Below are positions 1 to 64,000 of a stretch of 64,000 nt of DNA, piece by piece. A program made the position numbers and the translations under genes. The notes below the pieces were generated by a model. That model was given only the letters and a program-made list of their open reading frames with translations. It was not told the DNA's origin and searched no databases. Within the stretch, counting starts at the first letter, position 1; each line of letters starts with the position of its first letter. The DNA is from Pseudoalteromonas phenolica. Lineage in GTDB: Bacteria; Pseudomonadota; Gammaproteobacteria; Enterobacterales; Alteromonadaceae. Where the stretch lies: contig NZ_PNEC01000021.1 in the NCBI RefSeq assembly GCF_005886345.1, positions 186,001 through 250,000 on the forward strand, in the 5' to 3' direction.

Positions 1-179
1 CAAAATGCCACCTTTTTTGCCTTTCTGTAGCCAATGACAGCTTGTAGATGCGCTGCTGAAATTGGCTCAGGCGTTGGGTCTTGCCAATTTGCATCTCCAC
101 GTCCCCAAGCTAAATAAATATCAGTTTGTGCGATTGTTTTAGCGAATAAGGTCCGCCCTGTACGAGTAAGAATTGCCAC
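1..179 (-). CDS. Phage tail-associated protein, partial (runs off left edge)
   Basis: The reading frame starts at GTG (177-179) and stays open to the window edge, so only the first 59 codons are visible. The start is chosen because AAGGAA lies just upstream of it. The protein begins MAILTRTGRTLFAKTIA and continues with a DIYLAWGRGDANWQDP segment. I recall an N-terminus of this type, with an AWGxGDxxW motif, in small proteins encoded next to tail protein I in Mu- and P2-like phages. Its place directly downstream of the I-type gene at 206-1063 agrees with that. The role in the particle is unknown. It belongs to the same minus-strand tail operon. Confidence 0.55.
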   Translation of the reverse strand, partial: MAILTRTGRTLFAKTIAQTDIYLAWGRGDANWQDPTPEPISAAHLQAVIGYRKAKKVAF

Positions 180-205
180 TATGTTTCCTTATTTTTAATA
201 CTAAA

Positions 206-1063
206 TTAGCTTAAACCTTGATGTTTAATGATGACTTGGGGCCCAGAGTGATTGAGCCAGCTTTGTGCTTGCCAGCCACCTGACCAATAGGCTTGCCCAA
301 GTTGAAAGTAACGACTTGAAACTCGATTATGTGATAAAGAGGATGAGTGTTTATACTTAGGCTGAGCACTTAATTTGAATGCCCCAAGTTTTGGATAGAC
401 AGCCATGCTAAACAAACAATTGTCTTTACGCTGATAAGCAACCTTAGCAGAGACAGATGCGTGTGAGCAGCTTTGGTGCTTTCTCAAGCTACTTATCCTG
501 ACCAATTCACCGTTGTTTAATCGATAACGTATACCAGATTGATCACTCAAAAGTGCGCCATAAGTGGCATGCGATAATTTTAATTCTCGAATGTCTAGCT
601 GGTAAGTAATACGAGATAATTTGGCCCGACAAGGATTACTCAGCTCTGCAAGTTGCGTGATTTTCTGAACATCATTTAAATTTGCATAGTGTTGTAAATG
701 AATTTGATATCGGTAAAAGTGACGTTGCGAATTTGACTCCTCAATTTTTGCAGATGAAAAATCTAACCAATTTAGAGCCATTTTAAGGCTTTCTTTGGTG
801 CCCCGTATACGTTGCCAAGTTAAGCCCTCTTGCAAAACATCATCTAAGTTATCTATATAAGAAACCAGAGCGCCCAGGCCATATTCCCAAACAAGCCAAG
901 GCTTTAACTTGTCATGGGGGTGCGATTTCATTCCTTTAAGCAGTGAAATACCCTGCCCTAATATTGGCTCTAAATCTTTATAATTGAGGATGTTACTTTG
1001 TATTTCTGAATGATTAGGGGGTAATAACTGTGCTTTATTATTGCCAGTTAACGCATTAAGCAT
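206..1063 (-). CDS. Phage tail protein I-like baseplate protein, divergent type (cassette I)
   Basis: A 285-residue protein related to the P2 gpI family, which sits at the baseplate wedge next to gpJ and helps attach the tail fibre. The N-terminal half carries LLPPN, LKPWLVWEYGLG and LTWQRIRGTKESL, hallmarks of one gpI subfamily. The two other I proteins in this locus use a different motif set (WDP..CP, SVD.W, KGT.GA), so this copy is not a recent duplicate of them. The C-terminal 150 residues are not recognised and make the protein longer than the roughly 180 residues of classical gpI. The start overlaps the end of the J gene upstream by 16 bases, indicating translational coupling. The family call is fairly secure; the role in a tailocin is inferred from context. 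Confidence 0.75.
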   Translation of the reverse strand: MLNALTGNNKAQLLPPNHSEIQSNILNYKDLEPILGQGISLLKGMKSHPHDKLKPWLVWEYGLGALVSYIDNLDDVLQEGLTWQRIRGTKESLKMALNWLDFSSAKIEESNSQRHFYRYQIHLQHYANLNDVQKITQLAELSNPCRAKLSRITYQLDIRELKLSHATYGALLSDQSGIRYRLNNGELVRISSLRKHQSCSHASVSAKVAYQRKDNCLFSMAVYPKLGAFKLSAQPKYKHSSSLSHNRVSSRYFQLGQAYWSGGWQAQSWLNHSGPQVIIKHQGLS

Positions 1064-1887
1064 AATTTTATTTCTCTTAACTTAGCGTACTGGTTCGACG
1101 CGATATTGACCAATTGACTCGGAGCAAACACCTCAACATGCTTCACCCCTTCTACATGGAGCTGTGCACTGAGCCAACTTGGCGTCATTGCTACACCTAA
1201 CGCAGCTTGATTCAACCATTGCTCTTGTAACTTACCCTCAAGCTGCGTAAATACCCAATCAGGTACTTTATCTTGAAGATATATCTCGGCATGAACATCT
1301 ATAGGTACAGCTTGGGCAAAACTCACTTCTACCTCATCAGTCAGTACTTTAACGCTATCACTCAATACGTGTGACTTGACTTTTTCAAGCTCTGTGTAGG
1401 CATCAACATGTGAATAAAATAAAACAGAGACCCTCACTTTTCCTGGTTCAGGGCTATCGACTTCAACATCTCTTATCGAGTTTGGGGCTGCAGTTAGTGC
1501 TGCATTACGATAATGATCTTTGCTCCCTGCAGTACTAGAAGCCAACGTTTTTTGCCGTATTCTTAGTCTATAGTTGTCATCTTTTTCTTTTTCAGCTCTG
1601 GTTAAGCCATAAAAAGCCCCCAAATGATCTAGATCTTGATGCATGGCAGTTGCAAGTAAGTTCGCAGTGGCTGCTTCGTTTATTCGCTGGCGTAACAGCA
1701 ACTCATAATAGCTTTCAACTTGCATACACACGGCAAGCGGGTCACTCTCTATTTCGAGTGCTTCAGCATACTGTGGGGCAATTTGTCGAAAACGTGATTT
1801 ACGATGCTGATAAATGGTTTCGTAGTCTAATGCTTCAATCACATCAGGCTGAGGTAATGACGATAAATCAAAGTCATGTGATTTCAT
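1048..1887 (-). CDS. Baseplate J-like protein, copy 1
   Basis: A 279-residue member of the Baseplate_J family (P2 gpJ / Mu gp47-like), a wedge component of contractile-tail baseplates. Family landmarks are visible: ESDP near residues 47-50, LLLRQRINEAA at 63-73, LDHLGAFYGL around 86-95, a short RLRIR stretch near 107-111 followed by SSTAGS, and a C-terminal half with DSVKVLTDEVEV. It is the most divergent of the three J proteins here. It is followed, with overlap, by the I-type gene. About 135 bases without a gene separate it from the small gene upstream. Confident as a J-family protein; whether it is assembled into the same particle as the other two J copies is open. Confidence 0.85.
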   Translation of the reverse strand: MKSHDFDLSSLPQPDVIEALDYETIYQHRKSRFRQIAPQYAEALEIESDPLAVCMQVESYYELLLRQRINEAATANLLATAMHQDLDHLGAFYGLTRAEKEKDDNYRLRIRQKTLASSTAGSKDHYRNAALTAAPNSIRDVEVDSPEPGKVRVSVLFYSHVDAYTELEKVKSHVLSDSVKVLTDEVEVSFAQAVPIDVHAEIYLQDKVPDWVFTQLEGKLQEQWLNQAALGVAMTPSWLSAQLHVEGVKHVEVFAPSQLVNIASNQYAKLREIKLCLMR

Positions 1888-2023
1888 GGTATTTCATCTA
1901 ATGATGATTAAAACTAAAAAGGAAGCGCTTATGAACAGCTTAAAATGTAACTAACACCAATCTAAACTGTCACAAGCTAGAGAGTGACGCATTTGTTAAA
2001 AGTGCATCAATATATACTCTTAA

Positions 2024-2389
2024 TTAAGTATTATTAGTCTTGATGATATTGGTTATACCTTGAGCTCGTTGCTCAATATCAGCTTCGACCTTTTCCAATC
2101 CCTTGTGTTCATATGGGAATTCAAACTCGCCATTAGTATGTTTTTGCAACAAACTTCTGAATATTTGAGAAGTATTAAAAGATGCCGCCTTAACCTCATC
2201 TATTGATGACACTTTACTAAGCTCATCTAATAATTTTGCAAACTCAAAAAGCAATAGATGAACGGTGTCAGAGGTTGTTCCTAGGAGAGATTGTATGTCT
2301 CCAACTGAATAAAGTATCTGAGTTCGCTGTTCTTCTTTTAAAGTTGCTGCTACTGAGTTTTTAATCTCATTTTCTAATTGTACTGACAT
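2024..2389 (-). CDS. Small fibre-cassette protein, paralogue of the gene at 6507-6875
   Basis: A 121-residue, mostly helical and acidic protein of no family I can name. It matches the 122-residue protein at 6507-6875 along its length: both share a LLG.TSD..HLLL.E block near residues 35-50, a following L..S....E.....S helix, and FPY..KG near residue 92. Both genes lie immediately downstream of a coiled-coil fibre gene, here with a 7-base gap. The conserved pairing suggests a fibre partner or assembly chaperone, but that is inference from position only. Confidence 0.7.
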   Translation of the reverse strand: MSVQLENEIKNSVAATLKEEQRTQILYSVGDIQSLLGTTSDTVHLLLFEFAKLLDELSKVSSIDEVKAASFNTSQIFRSLLQKHTNGEFEFPYEHKGLEKVEADIEQRAQGITNIIKTNNT

Positions 2390-2396
2390 GGTTCAC

Positions 2397-3173
2397 CTAT
2401 GCTGGGATTCGAGGATAATTGACAACACGATCTAATGAAAAATTGCAATTTCCTCCAAAGGTTAAAATATTCTGCGGCTGATAATTCTGAGGATCAGTAA
2501 CACTGTTAGAGACAACATTTATCAATCTAAAAAATAGTCTACTATACGGGTGTTTACCATCCACCTTGATACAGGGAATGTTGTAAACTCTTGCACCATT
2601 CCACCACCCTCCTACTTTACCTAATGGAATGTTGTTTGATTCAATCACTTCATTAATTTCAGTACTATTTGCTTCAATGTTTGTTAGGACAAATTGCATA
2701 TAAGTTCGACTCCAATCTTCAGTGTACTGTGGAGTTTCATGATAACCTGGTGAATAGGAGTAACCTGAAATTGTATGAACTTTGGTCAAACCACCATGAT
2801 GTGGATATGTGTTCACTCCCCAACCATTAGCACAAGGAACTTGGAGCCATTCTGTTCTTGTTTCATCAGTTGGATCAACCACAAGGCCATGATCTGAAAT
2901 CAAATTATTCTTTGAGAATAGTTGCCTATCATAATAATTAATTCGCATATCAGCATGACTTTCCGCAAAGGTACGAATGGCGTCGGATATACGCGTATCG
3001 GCGGTTGCGACAGCATCTGCTACTGATGATTGCGCGTTACTCAGGGCGTTATTGATGTCGCCCATTTTGCCCACAACAGTGTTGGTCAGTTCATTATTCG
3101 ACGTAACCAAATCACCATTGGTTGTGTGCAGCTCTGAAATTAACTGCTCAAGCGTTTTTGCTTGCGTTGACAT
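2397..3173 (-). CDS. Putative tail-fibre / adhesin protein with N-terminal coiled coil (cassette II)
   Basis: A 258-residue protein. Residues 1 to about 75 are a hydrophilic helical region with heptad character (segments such as LEQLISELHTTNGDL and VSTADTRIS-like repeats), suited to a trimeric stalk. The rest is rich in Tyr, Trp, His, Asn and Gly with alternating hydrophobics, as in beta-structured receptor-binding tips. The stalk resembles that of the 182-residue protein at 6885-7433, while the tips share little, as expected for specificity domains. No signal peptide is present. The assignment as a receptor-binding fibre is inferred from composition and position, not from a recognised domain. 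Confidence 0.6.
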   Translation of the reverse strand: MSTQAKTLEQLISELHTTNGDLVTSNNELTNTVVGKMGDINNALSNAQSSVADAVATADTRISDAIRTFAESHADMRINYYDRQLFSKNNLISDHGLVVDPTDETRTEWLQVPCANGWGVNTYPHHGGLTKVHTISGYSYSPGYHETPQYTEDWSRTYMQFVLTNIEANSTEINEVIESNNIPLGKVGGWWNGARVYNIPCIKVDGKHPYSRLFFRLINVVSNSVTDPQNYQPQNILTFGGNCNFSLDRVVNYPRIPA

Positions 3174-3238
3174 AAGTAGTCCTTTTATTTTTTATTAAAA
3201 GAAGATAAAAATATTTTGAAAAGTGGAGTAATGATCAG

Positions 3239-3994
3239 TTAAAGCTGATAGGTATGAAGTTGTGTTTCAGACATCATTGAAACAAAGCTGCCGTTCAGAA
3301 CGGGAGGTAAAAGTGGTGCGCTGTTTTCACTGCTTTTCAACGCATTAACACTAATAACTAGCGGCGATTTTGCAATTGCCTGCGCATCAAAGTAAGAAGT
3401 CGTTTCATTGACGCTTTTTCCTTTCACTTGCACCATATCAGGCGAGATAGCTAGCGTGGCGACTTCTAAAAACGCTATGGTCAATTTATTCGCCACATTC
3501 GCATGATTAAACACACCAAATAGTGATGAACCCAACGAGTGCTGTGCACTAATCTTGATTGGATACTCAGCAGAGTCACTGGCAATTAGATAATTAAGCT
3601 CTGAATTCACTGCAAATAATCTATCTGCTAGTAGACGGATCTCTTTGTGTATTTCGCCCTTGAGTAAAACATCAAATCTACATTGTTCATCACTCGCAGG
3701 CTGTAATTGAATGACATCATGCCAATCTATAACGACACTTGGCTGCTCCCAACCTGGTAAACTATATGTTTCAAATCTCACATTGCAGTTTGGCAATGTG
3801 ACTTGCGCTATTTGATGAGCATACCCATTGGCTGCAAGAAAAATAACAAGTGACTTTGATTCATTGGTCGCTTTAGCTAACGCAGCACTCACTGAATTTA
3901 AAGGTTCAAGCTCACTCTTTCCATCATGACTGACATCAGCAAACTGAGGATCTGCATCGACAAAAAAGTGCAGCGCCTGCTCAACTTGAGACAT
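3239..3994 (-). CDS. Hypothetical tail-cassette protein, possible fibre component
   Basis: A 251-residue protein I do not recognise. It starts MSQVEQALHFFVDADPQFAD and has an early SVSAALAKA...SLVIFLAANGYAHQ region followed by many short alternating beta-like segments, which would suit a beta-solenoid or jelly-roll fibre domain. It lies between the collar-fibre gene (4021-4575) and the coiled-coil fibre gene (2397-3173). The equivalent place in the other full cassette is held by an unrelated 57-residue gene. No signal peptide or membrane segment is seen. Function unknown; a structural or receptor-binding part of the tail is the most natural guess. Confidence 0.6.
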   Translation of the reverse strand: MSQVEQALHFFVDADPQFADVSHDGKSELEPLNSVSAALAKATNESKSLVIFLAANGYAHQIAQVTLPNCNVRFETYSLPGWEQPSVVIDWHDVIQLQPASDEQCRFDVLLKGEIHKEIRLLADRLFAVNSELNYLIASDSAEYPIKISAQHSLGSSLFGVFNHANVANKLTIAFLEVATLAISPDMVQVKGKSVNETTSYFDAQAIAKSPLVISVNALKSSENSAPLLPPVLNGSFVSMMSETQLHTYQL

Positions 3995-4020
3995 ATTTCA
4001 CCCAGACCTTTATTGTGAGT

Positions 4021-4575
4021 TTAAGCGCCTAAAGCAAGTAGACGATCGTTAAACTCAACCTGACGCAAATTAGATTGCGCTTGCGCCGCGGCCATCTTTG
4101 TTTGGGCAACCGTCATGGCTGCAAACTCGTCTGCATAAAAAATGTTTAGATCTCCGGTTACTTCGAAATCCAAACTGTCTGCAGGCACAGCGGTTAAGAG
4201 TAAGTCAAATCCTTGCACAATTGTCGCGATAGGCGTTTGATAAAAAAGCACATTTTCAGGGTGCGACCATACTGCAAACAAAGTTCTTTGACTCTCATCA
4301 TCGTGGTCGTTTAAGTAAAAACCCACCTCTCTAACTGCATAATTCGCATTGTCTTTAAACGCCGCGGTGACATGAAATTGTCCATTACCTGACACTGTGG
4401 CTCCTTCCACTGCAGAAGTATTCTTTTGACCTTTTAAAGCTGTCATATTTCTGTCAGGTGTGTAACCTTTATCGCCAACAGCAATATGCCCTATTTGGAT
4501 CTTAATGCCTTGCGCTTGAGCACTCACTGCCGCATTGATACCCTTTTGAGTGATCACGGGGGTATATGCATTCAT
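4021..4575 (-). CDS. Phage tail-collar fibre protein, DUF3751 type (cassette II)
   Basis: A 184-residue protein beginning MNAYTPVITQKGINAAVSAQ, the typical opening of the DUF3751 tail-collar fibre family found at the base of P2-like tail fibres. Other family features are the IGHIAVGDKGYTP stretch near residues 29-41, the REVGFYLNDHD segment in the middle, and an LLTAVPADSLDF segment near the C-terminus. It is shorter than most fibre proteins, so it probably forms only the baseplate-proximal collar, with the tip supplied by a downstream gene. It follows the I gene after 9 bases. It pairs with the 232-residue homologue at 7706-8404. Confidence 0.8.
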   Translation of the reverse strand: MNAYTPVITQKGINAAVSAQAQGIKIQIGHIAVGDKGYTPDRNMTALKGQKNTSAVEGATVSGNGQFHVTAAFKDNANYAVREVGFYLNDHDDESQRTLFAVWSHPENVLFYQTPIATIVQGFDLLLTAVPADSLDFEVTGDLNIFYADEFAAMTVAQTKMAAAQAQSNLRQVEFNDRLLALGA

Positions 4576-4584
4576 AAATTTTCC

Positions 4585-5475
4585 TTAAATAATTGTCATT
4601 GAAGTTGATTGCACAACGATATGACTTGCCATACTAGATGCTGAAATCGGACTTGTGCATTGCCCGTAAGGTTCATCATTAAAAAGATGCCGGCTCAGCG
4701 TTTGAAAAAATGCGCCGTTACAGAGATTAATAGACTCTTTAAATTCTGAATTCGATTTATCCTCAAAATAAGGTTTCTCAACATTTGTAGACAAGGCAAG
4801 ATTAGTTAAAAACGTATTACCCTTAAATTCTGCTCGCGCCGCATCACAAAACGTCTCATTACTCATGTTCACGTTTAAAGCAATACTTGATAGCCCTTGT
4901 TTTGCAGTCTCAAACTGAAACTTAGGTATATCTTGCCATGTAATCTGCTGAAGGTTGGTTGTACTTGCCCCACCATAAACCTCAACTTGGTTATGCAAAT
5001 TAACGCCAATTATGAAATCAACTTGTGTTCTTAATGGTTTATGCGCACTGACAACCTGCCATATATGAGCTTGATTTCGTGGCGTGAGAAATGTATCACC
5101 GTCACTCGTTAAATTTACATTAGCAATCGCTGTAAGCTTTGCTGTGTGCGGCACACCACCTGTTTGCCACCATTCTTGCAACTGCACATCGACGTCAAGC
5201 GCATTCAAAGATGCGCGGATTGCACCGACTGTGCCCTTTTTAATATGGCTGGGAACACTTTCAGCGATAACCCGCCGTTTAACTGATTCAGGCCAGTTTT
5301 CATCCCAAGTATCGACACTGAGTGAATCGGCTAACCAAGATAAAAATGTCACTGGGCATGAAAAGGGGTCCCAAAGTCGATGAAGATCGACGGGTATATC
5401 CAGTACTGTTTCGCTTAGTGCGTCTAATGCCTTTACCAAGTCAGCGCCTTGGCACAGTGACGCATTATCAGACAT
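4585..5475 (-). CDS. Phage tail protein I (P2 gpI-like), copy 2, C-terminally extended
   Basis: Baseplate-wedge protein of the P2 gpI family. The first 90 residues carry the family pattern: LWDPFSCPVTFLSWLA, SVDTWDENW and HIKKGTVGAIRASL, then an EWW motif. The remaining 150 or so residues go beyond the usual family length and are rich in Asn, Ser and Thr. I place the start at the ATG at 5475 (MSDNAS...), 8 bases inside the end of the J gene and behind a run of G; an upstream ATG at 5490 is possible and would add five residues. Its closest relative in the window is the I protein at 8435-9349. Confidence 0.8.
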   Translation of the reverse strand: MSDNASLCQGADLVKALDALSETVLDIPVDLHRLWDPFSCPVTFLSWLADSLSVDTWDENWPESVKRRVIAESVPSHIKKGTVGAIRASLNALDVDVQLQEWWQTGGVPHTAKLTAIANVNLTSDGDTFLTPRNQAHIWQVVSAHKPLRTQVDFIIGVNLHNQVEVYGGASTTNLQQITWQDIPKFQFETAKQGLSSIALNVNMSNETFCDAARAEFKGNTFLTNLALSTNVEKPYFEDKSNSEFKESINLCNGAFFQTLSRHLFNDEPYGQCTSPISASSMASHIVVQSTSMTII

Positions 5476-6460
5476 GCTCGCCCCCATCATGTATAGACAG
5501 ATTTAAACAATGTGCAGCTTGATATTGGTTTATCAAAATATCTTGAGTAGGAAGATGAATTTCTGCTCGTTGCACCCCCGCTACATGAAGCGCAGCATGA
5601 AGCGCAGATATTGAAATATCATGTCCTAATTTCGCACGTTCTGTAAAAAACTGATTAACACTCGCTTTAGCATCTTGAATAATTTCAGCTGCATTCATAC
5701 CTGGATAAAAATACAAAGTCGCTTCTAAATTAAACTCAATAATGTCAGCTGAAACCACATTGACCCTATCAGTTAATGGTCTGACGTCATCCCTTTCTAA
5801 ATGAGCTTTTACTTCACTAAGAACAGATTCACTTGCGGCGCCATTTCCTTCATTACTCAAAACGGTTACAACCACATCACCAGGGGCTGGTTTTGATAAA
5901 TTTGCATTTCGTGTGCATGAAAGGAGATGTGTATTCGCAGGTAAATAGCTTTGTATCTCTTCAGGCAGATCGATATATGCAAACTCAGGCGCATCTACAT
6001 GTACGTCATGCACAGCTGGCGATGCTGTAAAAGCATGAAATGTGTATGCACCTGCAGGACCTGCTGTACTGTGACCTTCTAAAGCCAGTTTGATCCTTTG
6101 TCGAAAGCGCTCGTCACTTTCAAAATTTTCTGATGTATTGTCTTCTGAGTGCGACAGCACCGCCGCTCTTTCTACTCCAAACCGGCTGCCTAAGTAGTCC
6201 AATTCTTTTGAACTGGCTTTGGCAAGTAACACGTGTTCCGCACTTTCATTAATTCGCTGCCTTAGGAGCATTTCTCTGTAGGCAAATGCTTCAAGCACTT
6301 TTAATACTGGGTCACTTTCAACTAAAGCGTCGAATTCAGAAAAACGCGATTGAAACTCCGCTAAGACATTTGTGTAAATGTCTTCATAACTGAGCGCTTC
6401 AATGAGGGTTGGAGTAGGAAAACGGCTAAGGTCAATCGCACTAAAATTTGTTAGAGACAT
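5468..6460 (-). CDS. Baseplate J-like protein, copy 2
   Basis: A 330-residue Baseplate_J family protein. Landmarks: ESDPVLKVLEAFAYREMLLR near residues 48-67, LDYLGSRFGV around 87-96, ERFRQRIKLALEGHSTAG around 117-134, and DDVRPLTDRVNV in the C-terminal half. It is about 50 residues longer than the other two J proteins because of an insert around residues 157-200 between the DVHVDAPE and PGDVVVTVL segments. It begins cassette II and overlaps the I gene. The J family is a core wedge protein of contractile tails; three different copies in one locus is the odd point. Confidence 0.88.
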   Translation of the reverse strand: MSLTNFSAIDLSRFPTPTLIEALSYEDIYTNVLAEFQSRFSEFDALVESDPVLKVLEAFAYREMLLRQRINESAEHVLLAKASSKELDYLGSRFGVERAAVLSHSEDNTSENFESDERFRQRIKLALEGHSTAGPAGAYTFHAFTASPAVHDVHVDAPEFAYIDLPEEIQSYLPANTHLLSCTRNANLSKPAPGDVVVTVLSNEGNGAASESVLSEVKAHLERDDVRPLTDRVNVVSADIIEFNLEATLYFYPGMNAAEIIQDAKASVNQFFTERAKLGHDISISALHAALHVAGVQRAEIHLPTQDILINQYQAAHCLNLSIHDGGEHV

Positions 6461-6506
6461 GGTAGACCTCTAAATTGAAGTCACCAACTTGGCGACTTAT
6501 TTAATG

Positions 6507-6875
6507 CTATTTTAGAAGAGTACTCACTTCAGTCGCTCGGTCTAAAGCCTCTTCTATAGAAGCTAGTTTACCTTTAACCTGATATGGAAATACAACTTCT
6601 TCTGACGCTATTTTACTCTCAATATCACCAATTGCAGACTTTAATGAATTAGTTGAAGCCCTCATTTCAGCTAGAGATTGAGCTTGACTAAGTTTATTAA
6701 CAAAAGCACTCAGCTCAGCAAGTAATAAATGACTGATGTCTGACGTGCATCCCAATAAACTGCCTTCATCAGCAACTCGGTTGCTAATTTTGTGTCTTAA
6801 AGTAATTCGAGCCGTCTCTTTAGCAATTTTTGCCTCTATTTCAGGGCTTTGTTCTGTTGCGATTAAATTGTCCAT
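6507..6875 (-). CDS. Small fibre-cassette protein, paralogue of the gene at 2024-2389
   Basis: A 122-residue helical protein without a recognised family. It shares the CTSDISHLLLAEL block, the following LSQAQSLAEMRAS helix and the VVFPYQVKGK segment with the 121-residue protein at 2024-2389. It lies 9 bases downstream of the coiled-coil fibre gene, the same arrangement as in the other cassette. A role in fibre folding, trimerisation or as a minor structural partner is possible; nothing in the sequence decides between these. Confidence 0.7.
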   Translation of the reverse strand: MDNLIATEQSPEIEAKIAKETARITLRHKISNRVADEGSLLGCTSDISHLLLAELSAFVNKLSQAQSLAEMRASTNSLKSAIGDIESKIASEEVVFPYQVKGKLASIEEALDRATEVSTLLK

Positions 6876-6884
6876 CTTAATTCC

Positions 6885-7433
6885 TTAAAGTTCCGCTGCG
6901 GTATTGTTGATAAACTCAATGTCACCTGCACCCAAAACAGTACCATTGCCAACACGAATAGAGTCAGCAGATAAGGTCAGGTAATATTGGTTTGTAAATG
7001 ATAGTCTCAGATATACATGCTGATCAGAACCAACATAAACGATTGGTTCATGTGTGCCCATCGTTTTAGATTGATGTAATCTATTCCCATTTTTGTAACA
7101 ATACCCAGTAAAGACGGCATCTACGATAGCATTCTCACCATAGGCGTACCCTTTTATGTGTATATGGAACATATGGTTATGCGTGTCAATTTTGTATGGC
7201 AATTTCACATGCATGTTTGTTACTCCACTTGTTGAAGTAAAATAATTAGCAATCGCAAACCCACGAGTACCTCTTATGCCTTCACCAATTACATGGTTAT
7301 CTGATAAAGCATTATCAACCCGTTGAAGCATACTCGCTGTACTGGCATCAATTTCAGCGACTTTATTATCCACTGTTGATGTAAGTTGCTCTGACTTTTG
7401 AACCAGTGTCGCGATGTTATTTTCTAACGACAT
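6885..7433 (-). CDS. Putative tail-fibre / adhesin protein with N-terminal coiled coil (cassette III)
   Basis: A 182-residue protein. The first 45 residues form a heptad-rich stalk (LVQKSEQLTSTVDNKVAEID), and the remaining 135 residues form a compact beta-rich domain with many aromatic residues, His and Gly, such as HNHMFHIHIKGYAYG. The stalk resembles the N-terminus of the 258-residue protein at 2397-3173, while the tip differs. The start is supported by AAAGGAG 8 bases upstream. The ribosome site directly follows a terminator-like hairpin (7453-7480), so expression depends on read-through or on a start of transcription not obvious by eye. Assigned as a receptor-binding fibre by position and composition. 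Confidence 0.6.
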   Translation of the reverse strand: MSLENNIATLVQKSEQLTSTVDNKVAEIDASTASMLQRVDNALSDNHVIGEGIRGTRGFAIANYFTSTSGVTNMHVKLPYKIDTHNHMFHIHIKGYAYGENAIVDAVFTGYCYKNGNRLHQSKTMGTHEPIVYVGSDQHVYLRLSFTNQYYLTLSADSIRVGNGTVLGAGDIEFINNTAAEL

Positions 7434-7452
7434 ATATATTCTCCTTTATAAA

Positions 7453-7480
7453 ATAAAAAACCCGCATAACGCGGGCCTCT
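7453..7480 (-). terminator. Terminator-like hairpin inside the tail operon
   Basis: On the minus strand a GC-only 5-bp stem (CCCGC / GCGGG, loop GTTAT) is followed by TTTTTTATTTT, the form of an intrinsic terminator. It lies between the 57-residue gene at 7522-7695 and the fibre gene starting at 7433, with the ribosome site of the latter immediately after the T run. The stem is short, so efficiency is uncertain. Confidence 0.65.
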
Positions 7481-7521
7481 AAAAATTTTTAAATTTGCTA
7501 TAAGATTTCAAGTGTATTGAT

Positions 7522-7695
7522 TTAAGTACTTCTAAAGTCATCTGACGCTAACCGTTGCTCAGAAATGCTTTTGTTATTCTGCATCTTTTGGGCTAAGGTG
7601 GCTTGCTCGTATTGTTGCTTGTACATTTTATAAGCCGCCAGTCCTCTTTTCGCATCGTTATATATAGAGTTATTTGAAGTCTTGCTTTTGTTCAT
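7522..7695 (-). CDS. Hypothetical 57-residue protein of cassette III
   Basis: A short ORF beginning MNKSKTSNNSIYNDAKRGL and ending SDDFRST. It is rich in Lys, Gln and Asn, predicted helical, with no membrane segment or signal peptide. It starts 11 bases downstream of the collar-fibre gene (7706-8404) and ends about 40 bases before the terminator-like hairpin. It holds the position that a 251-residue gene takes in cassette II. Ribosome site weak (GTGAG). The tight spacing and matching strand support a real gene, but the function is unknown. Confidence 0.5.
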   Translation of the reverse strand: MNKSKTSNNSIYNDAKRGLAAYKMYKQQYEQATLAQKMQNNKSISEQRLASDDFRST

Positions 7696-7705
7696 TTATG
7701 GAATC

Positions 7706-8404
7706 TCACAAGTTAACTATGTTTTTTACGTGGCGCGCCATATTGGCAATATGATAGGCTGCATTTGCAGCGAGAAACTCTCTATTTTTTGCATTTGAAA
7801 GTTGTTTTTCAAAACTAAGTTCTTTCTCAAGTTGAGCTTTCGTTTCTTCTGCTTGTTTTTTTAATGCAATTTGTTCAAATTTATTTTCTAAATAACGGTT
7901 CATATTTCCGATTTGCGCTGCTCCCATCTTTGCAAGCTCAGGCGCTATCAGAATATTAAAATCAACCCCTTTATCAATTACCGTGATTGAGTCTGAAGGC
8001 ACACCAGTTAGCACTAAATCAAATGCTAAAAGAAGATCTATATCATTAGATTTATAGGCTATTGGCTGTTCAGAAGAATAAACAGCAAATAAGACATGAT
8101 TTATAACACCATTTACTTCTTCTTCAGCATAGAAACCAATTTCATTAACCCAAAACCCCCCATTTAGAGTTTCTGAGTCATCACGAACTGTTAAATGTAG
8201 TTGCTTGTTGTCCGCAAAATATTCAGAATGGTCAATATCAAGACGATATTTTTCATCGACTAAAGAGGTGGTATTTTCAGTAACTTCGTGTATGCCTGAG
8301 CCCAATCCTACTTTGGTGATCTTTGCTTTTATACTATTTTGTTGCGCCCGAAAAACAGCATTAAGTCCAGCCGTTGTAATAACTGGATGAATCATAGTGC
8401 TCAC
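7706..8404 (-). CDS. Phage tail-collar fibre protein, DUF3751 type (cassette III)
   Basis: A 232-residue protein with the DUF3751 opening (HPVITTAGLNAVFRAQ), KITKVGLGSG near residues 28-37, the WVNEIGFYAEE segment in the middle and LVLTGVPSDSITV later. After about residue 165 it differs from the 184-residue homologue in cassette II and has a Lys/Glu-rich helical tail, probably a coiled coil leading into the next fibre segment. The GTG start at 8404 is chosen because AAGGAG stands 6 bases upstream; an ATG three codons later is less well placed. Likely the baseplate-proximal collar of the fibre. Confidence 0.8.
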   Translation of the reverse strand: MSTMIHPVITTAGLNAVFRAQQNSIKAKITKVGLGSGIHEVTENTTSLVDEKYRLDIDHSEYFADNKQLHLTVRDDSETLNGGFWVNEIGFYAEEEVNGVINHVLFAVYSSEQPIAYKSNDIDLLLAFDLVLTGVPSDSITVIDKGVDFNILIAPELAKMGAAQIGNMNRYLENKFEQIALKKQAEETKAQLEKELSFEKQLSNAKNREFLAANAAYHIANMARHVKNIVNL

Positions 8405-8434
8405 TTTGCACTCCTTGTGTTGTTTAAAATTTTT

Positions 8435-9349
8435 CTAATTTATTTCTCCATATAAACGCATTACACTTAATCTTGAGCGTTTAGCTTGGACTAAATTAAT
8501 TTTCAATTGTGTTGAATTTAAAGAAAGCTTTCTTGTTTTAGCTGTCTGAGTATATTGTCTAAAAATATTAGGAATGACTTTTCGACAGACAAACTTATGC
8601 ATCATCTCATTTTTGAAAGTGACTGATTTTTTTCCCGATGAAATTGCGTATGCTCTAAATGCAGTCATTCTGTATTTAGATAACCCATTAAAAATCCACA
8701 GTTCATTTGAAGCATAACGAGTTTTAGCATGCGGCAAAACTTGAGCATAACTTCTCTTGCTGACCGATTGCTTGGATATTGCACCAGCCAACATTGCTGA
8801 AGACATTTTAACGCCAACTAAAAAATCAAAATGTGCTTTTTGCGGTTTTGTTTGATTTGTAACTCTGTAAATTGCGTCATACAAAGTTTGATCTAAAACA
8901 ATCGACTTACTTGTATATGGTGTTTCATTCGCCCATGCAATAAATATAAATGTATTAGGCTCTCGGCTATGATAAGGAGCAAGATAGACATCATCTACAT
9001 CTTCAAACCATTCAAAGAAATCTATCTGTAAACCCAAAGCTGACAGCGCTTTTTTTACAGCGCCTACCGTTCCCTTATGTTTATGTACTTTCACCGAATT
9101 AGCTATCATTGCTCGTTTGGTTTCTTCAGTCCAAGATTCATCCCAGTCATCGACTGACAGGGACCAAGCAAGCCACGGCAGTAATGTCACAGGGCACCTC
9201 AATGGATCCCACTGATGAGCAATATTCTGCTCAATAACCTCCGAAGAGCTGAACTGCTCAACTGAATTAATCACCGTATTTTCAATTGACTGTGAGATTT
9301 TGACAATCTCATGTTTTTTTTTGTCTATTGTTCTCATATTGCAACTCAC
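8435..9349 (-). CDS. Phage tail protein I (P2 gpI-like), copy 3, C-terminally extended
   Basis: Baseplate-wedge protein of the P2 gpI family. Residues about 44-107 show WDPLRCPVTLLPWLAWSLSV, DDWDESW, HKHKGTVGAVKKALSALG and an EWF motif. After the usual family length there is an extension of about 120 residues rich in Lys, Arg, Ser and Ala, more basic than the extension of copy 2. The GTG start shares the bases GTGA with the stop of the J gene, a translational-coupling overlap; an ATG four codons later is an alternative. With J copy 3 it starts cassette III. Confidence 0.82.
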   Translation of the reverse strand: MSCNMRTIDKKKHEIVKISQSIENTVINSVEQFSSSEVIEQNIAHQWDPLRCPVTLLPWLAWSLSVDDWDESWTEETKRAMIANSVKVHKHKGTVGAVKKALSALGLQIDFFEWFEDVDDVYLAPYHSREPNTFIFIAWANETPYTSKSIVLDQTLYDAIYRVTNQTKPQKAHFDFLVGVKMSSAMLAGAISKQSVSKRSYAQVLPHAKTRYASNELWIFNGLSKYRMTAFRAYAISSGKKSVTFKNEMMHKFVCRKVIPNIFRQYTQTAKTRKLSLNSTQLKINLVQAKRSRLSVMRLYGEIN

Positions 9350-10167
9350 AAGAACGTGATATCGATTGATAATTTAATTGCGGTTTTATCATCCGGTATC
9401 AAATCCTCCGAAGGAGATAGTAATTTTACTTTTCTGACACCTGACTGATGGAGAGCATCAACTACGGCAGAATATGGAATTTCTTTACCAAGCTTGTAAT
9501 GCTCGGCAATAAAAACATCTAATGCCTTGTATATTTCAAGTTTTACTGATTCTTCGGAAGCATGTTTGCTTAAATGGATGGCGGCTTTAATTGTTTGAGT
9601 TTCAACATTAGCCAAGTGTACGAAAACTTGATCTGTAATTGGCCGGATATCTTCACTATTTAACCAAGACTTAACTTTGTCTTTTATCTCTGCAGACATA
9701 TTAATTTGTGAAGCTAAAATATATACATCAACAACTCCTGGTGCTGATGACTCTACAAAAACATCTTTTACTCTTTTATCTGCTTTGAAAGAATGATACT
9801 CGTATGCTCCACTAGTTCCTGCCATGCTATAACTTTCTAGCGACAATGGAATTCTTTTTCTAAACCTCTCTTCATCTTCGTCTAATTCTTTGTAAACCCC
9901 AAAAAGTGCACCTAAATTTTCTAAATCATTCCCGCTCGAATGAGCTAAAAGAACAGATTTAGCAGCATCATTGATACGCTGTCTAATAAGAAGTTCACGA
10001 TAAGCGGCTAGTTCTAATATTTTCACTGCAGGGTCTGATTCAAGTAACGCATAGTCTGGTATCTGTTTGTTAATAGATGACAACAGACTTTCTAATATCG
10101 TATCGAAGTCTAGAGGTTCTATTACATTAGGGGGAGCTAGCTGAGATAATTCTATTGCACTTGTCAT
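9346..10167 (-). CDS. Baseplate J-like protein, copy 3
   Basis: A 273-residue Baseplate_J family protein. Landmarks: ESDPAVKILELAAYRELLIR near residues 43-62, LENLGALFGV around 82-91, ERFRKRIPLSLESYSMAG around 100-117, GAYEYHSF, and EDIRPITDQVFV in the second half. It is the first tail gene after the lysis genes and has a strong ribosome site, GGAGGTTAACT, before its ATG. The classical P2 order has genes V and W before J; no such genes are present between the lysis genes and this one. Confidence 0.88.
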   Translation of the reverse strand: MTSAIELSQLAPPNVIEPLDFDTILESLLSSINKQIPDYALLESDPAVKILELAAYRELLIRQRINDAAKSVLLAHSSGNDLENLGALFGVYKELDEDEERFRKRIPLSLESYSMAGTSGAYEYHSFKADKRVKDVFVESSAPGVVDVYILASQINMSAEIKDKVKSWLNSEDIRPITDQVFVHLANVETQTIKAAIHLSKHASEESVKLEIYKALDVFIAEHYKLGKEIPYSAVVDALHQSGVRKVKLLSPSEDLIPDDKTAIKLSIDITFL

Positions 10168-10245
10168 AGTTAACCTCCTTGATTTATAAAATGATTACAA
10201 AGAAAAATAAGTATAAGTTGACGTAAAGATTTCAATTTTTGTTGT

Positions 10246-10488
10246 TTACTTGTGCTTTGCACTCAAAAGAGCATCCAACTTCTTATCTATTGAATCTAAT
10301 CGCTTTTCTATTCGTTTTTGATCTTCGTTTCTAATCTGTTTTAGATGAGTTAACTCTTGATAATTTGACGTAATTCGTTTGTCCAAATCATTCAAATACA
10401 AAATCCCAGATACAACCAAAGCAATGGTTGTGAGTATATGAGCAAGATTTAACTCCTTTTTCATTTGCCAATTCTCTGGCTGCCTCAC
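10246..10488 (-). CDS. Small one-TM coiled-coil protein of the lysis module
   Basis: An 80-residue protein with a single membrane segment near residues 15-33 (LAHILTTIALVVSGILYL) followed by a charged coiled-coil region ending in repeated Lys/Asp/Leu heptads. The GTG start shares GTGA with the end of the holin gene, and AAAGGAG lies 7 bases upstream. A single N-terminal anchor with a periplasmic coiled coil is the architecture of i-spanins (Rz-like), which would fit its place after holin. No partner outer-membrane lipoprotein is seen, so the spanin idea is only a suggestion. Confidence 0.6.
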   Translation of the reverse strand: MRQPENWQMKKELNLAHILTTIALVVSGILYLNDLDKRITSNYQELTHLKQIRNEDQKRIEKRLDSIDKKLDALLSAKHK

Positions 10489-10880
10489 TTAGCGACTCCT
10501 TTTATTTTTTCGATTGTTCTTAGTCCAGCTAAACCTAGCATGCCTAATGTTAGTTCTAACATCACATTCAAAGGCAATATAGGTGTTCCTTGCTCAGGTA
10601 TTAGCCATTGCAAGATTGGGTTAATAACAAACGCAAACAGAAAGCCTAAGCCACACACCCACATCAGAAATGGTCTGGCACCTGCGACAAATACACTTCG
10701 ATGATTAACTTGTATAGAATTTACTTCGATTTGTAATTCACGTTGTTTGGCCTGTAAGCGTGCTTTTAAAGCTTCTAACTCTAAAAGCTCATCGTCGCTG
10801 GTATAAAGTTCATCGATCATATTACTGATCGCCTTTACTGGCTCGCCTGAACTAGCGAACAATTGGCTCAACCAATTCAC
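10485..10880 (-). CDS. Phage holin, three-TM (GTA_holin_3TM-like)
   Basis: Small membrane protein that would permeabilise the inner membrane so that the endolysin reaches the wall. The N-terminal half is soluble and helical (a Glu/Leu-rich coiled coil near residues 20-60). Hydrophobic segments follow at roughly 68-92 and 104-122, with an R-P pair before the first (GARPFLMWVCGLGF), as in three-TM-type phage holins. I take the GTG at 10880 as start because it overlaps the lysozyme stop (GTGA); a TTG three codons upstream is too close to the GGGAG site. It sits in a lysis cassette with the neighbouring lysozyme. Confidence 0.75.
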   Translation of the reverse strand: MNWLSQLFASSGEPVKAISNMIDELYTSDDELLELEALKARLQAKQRELQIEVNSIQVNHRSVFVAGARPFLMWVCGLGFLFAFVINPILQWLIPEQGTPILPLNVMLELTLGMLGLAGLRTIEKIKGVAK

Positions 10881-11296
10881 TCTTGCCAATCTCCCGTTAA
10901 CATCTGCTGTGCAAGCTCATTAGCACGATTAGGTACTTGACTTGCCCAACGACTATTTAACATCTCGAGCGCTGCATTCTCAAAATCACCTTTTTCAACA
11001 TGGGCAATCATTTTCTTAAACTTCATCAGACCTTGTATGCCTAGGTTGAAACCCATATTTGTTAATACAGCTACCCTTGCTTCATTACAGCAGTCAGTAT
11101 CAATTCGTCTTTTCACTCCAATTAAAGCATTTTCAATGTCTACCGATAATAAATGCTCTGCTTCATCTTCATCTAAACCAACATCATCTAGATTTCGACC
11201 GTACCCAACTGTTAATTTTCCTGCAGAGCAGTAATACGGATAGCGACGAAACCCTTCATGCCGCTTAATTTGCTCAACTGTATTCATAATCGACAT
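10877..11296 (-). CDS. Endolysin, GH24 lysozyme (T4-lysozyme-like)
   Basis: Muramidase that cleaves peptidoglycan for release of particles. A 139-residue single domain without a signal peptide, so it depends on the holin. The catalytic region reads HEGFRRYPYYCSAGKLTVGY: Glu14 is the general acid and Thr29 matches the T4 catalytic Thr. The T4 Asp position is Cys23, a replacement I recall in other phage GH24 enzymes. Later segments (LTNMGFNLG, MLNSRWASQVPNRANELAQQ) match the family C-terminal lobe. The ATG at 11296 has AAGGA six bases upstream; a nearby overlapping ATG is out of frame. Confidence 0.85.
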   Translation of the reverse strand: MSIMNTVEQIKRHEGFRRYPYYCSAGKLTVGYGRNLDDVGLDEDEAEHLLSVDIENALIGVKRRIDTDCCNEARVAVLTNMGFNLGIQGLMKFKKMIAHVEKGDFENAALEMLNSRWASQVPNRANELAQQMLTGDWQE

Positions 11297-11307
11297 ACAT
11301 TTTCCTT

Positions 11308-11670
11308 TTAAGCTTCTGTAAGTTCTAACAATAGTGCGTTTTCAGCTTTAAACAGCCAAAACTCTGCTGAACGCTTCGTCTCAAAGCCTAATTGCTTTGC
11401 TGAAATCGCTAAACTGCCTTCTACTAAGTATTGCGCTCTAATTGCTCTAATACATTCGGGCCTTAACTTTGAAATTAGGGTATCAATTTGTTCTATTTCA
11501 TGTGGCACATGCATCATATCGCTAGTAGAGAAATTACTTTTTACTGCCCCAATTTGTTCGGTAATCGCCTGACGACTAAAACCTTTACCCAACTCTCTTT
11601 GACGCCAAAACTTACCCCAACGTCTCAATATAGCTCGGATTTTCTTAATGGTTACTGGCGTCACAATCAT
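11308..11670 (-). CDS. Candidate late antiterminator / sigma-region-4-like regulator (Q-like)
   Basis: A 120-residue basic protein. The C-terminal half (IDTLISKLRPECIRAIRAQ, then a short linker and SAKQLGFETKRSAEFWLFKA) has the layout of sigma region 4-like HTH domains seen in phage antitermination proteins of the Q/ArpU/RinA kind. Its position at the head of the lysis-tail operon, just after a regulator, fits control of late transcription. AGGAAA precedes the ATG by about 6 bases. It overlaps the regulator gene by 26 bases. The family call is from motif shape only, and the direction of control is inferred. Confidence 0.5.
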   Translation of the reverse strand: MIVTPVTIKKIRAILRRWGKFWRQRELGKGFSRQAITEQIGAVKSNFSTSDMMHVPHEIEQIDTLISKLRPECIRAIRAQYLVEGSLAISAKQLGFETKRSAEFWLFKAENALLLELTEA

Positions 11671-11920
11671 TGATTTTTCCTATTACTTCTAAGATATCCA
11701 ATAAATACACATCTTCAACAAGTCCAACTACATCGTTCCACCTTGGACTGTATTCTCTATTTTCCCAACGCCTTAATGTCCTTTCTTCAATACCATAATT
11801 TGCAGCAGATTCCGCCTGTGTATAACCACGTAATCGTCTTGCAAACCTGAGAATTTCAGAGCCTAAAGGCGCTTTTTTTTGTTTGTATAATCTTGCTTTA
11901 GAATTAGCTACCTGCATCAT
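11645..11920 (-). CDS. HTH (XRE-type) regulator of the tail locus
   Basis: A basic protein with a helix-turn-helix: LRFARRLRGYTQAESAANYG followed by IEERTLRRWENREYSPRW. The pattern 'YTQAESA...ERTLRRWENRE' is that of XRE-family DNA-binding domains. I place the start at the ATG pair 11917-11920 because AAGGAAAGG lies directly before it. A longer reading from a TTG at 11992 lacks a ribosome site and adds an unlikely Cys-containing N-terminus. It is the first gene of the minus-strand locus, so it is the likely switch of tailocin production; activator or repressor cannot be told. Confidence 0.7.
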   Translation of the reverse strand: MMQVANSKARLYKQKKAPLGSEILRFARRLRGYTQAESAANYGIEERTLRRWENREYSPRWNDVVGLVEDVYLLDILEVIGKINDCDASNH

Positions 11921-11992
11921 CCCTTTCCTTAGTTGCATGAATGGGTTGTTTTCTGTGCAGCGATAGGTGCTAGTTAGTCTTACGTTCGACAA

Positions 11993-12487
11993 ATAAATCC
12001 TTTATAAGTGTTTTGACTTACTACTTTCTTCCAATCAAATACCTACACAATAAAGACAACATCATTTAGCTTGACATGGACTCGGCAAACATTAACAAAT
12101 AAATTTATGTAACAAGGTAAGTTCGTAACTTTGCTGAGCTTAGGGATATAATACTGATTTTTAGGACATCAAACAGGTCAAAAATGACCTTATATCAATA
12201 AGTAACCTTTTTTAATAATACAAATTACTTAAAGTATTTATTTAGGGACAGACTATAAGATGTGTTTTCCATTTGTATCTTTTTTATAAACACTTTTATG
12301 AAACTAGAATCTAATATTTAGAATAATTCATCTTGAATTTCAGCAAAATATCACATCAGGCCTAAATTATTTAAACCAAGCTAAAAAGTATAAATATAAG
12401 TACTCAAAATGCTTCAACTCATATATTTGCATCATAGTGTTAATTCTTGATAATGCGCCAAATAGTTAGAGTAAATACGAGCATAAA
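11993..12487. other. Spacer between tail locus and EamA gene
   Basis: About 500 AT-rich bases between divergent genes. No ORF with a credible start was found on either strand. It must hold the promoters of the tail locus (minus) and probably of the EamA gene (plus). One perfect palindrome (12175-12190) is listed separately. No LexA-type CTG-N10-CAG box was found by eye. Confidence 0.6.
12175..12190. promoter_or_regulatory. Candidate operator palindrome upstream of the tail locus
   Basis: AGGTCA-AAAA-TGACCT, a perfect 6-bp inverted repeat with a 4-bp spacer, about 255 bases upstream of the HTH regulator start. It could be a binding site for that regulator or for a host factor. No T run follows on either strand, so it is not a terminator. 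Confidence 0.35.
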
Positions 12488-13375
12488 ATGGGAATCGGTG
12501 AAATTGCGGCAATCAGTGCAGCCATAGTCTGGGCGTCATCGACAATTATATATAAGCGTTTTAGTCATCATCTGTCGCCACTACAATTAAACGTCAGTAA
12601 AGGCATAATTGCTTGTGCACTGATGTTATTAATCTTGCTAATTATGCCTTCCAGCCCTTTCCCTCAATTAGCCAGCTCTTGGGCTTGGCTTATTGTCAGC
12701 GGCATTTTGGGTATTGCTATTGGCGATAGCGCCTATTTTGCAGCCCTCAGAAATATTGGCCCTGCACGAACTCTGGTCATTGAATCTCTCGCGCCAGCCA
12801 TTGCAGGTGTACTAAATATTGTATTGCTTGGCGTGTGGCTCAACAGCCTCGCTTGGTTAGGCATTTTCATCACCACAATGGGTGTACTAATAGCAATTAA
12901 ACCTAAACACCCGTTACCTAGTGTTGAACAGAGCATTTACATCAAAGGGGTTGCGTTCGCACTCATCGCAGCAACTTGCCAAGCTGCAGGCATGGTGATG
13001 TCAAAAGGAGTGATGAACGCAGAGCAAATAGGAAGCTTATGGGCCGCCTTTATTCGCTTATTTTCAGGCACGCTAGCGGTCGCTTGTGTCGTTGCCGTAT
13101 TAAAAGACCAACATTTAAAGCAAGCCATCACTTTACAGGGAATTAGCCAAAAGCATTGGCTTTTTGCCGCTGTATTCTTTGGCACCTTTATCGGCTTATG
13201 GCTACAGCTTATTTCAGTCAAACATACCGATCCGGCCATCGCACAAACTATCTTCGCAACCGCCCCACTGATGGTGATGACCATTGGTGCCCTGCGCAAA
13301 GAACCCATAACAAAAAATATGATATTGGGTGGGTTAATTGCTTTTTCTGGTGTGGCACTATTAGTTTTGAGCTAA
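12488..13375 (+). CDS. EamA/DMT-superfamily transporter
   Basis: A 295-residue inner-membrane protein with ten hydrophobic segments arranged as two five-helix EamA repeats. The first repeat runs from about residue 1 to 135 and ends at the IAIKPKHPL loop; the second runs from about 148 to 295. Segments such as SAAIVWASSTIIYKRF and GIAIGDSAYFAALRNIGPAR are typical of the drug/metabolite transporter superfamily. The substrate cannot be told. The ribosome site before the ATG is weak (ACGAG). It is a single gene between the tail locus and ettA, and marks the return to ordinary chromosomal genes. Confidence 0.85.
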   Translation: MGIGEIAAISAAIVWASSTIIYKRFSHHLSPLQLNVSKGIIACALMLLILLIMPSSPFPQLASSWAWLIVSGILGIAIGDSAYFAALRNIGPARTLVIESLAPAIAGVLNIVLLGVWLNSLAWLGIFITTMGVLIAIKPKHPLPSVEQSIYIKGVAFALIAATCQAAGMVMSKGVMNAEQIGSLWAAFIRLFSGTLAVACVVAVLKDQHLKQAITLQGISQKHWLFAAVFFGTFIGLWLQLISVKHTDPAIAQTIFATAPLMVMTIGALRKEPITKNMILGGLIAFSGVALLVLS

Positions 13376-13476
13376 TTTAATGATTTAAAAAAGAGATAAC
13401 CTGCTGTTTGATTGACGAAATCGCTAGGTAAACTCTACAATATGCTAGTTAATTTTGAACATGAAAGGTTTCATCT

Positions 13477-15150
13477 ATGGCATTGCCAGATAAGTTTATT
13501 TATTCAATGCACCGCGTTAGCAAAGTGGTGCCACCTAAACGTACGATTTTAAAAGATATTTCATTATCTTTCTTCCCTGGTGCGAAAATTGGTGTACTAG
13601 GTCTAAACGGCGCAGGTAAATCGACTCTTTTACGTATTATGGCGGGTGTTGATAAAGAGTTTGAAGGTGAGGCTAATGCACTTGCAGGAACTAAAATCGG
13701 CTATCTTCCTCAGGAACCGCAATTAGACGAAAACAAAACGGTTCGTGAAACCGTTGAAGAAGCAGTAAGTGAAGTTAAAAACGCCCTTGCGCGTCTTGAT
13801 GAAGTTTATGCGGAATATGCAATGGATGGGGCTGACTTTGACGCACTTGCAAAAGAGCAAGGTCAACTAGAAGCGATTATCCAAGCACATGATGGCCACA
13901 ACCTAGACAACGCTTTAGAGCGCGCCGCTGATGCACTTCGCCTACCTGAGTGGGATGCAAAGATTGAACACCTATCTGGTGGTGAGCGTCGTCGTGTTGC
14001 TATCTGTCGTCTGCTTCTAGAAAAACCAGATATGCTATTACTAGACGAACCAACCAACCACTTAGACGCAGAGTCTGTTGCTTGGCTAGAGCGCTTCTTA
14101 CACGACTACGAAGGCACTGTTGTAGCTATAACCCACGACCGTTATTTCTTAGATAACGTTGCGGGTTGGATATTAGAGCTTGACCGTGGCCATGGTATTC
14201 CTTGGGAAGGCAACTACTCTTCTTGGCTTGAGCAAAAAGATGCGCGTCTAAAACAAGAAGAAAAAGCTGAAAAAGCACGTCAAAAGTCGATTGCTCAAGA
14301 GCTTGAATGGGTGCGTTCAAACCCGAAGGGTCGCCAAGCTAAATCTAAAGCGCGTATGGCGCAGTTCTCTGAACTACAGCAAAGTGATTACCAAAAACGT
14401 AACGAAACAAATGAGCTATTCATTCCACCTGGTCCTCGCCTAGGTGATAAAGTAATTGAAGTAAATGGCCTAACTAAAGGTTATGGTGACCGTGTACTTA
14501 TCGACAACCTAAGCTTCAGTGTACCAAAAGGTGCAATCGTTGGTATTATCGGTGCTAACGGTGCAGGTAAATCAACGTTATTCAAAATGATCTCAGGCCA
14601 AGAGCAAGCAGATGCTGGTACTGTTGATGTTGGTGAAACTGTAGAACTCGCTGCGGTTGATCAGTTCCGTGACAACATGGACGACAGCAACACTGTTTTC
14701 CAAGAAATCTCTAACGGTCAAGACGTACTTAAAATTGGTAACTTTGAGATCCCAAGCCGTGCCTATGTTGGCCGCTTTAACTTCAAAGGCAACGACCAGC
14801 AAAAGTTCGTAAAAGAGCTTTCTGGTGGTGAGCGCAACCGTCTTCACCTAGCTAAGCTGTTAAAAGCTGGCGGTAATGTTTTACTACTGGATGAGCCAAC
14901 CAACGACCTAGACGTTGAAACACTACGTGCCCTTGAGAACGCGATTTTAGAGTTTCCGGGTTGTGTAATGTGTATCTCGCACGACCGTTGGTTCTTAGAC
15001 CGTATCGCTACGCATATTCTAGATTACCGTGACGAAGGCCAAGTAAACTTCTTCGACGGTAACTACACTGAATACGAAGCATGGCTTAAAAAGACGTACG
15101 GCGCGCAAGCTGCTGAGCCTAAGCGTATTAAATACAAGAAAATTGGCTAA
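13477..15150 (+). CDS. ettA: Energy-dependent translational throttle protein EttA (ABC-F)
   Basis: A 557-residue ABC-F ATPase (E. coli EttA has 555). It binds the ribosomal E site and couples ATP/ADP level to the first steps of elongation. Two ABC domains are present: Walker A GLNGAGKST at 42-50 with LSGGERRR and LLLDEPTNHLD, and a second Walker A GANGAGKST near 358 with LSGGERNR and LLLDEPTNDLD. The inter-domain P-site linker with its Lys/Arg-rich helices lies near 240-310. No membrane domain, as expected for ABC-F. A strong palindromic terminator follows at 15181. AAAGG lies upstream of the ATG. Confidence 0.95.
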   Translation: MALPDKFIYSMHRVSKVVPPKRTILKDISLSFFPGAKIGVLGLNGAGKSTLLRIMAGVDKEFEGEANALAGTKIGYLPQEPQLDENKTVRETVEEAVSEVKNALARLDEVYAEYAMDGADFDALAKEQGQLEAIIQAHDGHNLDNALERAADALRLPEWDAKIEHLSGGERRRVAICRLLLEKPDMLLLDEPTNHLDAESVAWLERFLHDYEGTVVAITHDRYFLDNVAGWILELDRGHGIPWEGNYSSWLEQKDARLKQEEKAEKARQKSIAQELEWVRSNPKGRQAKSKARMAQFSELQQSDYQKRNETNELFIPPGPRLGDKVIEVNGLTKGYGDRVLIDNLSFSVPKGAIVGIIGANGAGKSTLFKMISGQEQADAGTVDVGETVELAAVDQFRDNMDDSNTVFQEISNGQDVLKIGNFEIPSRAYVGRFNFKGNDQQKFVKELSGGERNRLHLAKLLKAGGNVLLLDEPTNDLDVETLRALENAILEFPGCVMCISHDRWFLDRIATHILDYRDEGQVNFFDGNYTEYEAWLKKTYGAQAAEPKRIKYKKIG

Positions 15151-15180
15151 TTGTTAGTTATTTTTTAAGCTATTGATTTA

Positions 15181-15209
15181 AAAAGCCCTGCATATGCAGG
15201 GCTTTTTTT
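15181..15209 (+). terminator. Rho-independent terminator after ettA
   Basis: AGCCCTGCATATGCAGGGCT is a perfect 20-base palindrome flanked by AAA on the left and T7 on the right. It lies 30 bases after the ettA stop. Confidence 0.9.
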
Positions 15210-15272
15210 ACACTGGAGTCTAAGTGTATTACTATCTAGGCTTGAAATAGACAGAATTATCAGAGGATCACG

Positions 15273-15638
15273 ATGGAAGAGCGTAGACGTTTTACACGTA
15301 TCTTATTTTCAAATCCGGCAACTTTAATGACCGCCAGTGGTGATTATAACTGCCAAGTACTTGACCTCTCACTCAAAGGTGCGCTGATCACTTTACCTGT
15401 CGGCTATGTGCCATTACAAGGTGAAGCCGCAAATCTTAAGTTCCATTTACCTGACAGCGATGTGCTCATTTCAATGGAAATAGAAGTACGTCATGTCGAA
15501 ACTGATTATTTAGGTTTACACTGCAATCAAATTGATCTTGAAAGTGTTACCCATTTAAAACGTTTAATTGAACTCAATGTTGGCGATGACACTGTATTAA
15601 ACCGTGAGATTGAACAACTGGCTTACATCAGAGCTTAA
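15273..15638 (+). CDS. PilZ-domain protein (c-di-GMP binding)
   Basis: A 121-residue single-domain PilZ protein. The two c-di-GMP contact motifs are visible: RRRFTR at residues 4-9 (RxxxR type) and DLSLKGA near 30-36 (D/NxSxxG). The rest fits the six-strand PilZ barrel with a C-terminal helix. No other domain and no membrane segment, so it acts as a cytosolic receptor through an unknown partner. It is followed by the DUF350-DUF1190-GSP-synthetase genes and may be transcribed with them (36-base gap). Confidence 0.88.
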   Translation: MEERRRFTRILFSNPATLMTASGDYNCQVLDLSLKGALITLPVGYVPLQGEAANLKFHLPDSDVLISMEIEVRHVETDYLGLHCNQIDLESVTHLKRLIELNVGDDTVLNREIEQLAYIRA

Positions 15639-15673
15639 ATAAACTATTCAAAGAATTATAAGAAGAGATAAAA

Positions 15674-16078
15674 ATGATTTTAGAATCTTTACAAGGATTT
15701 TTACCCTTTATTAGTTACTTTGTGATTGGTTACATCATCACGCTGTGCTTTTTATTTGTCTATACCTACATCACGCCGCATTGTGAATGGCGATTAATGA
15801 AAGAAAATAACCCTGCTGCGGCTGTCGCTTTCTGCGGCACACTCATTGGTTTCATCTTGCCAATTGCCAGTGCAGCGGTAAATGCAGTGTCGTTAATCGA
15901 CTTTGCTGTTTGGGGTATTATTGCAGGTGTAATGCAATTAGTGACTTTCTTTACTGTTCGTTTATATATGCCGAAGCTGTCTGAAAAAATTGAAGCGCAA
16001 CACTTAAGTGCGGGCTTATTTTTAGGTGCGGCCTCTTTGGCTACTGGAGTTTTAAACGCTGCCTGTATGACTTATTAG
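15674..16078 (+). CDS. DUF350 family inner-membrane protein (YjfL-like)
   Basis: A 134-residue membrane protein with four hydrophobic segments (about 10-33, 49-70, 74-96 and 111-131) and the ENNPAAAVAFCGTLIGF stretch characteristic of DUF350/YjfL. Function of the family is unknown. It is followed 8 bases later by a DUF1190 lipoprotein and then by a glutathionylspermidine-synthase-like gene, the same three-gene order as yjfL-yjfM-yjfC in E. coli, so the three products probably act together at the envelope. AGAAGAGAT precedes the ATG. Confidence 0.85.
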   Translation: MILESLQGFLPFISYFVIGYIITLCFLFVYTYITPHCEWRLMKENNPAAAVAFCGTLIGFILPIASAAVNAVSLIDFAVWGIIAGVMQLVTFFTVRLYMPKLSEKIEAQHLSAGLFLGAASLATGVLNAACMTY

Positions 16079-16086
16079 GAGGCGTT

Positions 16087-16671
16087 ATGAAACGTAGCAA
16101 ACACATAAAATTAACCCTACTGATGGGTGCGACAGGCTCACTGGCTGGCTGCGGTGACAGTGATGAATCTGCACTTCTATTTCAAGACACTCTTGAATGT
16201 AACTCATTTGGTATCGACATTGAAACTTGTCAGGCTGAATACCAACAAGCCTTAGAGCAACATTTAGACGAAGCGCCACGCTACGCAACTGAACAACTGT
16301 GTGAAAGTGATTTTGGCTTTGATAGATGTGAATCCAACAGTGGGATTTGGCAACCGCTGATGGCGGGGTTCATGATAGGTTTAGTCGCCGAAGCAGTTGA
16401 TGAAGGACTTGATGCACTAAAGAAAAAGCGCAAACATAAACGCGCAATGCTAGGCGGAAAATACTACTCTGGTGCAAAACCTTTATACCGCAGTAAAGAC
16501 GACTTCTTTAGCTATCGTAATTCAAATAACGATTATATTGCTAGTGCTAACAGCAGCGGTTCAACCCTCGTAAAATCAAGCAAAGTGAACTATAAAGCCA
16601 AACGCAAACCAGTTACTCGCAAGCGTGGAGGCTTTGGTCGCAGTGCTTCTCGTAGCAGTTGGGGCGGTTAA
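16087..16671 (+). CDS. DUF1190 lipoprotein (YjfM/YgiB-like)
   Basis: A 194-residue protein with a lipoprotein signal peptide: MKRSKHIKLTLLMGATG, then lipobox LAGC with Cys22 as lipidation site. The mature part has a Cys-rich region (residues 38-115, with CNSFGID.ETC and LCESDFGFDRC) typical of DUF1190, then a basic linker (KKKRKHKR) and a Ser/Arg/Gly-rich C-terminus. GGAGGCGTT precedes the ATG. Likely an outer-membrane or periplasmic lipoprotein; family function unknown. Confidence 0.85.
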   Translation: MKRSKHIKLTLLMGATGSLAGCGDSDESALLFQDTLECNSFGIDIETCQAEYQQALEQHLDEAPRYATEQLCESDFGFDRCESNSGIWQPLMAGFMIGLVAEAVDEGLDALKKKRKHKRAMLGGKYYSGAKPLYRSKDDFFSYRNSNNDYIASANSSGSTLVKSSKVNYKAKRKPVTRKRGGFGRSASRSSWGG

Positions 16672-16707
16672 GCATATTGCTTAACCTATACTGTTTGGCA
16701 ACTCACT

Positions 16708-17877
16708 ATGCTTAGAATTTTAGCTTCACCTCGCCCTCATTGGCAACAACTCGCCAAAGAAAGTGGCTTTAACTTTCATACCATGCATGGTCAAACATAT
16801 TGGGATGAGAGTGCTTACTACCAATTTTCTTTAAAACAGATAGAGCAAGACATAGAGGACCCCTCTGTAGAACTCAATCAGATGTTGTTAGAACTTGTAA
16901 ATAAAGTTTGTGATGATGACGCTCTGATGAGACTGTTTTCGATCCCTGAAGCACAATGGGATTTAATTCGACGCTCATGGTTTCGGCGTGACCCACATTT
17001 ATATGGCCGATTTGACTTCAGTTATAACGGTCAAGGCCCTGCAAAATTACTAGAAGCAAACTTTGATACACCGACCTCGCTCTTTGAAGCTGGATATTTT
17101 CAATGGCGCTGGCTTGAAGATATGGTTAATAGCGGAAAAATAGCGCGTCAAGCTGATCAGTTTAATGCCTTACAAGAAGCGCTCATTAAACATTTTAGGC
17201 AATTGCACCGCTTTCACCGCTCACAAAGACTCTTTTTTGCGTGCTGCAAAGAAAGTGATGAAGATTTTGGCACTGTTGAATATATGCGAAGTTGCGCCAT
17301 GGAGGCCGGGCTCAAAACCGCATTTTGTTATGTCGAAGATCTCGGACTAAATGAGGCAGAACAACTCACTGATCTTCACGAAAACCCCATAAAATGGTTA
17401 TTTAAACTTTATCCTTGGGAGTTTATGTTTACAGACGAGTTTGCTCCTGCACTTTCTAATTTGAAGATGCAGTGGTTGGAGCCGGCATGGAAATCTATTA
17501 TTTCTAATAAAGCCATTCTGCCCTTACTTTGGCAAATGTACGAAGGGCACCCTAACCTGCTTCCTGCTTACTTTGCAGAAGACAAACATAAACTCGATTT
17601 AAGCCAAGGTGTAGTCAAAAAACCTTTATTTTCACGTGAAGGGGCAAATATCGAGATCACCAAAGCAGGGAAACTACTCGCCAGCTCTTCGGGTGGGTAT
17701 GGTGAAGAGGGCTTCGTATATCAAGCTTTTCATGCGCTTCCCAACTTTGATGGTCATTATCCACTTATTGGCAGTTGGATGGTTAACGACGAAGCTGTCG
17801 CTATGAGTATTCGTGAAGATAGCTCTTTGATCACACAAGATCTCAGCCGCTTTGTACCACATATCATTTTAGGCTAA
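16708..17877 (+). CDS. Glutathionylspermidine synthase family protein (YjfC-like)
   Basis: A 389-residue ATP-grasp protein of the glutathionylspermidine synthase C-terminal domain family. Recognisable segments are FDFSYNGQGPAKLLEANFDT (substrate/ATP region), LFKLYPWEFM, and the C-terminal KKPLFSREGANIEI with YGEEGFVYQAFHALP and YPLIGSWMVNDEAVAMSIRE. It has no N-terminal amidase domain, unlike E. coli GspSA, so it resembles YjfC/YgiC. True substrates of this stand-alone group are not settled. It ends the DUF350-DUF1190 operon. Confidence 0.88.
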   Translation: MLRILASPRPHWQQLAKESGFNFHTMHGQTYWDESAYYQFSLKQIEQDIEDPSVELNQMLLELVNKVCDDDALMRLFSIPEAQWDLIRRSWFRRDPHLYGRFDFSYNGQGPAKLLEANFDTPTSLFEAGYFQWRWLEDMVNSGKIARQADQFNALQEALIKHFRQLHRFHRSQRLFFACCKESDEDFGTVEYMRSCAMEAGLKTAFCYVEDLGLNEAEQLTDLHENPIKWLFKLYPWEFMFTDEFAPALSNLKMQWLEPAWKSIISNKAILPLLWQMYEGHPNLLPAYFAEDKHKLDLSQGVVKKPLFSREGANIEITKAGKLLASSSGGYGEEGFVYQAFHALPNFDGHYPLIGSWMVNDEAVAMSIREDSSLITQDLSRFVPHIILG

Positions 17878-17986
17878 TTATTACGCAATATTTTTGCACA
17901 TAGTACACGCATTTAAGTATTTGCCATTTAAGCAAATACTTAAATGCGCTAAACTTAACGCAAATCATTTCGTAGGGATGAATACT

Positions 17987-18901
17987 ATGTCGCACAGCCG
18001 TGCTTTTCCTTTGAATCAACATCTCATCGCAGTATCAGGCCAAGATCAACTCAGTTACTTACATGGCCAGTTGACTCAAGATTTAAATTTAATCAACGAA
18101 CAACAATTTTTATGGGCTGGACACTGCTCTCCAAAAGGCAAGCTTTGGGGTGCATTCAAGTTATTTAAACACCAAACTCAATTTTATTTATTAGGTAGTC
18201 CAGCTGAATGTGAAGCGTCAGCGCGTGAGTTAAAAAAATATGGCGTATTTGCTAATGTTGATATCAATTTAATCGATAACGCTGCCTTATTTGGTATTTT
18301 AACTTCTGATCTTAATGCAACCTGTGAAGTTTTAGGTGTCTCATTCTTAGACGAACAGAACTGTTGTGAGTTTGAGCAAGGTATCGCCTTAAAGTTAGAT
18401 AACGAACGTTTAGTCGTTTTACTCAATGATGAAGCTGAATTACCCCAAGAGATTAAGCTGGAAAGCGATGCTGTAGTATTTGAAGAAGCAGCCATCTTAG
18501 CTGGTGAACCATCTTTGAATAGTGATTATATTGAAGAGTTTGTTCCGCAAATGATTAACTTGCAGGCGCTTGATGGAATTAGCTTTAAAAAAGGCTGTTA
18601 TACGGGCCAGGAAACCGTTGCCCGCATGCGTTATTTAGGTAAAAACAAACGGGCTATGTATATTGTTCAAGGTAACGCTGAGCAAGCAACGCAAGAGAGT
18701 GATTTAGAAATTCAGCTTGAAGATAATTGGCGTAGAGCTGGTAAAGTCGTTAGCCAAGTGTTTAACCGTGAGACAAATAAATATAGCGCACTAGCTGTGT
18801 TACCTAACGACACTCAATTAGATGCTACACTAAGACTAAAGCATTCTCCTGAGCAGTTGGTTTCAATCCAACCTCTCCCTTATTCTCTTGAAGATCAATA
18901 A
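17987..18901 (+). CDS. ygfZ: Folate-binding tRNA-modifying protein YgfZ
   Basis: A GcvT-like tetrahydrofolate-binding protein that supports iron-sulfur enzymes such as MiaB. The signature KGCYTGQE is present (around residue 200 of 304), followed by a small C-terminal barrel. I set the start at ATG 17987 (MSHSRAFPLN) because GGG at 17975-17977 is well spaced; an in-frame ATG at 17978 and a TTG at 17894 are further upstream and less convincing. E. coli YgfZ has 326 residues. The slyD gene starts 13 bases after the stop, so the two are probably cotranscribed. Confidence 0.88.
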   Translation: MSHSRAFPLNQHLIAVSGQDQLSYLHGQLTQDLNLINEQQFLWAGHCSPKGKLWGAFKLFKHQTQFYLLGSPAECEASARELKKYGVFANVDINLIDNAALFGILTSDLNATCEVLGVSFLDEQNCCEFEQGIALKLDNERLVVLLNDEAELPQEIKLESDAVVFEEAAILAGEPSLNSDYIEEFVPQMINLQALDGISFKKGCYTGQETVARMRYLGKNKRAMYIVQGNAEQATQESDLEIQLEDNWRRAGKVVSQVFNRETNKYSALAVLPNDTQLDATLRLKHSPEQLVSIQPLPYSLEDQ

Positions 18902-18913
18902 TTGGATCCTATT

Positions 18914-19399
18914 ATGAAAATCACAAAAGACGCCGTTGTCAAAATGCACTTCTCAGTAATGGATGATGAGCAAAATACCATAGATAATACCTATGACGGT
19001 GAACCACTAGAAATCATCGCAGGCCACGGTTACTTAGTACCAGGTCTTGAAGCTGCTATTACCGACAAACAAGCTGGCGATACATTCTCAATCACCGTTG
19101 AACCAGAGCAAGGCTATGGTGAGCGTCACGATAACTTAACTCAAGTTGTCGAAAAGTCTATGTTTGAAGGTATGGATATCGATGTAGGCATGCAATTTAG
19201 AGCAACCACGGATGAAGGTGAACACACTGTGATTATCATAGGAATTGAAGGTGATGAAGTGATCATTGACGGAAATCACCCGCTTTCAGGTTTAACACTC
19301 ACCTTTGATGTTGAAATTATTGATGTACGCCAGGCAACTGCTGTTGAAGTACAACATGGCCATGTTCATGGCGCAGGTGGTTGTGGACACGACCATTAA
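18914..19399 (+). CDS. slyD: FKBP-type peptidyl-prolyl isomerase SlyD
   Basis: A proline isomerase and metallochaperone. The FKBP core with inserted flap is visible: MKITKDAVVKMHFSV at the start, DGEPLEIIAGHGYLVPGLE, EPEQGYGERHDN, then the IF-domain segment and NHPLSGLTLTFDVEI. The C-terminal tail HGHVHGAGGCGHDH is the metal-binding (nickel) tail, shorter than in E. coli (161 residues here, 196 there). Start at ATG 18914; a TTG four codons upstream has no better support. Confidence 0.9.
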   Translation: MKITKDAVVKMHFSVMDDEQNTIDNTYDGEPLEIIAGHGYLVPGLEAAITDKQAGDTFSITVEPEQGYGERHDNLTQVVEKSMFEGMDIDVGMQFRATTDEGEHTVIIIGIEGDEVIIDGNHPLSGLTLTFDVEIIDVRQATAVEVQHGHVHGAGGCGHDH

Positions 19400-19410
19400 T
19401 CCACAACTTG

Positions 19411-19551
19411 TTATACCAATCTGCGATAACACTTACTCATTTTGACGGATTAAACCTGATGAAAGCTGCGTTAAACATTTCTCATTTGCGGTGCTACCAA
19501 CAAGGTTTTCTTACCTCAAAATAGACCTCTTAGTTAAACCGATTGGTATAA
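19411..19551. mobile_element. MITE-like 141-bp element with 11-bp terminal inverted repeats
   Basis: The segment opens with TTATACCAATC (19411-19421) and closes with its exact complement GATTGGTATAA (19541-19551). It encodes nothing and sits in the gap after slyD, directly before the shared terminator. No clear target duplication is visible beside the ends. Size and ends are those of a non-autonomous transposon-like repeat; only one copy lies in this window. Confidence 0.6.
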
Positions 19552-19554
19552 ATA

Positions 19555-19586
19555 AAAATAGCGCCTATGAATGGCGCTATTTTTTT
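19555..19586. terminator. Bidirectional terminator between slyD and 19600-20127
   Basis: AATAGCGCC, loop TATGAAT, GGCGCTATT, with A-rich sequence on the left and T7 on the right. It can serve slyD on the plus strand and partly the minus-strand gene ending at 19600, although that gene's stop lies just outside the stem. Confidence 0.85.
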
Positions 19587-19599
19587 AAACTCGAAGCAA

Positions 19600-20127
19600 T
19601 CAATGAAAATCAAATGGGTCTTTACGCTTCTTAACCGGTGCTCCACTTTCTTCATCCAAATCATCATCACTAGGTGTCGGTGTGATTTCAGGCTGCTTTC
19701 TCAATGCTTCGGGAAAACTACTCAGTAATGTATCTTTATCATTTGTGCCAATACGATATTTCATGCCGTCTTTTAGCGCTATTTCAATGGCACTAAACCC
19801 AGCAGCTGAATATACCCAACCATCGTTACTAATTCGCATACCAACACCATGGCGCAGAGAATTACGAACAGCGCTAACTGAATCAATTTCTTCAAAATTA
19901 AGTGTTTTTTTGCCAACCCCTGGTCCAAACCACCAGCTTACCGTTTTTTTCTTCTGATCAACTTCAACAGTTAGCCCATAAAATGCGATGGCAACCAACA
20001 CTAATAAGCCTGCAAAGCCGACAACACCTATATTAAAACCAAGGAGCTGTGCTGCAACTACTAAGAAGCTGCTGATCCATAATAAAATTGCCCAAATTAC
20101 CCAAGCAAACTGCGTATTCTTATACAT
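19600..20127 (-). CDS. Hypothetical membrane protein with PH-like domain
   Basis: A 175-residue protein with two membrane segments at about 9-28 and 33-51, followed by a soluble domain (residues 55-145). Its alternating strands (LTVEVDQKKKTVSWWFGPGV, IDSVSAVRNSLRHGVGMRIS) look like a small bacterial PH-type barrel facing the cytoplasm. The C-terminus is acidic then basic (DDDLDEES...KKRKDPFDFH). No specific family recognised. It lies 14 bases downstream of the DUF481 gene and is probably cotranscribed with it. Confidence 0.65.
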   Translation of the reverse strand: MYKNTQFAWVIWAILLWISSFLVVAAQLLGFNIGVVGFAGLLVLVAIAFYGLTVEVDQKKKTVSWWFGPGVGKKTLNFEEIDSVSAVRNSLRHGVGMRISNDGWVYSAAGFSAIEIALKDGMKYRIGTNDKDTLLSSFPEALRKQPEITPTPSDDDLDEESGAPVKKRKDPFDFH

Positions 20128-20141
20128 AAACTCTCTTTAGA

Positions 20142-21032
20142 TTAATCTTCTATTACAACAGGTGTTGGACGGGTGAAATCTTGTAACCCGCCACTAAAAC
20201 TATAAATCAAGGTGGCGCTCACCTCGCTATCAACTTTCAGCTTATCTTCTTCTGGTTTTGAGTTATAACGATATGTGTAGGCGACTTTAAAGCCAATACC
20301 ACCTAAAACTTGCGTTACCAATGATGTTTCGCTTAAAACACGTGAATTCAGTCCGGATAAAGAGCGCTCAACACTGACATCTTGGTTGAAGCGAGTTCGC
20401 TCAGATATTTTACGCTCCCACTGCACTGAAAATCGCATTAATTGGCCTTGCTGAACGCGGCTTACACCTTCTAGTAAATCCACCTCATCATCGGTGCGGC
20501 TGACTGATAAACCAGGGCCTACATCCAGGTCTATGGTATTTTTTCGGCCTTCAAATAATCGAGTACCGTAACCTAGTGCAAAAGTTGCAGTGTATTCTTT
20601 ACCACTAAATTCATCGTCTTCATAATCGCCATATAAAAACAGTGACTGATTGTCTTGACCAATTTTATAGTTACCCTGCATTGATACAAAATAACGCTCA
20701 GCTGACACGTTTTCTTCACCGGTTTCTTCATCTGTGTCTTCACGGTATAAACCATCAAACTTGAAATGATTACGCCAATGGGTGAAATCTTGGTATAAAT
20801 TTCCTTTTAATTTGAAAGCCGTACTCTCAGCATTGCCCTTGTTAATGATAAGACCAAACTCTGTATCACCGTATAAGAATTCCCCTTTATGAAGTTCATG
20901 GATTTCTTCTTCAGAAAGCTCTCCATATTCACGAAAATCTTCAAACGGGTCTACCGCAAAACAAGGTGTGCTTACAGCAATAAAACTGGCTCCGGCTATT
21001 AGTACCGGCGTTGTTATTTTTCTTCTTAACAT
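20142..21032 (-). CDS. DUF481 outer-membrane protein (YdiY-like)
   Basis: A 296-residue protein with a signal peptide (basic MLRRKITTP, hydrophobic core, cleavage likely after ...STPCFA at about residue 26). The mature part consists of alternating amphipathic strands (FGLIINKGNAESTAFKLKGN, GNYKIGQDNQSLFLYGDYED) and ends in a strand-rich YSFSGGLQDF segment, as in DUF481 small beta-barrel proteins. In E. coli the relative YdiY is acid-induced; the role is unknown. A small acidic protein gene lies 6 bases upstream in the same direction. Confidence 0.85.
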   Translation of the reverse strand: MLRRKITTPVLIAGASFIAVSTPCFAVDPFEDFREYGELSEEEIHELHKGEFLYGDTEFGLIINKGNAESTAFKLKGNLYQDFTHWRNHFKFDGLYREDTDEETGEENVSAERYFVSMQGNYKIGQDNQSLFLYGDYEDDEFSGKEYTATFALGYGTRLFEGRKNTIDLDVGPGLSVSRTDDEVDLLEGVSRVQQGQLMRFSVQWERKISERTRFNQDVSVERSLSGLNSRVLSETSLVTQVLGGIGFKVAYTYRYNSKPEEDKLKVDSEVSATLIYSFSGGLQDFTRPTPVVIED

Positions 21033-21038
21033 GCTTTT

Positions 21039-21371
21039 TTATTGAGTGTTTTCTTCGGCTTCTTGCTTCCATAACACATGACAAAACGGCGCATCCAAGT
21101 CGCGGCTGATAAGTATTTTAGCTAGTACTTCGTCATCATCTTCGTACTCAATACCCACTAAAACTTGTACAAAATCTTCTAGGTCACTTTCTAGCGATAC
21201 AAAATCTTGCCAACTATCGTCTGGCTCACTGTCTTCTATAAAGCCATATTCTTCATGATGCTGATTAAACTCATTTATGTCTAATTCAGATAAGTTTTGG
21301 GGTGCTAACTCAAGAAAAATTTCATAAGCTTGATGAGTGGCTTCTTCAATACTGCAAAGACGTGCTGACAT
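21039..21371 (-). CDS. Hypothetical acidic 110-residue protein
   Basis: A strongly acidic soluble protein (clusters EDSEPDDSWQDF, ESDLEDF, EYEDDDE) with one HVLWKQ segment near the C-terminus. No family recognised, no signal peptide and no membrane segment. It is the first gene of a minus-strand group of three that continues into the DUF481 and PH-like genes with short gaps. Function unknown. Confidence 0.65.
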   Translation of the reverse strand: MSARLCSIEEATHQAYEIFLELAPQNLSELDINEFNQHHEEYGFIEDSEPDDSWQDFVSLESDLEDFVQVLVGIEYEDDDEVLAKILISRDLDAPFCHVLWKQEAEENTQ

Positions 21372-21515
21372 AGAACTGACTCGCTAACAAATAGTAGGGT
21401 TATCATACAAAACCGTCAATAACTTGGCTACGGTCTTGAGTCGAATTGATGATTTTACATGGCAAAAAAAGCCAGTTAGAGTGTTAGCTCTACAACTATA
21501 ATAAACAGGCCCTCT

Positions 21516-22307
21516 ATGATTTCTCTTGAAATAGTAAACAACATTGCTTATGTCACCCTTAATCGACCTGAAAAGCAAAACGCTTTAAGTGTTGAGATGT
21601 TTGTGCAACTCGACAAACACATTAAAGCAATAAAGAAACAACGAGATGTCAGAGCTGTGATTATACAAGCTGAAGGTGAGCACTTTTGTTCTGGGTTAGA
21701 TGTCAAATCAGTAATGGCTAAACCACTGAATATATTGAAGCTATTATTTAAGTGGTTACCTGGTAATGCGAACCTAGTACAAAGAGTGGTTTTAGGATGG
21801 CAATCTATACCAGTCCCTGTCATCGCCTTATTAAAAGGTAATTGTTTTGGTGGTGGTTTTCATATTGCACTCGGTGCAGATATTCGTATTGCTGATAACC
21901 AAAGCCAAATTGCTATTATGGAATCCCGCTGGGGGCTCTGCCCTGATATGGGCAGCTCACCATTGCTAATGGGACTTACCAATTATGATAATGCCCTGCT
22001 ATTGAGCTCACTTGGCAACCCTATTTCTGCTCAGCAAGCTAAAGAGATGGGTTTACTCACCGAAATTTCACAAAACCCTGAACAGAGAAGCCAAGACATT
22101 ATTGAGCAATTAGCCATTCGCTCACCTGATGCAATCAGTGCGATTAAACGTGTGAACCAAGCAAGTTTCCAATACAATCGCAGAAGTTTATTAGCCAAAG
22201 AAACTTGGTCACAAATAAAACTATTGCTAAATAAAAATACCCGTATCGCTATGTATAATGCGACAAAAGAGGATGCAAAACCTTACAAACCAAGAAAGAA
22301 ATGGTAA
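21516..22307 (+). CDS. Enoyl-CoA hydratase/isomerase family protein (crotonase)
   Basis: A 263-residue crotonase-fold protein. The oxyanion-hole segments are visible: GEHFCSGLDVKSV near residues 56-68 and GNCFGGGFHIALGADIRIAD near 107-126. The region usually holding catalytic acids reads MESRWGLCPDMGSS, with Glu present at the second position. The exact acyl-CoA substrate cannot be told, and it stands alone rather than in a fad operon. The C-terminal end is basic (KPYKPRKKW). A 44-base gap leads to lrgA. Confidence 0.88.
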   Translation: MISLEIVNNIAYVTLNRPEKQNALSVEMFVQLDKHIKAIKKQRDVRAVIIQAEGEHFCSGLDVKSVMAKPLNILKLLFKWLPGNANLVQRVVLGWQSIPVPVIALLKGNCFGGGFHIALGADIRIADNQSQIAIMESRWGLCPDMGSSPLLMGLTNYDNALLLSSLGNPISAQQAKEMGLLTEISQNPEQRSQDIIEQLAIRSPDAISAIKRVNQASFQYNRRSLLAKETWSQIKLLLNKNTRIAMYNATKEDAKPYKPRKKW

Positions 22308-22351
22308 ATAAGTCGCATCGCATCAAAATGACAGGCTGATAAAATAAAATC

Positions 22352-22729
22352 ATGATAAAAATTAAGCCGATACTCTTTACTGTCATGCAATTTTTAACAA
22401 GCCTGTTGTTGATGATTGCATGTTTAATAATCGCCAAAGCCACAACGCATTTCTTTGAAATCAATTTTCCGAGTGCTTTAATTGCTATGCTATTACTGTT
22501 TTTATTACTGAGTATCGGAGTGATAAAAGCCGCGTGGATTGCGCCTGCAAGTCAGCCGGTTTTGAAATACATGGCATTGTTTTTTATCCCTGCTGGTGTT
22601 GGTCTTGTTGAGCATCTCAATATAATTGCCATGCACTGGCCCTTACTAATGAGCACTTTAATTTTGGTTCCCTCATTTGGCCTATTTTTTGTTTCTTATA
22701 TTGCGAAACGCAGAGGAAGTAATGGATAA
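22352..22729 (+). CDS. lrgA: CidA/LrgA family membrane protein
   Basis: A 125-residue holin-like membrane protein with four hydrophobic segments. It has the family pattern FEINFPSALIAMLLLFLLL (here E-I-N-F-P-S in place of the common I-P-G-S), then PASQPVLKYMALFFIPAGVG. It works with LrgB; in bacteria the pair has been linked to murein hydrolase control and to pyruvate or metabolite export. Its end overlaps the LrgB start by 8 bases. Confidence 0.88.
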   Translation: MIKIKPILFTVMQFLTSLLLMIACLIIAKATTHFFEINFPSALIAMLLLFLLLSIGVIKAAWIAPASQPVLKYMALFFIPAGVGLVEHLNIIAMHWPLLMSTLILVPSFGLFFVSYIAKRRGSNG

Positions 22730-23441
22730 GGCTTTATTATTCTCAGTGTTTACCTCTGCAATAACCTGTTTATTCATCATCGTTTTATTTTTTGCGGCTC
22801 GAAAGCTTAATGCAAGATTTGACTCCCCATTATTTAACCCACTTCTTGTGAGTATTTTAATACTTTCATTGTTGTTAATTTTAACTGGAGTCAGTTATGA
22901 AGACTTTGCTTCTGCAAGTTTGCCGATCCATCTCTTTTTAGAAATCGCAGTTGTCGCTTTAGCCTACCCCTTGTACACCCAATTTCATGATATCAAGCGA
23001 AGCTTTGGCTTATTATGTGTGTGCAGCTTTATTGGTGTTAGCAGTGCTACTGGGCTTGCATTTTTGCTATGTCATCTGTTTTCGGCCCCTGAAGCACTAT
23101 ATAACTCACTTATGGCACTTTCTGTCACAACGCCCATTACGCTCATTATCACTGATCTTTTAGCTGGTTTACCTGCAATAGCCGCTGTTATGGTGATTTT
23201 AATTGGTATGTTTGGTGCTGTATTTGGGCTAACTCTACTTAGCTTGTTTAAAGTGTCAGACCAAAGAGCAAAGGGTATTGCGCTAGGTGTGGTATGTCAT
23301 GGTGTCGGCACTGCGACAGCCATTGAGCACCACCCTCAAGCTGGTGCGTTTGCATCAGCATCTATGATAATTAGCGCATTAATCACTGCGCTTTGGGTAC
23401 CAATACTGTACGCTATACTTATATCATTATTTGGCTATTGA
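22722..23441 (+). CDS. lrgB: LrgB family membrane protein
   Basis: A 239-residue inner-membrane partner of LrgA with about seven hydrophobic segments and the family segments SVTTPITLIITDLLAGLPAI and GVVCHGVGTATAIEHHPQAG. The start is taken at ATG 22722, which follows AGAGGAAG and overlaps lrgA; an earlier in-frame start inside lrgA has no ribosome site. Together with lrgA and followed 18 bases later by an MscS channel gene. Confidence 0.9.
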   Translation: MDKALLFSVFTSAITCLFIIVLFFAARKLNARFDSPLFNPLLVSILILSLLLILTGVSYEDFASASLPIHLFLEIAVVALAYPLYTQFHDIKRSFGLLCVCSFIGVSSATGLAFLLCHLFSAPEALYNSLMALSVTTPITLIITDLLAGLPAIAAVMVILIGMFGAVFGLTLLSLFKVSDQRAKGIALGVVCHGVGTATAIEHHPQAGAFASASMIISALITALWVPILYAILISLFGY

Positions 23442-23459
23442 ATTTATTAGGTATTTATC

Positions 23460-24287
23460 GTGATCCAACAAGAAATAGAACAAGTTGAACGCTATTACAC
23501 CATCATTAAAGATTACTTAGTTAATTACAGTATGCAAGTTGTTGCGGCCATACTGATTTTAATTATAGGTTTATGGGTATCTAAAAAAATCTCCAAAACC
23601 GTTGAGCGACTTTTACTTAAACATAACATAGACATTGCACTGACAAATTTTATTGCCAATGTGGTTAAAGTTTTACTCATTGTGATGTTTGTTGTCATCG
23701 CACTCGGTAAACTTGGGATCAGTATAACGCCATTTGTTGCAGCAATTGGTGCAGCTTCACTCGGTGCTGGTTTGGCTCTGCAAGGTATGTTGTCGAACTA
23801 CGGTTCTGGCCTAGCAATTATTGCAACTCGCCCATTTGTTGTTGGCGATACCATTTCAGTTAAAGGTGAGTCGGGTCAGGTTAAAATGATTGAATTAGGT
23901 CACACCATTTTAATCAACGAAGAAAATGTCGAGATCACCATTCCTAACAAACATATTGTTGGTGAGGTATTACATAACTCGTTTAATAATTCATTAGTAA
24001 TGGGTGAAATTGGTATCGCTTATTGTGCTGACAGTGATCAGGCCATTGCAGTCATAAGATCAATTTTATCTTCCCACGCAAAAGTAGCCAACGAGCCGCA
24101 CGCTAAAGTTGGGATTGAAAGATTTGATGATAGTGCTGTTGTAATAAGTTATCGCTATTGGGCTCCTACAACTGAGCTTATTGATACTAAGCTAGACATT
24201 AACCAACAAATCTATGCGCAAATTAAAGCTGCAGATATTGAAATACCATTCCCACAACGCGTAGTGACGATAAAGAATGAAAACTAG
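23460..24287 (+). CDS. mscS: Small-conductance mechanosensitive channel MscS family
   Basis: A 275-residue channel protein (E. coli MscS 286). Three N-terminal membrane segments lie at about 23-45, 62-84 and 90-125. The pore helix reads FVAAIGAASLGAGLALQGML with the Gly/Ala pattern of MscS TM3, then NYGSGLAIIATRPFVVGDTI leading into the beta domain. The C-terminal half is the vestibule with IPNKHIVGEVLHNSF. The start codon is GTG, with TTAGG upstream. It closes the crotonase-lrgAB-mscS stretch and is followed by a terminator. Confidence 0.92.
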   Translation: MIQQEIEQVERYYTIIKDYLVNYSMQVVAAILILIIGLWVSKKISKTVERLLLKHNIDIALTNFIANVVKVLLIVMFVVIALGKLGISITPFVAAIGAASLGAGLALQGMLSNYGSGLAIIATRPFVVGDTISVKGESGQVKMIELGHTILINEENVEITIPNKHIVGEVLHNSFNNSLVMGEIGIAYCADSDQAIAVIRSILSSHAKVANEPHAKVGIERFDDSAVVISYRYWAPTTELIDTKLDINQQIYAQIKAADIEIPFPQRVVTIKNEN

Positions 24288-24327
24288 CTAGTTTCGAGAA
24301 GACCTAAGAGTCAGAAGCTAGAAATAT

Positions 24328-24356
24328 AAAAGCCGTTCGAATTGAACGGCTTTTTA
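24328..24356. terminator. Bidirectional terminator between mscS and the small peptide gene
   Basis: AAAAGCCGTTC, loop GAATT, GAACGGCTTTTT. A run on the left side and T run on the right side allow action on both strands, for mscS (plus) and for the peptide operon (minus). Confidence 0.9.
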
Positions 24357-24381
24357 GTATTTGATTCTAGAACGACTTAAG

Positions 24382-24546
24382 CTAAGGCTTAGCTGGTTCT
24401 ACTGGTTTAGTTGGATCAGTTGAAGCTGATTCAACTTTTTGCTGTTGTGTAGCTTGAACTTCCCTTGGTGGAAGGTCTGGACTTGTGCCGCCGTTTGCAG
24501 GACTTCCACCTACAACTTTCTTTAAACTCTTTTTATCTAAAAACAT
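24382..24546 (-). CDS. 54-residue peptide with possible double-glycine leader
   Basis: A short ORF starting MFLDKKSLKKVVGGSPANGG, ending in a Pro/Lys/Glu-rich tail (DPTKPVEPAKP). The first 14 residues look like the leader of peptides exported by C39-peptidase ABC transporters: charged start, amphipathic KSLKKV, then VVGG. The part after GG is hydrophilic and Pro/Gln-rich, not like a pore-forming bacteriocin. AAAGG lies 10 bases upstream. It lies 41 bases after the membrane-protein gene 24588-25100 and before a terminator, so it is probably the last gene of that operon. No transporter is encoded nearby. The gene is likely real; its nature as an exported peptide is a hypothesis. Confidence 0.5.
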   Translation of the reverse strand: MFLDKKSLKKVVGGSPANGGTSPDLPPREVQATQQQKVESASTDPTKPVEPAKP

Positions 24547-24587
24547 AAGAATTAAACCTTTAAAATAAACTGTGCCTATTCAAAATT

Positions 24588-25100
24588 TTAACTTTTTTGA
24601 AGATGACTAATATAATAAGCCTTCTTAATAGCATACGAAAAACCTACAACAGCAGACATAATAATCATAATTCTTTGTAAATTATCTCTTACGTAAAGTT
24701 TGTAATATGCATTATCGATCCAATAGTTCAAATACAGACATACTTCGACTAACGCTATCGTATTATTAAAAATACAAACTAGAGAAATGAGTATTAAAAC
24801 TGCTTCTTGTACTGAATAAGTGTGTTGTTTATATGCATCTTCAAAAAACGGTATCTGCTTAAACTTATAAGCTAAATATCTCCTGCTAAAAACAAAACAC
24901 AGAAAAATACCTGATGTTACAATCGACCAAATATAAAAACCTACAGGCATCGACATAGCCCAACTTAAGGTCATTGTACTAATTGTTGTTGGGATCAAAA
25001 AACATGATATCGTAAACCTTGCATTAATATCTTTCCAACATACAAACAAGCCAGTAATAAACGTTATCGGTATTAAATAATCAAATAAGGCAGCGCTCAT
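24588..25100 (-). CDS. Hypothetical multi-pass membrane protein
   Basis: A 170-residue protein with about five hydrophobic segments (near 5-22, 28-50, 53-72, 95-125 and 142-160), rich in Tyr, Ile and Cys. No family recognised. Its start overlaps the end of the XRE regulator gene by 4 bases, so both are translated from one message, and the 54-residue peptide gene follows. It could be an immunity or signalling membrane protein in such a set, but there is no motif to prove it. Lower GC than the neighbouring housekeeping genes. Confidence 0.7.
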   Translation of the reverse strand: MSAALFDYLIPITFITGLFVCWKDINARFTISCFLIPTTISTMTLSWAMSMPVGFYIWSIVTSGIFLCFVFSRRYLAYKFKQIPFFEDAYKQHTYSVQEAVLILISLVCIFNNTIALVEVCLYLNYWIDNAYYKLYVRDNLQRIMIIMSAVVGFSYAIKKAYYISHLQKS

Positions 25101-25399
25101 TCTTTCACCTCTTCAACATCTTTATTATTCTTATTTTCTTTGTCATTTTTCTTACCAAAAATATCAAAGTATGAGGCAGGATCACGACCACTGATCAACA
25201 GTATGTCGATAAATTTGCTTAATGGGATCTCATTTTTGCCGCTTTCCCAATTTGAGATGGTTGATTGATCGCACTCAGATATCATTTTTTTGGCAAGCTC
25301 AGCTTGGCTTAGCCCTAACTCTCTTCGAATTTGTCTTATGAATCTTTGTGCTTCAACCTTAAAGCTAAAAGTCTTCTTTTGTCGCTCGGTCGTTTTCAT
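25097..25399 (-). CDS. XRE-family transcriptional regulator
   Basis: A 100-residue protein with a complete XRE HTH: RRELGLSQAELAKKMIS, then CDQSTISNWESGKNEIPLSK, residues about 20-60. The C-terminal third (GKKNDKENKNNKDVEEVKE) is charged and unordered. It heads a three-gene minus-strand operon with a membrane protein and a small peptide. A 16-bp palindrome 65-80 bases upstream of the start (25464-25479) is a natural candidate for its own operator. Confidence 0.85.
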   Translation of the reverse strand: MKTTERQKKTFSFKVEAQRFIRQIRRELGLSQAELAKKMISECDQSTISNWESGKNEIPLSKFIDILLISGRDPASYFDIFGKKNDKENKNNKDVEEVKE

Positions 25400-25463
25400 T
25401 ACATCCTTTCCATTAAAGCTACTTCCTTAGCTCTAAACAATAAAGTGGTGTTTATGAAGATTG

Positions 25464-25479
25464 TCATAGGTATCTATGA
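25464..25479. promoter_or_regulatory. Candidate operator of the XRE regulator
   Basis: TCATAG-GTAT-CTATGA, a perfect 6-bp inverted repeat with 4-bp spacer, of the size bound by XRE dimers, in the leader of the regulator gene. Confidence 0.45.
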
Positions 25480-25498
25480 AAAATTTACACCATGATAA

Positions 25499-25527
25499 CA
25501 AGGTAGTTTCAAAAATTAAATACCTTG
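25499..25527. repeat. Inverted repeat CAAGGTA / TACCTTG
   Basis: Perfect 7-bp arms separated by 15 A/T-rich bases, 20 bases beyond the first palindrome. Could be a second regulator site or the remnant of a hairpin; no T run follows. Confidence 0.35.
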
Positions 25528-25698
25528 CAGGTGTTTCTTTTTTGAACCCTAAGCCAAATAAAAGGATAATCATAGGACTGCGCATATTTTTGTCACAACA
25601 AAGCTTTTATTAACAGGTTGAGAAACTTAAAACTTTGATTCTAGTCAGATAACTCAAGGCTTGGGAAGGTATAGGTGTGAGGTGTGAACTCGATTTAT

Positions 25699-25827
25699 AT
25701 GATCCTAAGAGAAGCCATTATTGAGTGCCAAACAGATATGAAACAGCTAAATAGAGACATAGATGATTTAGCTATTAAATCTAAATGTCAGAATGAACCA
25801 AGTATAAGCATCTTTAGAAACATATAG
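25699..25827 (+). CDS. Doubtful small ORF, 42 residues
   Basis: Starts MILREAIIECQTDMKQLNRD and ends IFRNI; helical and charged, no recognised family. An in-frame GTG five codons upstream (25684) could also serve, with GTGAGG before it. Convergent with nothing and isolated, so it may be a chance ORF in a spacer. Confidence 0.25.
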   Translation: MILREAIIECQTDMKQLNRDIDDLAIKSKCQNEPSISIFRNI

Positions 25828-25872
25828 CTTTAACGATAAAAGTACATAGCTAAAAACAAGCTTTAAGAAATA

Positions 25873-25900
25873 AAAAACCCAGCATATTCGCTGGGTTTTA
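25873..25900. terminator. Terminator after cysS
   Basis: AAAACCCAGC, loop ATATT, then CGCTGGGTTTT: an 8-bp GC-rich core with A and T runs on both sides. It lies 20 bases after the cysS stop on the minus strand. Confidence 0.9.
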
Positions 25901-25919
25901 TATTCTTTAAAACGTTAGG

Positions 25920-27299
25920 TTATGCTTTGCGCCACGTCGTTTTACCTGCACTGTCTTCAAGTACAACGCCCATCGCAGTTAACGCATCACGCGCTGCATC
26001 CGCAGCAGCCCAATCTTTATTCGCACGCGCTGTTAAACGCTGCTCAATTAACGCTTCAATCTTAGCGACTTCGTCGTCATCTTGGTCGCCTTGTAAGAAT
26101 TGCTCTGGCTGTTGCTGTGCAATACCTAGAACTTCAGCTAACTTAACAAGGATAAACGCGTGCTCGCCCGCCGCTTTTGCATCCTTTTCTTTTAGCAAGT
26201 TCACTTCTTTTGCTAATTCAAAGATGACTGGCAGCGCTTCTGGTGTATTGAAGTCGTCGTTCATCGCTGTTTCAAAACGCTTGGCAAATTCTGTTTGCTT
26301 ATAATCAACTTCAACTAACTCAACATCACGTAACGCTGTGTAAATACGTTCAAGAGAAGAACGTGCTTGATCTAGATTTTCTTGCGAGTAGTTAAGCTGG
26401 CTACGATAGTGACCGTTAATTAAAAAGTAACGTACTGTTTCGCGGTCGTATTGCTTTAAAACTTCACGCACTGTAAAGAAATTGCCTAATGATTTAGACA
26501 TCTTCTCTTTATTTACTTGTACCATACCCGTGTGGATCCAAGTATTTACGTAGTTACCGTCATTAGCACAGCATGACTGGGCAATTTCATTCTCATGGTG
26601 CGGGAACTGTAAGTCCGAACCACCACCATGAATATCAAAGTGCTCACCTAAATGCTTTTGGCTCATTGCACTACATTCGATATGCCAGCCAGGACGACCT
26701 TCGCCCCAAGGTGATGACCAAGAAGGTTCTCCCGCTTTGGCTTTCTTCCAAAGTACGAAATCTAGAGGATCATCTTTGCCTTCAGCGACTTCAACACGCG
26801 CACCGGCTTGCAGCATATCTAAATCTTGCTGAGACAATTGGCCGTATTGCTCGAATGTTGATACATCAAATAGTACGTCACCGTTTTGTGCAACATAAGC
26901 GTGTTTTTTCTCAACTAGACGTTCTATCATGTCGATGATCTCATTCATATGGCCGGTTACCGTTGGCTCAATATCAGCTGGCAACATATTCAATGCTTCG
27001 AAATCTTCATGCATTGCTTTGGTCATACGAACCGTTAAATCGTTGATCTCTTCGTTGTTTTCAGTAGCACGCTTAATAATTTTGTCGTCTACATCGGTGA
27101 TGTTACGTACATATGTCACATCAAACCCTAAATAGCGAAGGTAGCGATTCATTACATCAAACGAAACATAAGTACGCGCATGACCCACGTGGCAGAAATC
27201 ATAAATGGTGATACCACACACATACATGTCGACTTTGCCTTCGACGAGAGGTTTAAACGGCGCTTTTTCACGAGTAAGTGTGTTGTATATCTGCAACAT
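25920..27299 (-). CDS. cysS: Cysteinyl-tRNA synthetase
   Basis: A 459-residue class I aminoacyl-tRNA synthetase (E. coli 461) that charges tRNA-Cys. The zinc and HIGH region reads [17 protein letters not shown] (residues 27-43), and the KMSKS loop is [11 protein letters not shown] near 266-276. The zinc ligands Cys28, Cys209 and His234 are in the usual segments ([27 protein letters not shown]). Monocistronic, divergent from ppiB, with its own terminator. Confidence 0.96.
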
Positions 27300-27482
27300 T
27301 GAGTCTGTTTCCTAATCCAATAATAGACATAAGCCGCAATCATAACACTTGAATACGCCCTGCTCTATACCCGATTGCAGCTATTTCCCGATAAATACAC
27401 TATTAACACAAAGCTTTAACCGATTTATATTCTGCTATAAAATACATTCCTTTAATAAAAACATATCGAATAGGTAACCACA

Positions 27483-27974
27483 ATGGTTGTACTTCAAACA
27501 AACTTTGGTGAAATCAAAGTAAACCTTTTTGCAGAAGAAGCGCCTGCAACAGTTGAAAACTTTTTAAACTATGCAAAATCAGGCTTTTATGACGGCACTA
27601 TCTTCCACCGTGTAATCGACGGTTTCATGGTTCAAGGTGGTGGTTTCGCTCAAGGTATGGAACAAAAGTCTGTTCAAGCACCAATTCAAAATGAAGCGAA
27701 CAATGGTCTGAGCAACAAAACTGGCACGCTGGCTATGGCTCGTACACCAGATCCTCACTCAGCAACAGCTCAGTTCTTCATCAACGTGAACGACAATGAC
27801 TTCTTAAACTTCTCTAGCGAAACTTCGCAAGGTTGGGGTTACTGTGTATTCGGTGAAGTTGTAGAAGGCATGGACATCGTAAACAAGATCAAATCTGTTG
27901 CTACAGGTTCTACAGGCTTCCACCAAGACGTACCACTTGAAGAAGTGATCATCGAGAAGGTGACTGTTGCTTAA
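27483..27974 (+). CDS. ppiB: Cytosolic peptidyl-prolyl cis-trans isomerase B (cyclophilin)
   Basis: A 163-residue cyclophilin (E. coli PpiB 164). The catalytic segment [15 protein letters not shown] (residues 40-54) with its Arg, the TGTLAMART segment and the [10 protein letters not shown] segment are all present. No signal peptide, so it is the cytoplasmic form. Divergent from cysS, the usual arrangement in gammaproteobacteria. TAGGTAACCACA precedes the ATG. Confidence 0.95.
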
Positions 27975-27993
27975 ATCTGAGTGTTAAGCAACT

Positions 27994-28025
27994 AAGGCTA
28001 GGTATGCACCTAGCCTTGTCTTTTT
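27994..28025 (+). terminator. Terminator after ppiB
   Basis: AAGGCTAGGT, loop ATGC, ACCTAGCCTT, then GTCTTTTT: a perfect 10-bp stem 20 bases after the ppiB stop. Confidence 0.88.
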
Positions 28026-28060
28026 CTCACTCACTATTCATTTTCTTTTAGGCTTTTTGA

Positions 28061-28801
28061 ATGGCATCTCGCAAAACCTACTTTATCTCTGACTTACATT
28101 TAACAGAAGACCGTCCTGACATCACCAATGCATTCAAGCTATTTCTTGAAACACATATGACTGATGATGTCGATTCTTTATATATTCTTGGAGATTTTTT
28201 TGAAGTATGGATAGGTGATGACGGTCATACAACACTGACCGACGAAGTTGCATCTCTGTTGAAATCTTTGTCAGACAAAGGCATTTCAGTCTTTTTTACC
28301 CATGGTAATCGAGATTTTTTACTTGGGAAGAAATATGCAAAGCAAGCAGGTATAACATTACTACCTGAACAACAAGTCATTGATTTATACGGTACGCCTA
28401 CAGTGATATTGCATGGTGATGAAATGTGTACACAAGACATTGCCTATCAAAAATTTCGTAAAAAAAGTCGAGGCTGGTGGTGGCCTAAACTAATGCTAGC
28501 CATGCCACTCAGTTATAGAAGAAAAGTCGCCAAACAAGCGCGCCAAAAAAGTATTGAGAGCCAAAAAGGCAAGCCATTAGATATTCTAGATGTGACTGCT
28601 GATGCAGTTTTGGACATGTTTGCGAAACACCATGTAAAACACATGATCCATGGTCATACACACAGACCAAATGTGCACACAATTGAAAAAGGTGAAGATT
28701 CCTTAACCAGAACCGTACTCGGTGATTGGTATTCGCAAAGCTCTTACTTAGTTGTGACTGAAAATGAGCAAATTCTGCACCAAGGTAGCCCTTTTAACTG
28801 A
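28061..28801 (+). CDS. lpxH: UDP-2,3-diacylglucosamine diphosphatase LpxH
   Basis: A 246-residue calcineurin-type metallophosphatase (E. coli 240) that makes lipid X in lipid A synthesis at the inner-membrane surface. Metal-binding motifs run in order: ISDLHLTEDRPD (residues 8-19), LGDFFEVWIGDD (44-55), THGNRDFLLG (80-89), ILHGDEMCTQD and MIHGHTHRPNVH. The insertion with basic and aromatic residues (KFRKKSRGWWWP) fits the membrane-facing lid. The usual ppiB-lpxH neighbourhood is conserved; a terminator between them suggests separate transcripts. Confidence 0.95.
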   Translation: MASRKTYFISDLHLTEDRPDITNAFKLFLETHMTDDVDSLYILGDFFEVWIGDDGHTTLTDEVASLLKSLSDKGISVFFTHGNRDFLLGKKYAKQAGITLLPEQQVIDLYGTPTVILHGDEMCTQDIAYQKFRKKSRGWWWPKLMLAMPLSYRRKVAKQARQKSIESQKGKPLDILDVTADAVLDMFAKHHVKHMIHGHTHRPNVHTIEKGEDSLTRTVLGDWYSQSSYLVVTENEQILHQGSPFN

Positions 28802-28862
28802 TAACTACCCTATGTAGAATCTGAATAGAGCGACCTAGGCTTTATCCTCAAGATGACCAAGG

Positions 28863-29383
28863 TTATTGAGCATTGGTATCAGCACTAGCCAATAATGTAT
28901 CTATATTTTTAGCTTCTCTTTGTAACGCCTTTACTTCATGTGCTAATAACTTTTCTAGTTCATGATCACAAACAGGCGTTGGTGCTTCGACACATTCAAG
29001 CAAAAGTTCAGGACAAAGACGGTTGAAAATGTACTTTGCTCTTTTCATATGAAAACTCGAAGTGATCAGTACAACTTCAGAAATCGCAGCCTTTTTAAGA
29101 TAGGCTTTGCAAGCAAAGCATCTTCTAGCGTAAAACGGCTTTCGGAAATGGGTAAAAATTGAGTATCGGGGACACCCAACGCTGTTAAGTAAGCCTTTAC
29201 GTAGTCTGCATGGGCCTGTTCAGTCACATTAAAATGCGCACCAAACCCGCCAGTACAAAGGATCTTTAACTCTGGATAATTTAAATGGTATTCGAAAGTT
29301 GTCTTACATCGTGATTTGACAATTTCAGACAACTCCCCTTGAGCATTATTTGGTCCGCCCAGTAAAATAATCGCTTTTAGCAA
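28863..29383 (-). pseudogene. DUF218 (YdcF/SanA-like) gene split by a frameshift
   Basis: Two adjoining frames make one recognisable protein of about 173 residues. The first (29066-29383, TTG start with GGGAT upstream) runs MLKAIILLGGPNN... to EDALLAKPILK. The second continues in another frame with ITSSFHMKRAKYIFNRLCPE. The GG start, the ISESRFTLEDA segment and the SSFHMKRA segment are DUF218 hallmarks. The break lies at a run of five A on the coding strand (29092-29096): one more A restores the frame. Either a true loss, a sequencing error, or -1 slippage on A-AAA-AGG. DUF218 proteins are envelope-associated, but this one has no membrane segment. Confidence 0.75.
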
Positions 29384-29408
29384 CTAAATTTATCCCATTC
29401 AACCTGAA

Positions 29409-29795
29409 TTAATATTCTAACTTTAACAGCCTTTTGGCTTCTTCTTTTGATGTAAGTGTATTTTCACACAATACATATCCATCGACTTTAGAAATAATAT
29501 ATTTAGCTAAGCCCTCGGTTTCCATATGCTCAGATTGGGATTCAGTAGTGCGTAGTATTTGATAATCTCCGTCACATAACTCTTTGGCTCTACGGTTAAA
29601 CGTCTTGTGTGCCGCAGAATAGTTAAGCCAAGGAGCAAAATTTGTCTTAGCCATAATTTTGTACATTCCTTCAGCTATTTTTTTATCCCTAAAACCACCT
29701 CCTAGAGCACTTTCTCCTTCAAGATCTATATTGTGATAAGAACTTGCACAACCACCTAGTAAAGTTACAAAAATCAAAGCAAATAACTTCTTCAT
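29409..29795 (-). CDS. Small lipoprotein (CC0125/CC1285 type)
   Basis: A 128-residue protein with a lipoprotein signal peptide MKKLFALIFVTLLGGCASS, Cys16 being the lipidation site. The mature part contains ALGGGFRDKKIAEGMYKI, then a helical region with FNRRAKELC and a C-terminal GYVLCENTL segment. The GGGF/Y...E..Y.I pattern is that of a small lipoprotein family named after Caulobacter proteins; I am moderately sure of that. Function unknown. AAGGAAAAAAG precedes the ATG. Confidence 0.7.
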   Translation of the reverse strand: MKKLFALIFVTLLGGCASSYHNIDLEGESALGGGFRDKKIAEGMYKIMAKTNFAPWLNYSAAHKTFNRRAKELCDGDYQILRTTESQSEHMETEGLAKYIISKVDGYVLCENTLTSKEEAKRLLKLEY

Positions 29796-29857
29796 CTTTT
29801 TTCCTTATTATTGTTTTATATTGCGGATAGCTTTGAAACTAATTTAGACTAATAATA

Positions 29858-30613
29858 TTAAATTATTGGTGCACCTGAATGGAACTTAAAGTCTTCATCT
29901 GGAGAGGCTATTAATTCAGCTTCAACCTCACCAAAAAATGCGACGCGCTCAGAGATGTCTTTCCCTGCAATTTCTTCTGCCAGCGTCAGGTAGTCTTGAT
30001 AATGACGCGCTTCAGAACGAAGTAAAGACTCATAAAAATCACCGAGTTTCTTGTCTACATGTGGGGCTAGTTTTGCAAATCGCTCACAAGAGCGGGCTTC
30101 GATATAAGCGCCACAGATCAGTTTATCTATGAGTTTTTCTGGCTCATACGTGCGAACATGTTTAAGTAGTCCACTTGCGTAGCGACTTGATGCACAATAT
30201 TCGTATTCAACGCCGCAGTCATGCATTATCTCTAATACTTGATAAAAGTGATGTAACTCTTCTTTGATAAGCAAGACCATTTTATCAATTAAATCTTGGC
30301 CATAAGCGGTCTGTGCTTTAGGCACCATAGATTTATTCAGCTTATTGCAATCAGCTAAGTCTTGCCAACTGCCTGTTTTACGATAGGTAAAATCTTCATA
30401 CGGCTTCAGCCATTCTAGAAGCGCAGTGCCACTGTCTTTATCTACTGCGTATTTACGGATCAAATACATGGCAGATTGTGCTGCTTTTAGCTCACAGACC
30501 ATGTGGTCAATTAAAATGACAGGTAGGTTTTTAGGGTCTTTTGCTGCTTCAATCCAACTAATAGGTGTTTCGCATTGTAAGAATTGATTTATTGGCTCTA
30601 AAAGCTTATCCAA
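29858..30613 (-). CDS. miaE: tRNA-(ms2io6A)-hydroxylase MiaE
   Basis: A 251-residue ferritin-like diiron oxygenase that hydroxylates the isopentenyl group at A37 of tRNAs reading UNN codons. Four-helix bundle ligands can be followed: ELKAAQSAMYLIRKYA, KEELHHFYQVLEIM (E-x2-H), GAYIEARSCERFAKLA (E-x-R-x2-E) and LRSEARHYQDYLTLA (E-x2-H). Both E-x2-H pairs are intact. Its start lies 230 bases from the divergent Yip1-like gene. Confidence 0.92.
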   Translation of the reverse strand: MDKLLEPINQFLQCETPISWIEAAKDPKNLPVILIDHMVCELKAAQSAMYLIRKYAVDKDSGTALLEWLKPYEDFTYRKTGSWQDLADCNKLNKSMVPKAQTAYGQDLIDKMVLLIKEELHHFYQVLEIMHDCGVEYEYCASSRYASGLLKHVRTYEPEKLIDKLICGAYIEARSCERFAKLAPHVDKKLGDFYESLLRSEARHYQDYLTLAEEIAGKDISERVAFFGEVEAELIASPDEDFKFHSGAPII

Positions 30614-30755
30614 GGCTGACTCTCAAAGTGGCTCTAATAAAAATTACCGCGAATTGTATCATAAAACTGGCTCAGGCTAATGCATTGGATCAAAGGAAGA
30701 TTATTGCGTTCAAAGAATTTAAAACTTTTCAATTAGACGAAAGTTTAACCATTTC

Positions 30756-30784
30756 TTGACAAAGAAATGCTTCTTACGCATAAA
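30756..30784 (+). promoter_or_regulatory. Candidate sigma-70 promoter of the Yip1-like gene
   Basis: A perfect -35 box TTGACA (30756-30761), a 17-base spacer, and CATAAA (30779-30784) as -10. Start of transcription would be about 55 bases before the ATG at 30845. Confidence 0.5.
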
Positions 30785-30844
30785 TAACAATGAAAGATGT
30801 ATAAAAAACACACACCCTTTGCCAAATTCTGATAAGGAGGCCTT

Positions 30845-31444
30845 ATGATTTTAAATCATTTATGGGGCTTGTACGCTCACCCACTCGAAGAGTGGCAAAC
30901 CATAGATAATCGTCATGAGAGTATTCAATACAGCTTGTCTCATATCGCGCTTATCGCACTGATCCCAAGTATTATGGGTTATATCTCTTCTGTACATATT
31001 GGCTGGCGTATTGGTACGTCAGATATTGCCTTTCTAACACATGAAAGTGCGCTACTTATTGGTGTCGCAATGTATTTTGCACTCATTATGGGTGTATTTG
31101 CACTGGCCTATTTAGCACATTGGATGGCTGTCACGTTCGGGGCTAAACCAACTTATACACAAACTTTAGAGCTCGCGGCTTACACGGCCACACCGGTATT
31201 TATGTCAGCAGTATCAGCTGTATTCCCTGAGCTTTGGTTTGTAGTGACTGTAGGCATGGCAGCATTGGCTTATTCGGTTTATTTACTTTATACCGGAGTT
31301 CCTATTTTAATGCATATTCCCGAAGAGCGAGGCTTTATCTATGCTAGCTCTGTTGTGACCTGCGGGTTAGTCTTAATAGTAATTATTATGGCTGGTACAG
31401 CTATTTTATGGACTAATGGCATAATTAGCCCTACTTTTAGTTAG
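30845..31444 (+). CDS. Yip1-family inner-membrane protein
   Basis: A 199-residue protein with a short N-terminal cytosolic part (LWGLYAHPLEEWQTID, the usual opening of bacterial Yip1 proteins) and five hydrophobic segments from about residue 35 to 190. Strong ribosome site AAGGAGG before the ATG. Function of the bacterial family is not established. It is monocistronic with a candidate promoter and a terminator of its own. Confidence 0.85.
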   Translation: MILNHLWGLYAHPLEEWQTIDNRHESIQYSLSHIALIALIPSIMGYISSVHIGWRIGTSDIAFLTHESALLIGVAMYFALIMGVFALAYLAHWMAVTFGAKPTYTQTLELAAYTATPVFMSAVSAVFPELWFVVTVGMAALAYSVYLLYTGVPILMHIPEERGFIYASSVVTCGLVLIVIIMAGTAILWTNGIISPTFS

Positions 31445-31488
31445 GGTGCTTTGAATAGCACCTAAATTTTTGCTTTTATCCAAAAGTT

Positions 31489-31515
31489 AAAAGGAGCGAA
31501 TAATCGCTCCTTTTT
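31489..31515. terminator. Bidirectional terminator between Yip1-like gene and purF
   Basis: AAAGGAGCGA, loop ATAA, TCGCTCCTTT then T/A-rich sequence. It serves the plus-strand gene; the A run on its left lets it also act on purF transcripts. Confidence 0.88.
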
Positions 31516-31550
31516 ATTTAAGGTGTATTTATTAGTTATTGCTAACTAAT

Positions 31551-33077
31551 TTACTCGCCTTCTGACTCTTCTTGGTTATGTAACTCAAGTGAAGCTGACA
31601 TTGCTTGCTCTCGAGTCGACTTTGCAGAGTCGTTACGTAGCGCGTCGATACGATTTAGATATTCTTGGTCGATATCACCTGTGATGTACTGACCATCAAA
31701 TACTGACGTTTCGAATTCAGTAACATCTGGGTTTTCTTGACGAACTGCAGCAATGAGATCTTCAATAGATTGGTAGATTAAGCCATCAGCACCAATGCTT
31801 TGGTTAATGTCATCTACTTCACGACCGTGTGCAATTAGCTCAGCAGCGGACGGCATGTCGATACCATAAACATTCGGGAAACGAACTTCTGGTGCAGCTG
31901 AAGCAAAGTATACGTTTTTAGCGCCTGCTTCACGTGCCATCTCAACGATTTGAGCTGAAGTTGTACCACGAACAATTGAGTCGTCTACAAGTAATACGTT
32001 TTTCCCTTCGAATTCTCTGTCAATCGCATTTAATTTACGACGTACAGATTTCTTACGCATTTCTTGACCTGGCATGATGAATGTACGGCCAATATAACGG
32101 TTTTTAACGAAACCTTGACGGTAAGGCTTGTCTAAAACCGTTGCTATTTCTAGCGCTACATCACACGAGGTTTCAGGAATAGGAATAACCACATCAATGT
32201 CTTTATCAGCCCACTCACGTGCAATCTTTTCGCCTAACTTAGTACCCATATTTACACGTGTTGCGTAAACTGACATGTTGTCGATTACAGAATCAGGACG
32301 CGCGAAGTATACAAACTCAAAAATACACGGTGCGTGTTGTGTATTAACAGCACACATTTGCGAGAATAGTTGACCATCTTCAGTCACGTAAATCGCTTCA
32401 CCAGGTGCTACGTCACGTACAAACTCGAAGCCATCGGCTTTAAGAGCTACGCTTTCTGAAGCAAACATGTATTCAGTACCGCTTTCAGTTTCACGCTTAC
32501 CATATACAAGTGGACGAATGCCTTTAGGATCACGGAAAGCCACAATACCGTGACCGATGATCATCGCAATACTTGCGTAACCACCAACAACTAGCTCATT
32601 CACATTTGAAATTGCACTGAACATATCTTCAGCTTCAAGCTTTAACTTGCCTGATTTGCAAAGTTGATGCGCTAGAATGTTTAAAAGAATTTCAGAATCT
32701 GAAGTGGTGTTTACATGACGGCGAGCTTGGCTAAATAATAACTCTTTAAGCGCTTCTGCGTTTGTAAGGTTACCATTGTGCGCTAAGGCAATACCAAATG
32801 GAGAGTTTACATAAAATGGCTGTGCTTCTGCAGAACTTGAAGAGCCTGCAGTTGGGTAACGCACATGGCCGATACCAATATTGCCTTGAAGGCGCTTCAT
32901 ATGGCGGGTATGAAACACATCTTTAACAAGACCATTTGCTTTTCTTAAGCTAAACGTATTGTTGTCGATTGTGATGATGCCTGCTGCATCTTGCCCGCGG
33001 TGTTGCAAAACAGTTAAGCCATCATACAAAGCCTGATTAACAGGAGATGTTGCGACTATACCAACGATACCACACAT
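31551..33077 (-). CDS. purF: Amidophosphoribosyltransferase
   Basis: First committed enzyme of purine synthesis, 508 residues (E. coli 505). The N-terminal nucleophile Cys2 is exposed after Met removal (MCGIVGIV). The glutaminase part includes [11 protein letters not shown] and [17 protein letters not shown]. The phosphoribosyltransferase part has [14 protein letters not shown], the PRPP loop, near residues 365-378, and [10 protein letters not shown]. cvpA lies 32 bases upstream, so the conserved cvpA-purF operon is kept. No clear PurR box was seen by eye before cvpA. Confidence 0.96.
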
Positions 33078-33109
33078 TAAATTTTTCCTCGCCGATTAAC
33101 GGTTTCCGA

Positions 33110-33604
33110 TTAACGGTTGACTGAATTTAAAAAGCTTGAGTTGTCTTCTAAGTACGAGAAAAACCACTCAATAACAAAACTAAATTCAGGGATCAAAGTT
33201 GATGCTGTCCACCAAGGTGCATCTGGTGCACCGGTAAACGCATCCAGAAAAAACAGTAAGGCGCTTACGACTAACACACCTCGAAGTGCACCAAACACAA
33301 TACCTATGATACGGTCGGTGCCTGACAGGCCTGTACGTTGCACAAGTTCTGACAGAATATAATTAACAAGCCCACCCAACAGTATGGTCGCAAAAAATAA
33401 TATGGCAATTGCGGCCGCATTTCTTAAAAGGGGTTCTGAAATGGAAGTAAGGAAGGTTGCTAGATATTGATAGAATAAACTAGAAATGAAGAATGCGCTG
33501 ATCCAAACAACCAATGACATTGCTTCTTTTACAAAGCCTCGCATTAGTCCGAATAAGGTGGAAAGACCAACTATACCGAGAATCGCGTAATCAACCCAGT
33601 TCAT
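33110..33604 (-). CDS. cvpA: CvpA family membrane protein
   Basis: A 164-residue inner-membrane protein with four hydrophobic segments (E. coli CvpA 162). It opens [20 protein letters not shown], the typical start; the ATG at 33604 is chosen over a TTG four codons upstream. In E. coli it is needed for colicin V production and affects envelope stress and septal functions. It lies between dedD and purF as in enterobacteria. Confidence 0.92.
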
Positions 33605-33665
33605 AATAACCAACAAGTCGTTAATTTGGGGCGCATTCTATAAGAGCCACGCGTCAATTACCAGA

Positions 33666-34343
33666 TCATTTTGTTATATCGAATTGGGTTAGTCGGCCTT
33701 TTAGTTTTGTAAGCTTTTCTAAATCAGGCAATTTTTGTTCTAAATCTGCTTTATCTAATTGAGGGCCTACGAATACTTTTGTTAATTCGCCATTTCGCGT
33801 TTTAATGGGTCGGGTAAATGCGGTAAAACCTGCATTTTTTAGTTTTTTCATTAAGGCTTCAACATTGGCTTTATGAGAAAAACTGCCCAGTTGTATGACA
33901 TACGCCATGCTGGTTAAATTAGACGCTTCTGAACGCTGCAAAGGCGTTACTTTTGCCTCTACCACTTGCTGTTGCGGTTTTACTTCTTCAACTTCGGGTT
34001 TTGCCTCTTCAACAACTTGTATTGGTTGTGAGCCTGAATCGTTTGCCGCTGTGTTCACAACGTCTTTTATTTCTAAGCTATCTACTTTTTCTTTAGACAC
34101 TGGCTCAGCGTCAAGTGCAACTTCATCATGCAAAGCTACAGGTTTAATAGCAGGGGCAAGCTCAGCTTTTGCGTCAATCTCTTGCTGAATTTCAATTGTA
34201 GTGAACTCAGGGCGCTCAGGAATGGCTTTAAAACCGTCTTTGAAGTGAACCTTTTCACCATCAAGAATATTCGGTATAAAAATGATGGCGGCAACCACCA
34301 CAATACTAGTACCCACTAAACGGTTTAAAAATCCTGAGTTCAC
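33666..34343 (-). CDS. dedD: SPOR-domain cell-division protein DedD
   Basis: A 225-residue protein with one N-terminal membrane segment (LVGTSIVVVAAIIFIPNILD, residues 9-28), a Pro/Glu/Val-rich periplasmic linker and a C-terminal SPOR domain (about 146-225: AYVIQLGSFSHKANVEALMK ... FVGPQLDKADLE). SPOR domains bind denuded glycan at the septum. Position between folC and cvpA is conserved with E. coli DedD (220 residues). Confidence 0.9.
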   Translation of the reverse strand: MNSGFLNRLVGTSIVVVAAIIFIPNILDGEKVHFKDGFKAIPERPEFTTIEIQQEIDAKAELAPAIKPVALHDEVALDAEPVSKEKVDSLEIKDVVNTAANDSGSQPIQVVEEAKPEVEEVKPQQQVVEAKVTPLQRSEASNLTSMAYVIQLGSFSHKANVEALMKKLKNAGFTAFTRPIKTRNGELTKVFVGPQLDKADLEQKLPDLEKLTKLKGRLTQFDITK

Positions 34344-34354
34344 AGCTTATCTCT

Positions 34355-35617
34355 CTATTTTTGCCAATACTGAATTGCTTCTGCAACAGTAAAGAAGGAG
34401 CCAAATACAATCATTGCCGTTTGATCATCAAGTTGCGATAACTGACTATCGAGTGCCATATGGACCGAATCAAACATGTTTGCGCTTTGCTGTTGTTCTT
34501 GCGATAGCAAAGGTAACAAGTTCGATGCTCGCTCTGCACGTGGACCATCTAAAGACGCTAATGACCAAAAATCAATTAGTTCAGACACTTCATTGATTAC
34601 ACTGGCTTTATCTTTATCAGCAAGCATAGCGATTAATGCATGTATTTTAAACCCTTGCTGCTTCAACTCTACTAATTTTTGCTTTAGGTAGCGTGCTGAT
34701 TCAGGGTTATGAGCAACATCAGTAAATACTATTGGTGAGTTACTTAGCTTTTGAAAGCGGCCTTCTACTTTTAAATCAGCTAAACATTTTTCAATCACTG
34801 ATAGCTCAGGAAGTAACTCTAAACGAGTCAGTAATGTCAAAGCTGTGGCGACATTTTGTGCCGGAATACTTGGCTTTTCAAACTCAAACGAATGCGATTT
34901 ATAACGCCAAACAAACGATGATTGTTTTGGTTCAAAGAAAAAGTCTCGCTTAGAGAGTATGAGCTCAGCTGAAATCTCATCACCATACTCTGTCACTGTA
35001 TGTGGAATATTTAGATCACCCACTACCGCAGGTTTATTTGCACGGAAAATACCTGCTTTATCATAGCCAACTAATTCACGCGTATCGCCTAAGTACTCTT
35101 TATGGTCAAGGTCGATAGTTGTAATAACGCTTGCAATCGGCTCGACAATATTTGTAGCATCGAATCGACCGCCCAAACCCACTTCAAGTAAGACATAATC
35201 GACTTCGCAGCGTTTAAAAATCGCCAGAGCGCCAAGCGTACCAAATTCAAAATAAGTCAGGGGTGTTTCGCCCCGGCCTTTTTCTAACAAGTCAAAAGCA
35301 TCAACATGATATTGATCGTCTAACTCTTTACCATTTACACGAACACGTTCGTTATAACGAATTAAATGTGGTGAAGCATACGTACCTACTGAGTAACCCT
35401 GAGCGAGTAGCAGACTTTCTAAGCAACGTGCGGTGGTACCTTTACCGTTAGTACCGGCAATCATGATGATTTTCGAGGAAGAATTGAGAAGATTAACCGA
35501 ATCGGCTACTTGTTTGATGCGCTCCAAACCCATTTCGATATTGGCAGGATGAACACGCTCTAAATAACAAAGCCAATCATCAAGACTTGATGATTGGCAA
35601 GGTATATTTTGTGACAT
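34355..35617 (-). CDS. folC: Bifunctional folylpolyglutamate/dihydrofolate synthase
   Basis: A 420-residue Mur-ligase-fold enzyme (E. coli 422) adding glutamate to dihydropteroate and tetrahydrofolate. The ATP loop is IAGTNGKGTTARCLES (residues about 53-68), followed by ASPHLIRYNERVRVNG, YVLLEVGLGGRFDATN and ITTIDLDHKEYLG. The C-terminal domain has VFTDVAHNPESARYL. It overlaps nothing and is 11 bases from dedD. Confidence 0.95.
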   Translation of the reverse strand: MSQNIPCQSSSLDDWLCYLERVHPANIEMGLERIKQVADSVNLLNSSSKIIMIAGTNGKGTTARCLESLLLAQGYSVGTYASPHLIRYNERVRVNGKELDDQYHVDAFDLLEKGRGETPLTYFEFGTLGALAIFKRCEVDYVLLEVGLGGRFDATNIVEPIASVITTIDLDHKEYLGDTRELVGYDKAGIFRANKPAVVGDLNIPHTVTEYGDEISAELILSKRDFFFEPKQSSFVWRYKSHSFEFEKPSIPAQNVATALTLLTRLELLPELSVIEKCLADLKVEGRFQKLSNSPIVFTDVAHNPESARYLKQKLVELKQQGFKIHALIAMLADKDKASVINEVSELIDFWSLASLDGPRAERASNLLPLLSQEQQQSANMFDSVHMALDSQLSQLDDQTAMIVFGSFFTVAEAIQYWQK

Positions 35618-35640
35618 AAAAACAGCTTAAATTAAAAAAT

Positions 35641-36522
35641 TTACGCTACTCTATGCTCTTGTTCAGTAGATGGCAAGTCCATAAACTTCGCTAAATTACG
35701 TGCTAGTGTGTCACGCATTTCACGACGATCAACAATCATGTCGATTGCACCATGCTCAAGTAGGAACTCTGAACGTTGGAAACCTTCAGGTAATGTTTCA
35801 CGAACTGTTTGTTCGATAACACGCGGACCTGCGAAACCAATAAGTGCTTTAGGTTCTGCAACATTGATATCACCTAACATTGCCAGTGAAGCAGATACAC
35901 CACCCATTGTAGGGTCGGTCATTACTGAGATAAATGGCAGGCCTCTTTCACTCATTTTAGCCAGTGCCGCACTTGTTTTTGCCATTTGCATCAATGACAT
36001 AAGTGCTTCTTGCATACGCGCACCGCCAGATGCTGAGAAACATACTAATGGCATGTTGTGCTCTAAACATTCGTTTACGGCATCAACAAAACGTGCACCA
36101 ACAACCGACGCCATTGAACCACCCATGAATGAGAATTCAAAAGCTACAGCTGCAACCGGCATACCTTTAAGACGACCCGTCATCGCAACTAGGGCATCTT
36201 TTTCGCCACTTACTTTTTGCGCAGCTGTGATTCTGTCAGAGTACTTTTTAGAATCTTTAAATTTAAGCACATCTTGTGGCTCGTGCTCGATGCCAATTTC
36301 TTTACGATCAGCATCGTCTAAAAACATTTCAAGGCGCTGACGTGCGCTAATACGCATGTGGTGATCACACTTAGGACATACATTGTGTGACTTCTCTAAT
36401 TCTGCTTTATATAAAATAGCATCACATGATGAACATTTTGCCCAAACGCCCTCTGGGACTTCTTTTTTGTTATTACCTGATGATTTGGTGGTTCTAGGTA
36501 AAATTTTTTCTAACCAACTCAT
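35641..36522 (-). CDS. accD: Acetyl-CoA carboxylase, carboxyltransferase beta subunit
   Basis: A 293-residue subunit that with AccA transfers carboxyl from biotin to acetyl-CoA, first step of fatty acid synthesis. An N-terminal zinc ribbon is complete: [12 protein letters not shown] and [12 protein letters not shown] give four Cys. The crotonase-like domain has the acyl-CoA segments [15 protein letters not shown] and [20 protein letters not shown]. Start at ATG 36522 (MSWLEKI), with AGAG upstream; a TTG two codons earlier is unlikely. Confidence 0.96.
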
Positions 36523-36686
36523 TTGCAATTCTCTTATGCTAATTCTGTGTTGTGGCGTCTGTATTTATTCAGACAAACTGCACTCATTAAACCATGATTT
36601 ATTAGACAAAGGTATAAAAAACTGGTCGTATAAGTCTTAAATAAGCCGCCATAATTCATTAACTAACCCAAGCTTTCGCTATAAAA

Positions 36687-37484
36687 TCACTCAATTTCAG
36701 TATCTGGCAAGAATAACGGTCCAAGTGGTGTCGAAGGAATTTGCCATTGCTCAGGGTAGTCAACATCGACTAAATACAGCCCATTAGGCTTTGCTGTTGC
36801 ACTTGCTTGAGTTCTGTCTTTGAGTGCCAGTAACTCAGCCATCCATTCAGGTGGATATTTACCCGTGCCAATATCAAGCAGAGTGCCTGTAATGTTTCTC
36901 ACCATATGGTGCAAAAAGGCATTGGCTTTCACGTCGATGATGACAAAGTTGCCTACACGTTCGACACTTAAGTGCAGCATTTTTCGAAATGGTGTGTTTG
37001 ATTGGCAATGCACAGCACGAAATGAAGTAAAGTCTTGCTCACCTAACATCACCGGGCAAGCCGCTTGCATTAGCTTTTCATCAAGCGGATGATGGTAATG
37101 CGTCACTCCACTTCTTAAAATGCCTGGGCGATAAGGGTTATTGTAAATCACGTAGCGGTAACGGCGTGCTGTCGCACTAAAGCGAGCATGAAACTCATCA
37201 TCGACAACTTGTGCAAACTGTATTGCAATATCGTCAGGTAATTGAGAGTTTGCGCCTAGCGTAAATGCACTCATATCTCGCTCTGAGTGAGTATCGAAAT
37301 GCACGACCTGCCCTGTCGCATGAACACCTGCATCAGTTCGACCTGCACACACTACTTCGACTTCATGGTTGCAAATGCGAGACAAAACAGTTTCTAACTC
37401 TTGTTGAATACTGTTTACATGAGACTGTCTTTGCCAACCACTGTATTGAGCGCCGTTATATTCGATACCAAGTGCTACACGCAT
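36687..37484 (-). CDS. truA: tRNA pseudouridine(38-40) synthase
   Basis: A 265-residue pseudouridine synthase (E. coli 270). The catalytic Asp lies in [18 protein letters not shown] (near residue 52). It opens [20 protein letters not shown], as in the family, and has [19 protein letters not shown] in the C-terminal half. It stands between fimV and accD, the order seen in many gammaproteobacteria. Confidence 0.96.
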
Positions 37485-37569
37485 GAATTTATTACCTCTG
37501 TCTAGACTAGCGCAGCATTCTAAGCCATCGCGACTTTGAATTAAAGAGAGAACTGAGAGCTAGAAAAAA

Positions 37570-37593
37570 TAAAGGAGGCTAACGCCTCCTTTA
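37570..37593 (-). terminator. Terminator after fimV
   Basis: On the minus strand AAAGGAGGC, loop GTTA, GCCTCCTTT then ATTTTTTC. It separates fimV from truA. Confidence 0.85.
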
Positions 37594-37630
37594 TACTGAT
37601 TGTTAAAATGACCAAAACTCAGCTTATACA

Positions 37631-40600
37631 CTAAGACTGTATTTTTTCTCTTAGTGAACTTGCTTCAGCTTGAACTGATTCAGGCCCTGCATTTATCACT
37701 TCTTCGATAATAGCAAGCGCACTCTCACTGTCATCAATTTCAATATATGCTCTTGCTAAATCTAACTTTGCAGAAAAGCCATCGGCTTCTAGATCCACAT
37801 CAAGGGCATTCTCGCCGGCAAGTAAATCATCAAAATCGCCTAAGCCAACATCCATATTCGCTTCTTGGTAAGGCTCTTCTTCTGTTTCAAAGTCGTCACT
37901 TTCTGCGAGTAAGTCGTCAATTTCTAGATACTCTTCAACGTCTGGCTGAGAAACTTCATCACCACTTACAGTTTCAGTATCTAATGTTCCAAGATCTTTG
38001 TTTAGTTCTTCACTTAATAACGCATCGAAATTAAGTTCTACTTCATCTAATGATTCTGTATCGATTGGTTCTGGTTCAGCTAAATCATTCAGCAATGCAT
38101 CAAAATCAGTATCAGAAATCTCTGACATAAACTGATCTTCTATCGCCGCTTCATCAATAGCTATCTCAACAGGCGATTCAACTTCTTCGTTGTTGGCAAG
38201 ATCATCTAACTCATTTAAAAACGCTTCAGGAGATATTTCTTCGAGATCCGTTAAAGCTTGCTCATTTTGAGCTTCGCCTTCAAGTTCATCGCCTATAGCG
38301 TCTTCAAGTAACTTATCTTCGATTGGAGATTCAATTTCTTCCTGAGCTGTCTCTTCTTGAATAGACATCTCTTGAATTTCAAGTGCTTGCTCTTCAGTTG
38401 CAGCTTCTAGCGCGGCAGCTTCGTCAAACTCTGGGAAGTCTTCTATTTCAAGCTCATCTTCGATTAGAGGTTCAACTTCTTCCTGAGCTATCTCTTCTAG
38501 AATAGGCTCTTCTTGAATAGGCGTATCTTGAATTTCAAGTGCTTGCTCTTCAGTAACAGCTTCTAGCGCTGCATCTTCATCAAACTCCGGGAAGTCTTCA
38601 ATTTCAAGCTCATCTTCGATGCTGTCTGCAATTAGTTCATCTTCGATTAGAGATTCAGCTTCTTCCTGGGCTATCTCTTCTTGAATAGGCGCATCTTGAA
38701 CTTCAAGAGTCTGCTCATCAGTAACAGCTTCTAGCGCTGCATCCTCACCAAACTCCGGGAAGTCTTCGATTTCAAGCTCATCTTCGATGTTGTCTTCGAT
38801 TGGTGATTCAGCTTCTTCTAGCGCTCTCTCTTCTTGAATAGACGTATCTTGAATTTCGAGTGCTTGCGCTTCAGTAGCAGATTCTAGCGCGGCAGCTTCG
38901 TCAAAATGTGAGAACTCTTCGATTTCAAGATCATCTTCGATGTTGTCTGCAATTAGTTCATCTTCAAATAGAGATTCAACTTCTTCCTGACCTGTATCTT
39001 CTTGAGCTGGTGTATCTTGAATTTCTAGTGCTTGCGCTTCAGTAGCAGCCTCTAGTACGGCATCTTCATCAAACTCAGGAAAGTCTTCGATTTCCAGCTC
39101 ATCTTCGATGTTGTCTGCATGTAGCTCATCCTCAGAAGGCAACTCAACTTCTTCGTGAAGTGCCTCTTCTTGAGCTGGTGTATCCTGAATTTTTTGAGCT
39201 TGTTCTTCTGTTAAAGCCTCTAGTGCGGCCTCTTCATCAAACTCAGGGAAGTCTTCGATTTCCAACTCATCTTCGATGGTGTCAACAGTTAATTCATCTT
39301 TAGAAGGCAACTCAACGTCTTCGTGAAGTGCCTCTTCTTGAGCTGGTGTATCCTGAATTTTTTGAGCTTGTTCTTCTGTTAAAGCCTCTAGTGCGGCCTC
39401 TTCATCAAACTCAGGGAAGTCTTCGATTTCCAACTCATCTTCGATGGTGTCAACAGTTATCTCATCTTCAGAAGGCGACTCAACTTCTTCGTGAAGTGCC
39501 TCTTCTTGAGCTGGTGTATCCTGAATTTCTGGAGCTTGTTCTTCAGTTACAGACTCTAGTGCGGCATCTTCATCAAACTCTCGGAAGTCTTCGATCTCTG
39601 GCTCATCTTCGATGCTATCTGTTAAGGAAGTAGTCTCACCTTGTTCAACTTCAGGTTCTTCACTGTTGATTTCATGTTCAATGTCGGTATCAGATAAATC
39701 ACCTAATTCTGGCTCAATATCAGCATCTAATAAATCATCAAAAGAAAGTTCATCATCAGTGAGTAACTCATCGTCAAGTGAGCCTTCTAGCGAACTACCT
39801 GCTTCTAATGCTTGAGAAAGTTCTTGTTCAGTTTCAGTGATATTTAGAACGTCCTCGTCCAGTTCTTCATCTAAATCTAATTCTGGATAACTCTCTAATT
39901 CAGCACTTGGTGTAACAGTATCAACTTCTGGCAACTCTTCTTCAGATGATAAATCAATATCGTCTGAAAGCGGGTCATCACCAAGCTCCACTTCTCCGTC
40001 GTACTCATCACTACTTTGCCACTCATCTTCCGACTCGAGCTCATCGAGCATTTCATCAACACTTTTCAAAGGTGCTTGTGGTGTTTGAGCTTCAGGTTCG
40101 GTCGGTACGTCATCATCAATATCAGTTGAAGTATGTTGATTCATCGCGTTTAACTCATCAACAATACTCTGCTCCACAGATTTAGGCTCGAATACTTCAT
40201 TTTCGGAAGTTGCAGCTTCTTCAACTTGGCTTTCTTCAACTAACTTTTGAAACTCATCAGTGTGTTCTTCAATTAACTCTTCTTCAAAGTCTGGTTCGTC
40301 GATTAAGCCACCAATGACTGCACCAAGCTCGTTTTCATCTGTTGATGTGGGTTCTGTTAATAAATCATCTTCAAGGAGGTCATCTAAATCATCAAGTGCG
40401 ATGTCATCTTCCGAAGTTACAACTTCCTCAGTTGTTTCAGGTGTGGCTGTCTCTTGAACTAAATCAATGCTCTCTTCGCTTAACTCTTCGTCAAAGTCTG
40501 GCTCGTCGATTAAGTCATCAAGGGCTTCATCAAGCTCGTTTTCATCTGTTGATGTGGGTTCTGTTAATAGATCATCTTCAAGGAGGTCATCTAAATCATC

Positions 40601-43510
40601 AAGTGCGGTGTCATCTTCTGAAGTTACAACTGCCTCTGTTGTTTCAGGTATGGCTGTCTCTTGAACTAAATCAATGTTCTCTTCGCTTAACTCTTCGCTT
40701 AACTCTTCGTCAAAGTCTGGCTCGTCGATTAAGTCATCAAGGGCTTCATCAAGCTCGCTTTCATCTATTGATGTGGGTTCTGTTAATAGATCATCTTCAA
40801 GGAGGTCATCTAAATCATCAAGTGCGGTGTCATCTTCTGAAGTTACAACTTCCTCTGTTGTTTCAGGTGTGGCTGTCTCTGGAACTTCATCAACGGTTTC
40901 TTCACTTAACTCATCTTCAAAGTCTGGGTCTTCGGTTAATTCATCAAAGGCAACATCAAGCTCGCTTTCATCTGTTGATGCCTGTTCTGTTAATAGATCA
41001 TCTTCAAGGAGGTCTTCTAAATCATCAAGTGCGATGTCATCTTTTGAAGTTACAACTTCCTCAGTTGTTTCAGATGTGGCTGTCTCTGGAACTTCATCAA
41101 CGTTTTCTTCACTTAACGCTTCTTCAAAATCTGGTTCTTCGGTTAATTCATCAAAGGCAGAATCAAGCTCGCTTTCATCTGTTGATGCCGGTTCTGTTAA
41201 TAAATCATCTTCGAGGAGGTCTTCTAAATCATCAAGTGCGATGTCATCTTTTGAAGTTACAACTTCCTCAGTTGTTTCAGGTGTGGCTGTCTCTGGAACT
41301 TCATCAACGTTTTCTTCACTTAACTCATTTTCAAAGTCTGGTTCTTCGGTTAATTCATCAAAGGCAGCATCAAGCTCGCTTTCATCTGTTAATGCCGGTT
41401 CTGTTAATAAATCATATTCGAGGAGGTCTTCTAAATCATCAAGTGCGATGTCATCTTCCGAAGTTACAACTTCCTCAGTTGTTTCAGGTGTGGCTGTCTC
41501 TTGAATTTCATCAACGGTGTCTTCACTCAATCCTTCTTCAAAACCTGGTTCATCGATTAAATCATCCATGTCGAGATCCAAGTCATCTGCTTCTAACGGA
41601 TCTTCATTAATCGATAACTCATCTTGATTTGACTCCGTAATTAAAGAATCAATGTCATCTATATCAACATCACCCTCATCGGTATGCACACTCTCTGGTT
41701 CGCCCTGCCCCTGAGCTTCATCTATTAGTGAGTCTATGTCATCAGTATCAAGATCATCTGAAGCGATATCATCAAGCAAGCTATCAACACCGTCAGCGTC
41801 TACCAATTGTGAGTCATTCCTCACAATATCAGGGTTCTCTTCTACTGTGCCGCCCACTTCGTCTAAGAGGTCATCAATATTATCAATATCAAAATCATCT
41901 TCATCGCTGATCTCAACTGCTGGTTCATCAGTTTGCGCGACTTCATCTAGCAAGTTATCGATATCATCCAGCTCGAAGTCTTCATCTGCTCCTTCAATAC
42001 TTTCATTCTTTGGGGGCTGATCAGCAACCTCGTCAATTAAGCTGTCAATATCATCTAAATCAAAGTCGTCGTCAGTACTTTCTGCCTGATCAGTCAATGT
42101 CTCATTAAGTATTGAATCTACATCGACATCTTCCTGCTGTTCAGTTGCTAGCTCTTCACTTAATGCGGCTAATGCATCATCACTAACATCTAACTCGTCA
42201 TCAGCGGATTCATCTGATTTACTGTACAGTTCGTCAGTTTCAATAGGGCTAGAATCACCATCGAGGTCGACCATGTCATCTGAATCAAAGCTTTGTTGCA
42301 AGAATTCATCTAAATCATCATCACCATCAAGACCATCAAGACCATCAAGACCATCAAGACCATCAAGACCATCTTCAAAGGATATGTCTCCCCCTAAAAT
42401 ACTATCAAGCTCATCTTGATCTAAAATATCATCAAATTTATGATCTTCTAAAGAGTCAAAAACCTCATCATCTTCAGGCAGGATGTCATCATCGAGCTGA
42501 ACGCTATCTTCGACTGGCATGCTACTATCTAACGGCGGTACATCTAAATCGAGTGGATCCACCGCTGCTGCACTTGCAACTCCTGCAACTTCGGCTGCAA
42601 CTGGTGTAGCTGGTGTAGCTGGTGTTTGTGGTAGGAAATCATCTTCGTCATCAGTATTATTGGCACTCTTGCGTTTACGCAAGAACATCACTAAACCACC
42701 AATCACTAATAAAGCAGGTAAAGTTGCTAACACTCCAATCATCACAGGGTTTGAGAGTAATTCAGTACTTTGTTCTTCTTGTTGCTGTGCTCTTTGACGT
42801 TCAATCAAGGCATTTTGGAGTTCGATGACTGATTGAAGCTGCTGCTGAATTTCAGAATCTTGGCCGAGCTGATTACGAACATTTTGTAGCTCTTCAGAAA
42901 TGCTTGTTAGCTGGCCTTTTAGCTTGTTGTTCTCTTCTAGTATTTCTTCAACACTGCGAACAGAGTTCTTAAATTGTGATTGTAGCTCTTGTAACTTAGC
43001 GTCTTGCTCCATTTGCAATGACTTAAGCTGCGAAGTGAGTTGCTGTTGTGCATTATCAACATCGATTTTTCGAGCTTGAGTAACTTTTTTTTGCGCTTCT
43101 TCAATGGTTTGGTTGTCGAGCATGCCGCTCTTTTTTAGCTCCCACAAGTCATCGTCTTGATCTGAGCGCTGCTTTGCTATGGCAGGGTTTTCTCGACGCA
43201 TTTCTGCAATGGTCGGTATTTTGAGATATGCGCCATCGCGAATATGATTGAGGTTCTTATCTAAAAAAGCATTGGGGTTTTTGCGATAAAGGGCGCTCAT
43301 TACCTGATAAACAGTAACAGAGCCGTCATCTGGCCTAATTTTTTGCGCAATTCGCCACAAAGTGTCCGAGGGCTTTATTGGGCCAATAGAGCGACCCATT
43401 TGACCATAATCGGCATTCTTAGGGCCCTTTAAAATGGTACCGTCTTGTGTGTAGGCTGGTATGGTTATCAATGCAAATGCAAAGAAACAAATAAACACTA
43501 AACCGCGCAT
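37631..43510 (-). CDS. fimV: FimV-like polar landmark protein, very long acidic repeat form
   Basis: Polar peptidoglycan-binding hub protein that in other bacteria organises pili, chemotaxis and flagellar placement. Architecture of 1959 residues: signal peptide (1-22, ending ITIPAYTQ), a FimV N-terminal/LysM region (about 40-105, SDTLWRIAQKIRPDDG ... AYLKIPT), a coiled coil (110-245, Gln/Glu-rich), one membrane helix near 255-275 (VMIGVLATLPALLVIGGLVM) with RKRK after it. Then comes a huge acidic cytoplasmic region (about 280-1890) with repeats listed separately, and a C-terminal TPR/FimV tail (AKLDLARAYIEIDDSESALA). P. aeruginosa FimV has 919 residues, so the middle is greatly expanded. Neighbours asd and truA are as expected. 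Confidence 0.92.
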   Translation of the reverse strand: MRGLVFICFFAFALITIPAYTQDGTILKGPKNADYGQMGRSIGPIKPSDTLWRIAQKIRPDDGSVTVYQVMSALYRKNPNAFLDKNLNHIRDGAYLKIPTIAEMRRENPAIAKQRSDQDDDLWELKKSGMLDNQTIEEAQKKVTQARKIDVDNAQQQLTSQLKSLQMEQDAKLQELQSQFKNSVRSVEEILEENNKLKGQLTSISEELQNVRNQLGQDSEIQQQLQSVIELQNALIERQRAQQQEEQSTELLSNPVMIGVLATLPALLVIGGLVMFLRKRKSANNTDDEDDFLPQTPATPATPVAAEVAGVASAAAVDPLDLDVPPLDSSMPVEDSVQLDDDILPEDDEVFDSLEDHKFDDILDQDELDSILGGDISFEDGLDGLDGLDGLDGLDGDDDLDEFLQQSFDSDDMVDLDGDSSPIETDELYSKSDESADDELDVSDDALAALSEELATEQQEDVDVDSILNETLTDQAESTDDDFDLDDIDSLIDEVADQPPKNESIEGADEDFELDDIDNLLDEVAQTDEPAVEISDEDDFDIDNIDDLLDEVGGTVEENPDIVRNDSQLVDADGVDSLLDDIASDDLDTDDIDSLIDEAQGQGEPESVHTDEGDVDIDDIDSLITESNQDELSINEDPLEADDLDLDMDDLIDEPGFEEGLSEDTVDEIQETATPETTEEVVTSEDDIALDDLEDLLEYDLLTEPALTDESELDAAFDELTEEPDFENELSEENVDEVPETATPETTEEVVTSKDDIALDDLEDLLEDDLLTEPASTDESELDSAFDELTEEPDFEEALSEENVDEVPETATSETTEEVVTSKDDIALDDLEDLLEDDLLTEQASTDESELDVAFDELTEDPDFEDELSEETVDEVPETATPETTEEVVTSEDDTALDDLDDLLEDDLLTEPTSIDESELDEALDDLIDEPDFDEELSEELSEENIDLVQETAIPETTEAVVTSEDDTALDDLDDLLEDDLLTEPTSTDENELDEALDDLIDEPDFDEELSEESIDLVQETATPETTEEVVTSEDDIALDDLDDLLEDDLLTEPTSTDENELGAVIGGLIDEPDFEEELIEEHTDEFQKLVEESQVEEAATSENEVFEPKSVEQSIVDELNAMNQHTSTDIDDDVPTEPEAQTPQAPLKSVDEMLDELESEDEWQSSDEYDGEVELGDDPLSDDIDLSSEEELPEVDTVTPSAELESYPELDLDEELDEDVLNITETEQELSQALEAGSSLEGSLDDELLTDDELSFDDLLDADIEPELGDLSDTDIEHEINSEEPEVEQGETTSLTDSIEDEPEIEDFREFDEDAALESVTEEQAPEIQDTPAQEEALHEEVESPSEDEITVDTIEDELEIEDFPEFDEEAALEALTEEQAQKIQDTPAQEEALHEDVELPSKDELTVDTIEDELEIEDFPEFDEEAALEALTEEQAQKIQDTPAQEEALHEEVELPSEDELHADNIEDELEIEDFPEFDEDAVLEAATEAQALEIQDTPAQEDTGQEEVESLFEDELIADNIEDDLEIEEFSHFDEAAALESATEAQALEIQDTSIQEERALEEAESPIEDNIEDELEIEDFPEFGEDAALEAVTDEQTLEVQDAPIQEEIAQEEAESLIEDELIADSIEDELEIEDFPEFDEDAALEAVTEEQALEIQDTPIQEEPILEEIAQEEVEPLIEDELEIEDFPEFDEAAALEAATEEQALEIQEMSIQEETAQEEIESPIEDKLLEDAIGDELEGEAQNEQALTDLEEISPEAFLNELDDLANNEEVESPVEIAIDEAAIEDQFMSEISDTDFDALLNDLAEPEPIDTESLDEVELNFDALLSEELNKDLGTLDTETVSGDEVSQPDVEEYLEIDDLLAESDDFETEEEPYQEANMDVGLGDFDDLLAGENALDVDLEADGFSAKLDLARAYIEIDDSESALAIIEEVINAGPESVQAEASSLREKIQS
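38290..39625 (-). repeat. FimV repeat family B (about 8 units of about 56 codons)
   Basis: Eight consecutive units of the form IEDELEIEDFPEFDE followed by AALEAxTEEQALEIQDTP and a variable Glu-rich end. Units 2 and 3 are nearly identical in DNA, showing recent duplication. One unit ends early. Boundaries are approximate. Confidence 0.8.
40290..41530 (-). repeat. FimV repeat family A (about 6 units of about 66 codons)
   Basis: Six units with core ETATPETTEEVVTS, then DDIALDDLEDLLEDDLLTEP and STDESELDxAFDELxxEPDF. The fourth unit has an extra ELSEELSEEN duplication. Neighbouring units are very alike in DNA. Boundaries are approximate. Confidence 0.8.
42323..42367 (-). repeat. Nine-base tandem repeat in fimV (5 copies)
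   Basis: Five exact copies of accatcaag on the plus strand, encoding repeated Leu-Asp-Gly. The unit is a multiple of three, so copy changes keep the frame. Confidence 0.9.
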
Positions 43511-43746
43511 GTTGATCCTTTAGATATCATGTCCAACATCGTGCTAAACATTAAAATATTGCTAATGGTGGCTTTTGCAAGCTCTATTCCAACTGCAAAC
43601 TATAAACCAGTTACATTGGAATATCTATGGCAAAGCTTTGATAAATAGTGCCTAGAGCGTACTAAAGTATGAGAAGATGTGAACAAAGAATATTGTTTAT
43701 AGTCAATATATTGGCTGGTTTTTAAACGGGCAGCTGTAAAAAGCGG

Positions 43747-43772
43747 CAAAACCCTGCCGAAGCAGGGTTTTG
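43747..43772 (-). terminator. Terminator after asd
   Basis: On the minus strand CAAAACCCTGC, tetraloop TTCG, GCAGGGTTTTG, then CCGCTTTTT. Perfect 11-bp stem closed by a UUCG-type loop, 10 bases after the asd stop. Confidence 0.88.
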
Positions 43773-43782
43773 TCATTGCGAA

Positions 43783-44799
43783 TTAGAGATAGTTATTTAT
43801 TAACTCTTCAGCAATTTGCACACTGTTAGTCGCTGCACCCTTGCGAGTGTTATCAGAAACCACCCATAGGTTTAAACCATGTGGGTGAGATATATCAGCG
43901 CGTAAACGGCCAACATAAACAGTATCATTACCGCTAGCGTCAGACACAGGCGTAGGGTAATCGTTTTCGTCTTCAATGAGTTCAACACCAGGGGCATCGT
44001 TAAGCAGCTGCTTAACCTGCTCTAAATCATATGGCATGCGCGTTTCTAAATGAATGGCTTCAGCATGACCAAAGAACACAGGCACACGCACTGCTGTTGG
44101 GTTCACCATTAACGAACTGTCACCTAAAATCTTTTGCGTCTCCCACACCATTTTCATTTCTTCTTTGGTATAGCCATTTTCTTGGAAAGCATCGATTTGC
44201 GGGATCACGTTAAACGCAATTTGCTTAGGGAAAATATCATTTTCCATCGGGCGCGCATTCATTAAGTTAGCTGTTTGCTTTGCCAGCTCATCAACCGCTT
44301 CTTTACCAGCACCAGAAACCGCTTGGTATGTAGATACATTAATACGGTCTATTCCATAAGCATCGTAGATAGGCTTAAGCGCCACCAGCATTTGAATCGT
44401 AGAACAGTTTGGGTTAGCAATAATGTTGCGATTTCTAAAGTCTGCTAAGTTATGTGCATTTACCTCAGGCACAATCAGAGGAACGTCATAGTCGTATCTG
44501 AAATGTGAGGTATTGTCGATTACAACACAACCCGCTTCTGCGGCAATCGGTGCATATTTTTCTGACACACTGCCACCAGCAGAAAATAAACCAATATGTG
44601 CGTTCGAAAAGTCAAACTCTTCTACATCTAAAACCGTCACTTTTTCGCCATTAAAGTCAATTTCCTCACCTGCACTTCTACTGCTTGCAAGTGGGAAAAG
44701 CTGATCAACTGGAAACTTACGTTCTGCCAATGTTTCGATGATTTGACGACCAACAAGGCCTGTTGCGCCAAGCACGGCGACATTAAATTTCTGAGACAT
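43783..44799 (-). CDS. asd: Aspartate-semialdehyde dehydrogenase
   Basis: Makes L-aspartate semialdehyde for lysine/diaminopimelate, threonine and methionine. A 338-residue protein of the type related to E. coli usg. The NADP loop is VAVLGATGLVGRQIIETL; the active Cys is in ANPNCSTIQMLVAL, and the catalytic His is in FFGHAEAIHLETRMPYDL. Since the Cys is present, it is a working ASADH and not the inactive Usg. Twelve bases after pdxB, a conserved neighbour pair. Confidence 0.93.
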   Translation of the reverse strand: MSQKFNVAVLGATGLVGRQIIETLAERKFPVDQLFPLASSRSAGEEIDFNGEKVTVLDVEEFDFSNAHIGLFSAGGSVSEKYAPIAAEAGCVVIDNTSHFRYDYDVPLIVPEVNAHNLADFRNRNIIANPNCSTIQMLVALKPIYDAYGIDRINVSTYQAVSGAGKEAVDELAKQTANLMNARPMENDIFPKQIAFNVIPQIDAFQENGYTKEEMKMVWETQKILGDSSLMVNPTAVRVPVFFGHAEAIHLETRMPYDLEQVKQLLNDAPGVELIEDENDYPTPVSDASGNDTVYVGRLRADISHPHGLNLWVVSDNTRKGAATNSVQIAEELINNYL

Positions 44800-44810
44800 T
44801 TGACCTCATC

Positions 44811-45935
44811 CTATTCTGAAACTTTAAAGCCAAGTGTTGCGAGTTGTTCCGCAAACTGACTACCATTATTTTTTACTGTTACTGTGCTGAATTCTCGTCT
44901 TACTGGATAAGACTTGCGAAGGTGATCAAAACCCTTCTCTGACAGTGACTTTCTTAAAATGCCATCATCTCGTCTAAGATCGTAAACCAGATGAACAAGT
45001 CGACCTAAGTCGCCTTGGATTAAATTATCTTGTAATGTGACTTCTGTGATCACTGGTTTTGGTAAAAAGTCACTTAACTGTTTCTCTGCTGGGATGCCTA
45101 ATAACTCGCACACTTTTTGATAAAGTATTTGCGTACCACGAGCCTTGCCCTCAAGAGTATGCCCTGCGATATGCACACTGCTATAACGCACAAAAGGCAA
45201 TAACTCAGTTAAGATGTTTGGTTCATTTTCCCATACATCTAACACCAGCTCTAACTGCTTTCCATCTTGCAAAGCTTCGAGTAATGCTTGGTTATCGATG
45301 ACTTCGCCTCGGCACGCATTGATCACCAGCATATTATCTTTTAACTTCGCAATACGCGCTGAATCAATTAAATGCAGGGTCTTATGTTTACCTGTTTTAA
45401 CTAATGGCACGTGAAATGACACTATGTCAGATTGCGCTAATAGGCCGTCTAACTCAATATGCTCTTCAAGTTCACCATTTTCAAACTTGATTGGATCACA
45501 TAACAATAAATTGATGCCACTGCCTTGCAGTTTTTCACGTAAACACTGACCAATGTTGCCTACTCCGACAATACCTAGAGTCTTACCTTGCAAGCTTGTT
45601 GATGTTTCTTGTGCATAGGCATAAAGCGCGCTGATCACATATTCTGCAACAGCAATGGCATTACAGCCAGGTGCGCTGCTAAACGCTATGTCTTTGTCAT
45701 CAAGTAATTCAGTATCAATATGATCGATACCTATGGTTGCAGTACCCACAAATTTTAGTTTTTTAGCATACTGTAATAGCTCAGCGTTTACTTTCGTTAC
45801 TGAGCGAGTCAGCAAAATATCAACGTCTTCGATTTGTTCAGGCTTGGCATTGCGCCCATCAAATCGCGTTACACTGCCTAAATCAGCAAAATACTCCTCA
45901 ACTAAAGGCATATTTTGATCTGCCAAAATTTTCAT
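44811..45935 (-). CDS. pdxB: Erythronate-4-phosphate dehydrogenase
   Basis: Second step of pyridoxal phosphate synthesis from erythrose 4-phosphate. A 374-residue D-2-hydroxyacid dehydrogenase (E. coli 378). NAD loop LGIVGVGNIGQCLREKL near 127-143, catalytic Arg in INACRGEVIDNQALLEAL, and His in VHIAGHTLEGKARGTQ. It has the extra C-terminal PdxB dimerisation domain (about 290-374). First gene of the pdxB-asd operon. Confidence 0.94.
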   Translation of the reverse strand: MKILADQNMPLVEEYFADLGSVTRFDGRNAKPEQIEDVDILLTRSVTKVNAELLQYAKKLKFVGTATIGIDHIDTELLDDKDIAFSSAPGCNAIAVAEYVISALYAYAQETSTSLQGKTLGIVGVGNIGQCLREKLQGSGINLLLCDPIKFENGELEEHIELDGLLAQSDIVSFHVPLVKTGKHKTLHLIDSARIAKLKDNMLVINACRGEVIDNQALLEALQDGKQLELVLDVWENEPNILTELLPFVRYSSVHIAGHTLEGKARGTQILYQKVCELLGIPAEKQLSDFLPKPVITEVTLQDNLIQGDLGRLVHLVYDLRRDDGILRKSLSEKGFDHLRKSYPVRREFSTVTVKNNGSQFAEQLATLGFKVSE

Positions 45936-46117
45936 CTATTTTTTCCGTGGTAACTGCAAAAGCGCATTGTAACCGCGGTATCAATAAATTGCGACTCAGT
46001 GACTTTGATTAGGCAGCTTTATTGGCCAGATAACTGGACAAAACCGCTAAATCGTGCAAATTTCAACCACGCCAGACGACTTGCAATCATAAGCGGTTAG
46101 AGCTAGTCTAAGATTTA

Positions 46118-46130
46118 GTGGTCAGACCAC
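46118..46130. promoter_or_regulatory. FadR-type operator before fadE
   Basis: GTGGTCAGACCAC, a 13-bp palindrome containing the FadR core TGGTC-A-GACCA, 18 bases upstream of the fadE start codon. In gammaproteobacteria FadR represses fad genes until long-chain acyl-CoA binds. The match to the known core is exact, while the outer bases differ from the E. coli consensus. Confidence 0.65.
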
Positions 46131-46148
46131 CATAACAAGGAAAACAAT

Positions 46149-48599
46149 ATGACTCTGATTTTTGTATTAATTTTAATCGCGCTACTCAGTGTCGCTAGCT
46201 ATCATAGAGCTAGCTGGCATAGCTGCGTAGCGGTAGCTGGGGCAACCTTGCTAGTCGGTACTATTGCGGGTGCATTTGGTGCCATATCTTGGCTTATTTT
46301 CTTAGCCATCGTATTGCCTTTATCACTAAGCAATATTCGTCAACAGTATATCAGTGGCCCGCTTTTCAAAGCATTTAAAAAGGTCACTCCAACTATGTCA
46401 GAAACCGAGAAGTCTGCAATCGATGCGGGTACTACTTGGTGGGAAGCAGATTTATTCTGCGGTAACCCTGACTGGCGTAAACTTCACCAGTACCCTAAGC
46501 CACGCTTAACGCCTGAAGAACAAGCATTCTTAGACGGTCCGGTTGAAGAAGTATGTGCCATGCTTGACGATTGGAAAGCAACGCATGAATTAACTGATTT
46601 ACCAGAAGATGTTTGGCAATATTTAAAAGACAAAAAATTCTTCGCGATGATTATCAAGAAGCAATATGGCGGTCTTGAGTTTTCAGCTTATGCACAATCT
46701 TGTGTGCTGCAAAAGCTAACCAGTAAATCTACTCTTTTATCTTCAATTGTGGGTGTTCCAAACTCTTTAGGCCCGGGTGAGCTACTGCAACACTATGGAA
46801 CGCAAGAGCAAAAAGATCATTATTTACCCCGCCTTGCAAAAGGTGATGAAATTCCATGTTTCGCATTAACGTCTCCTGAAGCGGGTTCTGATGCGTCATC
46901 AATCCCTGATTTTGGTGTGGTTTGTAAAGGCGAATGGAATGGTGAAGAAACCTTAGGCATTCGTTTAACTTGGAATAAGCGTTACATTACGCTAGCCCCA
47001 GTTGCGACTGTTTTAGGTTTAGCATTTAAGCTGCGTGACCCTGATGGTTTACTAGGCGATGATAAAGAACCTGGTATCACATGTGCGCTAATTCCAACTG
47101 CTACGCCAGGTGTTAAAATTGGTCGACGCCATTTCCCACTGAACGTTCCATTCCAAAATGGCCCAACGCAAGGTGAAGATATTTTCGTTCCTATCGACTA
47201 CATCATCGGTGGCGCAAAAATGGCAGGTCAAGGCTGGCGCATGCTGGTTGAGTGTCTATCTGTGGGTCGTGTTATCACACTGCCTTCAAACTCTACAGGT
47301 GGTATCAAGTCATTAGCGCTTGCAAGTGGTGCATACAGCCGTATTCGTCGCCAGTTCAAATTACCGATCGGTAAAATGGAAGGTATCGAAGAAGCATTGG
47401 CTAAATTAGGTGGTTATGCCTACAGCACTGACGCTGCAGTTACCATGTCGACAGGTGCTGTCGATCTAGGTGAAAAGCCATCTGTTGTTTCAGCTATTCT
47501 TAAATACCATTTAACTGAACAGATGCGCGACTCTACCAAGCATGCGATGGATATCCATGGTGGTAAAGGTATCTGTTTAGGTCCTAACAACTATCTAGGC
47601 CGTGGCTACCAAGGCGCACCCATTGCGATTACCGTTGAAGGCGCAAATATCCTTACTCGAAATATGATCATTTATGGTCAAGGTGCTATCCGCTGTCACC
47701 CATTCGTGCTTGCTGAGCTTAATGCGGTATCAATGGAAGACAAACGTGAAGCACTTAACAGCTTTGATAAATCGCTAATGGGCCATATTGGTTTCACGAT
47801 TTCGAACCTTGTACGTACTAAGTGGCTTGCATTAACTGGTGCTCGTTTTACGAAAGTACCTTTCAATGACGAAACATCTGATTACTATCGTAACGCAGCG
47901 CGCTTCAGTGCAGCTTTAGCCTTCATGTCTGATATCTGTATGGCAGTATTTGGCGGCTCACTAAAACGTAAAGAACGTATCTCGGCTCGTTTAGGTGACT
48001 TACTCAGCTATTTATACCTAGTATCTGCAACACTAAAACGCTACAACGATGAAGGCCGTCAAATTGAAGATCTTCCATTTGTCCAGTGGAGTTGTCAGGA
48101 GCACTTGTACCTTTGTCAGCGTGCACTGGCGGATCTAATTAACAACATGCCATTTGCACCGCTGCGTTTTGCGCTTAAATTAATGTTATTCCCATTCGGT
48201 CGCCCTGTTCGCAAGCCGACTGATAAACTGGAGCAAAAAATAGCGCATTTACTGCAAACACCAAATAATGCTCGTAATCGTTTAGCAGCACACATCTACA
48301 CAACTGATGAACCGTTAAACCTTATTGGCAAACAAGAACAAACGCTCAAAGATATCTTAGATATTGAGCCATTGTTCGATAAGATTTGTCGTGCAAAAGG
48401 TCAGAAAATACCATTCATGCAATTAGACAAAGTGGCTGCAGATGCACTCGAAGCAGGTATTATCTCTAAAGATGAAGCTGACAAGCTTGCAGCTGTTGAA
48501 GTTAAACGTCTTGCAGTTATTAACGTAGATGACTTTGACCCAGCTGACTTATTAGCTGGCAAAGCTCGCGTGACTGAGACGAACTCAAGCGCAGCATAA
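46149..48599 (+). CDS. fadE: Acyl-CoA dehydrogenase FadE
   Basis: First oxidation step of fatty acid beta-oxidation, FAD-dependent, 816 residues (E. coli 814), the long gammaproteobacterial form. Two hydrophobic segments at the N-terminus (3-20 and 26-62) probably anchor it to the membrane. The dehydrogenase core follows: [59 protein letters not shown], then the catalytic-region segment [21 protein letters not shown] long C-terminal helical domain completes it. AAGGAAAA lies before the ATG. Probably under FadR control. Confidence 0.95.
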
Positions 48600-48614
48600 G
48601 TTTGCTACTAATAT

Positions 48615-48645
48615 AAAAAACGCCAGCAAATGCTGGCGTTTTTTA
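48615..48645 (+). terminator. Terminator after fadE
   Basis: AAAAAACGCCAGCA, loop AA, TGCTGGCGTTTTTT, 16 bases after the stop. Confidence 0.92.
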
Positions 48646-48683
48646 TATTTAATTCTTCGTTTACTTGTAGGTCTGGTTTCAGA

Positions 48684-49073
48684 TTAGTGACACTTTCCAG
48701 TTTGGCACGCATTAAAGTTTTTATAATGACTGAAAGCGATAATTAAACTGCCAAAAATAGTCAGTAACTTCTCGCCTTCTGCAGGCATTAAATCATGTGC
48801 AAAAAAAGCAGCAAATAAAAGGACAGTTATACCTAAAGAGCCATATCCAAATAGCTGCCACTGCTTGTGCTTTTTACACCCTAAAGTAAGGCCTCCTAAG
48901 CTAGTCAGTAAAACCCCCAAAAGTAACCAACGATGGAACGACTCGTCACTGAAAAACATCGCGCTCACTGCTGGTAAAAGTGCCGTAATTAGAGGAAGTA
49001 GCAAGCAATGCACCACACAGAGTGCAGAAAAACTGATCGCAAACTTGTCTAATTTACTGGTTAAATCTCTCAT
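48684..49073 (-). CDS. MerC-domain membrane protein
   Basis: A 129-residue protein with four hydrophobic segments (about 12-40, 47-64, 71-91 and 99-113). The MerC signature lies in the first helix: FSALCVVHCLLLPLI, with the Cys-x3-Cys pair. A second Cys/His area (GCKKHKQW) and the C-terminal CQTGKCH could bind metal. Classical MerC transports mercury(II), but outside mer operons such proteins are often near zinc-uptake genes, as here beside a zinc-type TonB receptor. A metal role, probably zinc, is an inference. Confidence 0.8.
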   Translation of the reverse strand: MRDLTSKLDKFAISFSALCVVHCLLLPLITALLPAVSAMFFSDESFHRWLLLGVLLTSLGGLTLGCKKHKQWQLFGYGSLGITVLLFAAFFAHDLMPAEGEKLLTIFGSLIIAFSHYKNFNACQTGKCH

Positions 49074-49152
49074 TGTGTATTGCCTTGTCCTATTTTCTAA
49101 AAACGATACCTAGCGGTTGAGTTTACACTAGGTACCGCAATCGATAGTTTAC

Positions 49153-51660
49153 TTAAAAGACGCCTCTAACACCCAGAGCGAAACTTCTGCCAGGTCGTGG
49201 CGCTAACTCTTTCAAGAACGAGCTATGTACTCGCGCTTCTGTGTCTGTCAGGTTGTGACCTTTTGCATAGAAAGTAACTTCATGCTCACCAACTGGCAAA
49301 TGGTAGGCAATAGACGCATCAACCATAGTGTATCCATCTGTGGCTGTCTCAAGGTAGGCGATCTTATCTTGCTTTTGATAGCGAATAACGTCTAGGTTTG
49401 CACTGAATTGACCTGTCTGATAGTTAAATTTAGTGCCAAAACGCAGTGGTGGGATCATAGGTAAATCACCACCTTTATCTAAACTCGCATTCACATAATC
49501 AGTGAAGAACTCAGTTTTTAGCTCGCTCGTTACTTGCCAAGCAAATTGTGCTTCGAAACCATATAAGGTGACATCATCTGTTTTGAATACATATACAGGT
49601 AATTCATCAGAATGTTCATCATGACCTTCATGATCGCCATGGTCGTGTTCACCATGTTCACCATGTTCACCATGTTCACCATGTTCACCATGTTCACCAT
49701 GTTCACCATGTTCACCATGTTCACCATGTTCACCATGTTCACCATGTTCACCATGTTCACCGTGATCATGATGTTCATGACCGCTTGGCGCAAAAAATTC
49801 TGTCGGTGTCTGATAATAGTAATTATCAACTTTGTTAAAGAACACATTGACTACAACACCAAAATCTCCCTCAAGCTTTCTAAAAGTTAGATCGATGTTG
49901 TTCGCCGTTTCTAGCTCAACACTCTGTTTTGTATCAAAATCAAAGTGCACATTTTCTGTTTCGTGCAAATCAAACATTGCACCAACTTCAAAAGTACGAG
50001 TGCCGATGTGAGGCCCAAATGAGAATAGTTCAGCAGCTGAAGGTGCACGTTGAGAGCGAGAAACCGATACACCTAAGTTATACCCCGGCGTAAAGTCCCA
50101 CACTAAGCCTGCAGACAGGCTAACAGGATTAAACTCTTGATCGACTGCGAAAACGCGACCCTCGGCGCCATGGTCGTCATGGTCGTCATGGTCGCCATGG
50201 TCATGGTCATGGTCATGGTCATGGTCATCATGCATATGTAGCTCGACTTCAGGCAACACTACTTTTGGTGCATCAATAGTTACACGCTCAACTCGTGCTC
50301 CTAGCTGTAATAAAACATCGTCAAAATGACGCTCTTCCATCCAAGCAAATGCCAGAGTTTCAGTTTCTGAAGGCGGCGTAAATGCTTCAGCACCCTGCGC
50401 TGAAAAATCACTGCGCTTATAATGAAGACTAAAGCCACCTCGCCAGCCATTCATATCACGATGAAGTGCATCAAACTTTGCTTCAACTGTTTCATTAGCG
50501 AAAATAGTACCCACTACTCCATGCTCTATTTCAGCATGTTCATAATCTGTGTAAGCAACACGTGTGTGTAAGCTATCAATGAGGCTATCTGTAAATTGCA
50601 GCTCACTTAATAACTGGAACCGGTCTTGATCAAGTTCAGCAAACACAGGCACTTCTTCATCACCATGGCTATGTCCAGGAATGCCATATTCACGTTCTAG
50701 CTTACCAACAGATACACCCACATAACCATTATCTAGGATATAACTTGCACCTGCTGTAGCACCTTTTGATTCTTCGCCACTATTGGCAATTTTATCGCTG
50801 CCTTGCTCATCTGTTACTGGTACTTTGTAGTCATCTGACTCTCTATAAAAACCATCAAAATGCACAGCGATATTATCGCTACCAGCATTAATATTTACCG
50901 ATGCTAGTTTCTGATTATCTACTGAGTCATGCTCTATAAGCCACTCGCCAGATTGCTCGATATCTCTTGGCACACGCTTATCAACAACATTGACAACACC
51001 ACCTATTGCGCCACTACCGTAAAACAAGGTTGCAGGGCCTCGAAGCACTTCAATTTGCTCAGCTGTTGATGCTTCTGATGACACTGAGTGATCAGGGCCA
51101 ACACGAGATGCATCACTGACATCTAAGCCATTTTGGGTAATTAAAACACGAGGGCCACTTAAGCCGCGGATAATTGGAGTACTTGCCACGCCAGCATGAA
51201 AGTTAGTATGTACACCCACCTCTTTGGCTAAACTGTCACCTAAAGTTGCTGACTGTTGATTACGCAGCGCATCGCCTGATAAAACACTCACAGGTGTTGC
51301 TGATTCCATATTTGACGCATGAAATGGGCTTGCAACTACATCAATAACTTCAATGGCTGAAGGCGTTAAAGATACTTTTATATCTTGAAGGCCTGACTCA
51401 GTTAAGTCGTAGCTCGAGTTAAAATGTGCAAAGCCAGAAGCTGCTGCATGTAATTCTACTTTTCCAGGTTTTATGTCAGCTAAAACAAATTCACCTTTTG
51501 AGTTAGTTTCAACAGTTTGCAAACTGCCCATAATAGAAACTTTAGCTTTAGCAACTGGTTGATTATTCTTATCTAAAACAGTGCCTGAAACTTGGTTTGC
51601 AATTGCAGTATAAGGAAGTGCCGCTGAAAGTAGCAACATTACGGGTGATAACTTAAACAT
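49153..51660 (-). CDS. TonB-dependent receptor with His-rich loops, probably zinc uptake (ZnuD-like)
   Basis: Outer-membrane receptor with signal peptide ([21 protein letters not shown], 1-21), a carboxypeptidase-like domain (about 25-105), a plug domain (about 115-230, with [28 protein letters not shown] and [20 protein letters not shown]), and a 22-strand barrel ending in GVRGVF. Two long external loops are extremely His/Asp/Gly-rich: residues about 480-505 and 632-690, the second made by an E-H-G tandem repeat. His-rich loops and the neighbouring MerC protein suggest zinc or another transition metal. Start chosen at ATG 51660 because GAGG lies 5 bases upstream; an upstream ATG at 51705 would put 15 odd residues before the signal peptide. 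Confidence 0.85.
49647..49763 (-). repeat. Nine-base tandem repeat in the receptor gene (13 units)
   Basis: Thirteen units of gttcaccat on the plus strand, twelve exact and the last with one change (gttcaccgt), encoding Glu-His-Gly repeated. The array is in frame, so slippage changes loop length without loss of the receptor. Confidence 0.9.
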
Positions 51661-51690
51661 CAGTGCCTCAAGAAGAATAGGTTTGAAATT

Positions 51691-51705
51691 GATACAATAT
51701 AACAT
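51691..51705. promoter_or_regulatory. Possible Zur operator before the His-rich receptor
   Basis: GATACAATATAACAT resembles the gammaproteobacterial Zur box: its right half matches TATAAC exactly and its left half GATACA matches GTTATA at 4 of 6. It lies 31-45 bases upstream of the receptor start. No other copy was noted near merC. Confidence 0.45.
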
Positions 51706-51772
51706 ACCTAAAATACACTATTTATTGAGCTGCTAAAACCCGTTTTAAGAATTATTATTATTTAAAAACAAT

Positions 51773-51793
51773 AAAGGCCCTTTCGGGCCTTAA
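51773..51793. terminator. Terminator after the ABC permease gene
   Basis: AAAGGCCC, loop TTTC, GGGCCTT. On the minus strand T-rich sequence follows (TTTATTGTTTTT), so it ends transcripts of the gene at 51815-52888. Confidence 0.8.
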
Positions 51794-51814
51794 AATCAAT
51801 TGCATAAATTCATA

Positions 51815-52888
51815 TTAGAAGATGACCATTAGCATGATGAAACTAATTGCCAATGAAGCCCAGACCACAGCTATAAATTGCGGCCTATTCTTACAAAATA
51901 TCAGCACAAAAGGCGTGATCAATAAGCTCATCCACATACTCAAATGCGATGAGAAAAGGCTAAGCATAGGTAAAGTAAACATGCTCGATAGCGCAATCAA
52001 GTACATATACTGAGTTCGTTTTATTTGCGTGAACTGATTTAAACTCTTCCAAAATAGCTGATGCTCTCGAACATGCTGGTTCGTCTCTATAAATAAACTT
52101 GACCACCATAATTGGTTTATTAACGCACCACCTAATGCATACCAATGCACAAGATCAGAGCGCTCAGTCACTATGATAAAGACCGCCCAAAACACTAGAC
52201 CACTCATAGTAAAGCGCCAAGTGAGTGACCAAATATTATCTTTGAAATAGCTCAGCCAAAACGACCAAGGTGTGATAGTTATGTGATAAGAAAAATTGAA
52301 CCGTTTCGGTAAATAAAGTGAGAGTAATAGCAATGCATTTAACGCTAAAAAGAATGCCAAAGTTGATTCAAAAACGAATAGGCCAGAAAATGCGAGCATA
52401 CTTGCCCAGATGACTGCTGCAGGTCTATACATTAATATAAGCGCAAAGCTAAGCTGAGTAAAGGCAAATGCAATATAATGTGGTGCACGGCTTAGCTTGT
52501 CTGCCCCCATTGATATCATTAAGAACACACTCAAGCCAAACAAAAGGTGGCACATCATTAAAGCTTTAATATCACTCAGTATTTGCGGTAACTTATTTTT
52601 GAGTAATGTAGTATGAAAACTGCGATGTTTTAGGTCTAAAATCGCAGGTTTTAATACCGTAAGTAACAAGGACTGAAAAATTAAGTATGCCAAACCGACT
52701 TGCATGCTGATCACTGCACTGCTGCTTTGTACAATTTTACCTAAGCCAAAAAATAAGCCCGCAATAAGCCCTGGTAAAAAAATATAAAACATCGTCATGA
52801 GCATAAGCACAAACTGCTGAAGCTGTTTAAATAACTCATTTATGGCAAGACTAAATGCCTGATGACGGTAAGAAAAGTAATGCTTCAT
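51815..52888 (-). CDS. Hypothetical ABC-transporter membrane subunit
   Basis: A 357-residue protein with about ten hydrophobic segments and few conserved polar residues; no family recognised from motifs. It lies 5 bases downstream of an ABC ATPase gene on the same strand, so it is most likely its membrane partner. Tyr/Phe/Leu-rich with a His/Arg-rich start (MKHYFSYRHQAFSLAINELF). Export or import substrate unknown. Confidence 0.7.
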   Translation of the reverse strand: MKHYFSYRHQAFSLAINELFKQLQQFVLMLMTMFYIFLPGLIAGLFFGLGKIVQSSSAVISMQVGLAYLIFQSLLLTVLKPAILDLKHRSFHTTLLKNKLPQILSDIKALMMCHLLFGLSVFLMISMGADKLSRAPHYIAFAFTQLSFALILMYRPAAVIWASMLAFSGLFVFESTLAFFLALNALLLLSLYLPKRFNFSYHITITPWSFWLSYFKDNIWSLTWRFTMSGLVFWAVFIIVTERSDLVHWYALGGALINQLWWSSLFIETNQHVREHQLFWKSLNQFTQIKRTQYMYLIALSSMFTLPMLSLFSSHLSMWMSLLITPFVLIFCKNRPQFIAVVWASLAISFIMLMVIF

Positions 52889-52893
52889 AACGC

Positions 52894-53478
52894 TTACTCT
52901 GCAAACAAAGGCTGCTTATCAAAGCCAATTTCAACGAAGGGTTCTGGCTCATGACAACTAATTAATAATTGCCCTTTATACTGCTCAATCCAAGCAAGTA
53001 GCGCTTTTACACTCTCAGCATCAAGCGCTGCGCTCGGCTCATCTAAAATTAAATAATGACAGTGACGCATTATGGCATTAATTAATTGCAGTTTCTTTTG
53101 ATTACCCGATGACAACTCACCCACTTTAGTATCGAGAAACTGCTTGAAGTGTAACATTTCACAAAGCGTATCCGGCCATTCACATTGCCAACTAGATTGT
53201 GTGAGCGTCAATATTTGTTTCGCTGTTAAAAAGTTAGGAAAAGGGATTTTATCTGAGGCAATAGCAACCTGATTCTGTAATTGCGCAACCTTTTCGCCAT
53301 CTAATAGTATGTCTCCACTGTAATGTGGGTCGAGGCCAGCAATAATGGTAAATAATGTTGTTTTCCCCAAGCCATTTTCGGCTTCAACACACAACTTATT
53401 TGCATTAAAAATGTTTGAGTAATTTTGAAAAACGATTTTATTTGCAAAGCTCTTGGTAAGATTTTTTACTTCAATCAC
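52894..53478 (-). CDS. ABC transporter ATP-binding protein
   Basis: A 194-residue single ABC ATPase. Walker A is ENGLGKTTL (canonical GxxGxGKT with Ala-Glu in place of the first Gly-Glu), signature LSSGNQKKLQL instead of LSGGQ, Walker B YLILDEPSAALD, and switch His in ISCHEP. The start is set at GTG 53478 because AAGGAG lies 7 bases upstream; an upstream in-frame ATG at 53502 would place that site inside the gene. With the membrane gene downstream it forms a two-gene ABC transporter. Confidence 0.85.
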   Translation of the reverse strand: MIEVKNLTKSFANKIVFQNYSNIFNANKLCVEAENGLGKTTLFTIIAGLDPHYSGDILLDGEKVAQLQNQVAIASDKIPFPNFLTAKQILTLTQSSWQCEWPDTLCEMLHFKQFLDTKVGELSSGNQKKLQLINAIMRHCHYLILDEPSAALDAESVKALLAWIEQYKGQLLISCHEPEPFVEIGFDKQPLFAE

Positions 53479-53553
53479 ACGGTACTCCTTTTTGAAGAGC
53501 ATGACTGTAGCATATTTCGGGATAAAGGTACGGGAAGAATAAAAGAAGTTTAC

Positions 53554-53628
53554 TGGCAGCCTCTACAGGAATCGAACCTGTAACTACCCCTTAGGAGGGG
53601 GTCGTTATATCCATTTAACTAAGAGGCC
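53554..53628 (-). tRNA. tRNA-Arg (anticodon CCT)
   Basis: A 75-nt cloverleaf on the minus strand ending in CCA. Acceptor GGCCTCT pairs with AGAGGCT (one G-T pair). The anticodon arm ACCCC-CTCCTAA-GGGGT gives the anticodon CCT, reading AGG. The T arm is ACAGG-TTCGATT-CCTGT. It closely resembles E. coli tRNA-Arg(CCT). No integrated element lies beside it in the window. Confidence 0.96.
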
Positions 53629-53723
53629 AAGCCATTGATATTTATCATATATAGCTAATCGCTCAGATTCAAGCCCACGGGGCTTACTAAACTAGAATTT
53701 AAGCGACGAGAATTCAATTTAAA

Positions 53724-54389
53724 TTATCGCGAAGACACCAAAATATTTTCAGATCTTAGAACGTACCAAGGGATCATCTTACTTGATGTCGCGATGACTT
53801 TTTTACTTTCGAGCGACATAACTCGGGCATTCACAAGTACCCCTTTCTCACGATAAAGCATGGTGCCTGACAGCACGTATTCAGCATCATCAGAGTTAAA
53901 CCTTGCTTTAGACTTTCGGCTAAATACATAATCACCCATACGAGAAATATGTCCACTATCCATTAGTTTAGTATCGACAACTTGATAGCCAAAGCGATGT
54001 AGTTGATGCATAAATGTCTCAGCAAGTTGGTTTCCTAACTGATCACTGGTTTGCAACGTGCCATCTAAACGAACAAATGAAGCCACTGCGAGTTCTGTCG
54101 ATATATTTTGTGTTTCGTTAAGCAAATCAGATAGCTCAATGGCCATTTGCTCTACGTAATTATCGAGTTTTACAAAATGATTCATTGGCACATAGTCTGG
54201 CTTGGTTTGCTGCATTTCTTCGAGTTCAGGCTCAGGCTGCATTTGAACAGTTATCTCATCAATGGCCATTGACTGCTCATTCATCACAACGACTGATTGG
54301 CTCATGGTTGGCTGTCCCATTAATAAACTGCAGCCAGATAGCATAAGTGATGCAATTGGCACTGAAAGCAAAGTGAGAGATTTCATCAT
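53724..54389 (-). CDS. FlgO-family outer-membrane lipoprotein, third of three
   Basis: A 221-residue lipoprotein: signal LTLLSVPIASLMLSGC with the lipobox Cys near residue 20. The FlgO domain (about 75-215) has ELAVASFVRLDG, LGNQLAETFMHQLHRFGYQV and GDYVFSRKSKARFNSDDAEY, then LSGTMLYREKGVLVNARVMS. FlgO is a flagellum-linked outer-membrane lipoprotein in Vibrio. It shares this pattern with the two genes upstream, so the three are paralogues in one operon (7- and 13-base gaps). Confidence 0.8.
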   Translation of the reverse strand: MMKSLTLLSVPIASLMLSGCSLLMGQPTMSQSVVVMNEQSMAIDEITVQMQPEPELEEMQQTKPDYVPMNHFVKLDNYVEQMAIELSDLLNETQNISTELAVASFVRLDGTLQTSDQLGNQLAETFMHQLHRFGYQVVDTKLMDSGHISRMGDYVFSRKSKARFNSDDAEYVLSGTMLYREKGVLVNARVMSLESKKVIATSSKMIPWYVLRSENILVSSR

Positions 54390-54395
54390 GGCCCC

Positions 54396-55070
54396 CTATC
54401 GTGCACTCGATTTCAACATAATACCGTCAGTGCGTTCGCTACTACCTAATGCATCTAATACGGCTTGAGGTATTAAACCTTGCGCTGAACCCACAACAGC
54501 TTTACTTTGCAAGCCAACCACACGGACATTTACTAATACACCGCCTTTATGATTGACTAGAGTGCCAGCCATCACGTACTGAAAGTTTTGCTCTTCATCT
54601 AGCTCTAGATAATCACGACTAAATACGAAATCGCCTTTTGGCGTCACGCGCATGTAGCCAGTTGTTTTGAAGTCAATCACAGGAATGCCGTATTGATAAA
54701 GTTCATGCATAAAGCTCTCTGAGATCTGGTTACCCAGTAACGTACCCTCGTCGTACTTATCATCCAAAAATACAAAACTGGCAACAGCCAACGGCGTATT
54801 TTGATTTACATATTTTAAGTTCGACGCTAAGTCTTGCATCATACCGCGAACATAATGGTTAATATTTTTCTTAGGACCATTGTGAGCACCAAACATTTGC
54901 TTTTGGTCTGGCGCTTCAGCTTGAAAGAACTGATTGGTATTTAAAGGTGATTGAATACTTCGCGTTATTTTTGTTGAATGAACTGTTTGTGCATTACTCT
55001 CTAAATTGTCTTGCATCATGGTGCAGCCAGTGAGTGAAAATGCTAATAATGTGGTTAACAGTGTTCTCAT
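54396..55070 (-). CDS. FlgO-family outer-membrane lipoprotein, second of three
   Basis: A 224-residue lipoprotein with signal MRTLLTTLLAFSLTGC (lipidation Cys16). The FlgO domain has TPLAVASFVFLDD, LLGNQISESFMHELYQYGIP, KGDFVFSRDYLELDEEQNF, then AGTLVNHKGGVLVNVRVVGL. It is closer to the third gene than to the first. The mature N-terminal part (residues 17-85) is a Gln/Asn-rich spacer. No clear sign whether it serves the flagellum. Confidence 0.8.
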   Translation of the reverse strand: MRTLLTTLLAFSLTGCTMMQDNLESNAQTVHSTKITRSIQSPLNTNQFFQAEAPDQKQMFGAHNGPKKNINHYVRGMMQDLASNLKYVNQNTPLAVASFVFLDDKYDEGTLLGNQISESFMHELYQYGIPVIDFKTTGYMRVTPKGDFVFSRDYLELDEEQNFQYVMAGTLVNHKGGVLVNVRVVGLQSKAVVGSAQGLIPQAVLDALGSSERTDGIMLKSSAR

Positions 55071-55083
55071 GTTCTGCTCCTAA

Positions 55084-55707
55084 TTAATACTCTGATCGAT
55101 ATAACTTGTTATTACGCATTTGGATCTTTTCACTCGTCCACATGACATTAATAGGTACTTCTGTAAATGCCGCTGAAATAACCTGCCCATTTAACACATT
55201 TACCAACCTTGCATTGATCATATTTGCATGCTCTTGACGTGTAATTGTGCCTAGAATAACGTAGTCAATGTTTTGACGAGTTCGCAGTTTGCTTATATCT
55301 CGAGTTAACATGTCTTCGTGTTGGTCGCTTATCGTGATTGTGTCACTCATTCGGTGTTCCACAATACTGTATCCAAGCTGAGTCATTTGGGTCATTAAGC
55401 TTTCTTGGATCTGTTGACTCAGGCCACTGCTTTGCTGAGCGGCAGTTTCTTGCCCTAACTCAGTTGCTAATGTAAAACTCATTACCCCAATATGTGCATT
55501 TCTTAGCCTTCCTGCTTCACCTCGGTAAAGCTGCTGAGCTAGGTTTGCCGTGTAATTATGTAAAGGAAAACTAGACATTCCCTTTACTTCCATAGGAATT
55601 GAGCCTTCAACCCCCTTGGGTTTGGCTAAATCTTCTTCTCGCTTTACTTCATTCATTAATTGACAGCCACTCAGCATAGTGAGTAGAACTAAAATAAACA
55701 GGCGCAT
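55084..55707 (-). CDS. FlgO-family outer-membrane lipoprotein, first of three
   Basis: A 207-residue lipoprotein with signal MRLFILVLLTMLSGC (lipidation Cys15). The FlgO-like domain has AHIGVMSFTLA, LSQQIQESLMTQMTQLGYSI, DMLTRDISKLRTRQNIDYVI and LGTITRQEHANMINARLVNV. More diverged than the two following paralogues: the LGNQ motif is LSQQ here. It heads the group. Confidence 0.78.
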   Translation of the reverse strand: MRLFILVLLTMLSGCQLMNEVKREEDLAKPKGVEGSIPMEVKGMSSFPLHNYTANLAQQLYRGEAGRLRNAHIGVMSFTLATELGQETAAQQSSGLSQQIQESLMTQMTQLGYSIVEHRMSDTITISDQHEDMLTRDISKLRTRQNIDYVILGTITRQEHANMINARLVNVLNGQVISAAFTEVPINVMWTSEKIQMRNNKLYRSEY

Positions 55708-55878
55708 GTCAACTCCGCATCACTCTTTTCTATTAAAAAGCAAGAATCACGCCAAGCAAATTCAACACTTAAACTAATTAGTTAATTTATCGGACACACT
55801 CTAGATAACTTAAGGTAAAAATAAAAATTAAAGGAAGGGAACAGCTCGAATGTATTTAACAATGATCAAAGCAATATT

Positions 55879-55910
55879 GCCCCTATTCAATTAAAACTAA
55901 AAATAGGGGC
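55879..55910 (-). terminator. Hairpin after thyA, weak terminator
   Basis: GCCCCTATT and AATAGGGGC form a 9-bp stem with a 14-base loop, 15 bases after the thyA stop. There is no strong T run on the minus strand, so termination is only likely. Confidence 0.45.
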
Positions 55911-55924
55911 CAATAGAGTATTCA

Positions 55925-56776
55925 TTACACAGAGAAGGGGTAAGCAATGGGCTCATGATATTGATAACCTTCGACATTAAAATCATCGAGTGTGACCCAA
56001 GTTTCAATATCTTCTAACGTTTTGATCTCAGGATTAATATGTAATTTAGGCGAAGGGAAAGGCTCTCTTTTAAGCTGTACATCACGCATAAGTTCTAATT
56101 GATCTTCATAAATATGCGCGTTAACAATTTTGTGGTACGCCTTACCTGGTTTGTGTCCCGTGATCTGCGCCATCAATGCTAGCAAAGTAAACACTTGTAT
56201 CTGATTAAAATTTTGACCCAGAGGCACATCACACGAACGTTGTGATGAAGTCAAATATAAAGTACCACCTAGTAAGGAAAACGTGTGAGTATGCATACAT
56301 GGACGTAAACACCCCATTTCAAACTCACCTGGATTATAGAATGTTAAGATCTCACCTCGGTCATCAATGCCATTACGTAAATCGTTGTAAATTTTTCGTA
56401 ATTGATCGAATTCTTGACCTTCTGAATTGCGCCAGTTGCGACCTTGTACTCCATAAACACGCCCCATATCATCTTCACCTTTACGGTGTGGGTTTTTCAA
56501 CCAGGCTTCATTATCATTCGCATTGGCGTTCCAAGTATTGCATCCGATAGCGCGAAATTGAGCAGCACTATTATAACCACGAAGATACCCAAGTAATTCA
56601 GCTATGGCTGCTTTCCAATAGCTTTTTCTTGTTGTAACTAAAGGGAATTCATTTGCAGCCACGTTGTACTCTAAATCAGCATTAATGACTGATAAGCAAC
56701 GTTTACCGGTTCTTTCATTTTCAACCCATACACCTTCATCAACGATGCGACGGCATAACTTTAAATACTGATCCAT
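55925..56776 (-). CDS. thyA: Thymidylate synthase
   Basis: Makes dTMP from dUMP with methylene-tetrahydrofolate. A 283-residue enzyme, longer than the 264-residue E. coli form. The active Cys lies in [15 protein letters not shown], followed by the dUMP-binding [16 protein letters not shown] and the segment [13 protein letters not shown]. The N-terminal part has [20 protein letters not shown] in place of the usual opening. This variant type is known from Vibrio and relatives. It follows lgt, as in enterobacteria. Confidence 0.93.
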
Positions 56777-56821
56777 AAAATTACCTTAAATCTTAATCTT
56801 TAATCTTTAATCTGCAAGCAT

Positions 56822-57610
56822 TTATTTTTGAGTGACTGGCTGGGTTTTATATGCCCAAAACATAATACCAAGGCCAGCGATGATCATTGGCATTGATAAG
56901 ATTTGACCTTGTGAAATTAAGCCACCATATAAACCTATATGGGCATCAGGTTCACGGAAATATTCAATACAGAATCTAAAGAAGCCGTAACCAAATAAGA
57001 ATAAGCCAGCAACACTACCAACAGGACGAGGCTTTTTGGCAAACCAAATTAACATAATAAATAATACCAAACCTTCAAAGAAAGCTTCATATAATTGCGA
57101 TGGGTGGCGCGGTAAAGGACCGCCTGTTGGAAATACCATACCCCATGAAACATCCGTGGTTCGTCCCCACAGTTCGCCATTGATAAAGTTACCTATACGG
57201 CCTGCTAATAAACCAACTGGAACTAGTGGCACGACAAAATCGCCTACTGCAAAAGGCGAACGTTTAGTACGCCAAGCAAAAACAAATATGGCAGTAATCA
57301 CACCTAAGGCACCACCATGGAATGACATTCCACCTTCCCAAATTTTAAATAAGTACAAAGGATTATCTAATAGGTAGGAGAATTGATAAAACAGTACATA
57401 TCCGATACGACCGCCTAAGATCACACCTAGCATGCCATAGAATAATAGGTCACTGACTTCGTCTTTCGTCCAACCCGAGTTTGGTTTCTCTGCTTGACGA
57501 TTAGCTAACCACATGGCAAATGCAAAGCCGATCAGATACATCAAACCATACCAGCGAACACTTAACGGTCCTATTGAGAAAATAATGGGATCGATTTGTG
57601 GAAACTCCAT
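56822..57610 (-). CDS. lgt: Prolipoprotein diacylglyceryl transferase
   Basis: Transfers diacylglyceryl to the lipobox Cys, first step of lipoprotein maturation. A 262-residue inner-membrane protein with seven hydrophobic segments. It has the Lgt signature [14 protein letters not shown] (near residues 135-148), [14 protein letters not shown] at the start, [11 protein letters not shown] near 93-103, and [13 protein letters not shown]. coli Lgt has 291 residues. Followed by thyA, preceded by the TauE/SafE gene. Confidence 0.95.
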
Positions 57611-57619
57611 AGCTTTTCC

Positions 57620-58432
57620 TTAATTAATTAACATGTTAGCAGCGATAACTAAAAGCAGCGCCGCAAAGATTTTTTTTATTGTTGAAACAGGCAAATATTG
57701 GGTTGATTTCGCACCAATGGGCGCCATAAACCAAGACGTCGAAACAATGCCTAGTAAAGCCGGTAAATAAACAAACCCAGCAAAACCTTGTGCCAATTCG
57801 AAATGTTTACTCCCTGCACTGATATAACCCAGTGACCCAAATAACGCGATCACGATACCACAAGCCGATGCACAGCCGATGGCTTTTTTCATATCCATAG
57901 AGAAAAAGGTTAGTAATGGAACGAGTAATGCCCCCCCTCCAATGCCTATCATCGCAGAAAGTCCGCCAGTAATACTGGTGAAAAACGTCAGTACAGGACC
58001 ATTAGGTAATCTTCTTGAAGGGGCTGTTGCTGTTTTTCTGCTGCTATAGAGCATTTTCAATGCGATTAAAACCACACAGACAGAGAAAATAATTCTAACC
58101 ACCGCTTCAGGAAGAAAAGAGGCCATAAAGCCGCTTATCAATGCGCCCAAGGCCACACCTGACATTATCCAAGGTGCAACTTGCCATGGTACGTTACCGT
58201 TTTTATGATGTGCCAAAGCTGAAGAGGTAGAGGTAAATAGAATAGAAGCCAAAGAAGTCGCAATCGCAGCAATAACAACCTGCTCTGCAGGTAATATATT
58301 AAATTGAAGTAGAATAGCACTTAAAACAGGCACAATGATCAGGCCACCACCTATCCCCAAAAGTCCAGCTAAAAAGCCAACACCACTGCCTAATACCGCA
58401 CAGTAGAGGATAACCAACAACAAGTCACTCAT
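57620..58432 (-). CDS. TauE/SafE family anion permease
   Basis: A 270-residue membrane protein with eight hydrophobic segments and two family repeats: FLAGLLGIGGGLIIVPVLSA (residues about 20-39) and GLSAMIGIGGGALLVPLLTF (near 158-177). Members export sulfite, sulfoacetate or other small anions, but the substrate here is unknown. It is ten bases from lgt and lies between ptsP and lgt, an arrangement common in gammaproteobacteria. Confidence 0.9.
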   Translation of the reverse strand: MSDLLLVILYCAVLGSGVGFLAGLLGIGGGLIIVPVLSAILLQFNILPAEQVVIAAIATSLASILFTSTSSALAHHKNGNVPWQVAPWIMSGVALGALISGFMASFLPEAVVRIIFSVCVVLIALKMLYSSRKTATAPSRRLPNGPVLTFFTSITGGLSAMIGIGGGALLVPLLTFFSMDMKKAIGCASACGIVIALFGSLGYISAGSKHFELAQGFAGFVYLPALLGIVSTSWFMAPIGAKSTQYLPVSTIKKIFAALLLVIAANMLIN

Positions 58433-58517
58433 GAACGCATTCTCTTATTATAATTCGCGCGCTATATTAACCGATTGAAAATAATTAAACACCTGCAAAT
58501 ACTTCGAAGATTTTAAC

Positions 58518-60791
58518 TTAGTGTTTAGATTGATAAAGCAATTCACTAAATTCATTATCAATCATGAAACTCTTAAGTAATCGGTGCACTTGTTTCGTTG
58601 TCGATTGCTTCAAACACTCACTTAAAAGCTTTTCCATATCAGCAACTTTTAGGCGTCTTAATACCCACTTCACTTTACTCATTGTCGAAATGTTCATACT
58701 TAGACGGCGGTAGCCCATAGCTATCAATAAAATAGCACCTTCGGGTTCACCACCCAACTCGCCACATAAGCTAAAGGGCAGTTCTAAATTTTGACATTGC
58801 GATGCCACTTGGTTGAGAACACGAAGTACACTTGGGTGGAATGGGTCAAATAGATCAGCTACTTGGGCGTTATTTCTGTCAACGGCAAGCAAGTATTGGG
58901 TTAAATCATTACTACCGACCGAGCAAAAGTCGACTTTGTTAGCCCACTCAGGCAGTAAATAAATACTAGAAGGCACTTCAAGCATAACGCCAATTTCTGG
59001 TTTTTCGATTTGGATGAATTGATCAGCCCACTCTTCTTGTAATTCAAAGTAAGCTTGTTCGAGCAATTTGAGTGCTTCATCCACTTCTTCGGTATGACTC
59101 ACCATAGGTAGCATAATTTTTAAGTTACCCAAGCCGGTATTCGCTTTTAACATGGCTTTAAGTTGATCTAACAACAGCTCAGGGTGATCTAGAGAAATCC
59201 GGATCCCACGCCAACCCAAAAATGGGTTTTCTTCTGTAAAATTGAAATAATCGAGTACTTTATCACCGCCAATGTCGAGGGTTCTCATTACCACGTTTTC
59301 TGGGTGATAACGAGTTAACACGGCTCTATACCATTGCTCTTGCTCAGCCTGCGTTGGAAACTGTCCTTTTTGCATAAACCAAGCTTCTGTTCGGTAAAGA
59401 CCAACGCCATCACAGTATTTTGCTATTTCTTGCTCTGTCGATAAATCCAAACCTGCATTCAATAACAAGCTGATATGTTCACCATCTAGCGTGACTGCCT
59501 CTAGATGATGTTCAGCTTCAAATTTATCGTGTAGTTTACTTTCTTGAAGGTGTAGCTGTTTATATTCTTTTTTAAGCGCAGGCGTTGGCGAGATATACAC
59601 TCGGCCCGCATAAGCATCTAGAATGATATCTTTGTTTTCGAATTGTAATAACGGAATATCTTCAATACCCCAAACAGCCGGAATACCCATTGCTCTGGTA
59701 AGTATAGAAGCGTGTGAGTTGGCAGAGCCATTCACACTGATCACCCCTTTTAAACTCTCTTTTGGCACTTCAGCCAACATGGTCGGTGTCAATGTGTGCG
59801 TAATTAAAATAGTATCTTTTGGATAGGATTTAACAGCTTGCTCTGTACTCATAAGGTGATGCAAAACACGTAACCCTATTTCTTTTACGTCTATTGCCCG
59901 CTCTTTTATGTAAGGGTCAGACATAGCATTAAATTGGCTCACCAAACTTTCAATGACATATTTTAATGCACTTTTTGCACTCCAGCCTTGCTCAAGCTGC
60001 GCTTCGACCTGTCGACCTAAGCTCCGGGCATCCAATAATTGCTGATACACTTCAAAAACCGCGACGGCTTCTTTAGGCATAGAATCACTAAATGTTGAAG
60101 CCATAATATGAAAATCTTGCCGTGTCGCAGAAACCGCTTGCGCAAAAAGCTTTTTCTGTTGCTCCACATTATCGCTTTTTTGCATATCTATGCTTTCAAA
60201 ATCAAGCTTTGGGATCACAACAAAACCGCGTCCTAAAGCAATACCCGGAGAGCCCGAAACCCCTTTTAACACAGAGGTTTTTTTTACCGTTGTTTCAACA
60301 GACAAAATTGATTTTGCTTCGGTGTTAGCTAGTTGAGATGCTAATTGAGCAGATAAAGTGATTAGAAAAGATTCTTCGTCGTTGCTGAATGAACGCGCTT
60401 GCTTTTGCTGTACAACAATAACGCCAATAACTTTTCTTTGGTGAACAAGCGGCACCGATAAAAAAGCATTGTAGCCTTCTTCATGTACTTCAGGAGAGAG
60501 TTTGAATCTTGGGTGAGACTGAGCATGGGCGATATTGATAGGCTCTTCACGTTGCGCAACTAAACCAACCAAGCCCTCTGTAAAGCCAATTCTAAAATTA
60601 CCGATTGCCTGAGGATTCAGTCCATCACTGGCCATCAAGATAAAGTTATCTTGGCTGTAATCAGCAAAATAAATAGAGCAGCACTCTGTAGCGAGTGCTT
60701 CTTTGACCATGGCGACAAAACGATTCAATGCTTCAGTTAATGTGGGCTGTTGCGCCACCGCTTCAACAATGGCTCGTAATGTCGCAAGCAC
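58518..60791 (-). CDS. ptsP: PTS-Ntr enzyme I (PtsP)
   Basis: First component of the nitrogen-related phosphotransferase system, 757 residues (E. coli 748). It takes phosphate from PEP and passes it to NPr. N-terminal GAF domain (about 1-160, which senses glutamine in E. coli). Then an enzyme I part with the active His in SANSHASILTRAMGIPAVWG, LYRTEAWFMQKGQFP, GGDKVLDYFNFTEENPFLGW and the C-terminal PEP-binding barrel (SSIYLLPEWANKVDFCSVGS, DLTQYLLAVDRN). It follows rppH by 15 bases, a conserved pair. Confidence 0.95.
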   Translation of the reverse strand: MLATLRAIVEAVAQQPTLTEALNRFVAMVKEALATECCSIYFADYSQDNFILMASDGLNPQAIGNFRIGFTEGLVGLVAQREEPINIAHAQSHPRFKLSPEVHEEGYNAFLSVPLVHQRKVIGVIVVQQKQARSFSNDEESFLITLSAQLASQLANTEAKSILSVETTVKKTSVLKGVSGSPGIALGRGFVVIPKLDFESIDMQKSDNVEQQKKLFAQAVSATRQDFHIMASTFSDSMPKEAVAVFEVYQQLLDARSLGRQVEAQLEQGWSAKSALKYVIESLVSQFNAMSDPYIKERAIDVKEIGLRVLHHLMSTEQAVKSYPKDTILITHTLTPTMLAEVPKESLKGVISVNGSANSHASILTRAMGIPAVWGIEDIPLLQFENKDIILDAYAGRVYISPTPALKKEYKQLHLQESKLHDKFEAEHHLEAVTLDGEHISLLLNAGLDLSTEQEIAKYCDGVGLYRTEAWFMQKGQFPTQAEQEQWYRAVLTRYHPENVVMRTLDIGGDKVLDYFNFTEENPFLGWRGIRISLDHPELLLDQLKAMLKANTGLGNLKIMLPMVSHTEEVDEALKLLEQAYFELQEEWADQFIQIEKPEIGVMLEVPSSIYLLPEWANKVDFCSVGSNDLTQYLLAVDRNNAQVADLFDPFHPSVLRVLNQVASQCQNLELPFSLCGELGGEPEGAILLIAMGYRRLSMNISTMSKVKWVLRRLKVADMEKLLSECLKQSTTKQVHRLLKSFMIDNEFSELLYQSKH

Positions 60792-60806
60792 AATCTTCTC
60801 CTTAAT

Positions 60807-61334
60807 TTAACGGCGATGTCGCCAATGATTTTGCTCTTTTGGTGTATGTTCTTTTCTATTAAACGGCATTGCAAATGGCGCAAATTCTTTCATAACTCGA
60901 CGGTATACATCACGTTTAAAAGAGACCACCTGACGAACCGGATACCAATAGCTCACCCAACGCCAATCATCAAACTCAGGATGGTGAGTATGTAATAAGT
61001 CTACATCTTCATCTTTACAGCGGAGTTTCAATAAAAACCACTTCTGCTTTTGGCCGATACAAACTGGACTCGAGTCTCTGCGAATAAGTCGCTTAGGAAG
61101 TTTATACCTGAGCCAATGTTTAGAACTTGCTACTATTTCAACATCTTCTGGCTTCAGCCCAACTTCTTCATGTAACTCGCGATACATTGTTTGCTCTGGG
61201 GTTTCACCATCGTCTACTCCACCTTGTGGAAATTGCCATGAGTGTTGTCCATAGCGTCGTGCCCAAAAAACCTGACCTTGATTATTACAGATCACAATTC
61301 CGACATTGGCACGAAATCCTTCGGCATCAATCAC
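60807..61334 (-). CDS. rppH: RNA pyrophosphohydrolase
   Basis: Removes pyrophosphate from 5' triphosphate mRNA to start decay. A 175-residue Nudix enzyme (E. coli 176). The Nudix box is [20 protein letters not shown] (residues about 38-57) and opens [20 protein letters not shown], as in the family. The start codon is GTG, with GAGG 7 bases upstream. Forms an operon with ptsP. The region before it holds several DnaA-box-like sites. Confidence 0.95.
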
Positions 61335-61438
61335 CTTAGTGCCTCATTTATTAAGTCGATATTTTTTGATTGTTCCATAACTTAGTGCCTACAGCAAATA
61401 TAATTCCAGCTTTCTACCACCTTATCCACAGGTTAATC

Positions 61439-61458
61439 TTAAAGTTGAACAACTTTAA
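61439..61458. promoter_or_regulatory. Palindrome TTAAAGTTG-AA-CAACTTTAA
   Basis: Perfect 9-bp arms with a 2-base spacer, 105 bases upstream of the rppH start and between two DnaA-box-like sites. No T run, so not a terminator; a protein-binding site is likely but unidentified. Confidence 0.4.
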
Positions 61459-61821
61459 ATTTTAATAAATTAAATCCACAAAAATACTGTATAAAACTCA
61501 CTTTCTCCACAGATTCTGTGGATAATTATGTTTATATTACTGTATTTATCCAAAGGTACGAGCTAAAGCAACACAATAAGAAAAAAAAACACTCAAAAAA
61601 AATCTATATATTTCATGCGGGTAGAACAAACCACTGTATAAACAAGCGGTTTATTATTGAGCAAAAATCAAAAAAATAGCACTTTTAAAACCCTGCTCGC
61701 TTTTTAAACAAACATCTCATGTAAGTTAAAAATCAAACCTTTCAGTAAGTTGTTAGCATTATTTGGTGAGATAAAACAAGAGATTTGAGAGGTATGTTGG
61801 ACTAGAAAGTTCAAAAAATTA

Positions 61822-61854
61822 AAAAACCTTTCTCACATAATAAGAAAGGTTTTA
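61822..61854. terminator. Terminator after mesD
   Basis: AAAACCTTTCT / AAGAAAGGTTTT with a loop of about 8 bases, 15 bases after the mesD stop; A run on the left gives a T run on the minus strand. Confidence 0.85.
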
Positions 61855-61869
61855 TCTATTGATACTAAT

Positions 61870-62898
61870 TTAAGTTTGTAATTCTTTTCGAACAATTTCG
61901 GCGCCTTTAGCAAGTGCTGCTAATTTGCCCCTTGCGACTTCTCTAGCAAGCGGCGCTAAACCACAATTTGTACTGGGGTAAAGTTTATCAGCGTCTACAT
62001 AACGTAGCGCTTCACGTAATGTATTGGCCACTTCTTCAGGTGTCTCAATGGTGTTTGTTGCCACATCAATAGCCCCAACCATGACTTTTTTACCGCGGAT
62101 CAAAGAAAGCAGTTCTATTGGCACTCGAGAGTTATGACATTCAAGAGATATAATATCTATGTTTGATTGCTGAAGCTTAGGGAATACCTCTTCATATTGA
62201 CGCCACTCTGAACCCAGAGTTTTCTTCCAATCAGTGTTGGCTTTAATGCCATAGCCATAACAAATATGAACTGCCGTTTCACAGTTTAATCCTTCAATGG
62301 CACGTTCTAGACATTTAATGCCCCATTCATTTACTTCTTCAAAGAAAACATTAAAAGCAGGCTCATCAAACTGGATAATATCGACACCAGCCGCTTCTAG
62401 TTCTTTGGCCTCTTGGTTAAGGATCACAGCAAACTCCCAAGCCAATTGTTCTCGACTTTTGTAATGGTCATCAAATAAAGTATCAACCATGGTCATTGGA
62501 CCTGGCAATGCCCATTTAATCGGCTTATCTGTTTGCGCACGTAAGAACTTTGCGTCTTCTACAAATACAGGTTTTTGACGTGAAACAGGCCCATAAACAG
62601 TCGGCACACTGGCATCATAACGGTCACGGATTTTAACTGTGCGGCGGTTTTCGAAATCAACACCATCAAGATGCTCAATAAAAGTCGTTACAAAGTGTTG
62701 TCTGGTTTGTTCACCATCACTGACAATGTCTAAACCAGTTTGATACTGCTCTTGTAATGACACACGTAATGCATCGTGTTTGCCATCGATTAATTCTTGT
62801 CCTGATAACTTCCATGGTGACCAAAGCACTTCTGGTTGTGCTAACCATGATGGTTTTGGCAAACTGCCTGCTGTTGATGTCGGTAATAATGTTTTCAT
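61870..62898 (-). CDS. mesD: Folate-independent methionine synthase MesD (core-MetE)
   Basis: A 342-residue protein homologous only to the C-terminal catalytic half of MetE, with no N-terminal folate domain. Segments: TSTAGSLPKPSWLAQPE at the start, LDIVSDGEQTRQHFVTTFIE, WALPGPMTMVDTLFDD, DIIQFDEPAFNV and the zinc-site segments AVHICYGYG (H-x-C), SLECHNS and PSTNCGLAPLAREVA. All Cys/His/Glu ligands expected for zinc are visible. It is coupled to a DUF1852 gene. Published work (Price and colleagues, 2021) reports that MesD needs MesX (DUF1852) and oxygen, with an unknown methyl donor. Confidence 0.88.
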   Translation of the reverse strand: MKTLLPTSTAGSLPKPSWLAQPEVLWSPWKLSGQELIDGKHDALRVSLQEQYQTGLDIVSDGEQTRQHFVTTFIEHLDGVDFENRRTVKIRDRYDASVPTVYGPVSRQKPVFVEDAKFLRAQTDKPIKWALPGPMTMVDTLFDDHYKSREQLAWEFAVILNQEAKELEAAGVDIIQFDEPAFNVFFEEVNEWGIKCLERAIEGLNCETAVHICYGYGIKANTDWKKTLGSEWRQYEEVFPKLQQSNIDIISLECHNSRVPIELLSLIRGKKVMVGAIDVATNTIETPEEVANTLREALRYVDADKLYPSTNCGLAPLAREVARGKLAALAKGAEIVRKELQT

Positions 62899-62978
62899 TT
62901 TACTAATTCTTTTCTAGGGTTATTAAGCACTCGACCTTACCTATGTGTAAGGTCGTTATTTTTTAAGTAAATAAATAA

Positions 62979-63953
62979 TTAAGCGAAGTTTGCCGACCAC
63001 TGAGCCAGAATATTTTGGTAAGGCTTTATAAAATACTCTTCAGCAAACTTACCTTGCTCTTTAGCTAAGCGACTACGCTCTTCACGGTCATAGATGATTT
63101 GTGTCAGCGAGTGATCAAGGTTTTTTAAGTTTGGTTTATATACTTTACCCGCAAGCGCATTGGCGTTATAAATCTCTGGGCGATAGATCTTTTGGAACGT
63201 CTCCATCGTGCTAATGGTGCTTATAAGCTCTAGGTTACTATAGTCGTTTAATAAGTCACCAAAGAAGTAAAATGCAAAAGGCGCAACACTGTTTGGCGGC
63301 ATAAAATAACGCACTTGCAAGCCCATCTTTTGGAAATATTGCTCTGTCAGTGACGACTCATTCGGTAAATATTCAAAACCTAGAACTGGATGCTGGTTTT
63401 CTGTTCGACGATAGGTTTTGTTATCTGATACTGATAAACAGATCACTGGTGGCTTTTTAAAGTTGTTTTTATAAGTCTGTGAATTTACAAAATACTGGAA
63501 TAACTTACCGTGCAGATCGCCAAAGTCTTCAGGAATACTAAATTTCGACTTATCTTTATTGTGCTCTAAAAGCAGCACGCTAAAGTCGTAATCACGAACA
63601 TATGACGAAAAGTTGTTGCCCACTATGCCTTCAATGCGCTCATTTGTTTGCTTATCTAAAATGTAGGTTTTCAGCACCTCAATCGACGGGAATGCTTCTT
63701 CACTACACGTAATATCCATATCTACTGACACAATTTCTAACTCAACAGCATAACGGTCAGCATTGGGATTATCCCAATGGGCTAGTGCATTAAAGCGGCT
63801 GTCGATCATGGTTAAGGCATTACGTAAGTTTGACTGACGACTTTCTCCACGGGCTAAGTTTGCAAAGTTAGTGGTGATACGTGTGTTTGTTGACGGCTTG
63901 TAATGTTCGTCCAGGCGCTGCGTTTTAATGCTGAAGTTAAAATCGTGACTCAT
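62979..63953 (-). CDS. mesX: MesX (DUF1852), partner of MesD
   Basis: A 324-residue protein of DUF1852, beginning MSHDFNFSIKTQRLDEHYKP and containing TRITTNFANLARGESRQSNL and PPNSVAPFAFYFFGDLLNDY, hallmarks of the family. No signal peptide or membrane segment. Required together with MesD for methionine synthesis in bacteria studied; the chemistry is unknown. Eighty bases upstream of mesD, with only a short spacer and no terminator, so both are one operon. The promoter region is cut by the window edge. Confidence 0.88.
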   Translation of the reverse strand: MSHDFNFSIKTQRLDEHYKPSTNTRITTNFANLARGESRQSNLRNALTMIDSRFNALAHWDNPNADRYAVELEIVSVDMDITCSEEAFPSIEVLKTYILDKQTNERIEGIVGNNFSSYVRDYDFSVLLLEHNKDKSKFSIPEDFGDLHGKLFQYFVNSQTYKNNFKKPPVICLSVSDNKTYRRTENQHPVLGFEYLPNESSLTEQYFQKMGLQVRYFMPPNSVAPFAFYFFGDLLNDYSNLELISTISTMETFQKIYRPEIYNANALAGKVYKPNLKNLDHSLTQIIYDREERSRLAKEQGKFAEEYFIKPYQNILAQWSANFA

Positions 63954-64000
63954 GTACTTTGTACCCTTTTTTAATGAGATAAATAGTAAATTGCTGCTCC

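Follow-up and report, generated by a model that had tools for sequence, protein, structure and literature searches.

A putative R-type tailocin locus of Pseudoalteromonas with several baseplate wedge and fibre sets on one P2-like tail core

Genes and layout of the locus

The window, a stretch of 64,000 nucleotides from Pseudoalteromonas phenolica, begins inside a locus of contractile tail genes that is flanked by metA-metH and EamA, Table 1. Four J-I sets are found at this locus, three in the window and one left of its start. The three Baseplate_J and three Tail_P2_I genes of the window, already reported in the earlier note, are all on the - strand and score above the curated Pfam cut-offs in a profile search. 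Extension of the locus to the left, which that note had proposed, added the sheath and tube genes, no capsid genes, and the fourth set (J4, L008:12979-13872; I4, L008:11892-12986), with J4 lying 6-7 kb beyond the left end of the window. The J and I genes total four each, every one inside this locus.

The four wedge-plus-fibre cassettes share a single lysis block and a single P2-like tail core. The core consists of hub, spike, PAAR, gp25, sheath, tube and tape measure, each a single gene at the locus. These genes were assigned by Pfam match, except that the hub gene, which is clipped by the locus edge, falls under the Pfam cut-off, and that the tape measure (1248 aa), which has no significant Pfam match, was named from its place and length. 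The sheath has one match in the genome, and a profile search of the whole genome for the P2 capsid (PF05125) and portal (PF04860) families found neither. The locus has its own lysis genes, a lysozyme and a holin. From its gene content the locus is a putative P2-like R-type tailocin, and we call it a variant because it holds four J-I sets against one in the R2 pyocin.

Two of the cassettes run in parallel, as the earlier note had described. In cassettes I and II the collar gene is followed 3' by a gene of 57 or 251 residues, a coiled-coil fibre and a partner of 122 or 121 residues; the two partners are 34% identical, and the partner protein is helical in its model (pLDDT 78). Cassette III (from 206-1887) goes on with a collar gene, a DUF4815 gene and products of 396, 94, 492 and 142 residues, and lies mostly left of the window. 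Relatives of the 251-residue protein, 304-307 aa long, occur in six P. luteoviolacea-type loci.

Table 1. Features of the locus inside the window, with the match or prediction behind each.
Feature	Position	Strand	Basis
Putative HTH regulator	11645..11992	-	weak HTH matches, under Pfam cut-offs
120-aa gene adjoining lysis block	11308..11670	-	phrog_27007, E 3e-49; position shared by many arrays
Phage lysozyme	10877..11296	-	PF00959
Holin, 3 TM	10485..10889	-	PF11351
80-aa gene, weakly Rz-like	10246..10488	-	phrog_24782; weak phrog_7686
J1 wedge protein (Tri1/PA0618-like), slot 1	9346..10167	-	PF04865 1.9e-18
I1 wedge protein (Tri2/PA0619-like), slot 1	8435..9349	-	PF09684 1.6e-32
C1 collar-fibre gene, slot 1	7706..8404	-	PF12571 1.1e-7
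57-aa gene, cassette I	7522..7695	-	ORF alone, no Pfam match
Intrinsic-terminator-like hairpin ahead of fibre 1	7456..7480	-	at least one such hairpin within cassette I in 28 of 39 array pieces
F1 fibre, slot 1	6885..7433	-	phrog_8748 N-terminus; slot-1 fibre-zone protein
P1 helical partner of fibre 1	6507..6875	-	
J2 wedge protein, slot 2	5468..6460	-	PF04865 1.5e-25
I2 wedge protein, slot 2	4585..5490	-	PF09684 9.6e-34
C2 collar-fibre gene, slot 2	4021..4575	-	PF12571 2.4e-7
251-aa gene, cassette II	3239..3994	-	no Pfam match
F2 fibre, slot 2	2397..3173	-	helix 8-74, then jelly-roll-like tip; model pLDDT 88
P2 helical partner of fibre 2	2024..2389	-	
J3 wedge protein, slot 3, separate phage origin	1048..1887	-	PF04865 2.8e-14
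I3 divergent Tail_P2_I protein, slot 3	206..1063	-	PF09684 2.1e-7
C3 start	1..179	-	remainder of C3, of cassette III, cassette IV and tail core left of window (L008)

Origin and conservation of the wedge sets

An alignment of the four J proteins matches PA0618 of the R2 pyocin (E 1.7e-89), and the I proteins match PA0619. The J slots are 30-33% identical to one another by BLAST (32-38% to J1 in a MAFFT alignment), and each is closer to the J protein of a different phage (40-45%) than to the other slots. The phage records that match J, 344-381 per slot, have one J place each, and none has two. In a first tree with four outside J proteins all slots formed one clade, while with 24 single-J rows they did not, and the AU test rejected a single clade for all array J proteins (p 0.0067). 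A single origin is thus rejected. Without J3 one clade is not rejected (p 0.078; p 0.37 for J1 and J2 alone), which leaves J3 as the one slot whose separateness is firmly tested; the groups were named after the tree had been seen, which weakens the test. J3 is of separate phage origin, while the case for separate origins of the other slots leans on their best phage relatives. The sockets would then have been recruited at least partly from different phages. No long DNA repeat was found in the window part of the locus, and together with the low identity of the slots and the single-origin test this rules out a recent tandem duplication of the sets. The plain duplication that the earlier note had read from the sequence is not supported. 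Its array of modules is supported without it: a single tailocin core has several modules of wedge and fibre, kept by selection and with natural loss and gain of single modules.

J matches were found in 43 of 108 Pseudoalteromonas genomes, with 3-7 matches in each and never one or two, and the number of cassettes does differ between genomes. Array pieces (40) were taken from 39 of the 43, leaving out G025, G026, G029 and G083, and some genome scorings covered the best 6-8 candidates per genome. An apparent second J array of G129 in the order sample was ruled out, as it consists of two separate prophages. The order J1-J4 is kept and each slot forms its own clade. J1 comes first in each of the 39 pieces that include the lysis block, and J4 comes last in each of the 33 that include the core. 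A full J2 is absent from three arrays and J3 from one, J2 is split in one, and 13 of 34 have a J5. Large unusual genes are seen in slots 3 and 5, which may have another role.

Purifying selection acts on the J, I and collar genes of slots 1-4, for which dN/dS is at most 0.25 wherever dS is not saturated, although many dS values are. The entry for C1 of G009-G080a was not counted, since the piece lacks slot 1 and the wrong genes were paired. Pairs from different genomes that are at least 50% identical fall in the same slot and in different slots as 1763 and 0 for J, 708 and 0 for I, 1820 and 0 for C, and 2319 and 84 for the fibre zone; these counts are not independent, because many of the genomes are close relatives. 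That the array is kept across many related species suggests one killing machine that can be fitted to several kinds of target.

Fibres, tips and their slots

We compared 254 fibre-zone proteins of 160-520 residues. G061 and G021 were excluded here and from the pair counts above, because a broken J2 shifts their slot borders. For 205 of them the N-terminus matches, at 30 bits or more, a protein from a different genome whose tip is unrelated; the best of these matches lies in the same slot in 199 cases and in another slot in six (same-slot matches in slots 1-5: 75/75, 39/41, 33/36, 45/45 and 7/8). The other 49 of the 254 have no N-terminal match by which to judge the slot. Counted by pairs, N-termini match in 3025 of 5185 same-slot and 655 of 24249 different-slot pairs; by this measure slots 1 (97%) and 4 (95%) show a clear key and slots 2 (16%), 3 (13%) and 5 (2%) do not. 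The N-terminus of a fibre goes with its slot, slots 1 and 4 being the clearest cases, and would bind the wedge of that slot.

One tip family is exchanged between slots. The tip of F2, whose fold has no PDB match at E 0.001, belongs to this family. Most arrays with the family carry it in slot 2, but it sits on slot-4-type N-termini in G002 and G085 and on slot-1-type N-termini in G014 and G070. In slot 2, the fibre of G070 gives an ambiguous result, and one protein of G085 has both its N-terminal and its best tip matches in slot 3.

Possible use of several wedge types

In solved relatives a wedge is formed by two J and one I protein, six wedges make up the baseplate, and the fibre or spike attaches to I. 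From the gene content and the slot patterns we propose an R-type tailocin built from a single P2-like chassis and four different baseplate wedges. Each J-I pair would act as a socket that has a collar protein and a fibre of its own, and the fibre N-terminus would be the key to it. Tips would pass from strain to strain, and at times from one slot to another. The cassettes are probably made together in one cell, with each baseplate ring mainly of one wedge type. Several orthogonal sockets on one chassis would therefore give several particle types, and a lysing cell would release several kinds of tailocin that kill different ranges of targets. We favour this reading, with co-produced cassettes and mainly homotypic rings, and give it about an even chance. 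The baseplate wedge is here a multiplied part kept across the genus, and would be an interchangeable one. If the N-terminus is truly the socket key, the cassettes offer a natural set of orthogonal connectors that join receptor binders to contractile machines.

If wedges of several slots were instead joined in one baseplate, a single particle would carry several different receptor-binding fibres at once, for broad or cooperative binding, which we consider possible but rather unlikely. Every wedge would have to dock on one core, slot-specific keys would be needed to place fibres in such a ring, and J1-J2, J3-J4 and J1-J5 are slightly more alike within a genome than between genomes (10 slot pairs and 4 column sets, with relatedness left in), a weak hint of contact. 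However, the same comparison gave no consistent signal of general within-genome co-evolution, and J co-evolution was set aside as a sign of mixed rings; the different phage origins make compatible rings less likely. The C-terminal domain of J, by which adjacent wedges are joined in phage XM1, is the least conserved across slots (23-35% identical), but this argument is weak because it is also the fastest within slots (52-62%). The locus makes mosaic contractile baseplates a testable question. An obligate heterotypic or multi-tier baseplate, whose wedge types have different structural jobs, is very unlikely: single slots are lost, J5 is often missing and every cassette is a full wedge-collar-fibre set, even though no J-matching genome of the genus has only one or two J proteins, and J1 and J4 might be needed together because they are first and last wherever the ends are in view.

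A regulated choice, with cassettes in separate transcription units and the particle type set by condition, appears improbable. Terminator-like hairpins are found in cassette I (at least one in 28 of 39 array pieces), in cassette III (25/34), in the last gap before J4 (19/35) and before the tape measure (23/28), with two in the 503-nt gap ahead of J4. They argue against one simple transcript and could permit differential expression, but the terminators may just tune dosage or be read through, and the window part has no excess of promoter-like matches over shuffled sequence (28 against 37). For the switching considered in the earlier note neither an invertible repeat nor a recombinase was found, since inverted repeats among the cassettes are chance-like only and no recombinase or invertase is present among the scanned locus genes; on this ground the locus does not fit an invertible-fibre tailocin. 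That note had also raised the contrary case of a capsid/terminase set and relics. The tail genes and lysis block do stand in phage-like order, yet an ordinary prophage or tandem prophage relics are hardly credible given the genome-wide absence of P2 capsid and portal, the single sheath match, the flanking genes (18 of the other 39 pieces likewise have metA on their downstream side) and the low dN/dS of slots 1-4. The true tandem prophages of G129 differ, with two J proteins 37 kb apart and 95% identical, and with a separate gp25 and spike in each prophage.

Among known systems, the array resembles the R2 pyocin of P. aeruginosa (PA0618 Tri1, PA0619 Tri2), with which it shares the J/I match, contractile P2-like tail genes, holin and lysozyme, and no capsid or portal found; it differs in its four wedge and fibre sets, the PAAR gene and the DUF4815 cassette. 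A recent review (PMC12090994) treats a single fibre gene in each tailocin cluster as the typical case and raises the question of why bacteria do not target more. Its section 8 covers Pseudomonas chlororaphis tailocins in which three fibre genes give three particle types, and a cluster that holds two tailocins with one common lysis cassette. These resemble the array in the single locus, the several specificities and the common lysis block, but in the review's account it is fibre genes or entire tailocins that are present in several copies, with the wedge unmentioned, whereas the array multiplies the wedge on a single core. The Erwinia carotovora tailocin, for which the same review names an invertible tail fibre (PMC12090994), likewise has alternative fibres on one tail, in contrast to an array in which whole wedges are multiplied and no invertible repeat or recombinase was found. 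P. luteoviolacea HI1, described in PMC6748791 as making MACs, a contractile tail-like machine, also carries this array, and J3 of G032 is at the same contig position as that of HI1. In G032 the array sheath and a second, divergent, sub-cut-off sheath match, presumably the MAC sheath, lie on different contigs, and unlike the MACs the array has a P2-like core.

Outside Pseudoalteromonas the sampled genomes have one J per locus, except for multi-J loci in Thalassomonas and, separately, Pseudomonas. Pseudomonas rhizoryzae and an uncultured Pseudomonas (L201, L189; viral contigs L237, L238, L240) have loci of two and three J-I-fibre cassettes. Like the array they hold more than one set, followed by one sheath gene on the contigs long enough to include it. 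Their J proteins fall inside no slot clade of the array, and these loci are thus an independent case.

Organisation of the locus

The array is a real and conserved variant of an R-type tailocin, with a multiplied baseplate wedge. The window spans positions 186001-250000 of its contig. The earlier note had reported three Baseplate_J (J) and three Tail_P2_I (I) genes in it, together with collar-fibre (C), fibre (F) and partner (P) genes, and Pfam and the ORFs confirm this. When the locus was extended to the left, as the note had proposed, a J search of the genome placed a fourth J there, next to a single tail core, see Table. In total, the P. phenolica genome contains four J, four I and one sheath match, and genome-wide searches found neither a P2 capsid nor a portal. 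The J and I proteins align with their R2-pyocin counterparts PA0618 (E 1.7e-89) and PA0619 (9e-20).

Genes and features of the P. phenolica array, in transcription order where genes are listed (L008, locus left of the window)
Feature	Genes or remark	Position	Basis
Locus start	HTH regulator, 120-aa gene, lysozyme, holin, 80-aa gene		ORFs, Pfam
Cassette I	J1, I1, C1, 57-aa, F1, P1		ORFs, Pfam
Cassette II	J2, I2, C2, 251-aa, F2, P2		ORFs, Pfam
Cassette III	J3, I3, C3, DUF4815, 396-aa, 94-aa, F3, P3		ORFs, Pfam
Cassette IV	J4, I4, C4, F4, 88-aa		ORFs, Pfam
After cassette IV	187-aa gene, spike V, PAAR, gp25, sheath, tube, E, tape measure (assigned from position and length), U, D		ORFs, Pfam
Beyond D	metA, metH		
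Three J and three I with fibre genes	minus strand	window 1-10167	Pfam, ORFs
F2	fibre of cassette II	window 2397-3173	
PAAR-motif gene	between spike and gp25	L008:8292-8597	
PHROG-matching genes		window 10246-11670; L008:9419-9982, 14376-16294	
Strongest window hairpin		window 7456-7480	
Two hairpins	503-nt gap before J4, left of window	L008:14048-14083, 13894-13920	

In contrast to this locus with its PAAR-motif gene, R-tailocins are said to be without PAAR domains in a review (PMC10598620). No ORF is labelled PAAR-like in the arrays of genomes G044, G045, G072 and G107. Several genes of the array have matches of nearly equal length among PHROG families without assigned function (27007, 24782, 23383, 24331, 26358); perhaps these families were built from such arrays.

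Cassette slots in Pseudoalteromonas

A J model matches 43 of 108 genomes of the genus, and none of the 108 has only one or two matches. The earlier note had proposed a search of other genomes for different cassette numbers; the J matches number three in 2 genomes, four in 25, five in 14, six in one (J2 is split) and seven in one (some on other contigs). Arrays were taken from 39 of the 43 genomes as 40 pieces, six of which are cut. Numbering each wedge-plus-fibre slot from 1 to 5, the 34 pieces showing both end slots have the order J1-J2-J3-J4 (19), J1-J2-J3-J5-J4 (5), J1-J2-J5-J3-J4 (5) or J1-J5-J3-J4 (3, one with a J2 remnant); one further piece is without J3 and one has a split J2. J1 is the first J in 39 of 39 pieces with the lysis block in view, and J4 is the last in 33 of 33 with the core in view. 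Among the named relatives with an array are P. luteoviolacea (strain HI1 included), rubra, piscicida, flavipulchra, aurantia and denitrificans. Some species have very large, uncharacterised genes of about 900-1900 residues in slots 2, 3 and 5 (arrays of G009, G012, G021, G107 and G085), and the slots alone can cover more than 45 kb. metA lies downstream of the array in P. phenolica and 18 other pieces; an EamA gene lies upstream in P. phenolica and downstream in 10 other pieces.

In a tree of 79 J proteins (17 array genomes and four outside J's), J1, J2, J3 and J4+J5 each form one clade, with support of 99, 98, 100 and 99; inside the last, J5 has support 100 and J4 90. Between genomes (G061 and G021 left out), pairs with at least 50% identity fall in the same slot rather than different slots in 1763 against 0 cases for J, 708 against 0 for I, 1820 against 0 for C and 2319 against 84 for the fibre zone. 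In eight genome pairs, the J, I and C genes of slots 1-4 never exceed a dN/dS of 0.25 where dS is unsaturated; between G032 and G104, for example, J1-J4 have dN 0.02-0.06 against dS 0.64-1.00. Judged by sequence, none of these J, I and C genes looks like a decaying relic.

By BLAST, J's from different slots share 30-33% identity, and each slot's J has 40-45% identity to the J of a different phage: J1 to Escherichia ep3-like, J2 to Zymomonas and Bacillus pumilus, J3 to Acidithiobacillus AcaML1 (also Wolbachia WO, 38%), and J4 to Vibrio MAR, VP585 and VHML. One clade for all array J's was rejected (p 0.0067). A single clade without J3 was not rejected (p 0.078), and J1 with J2 alone gave p 0.37. 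The rejection hinges on J3, therefore cassette III, at least, was recruited separately.

Terminator-like hairpins recur at four places: within cassette I (28 of 39 pieces) and cassette III (25 of 34), in the final gap ahead of J4 (19 of 35) and ahead of the tape measure (23 of 28). Few lie elsewhere. The strict gap scan gives almost no hairpins after block shuffling; a looser terminator scan, run on window 1-12500, called 10, and shuffled sequence averaged 8.6. No meaningful inverted repeats were found at the locus.

Fibres and baseplate ring

We compared the N-terminal 60 residues of 254 fibre-zone proteins, counting matches of at least 30 bits to a protein of another genome with an unrelated tip. 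Such a match exists for 205, and for 199 of these the best one comes from the same slot (slots 1-5: 75/75, 39/41, 33/36, 45/45, 7/8). When pairs are counted, a match is seen in 3025 of 5185 comparisons within a slot and in 655 of 24249 between slots, the same-slot rate being 97%, 16%, 13%, 95% and 2% for slots 1-5. The fibre N-terminus may bind the wedge or collar of its own slot. Counter-cases are a slot-2 protein of G085, whose N-terminus matches slot 3, and a G070 slot-2 fibre with a slot-1 tip, whose assignment is ambiguous.

The F2 tip recurs outside slot 2: two genomes have it in slot 4, joined to slot-4-type N-termini, and two others in slot 1, joined to slot-1-type N-termini. A P-type partner follows none of the 41 usual slot-4 fibres labelled F4 and both F2-type fibres in slot 4. 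Slot 1 usually has related partners anyway, and there best labels alone suggest that tip and partner travel jointly. In the F2 model, residues 8-74 form a helix and the tip is jelly-roll-like; no PDB match to it was found at E 0.001.

In phage XM1 (PMC10457771), the ring is made of six wedges, each with two J-like proteins and a single I-like one; neighbouring wedges are joined via the J C-terminal domain, and the I-like protein carries the spike. By homology, this layout would carry over to the array J and I. Identity in the J C-terminal third is 23-35% between slots and 52-62% within, against 30-45% and 54-70% in the N-terminal core; thus the C-terminal part is fastest in both respects. Over all columns, J1-J2, J3-J4 and J1-J5 are slightly more alike within one genome than across genomes, and the remaining seven slot pairs are no more alike within than across. 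The sequences weakly favour rings of one wedge type. We infer a mechanism in which a single chassis would take several orthogonal wedge-fibre modules.

Known tailocins and occurrence outside the genus

PMC10598620 and PMC12090994 describe tailocin clusters with several fibre genes, Pseudomonas chlororaphis with three particle types, a single lysis cassette common to two tailocins and an invertible fibre in a tailocin. In PMC10286705, "tailocin" in Pseudoalteromonas denotes MAC, the contractile tail-like machine of P. luteoviolacea. A search of literature listings and selected passages, mostly outside subscription papers, turned up no account of a single core with more than one J-I set.

Scoring the best 6-8 candidates per genome, J matches occur in 45 of 295 genomes of the order sample (P. 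phenolica and G012, of the same genus, included) and, among its other genomes, full matches at most 60 kb apart only in G129, with two copies. These J's are 95% identical and each has its own gp25 and spike, so they belong to two prophages and not to a second array. In the class sample, 11 of 369 genomes match, P. phenolica included, and one other has two J's, on different contigs. In the phylum sample (45 of 398, P. phenolica included; best 6-8 candidates per genome), no clustered pair was found outside P. phenolica. Phage records matching J1-J4 number 381, 376, 344 and 375, and in every search J places equal records.

By sequence search, Thalassomonas sp. RHCl1 (L196) has four J in 13 kb, J3- and J4-type members among them, Pseudomonas rhizoryzae (L201) three in 11 kb, an uncultured Pseudomonas (L189) two in 5 kb, and the viral contigs L237, L238 and L240 two each. 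The arrangement therefore extends beyond one genus, yet is rare in the samples. L201, L189, L237, L238 and L240 are independent two- or three-cassette J-I-fibre loci. On the IMG/VR contigs L206-L213 and L227, J1 is followed by J2 or J5 with array-like spacing, and these are probably such tailocins called as viruses.
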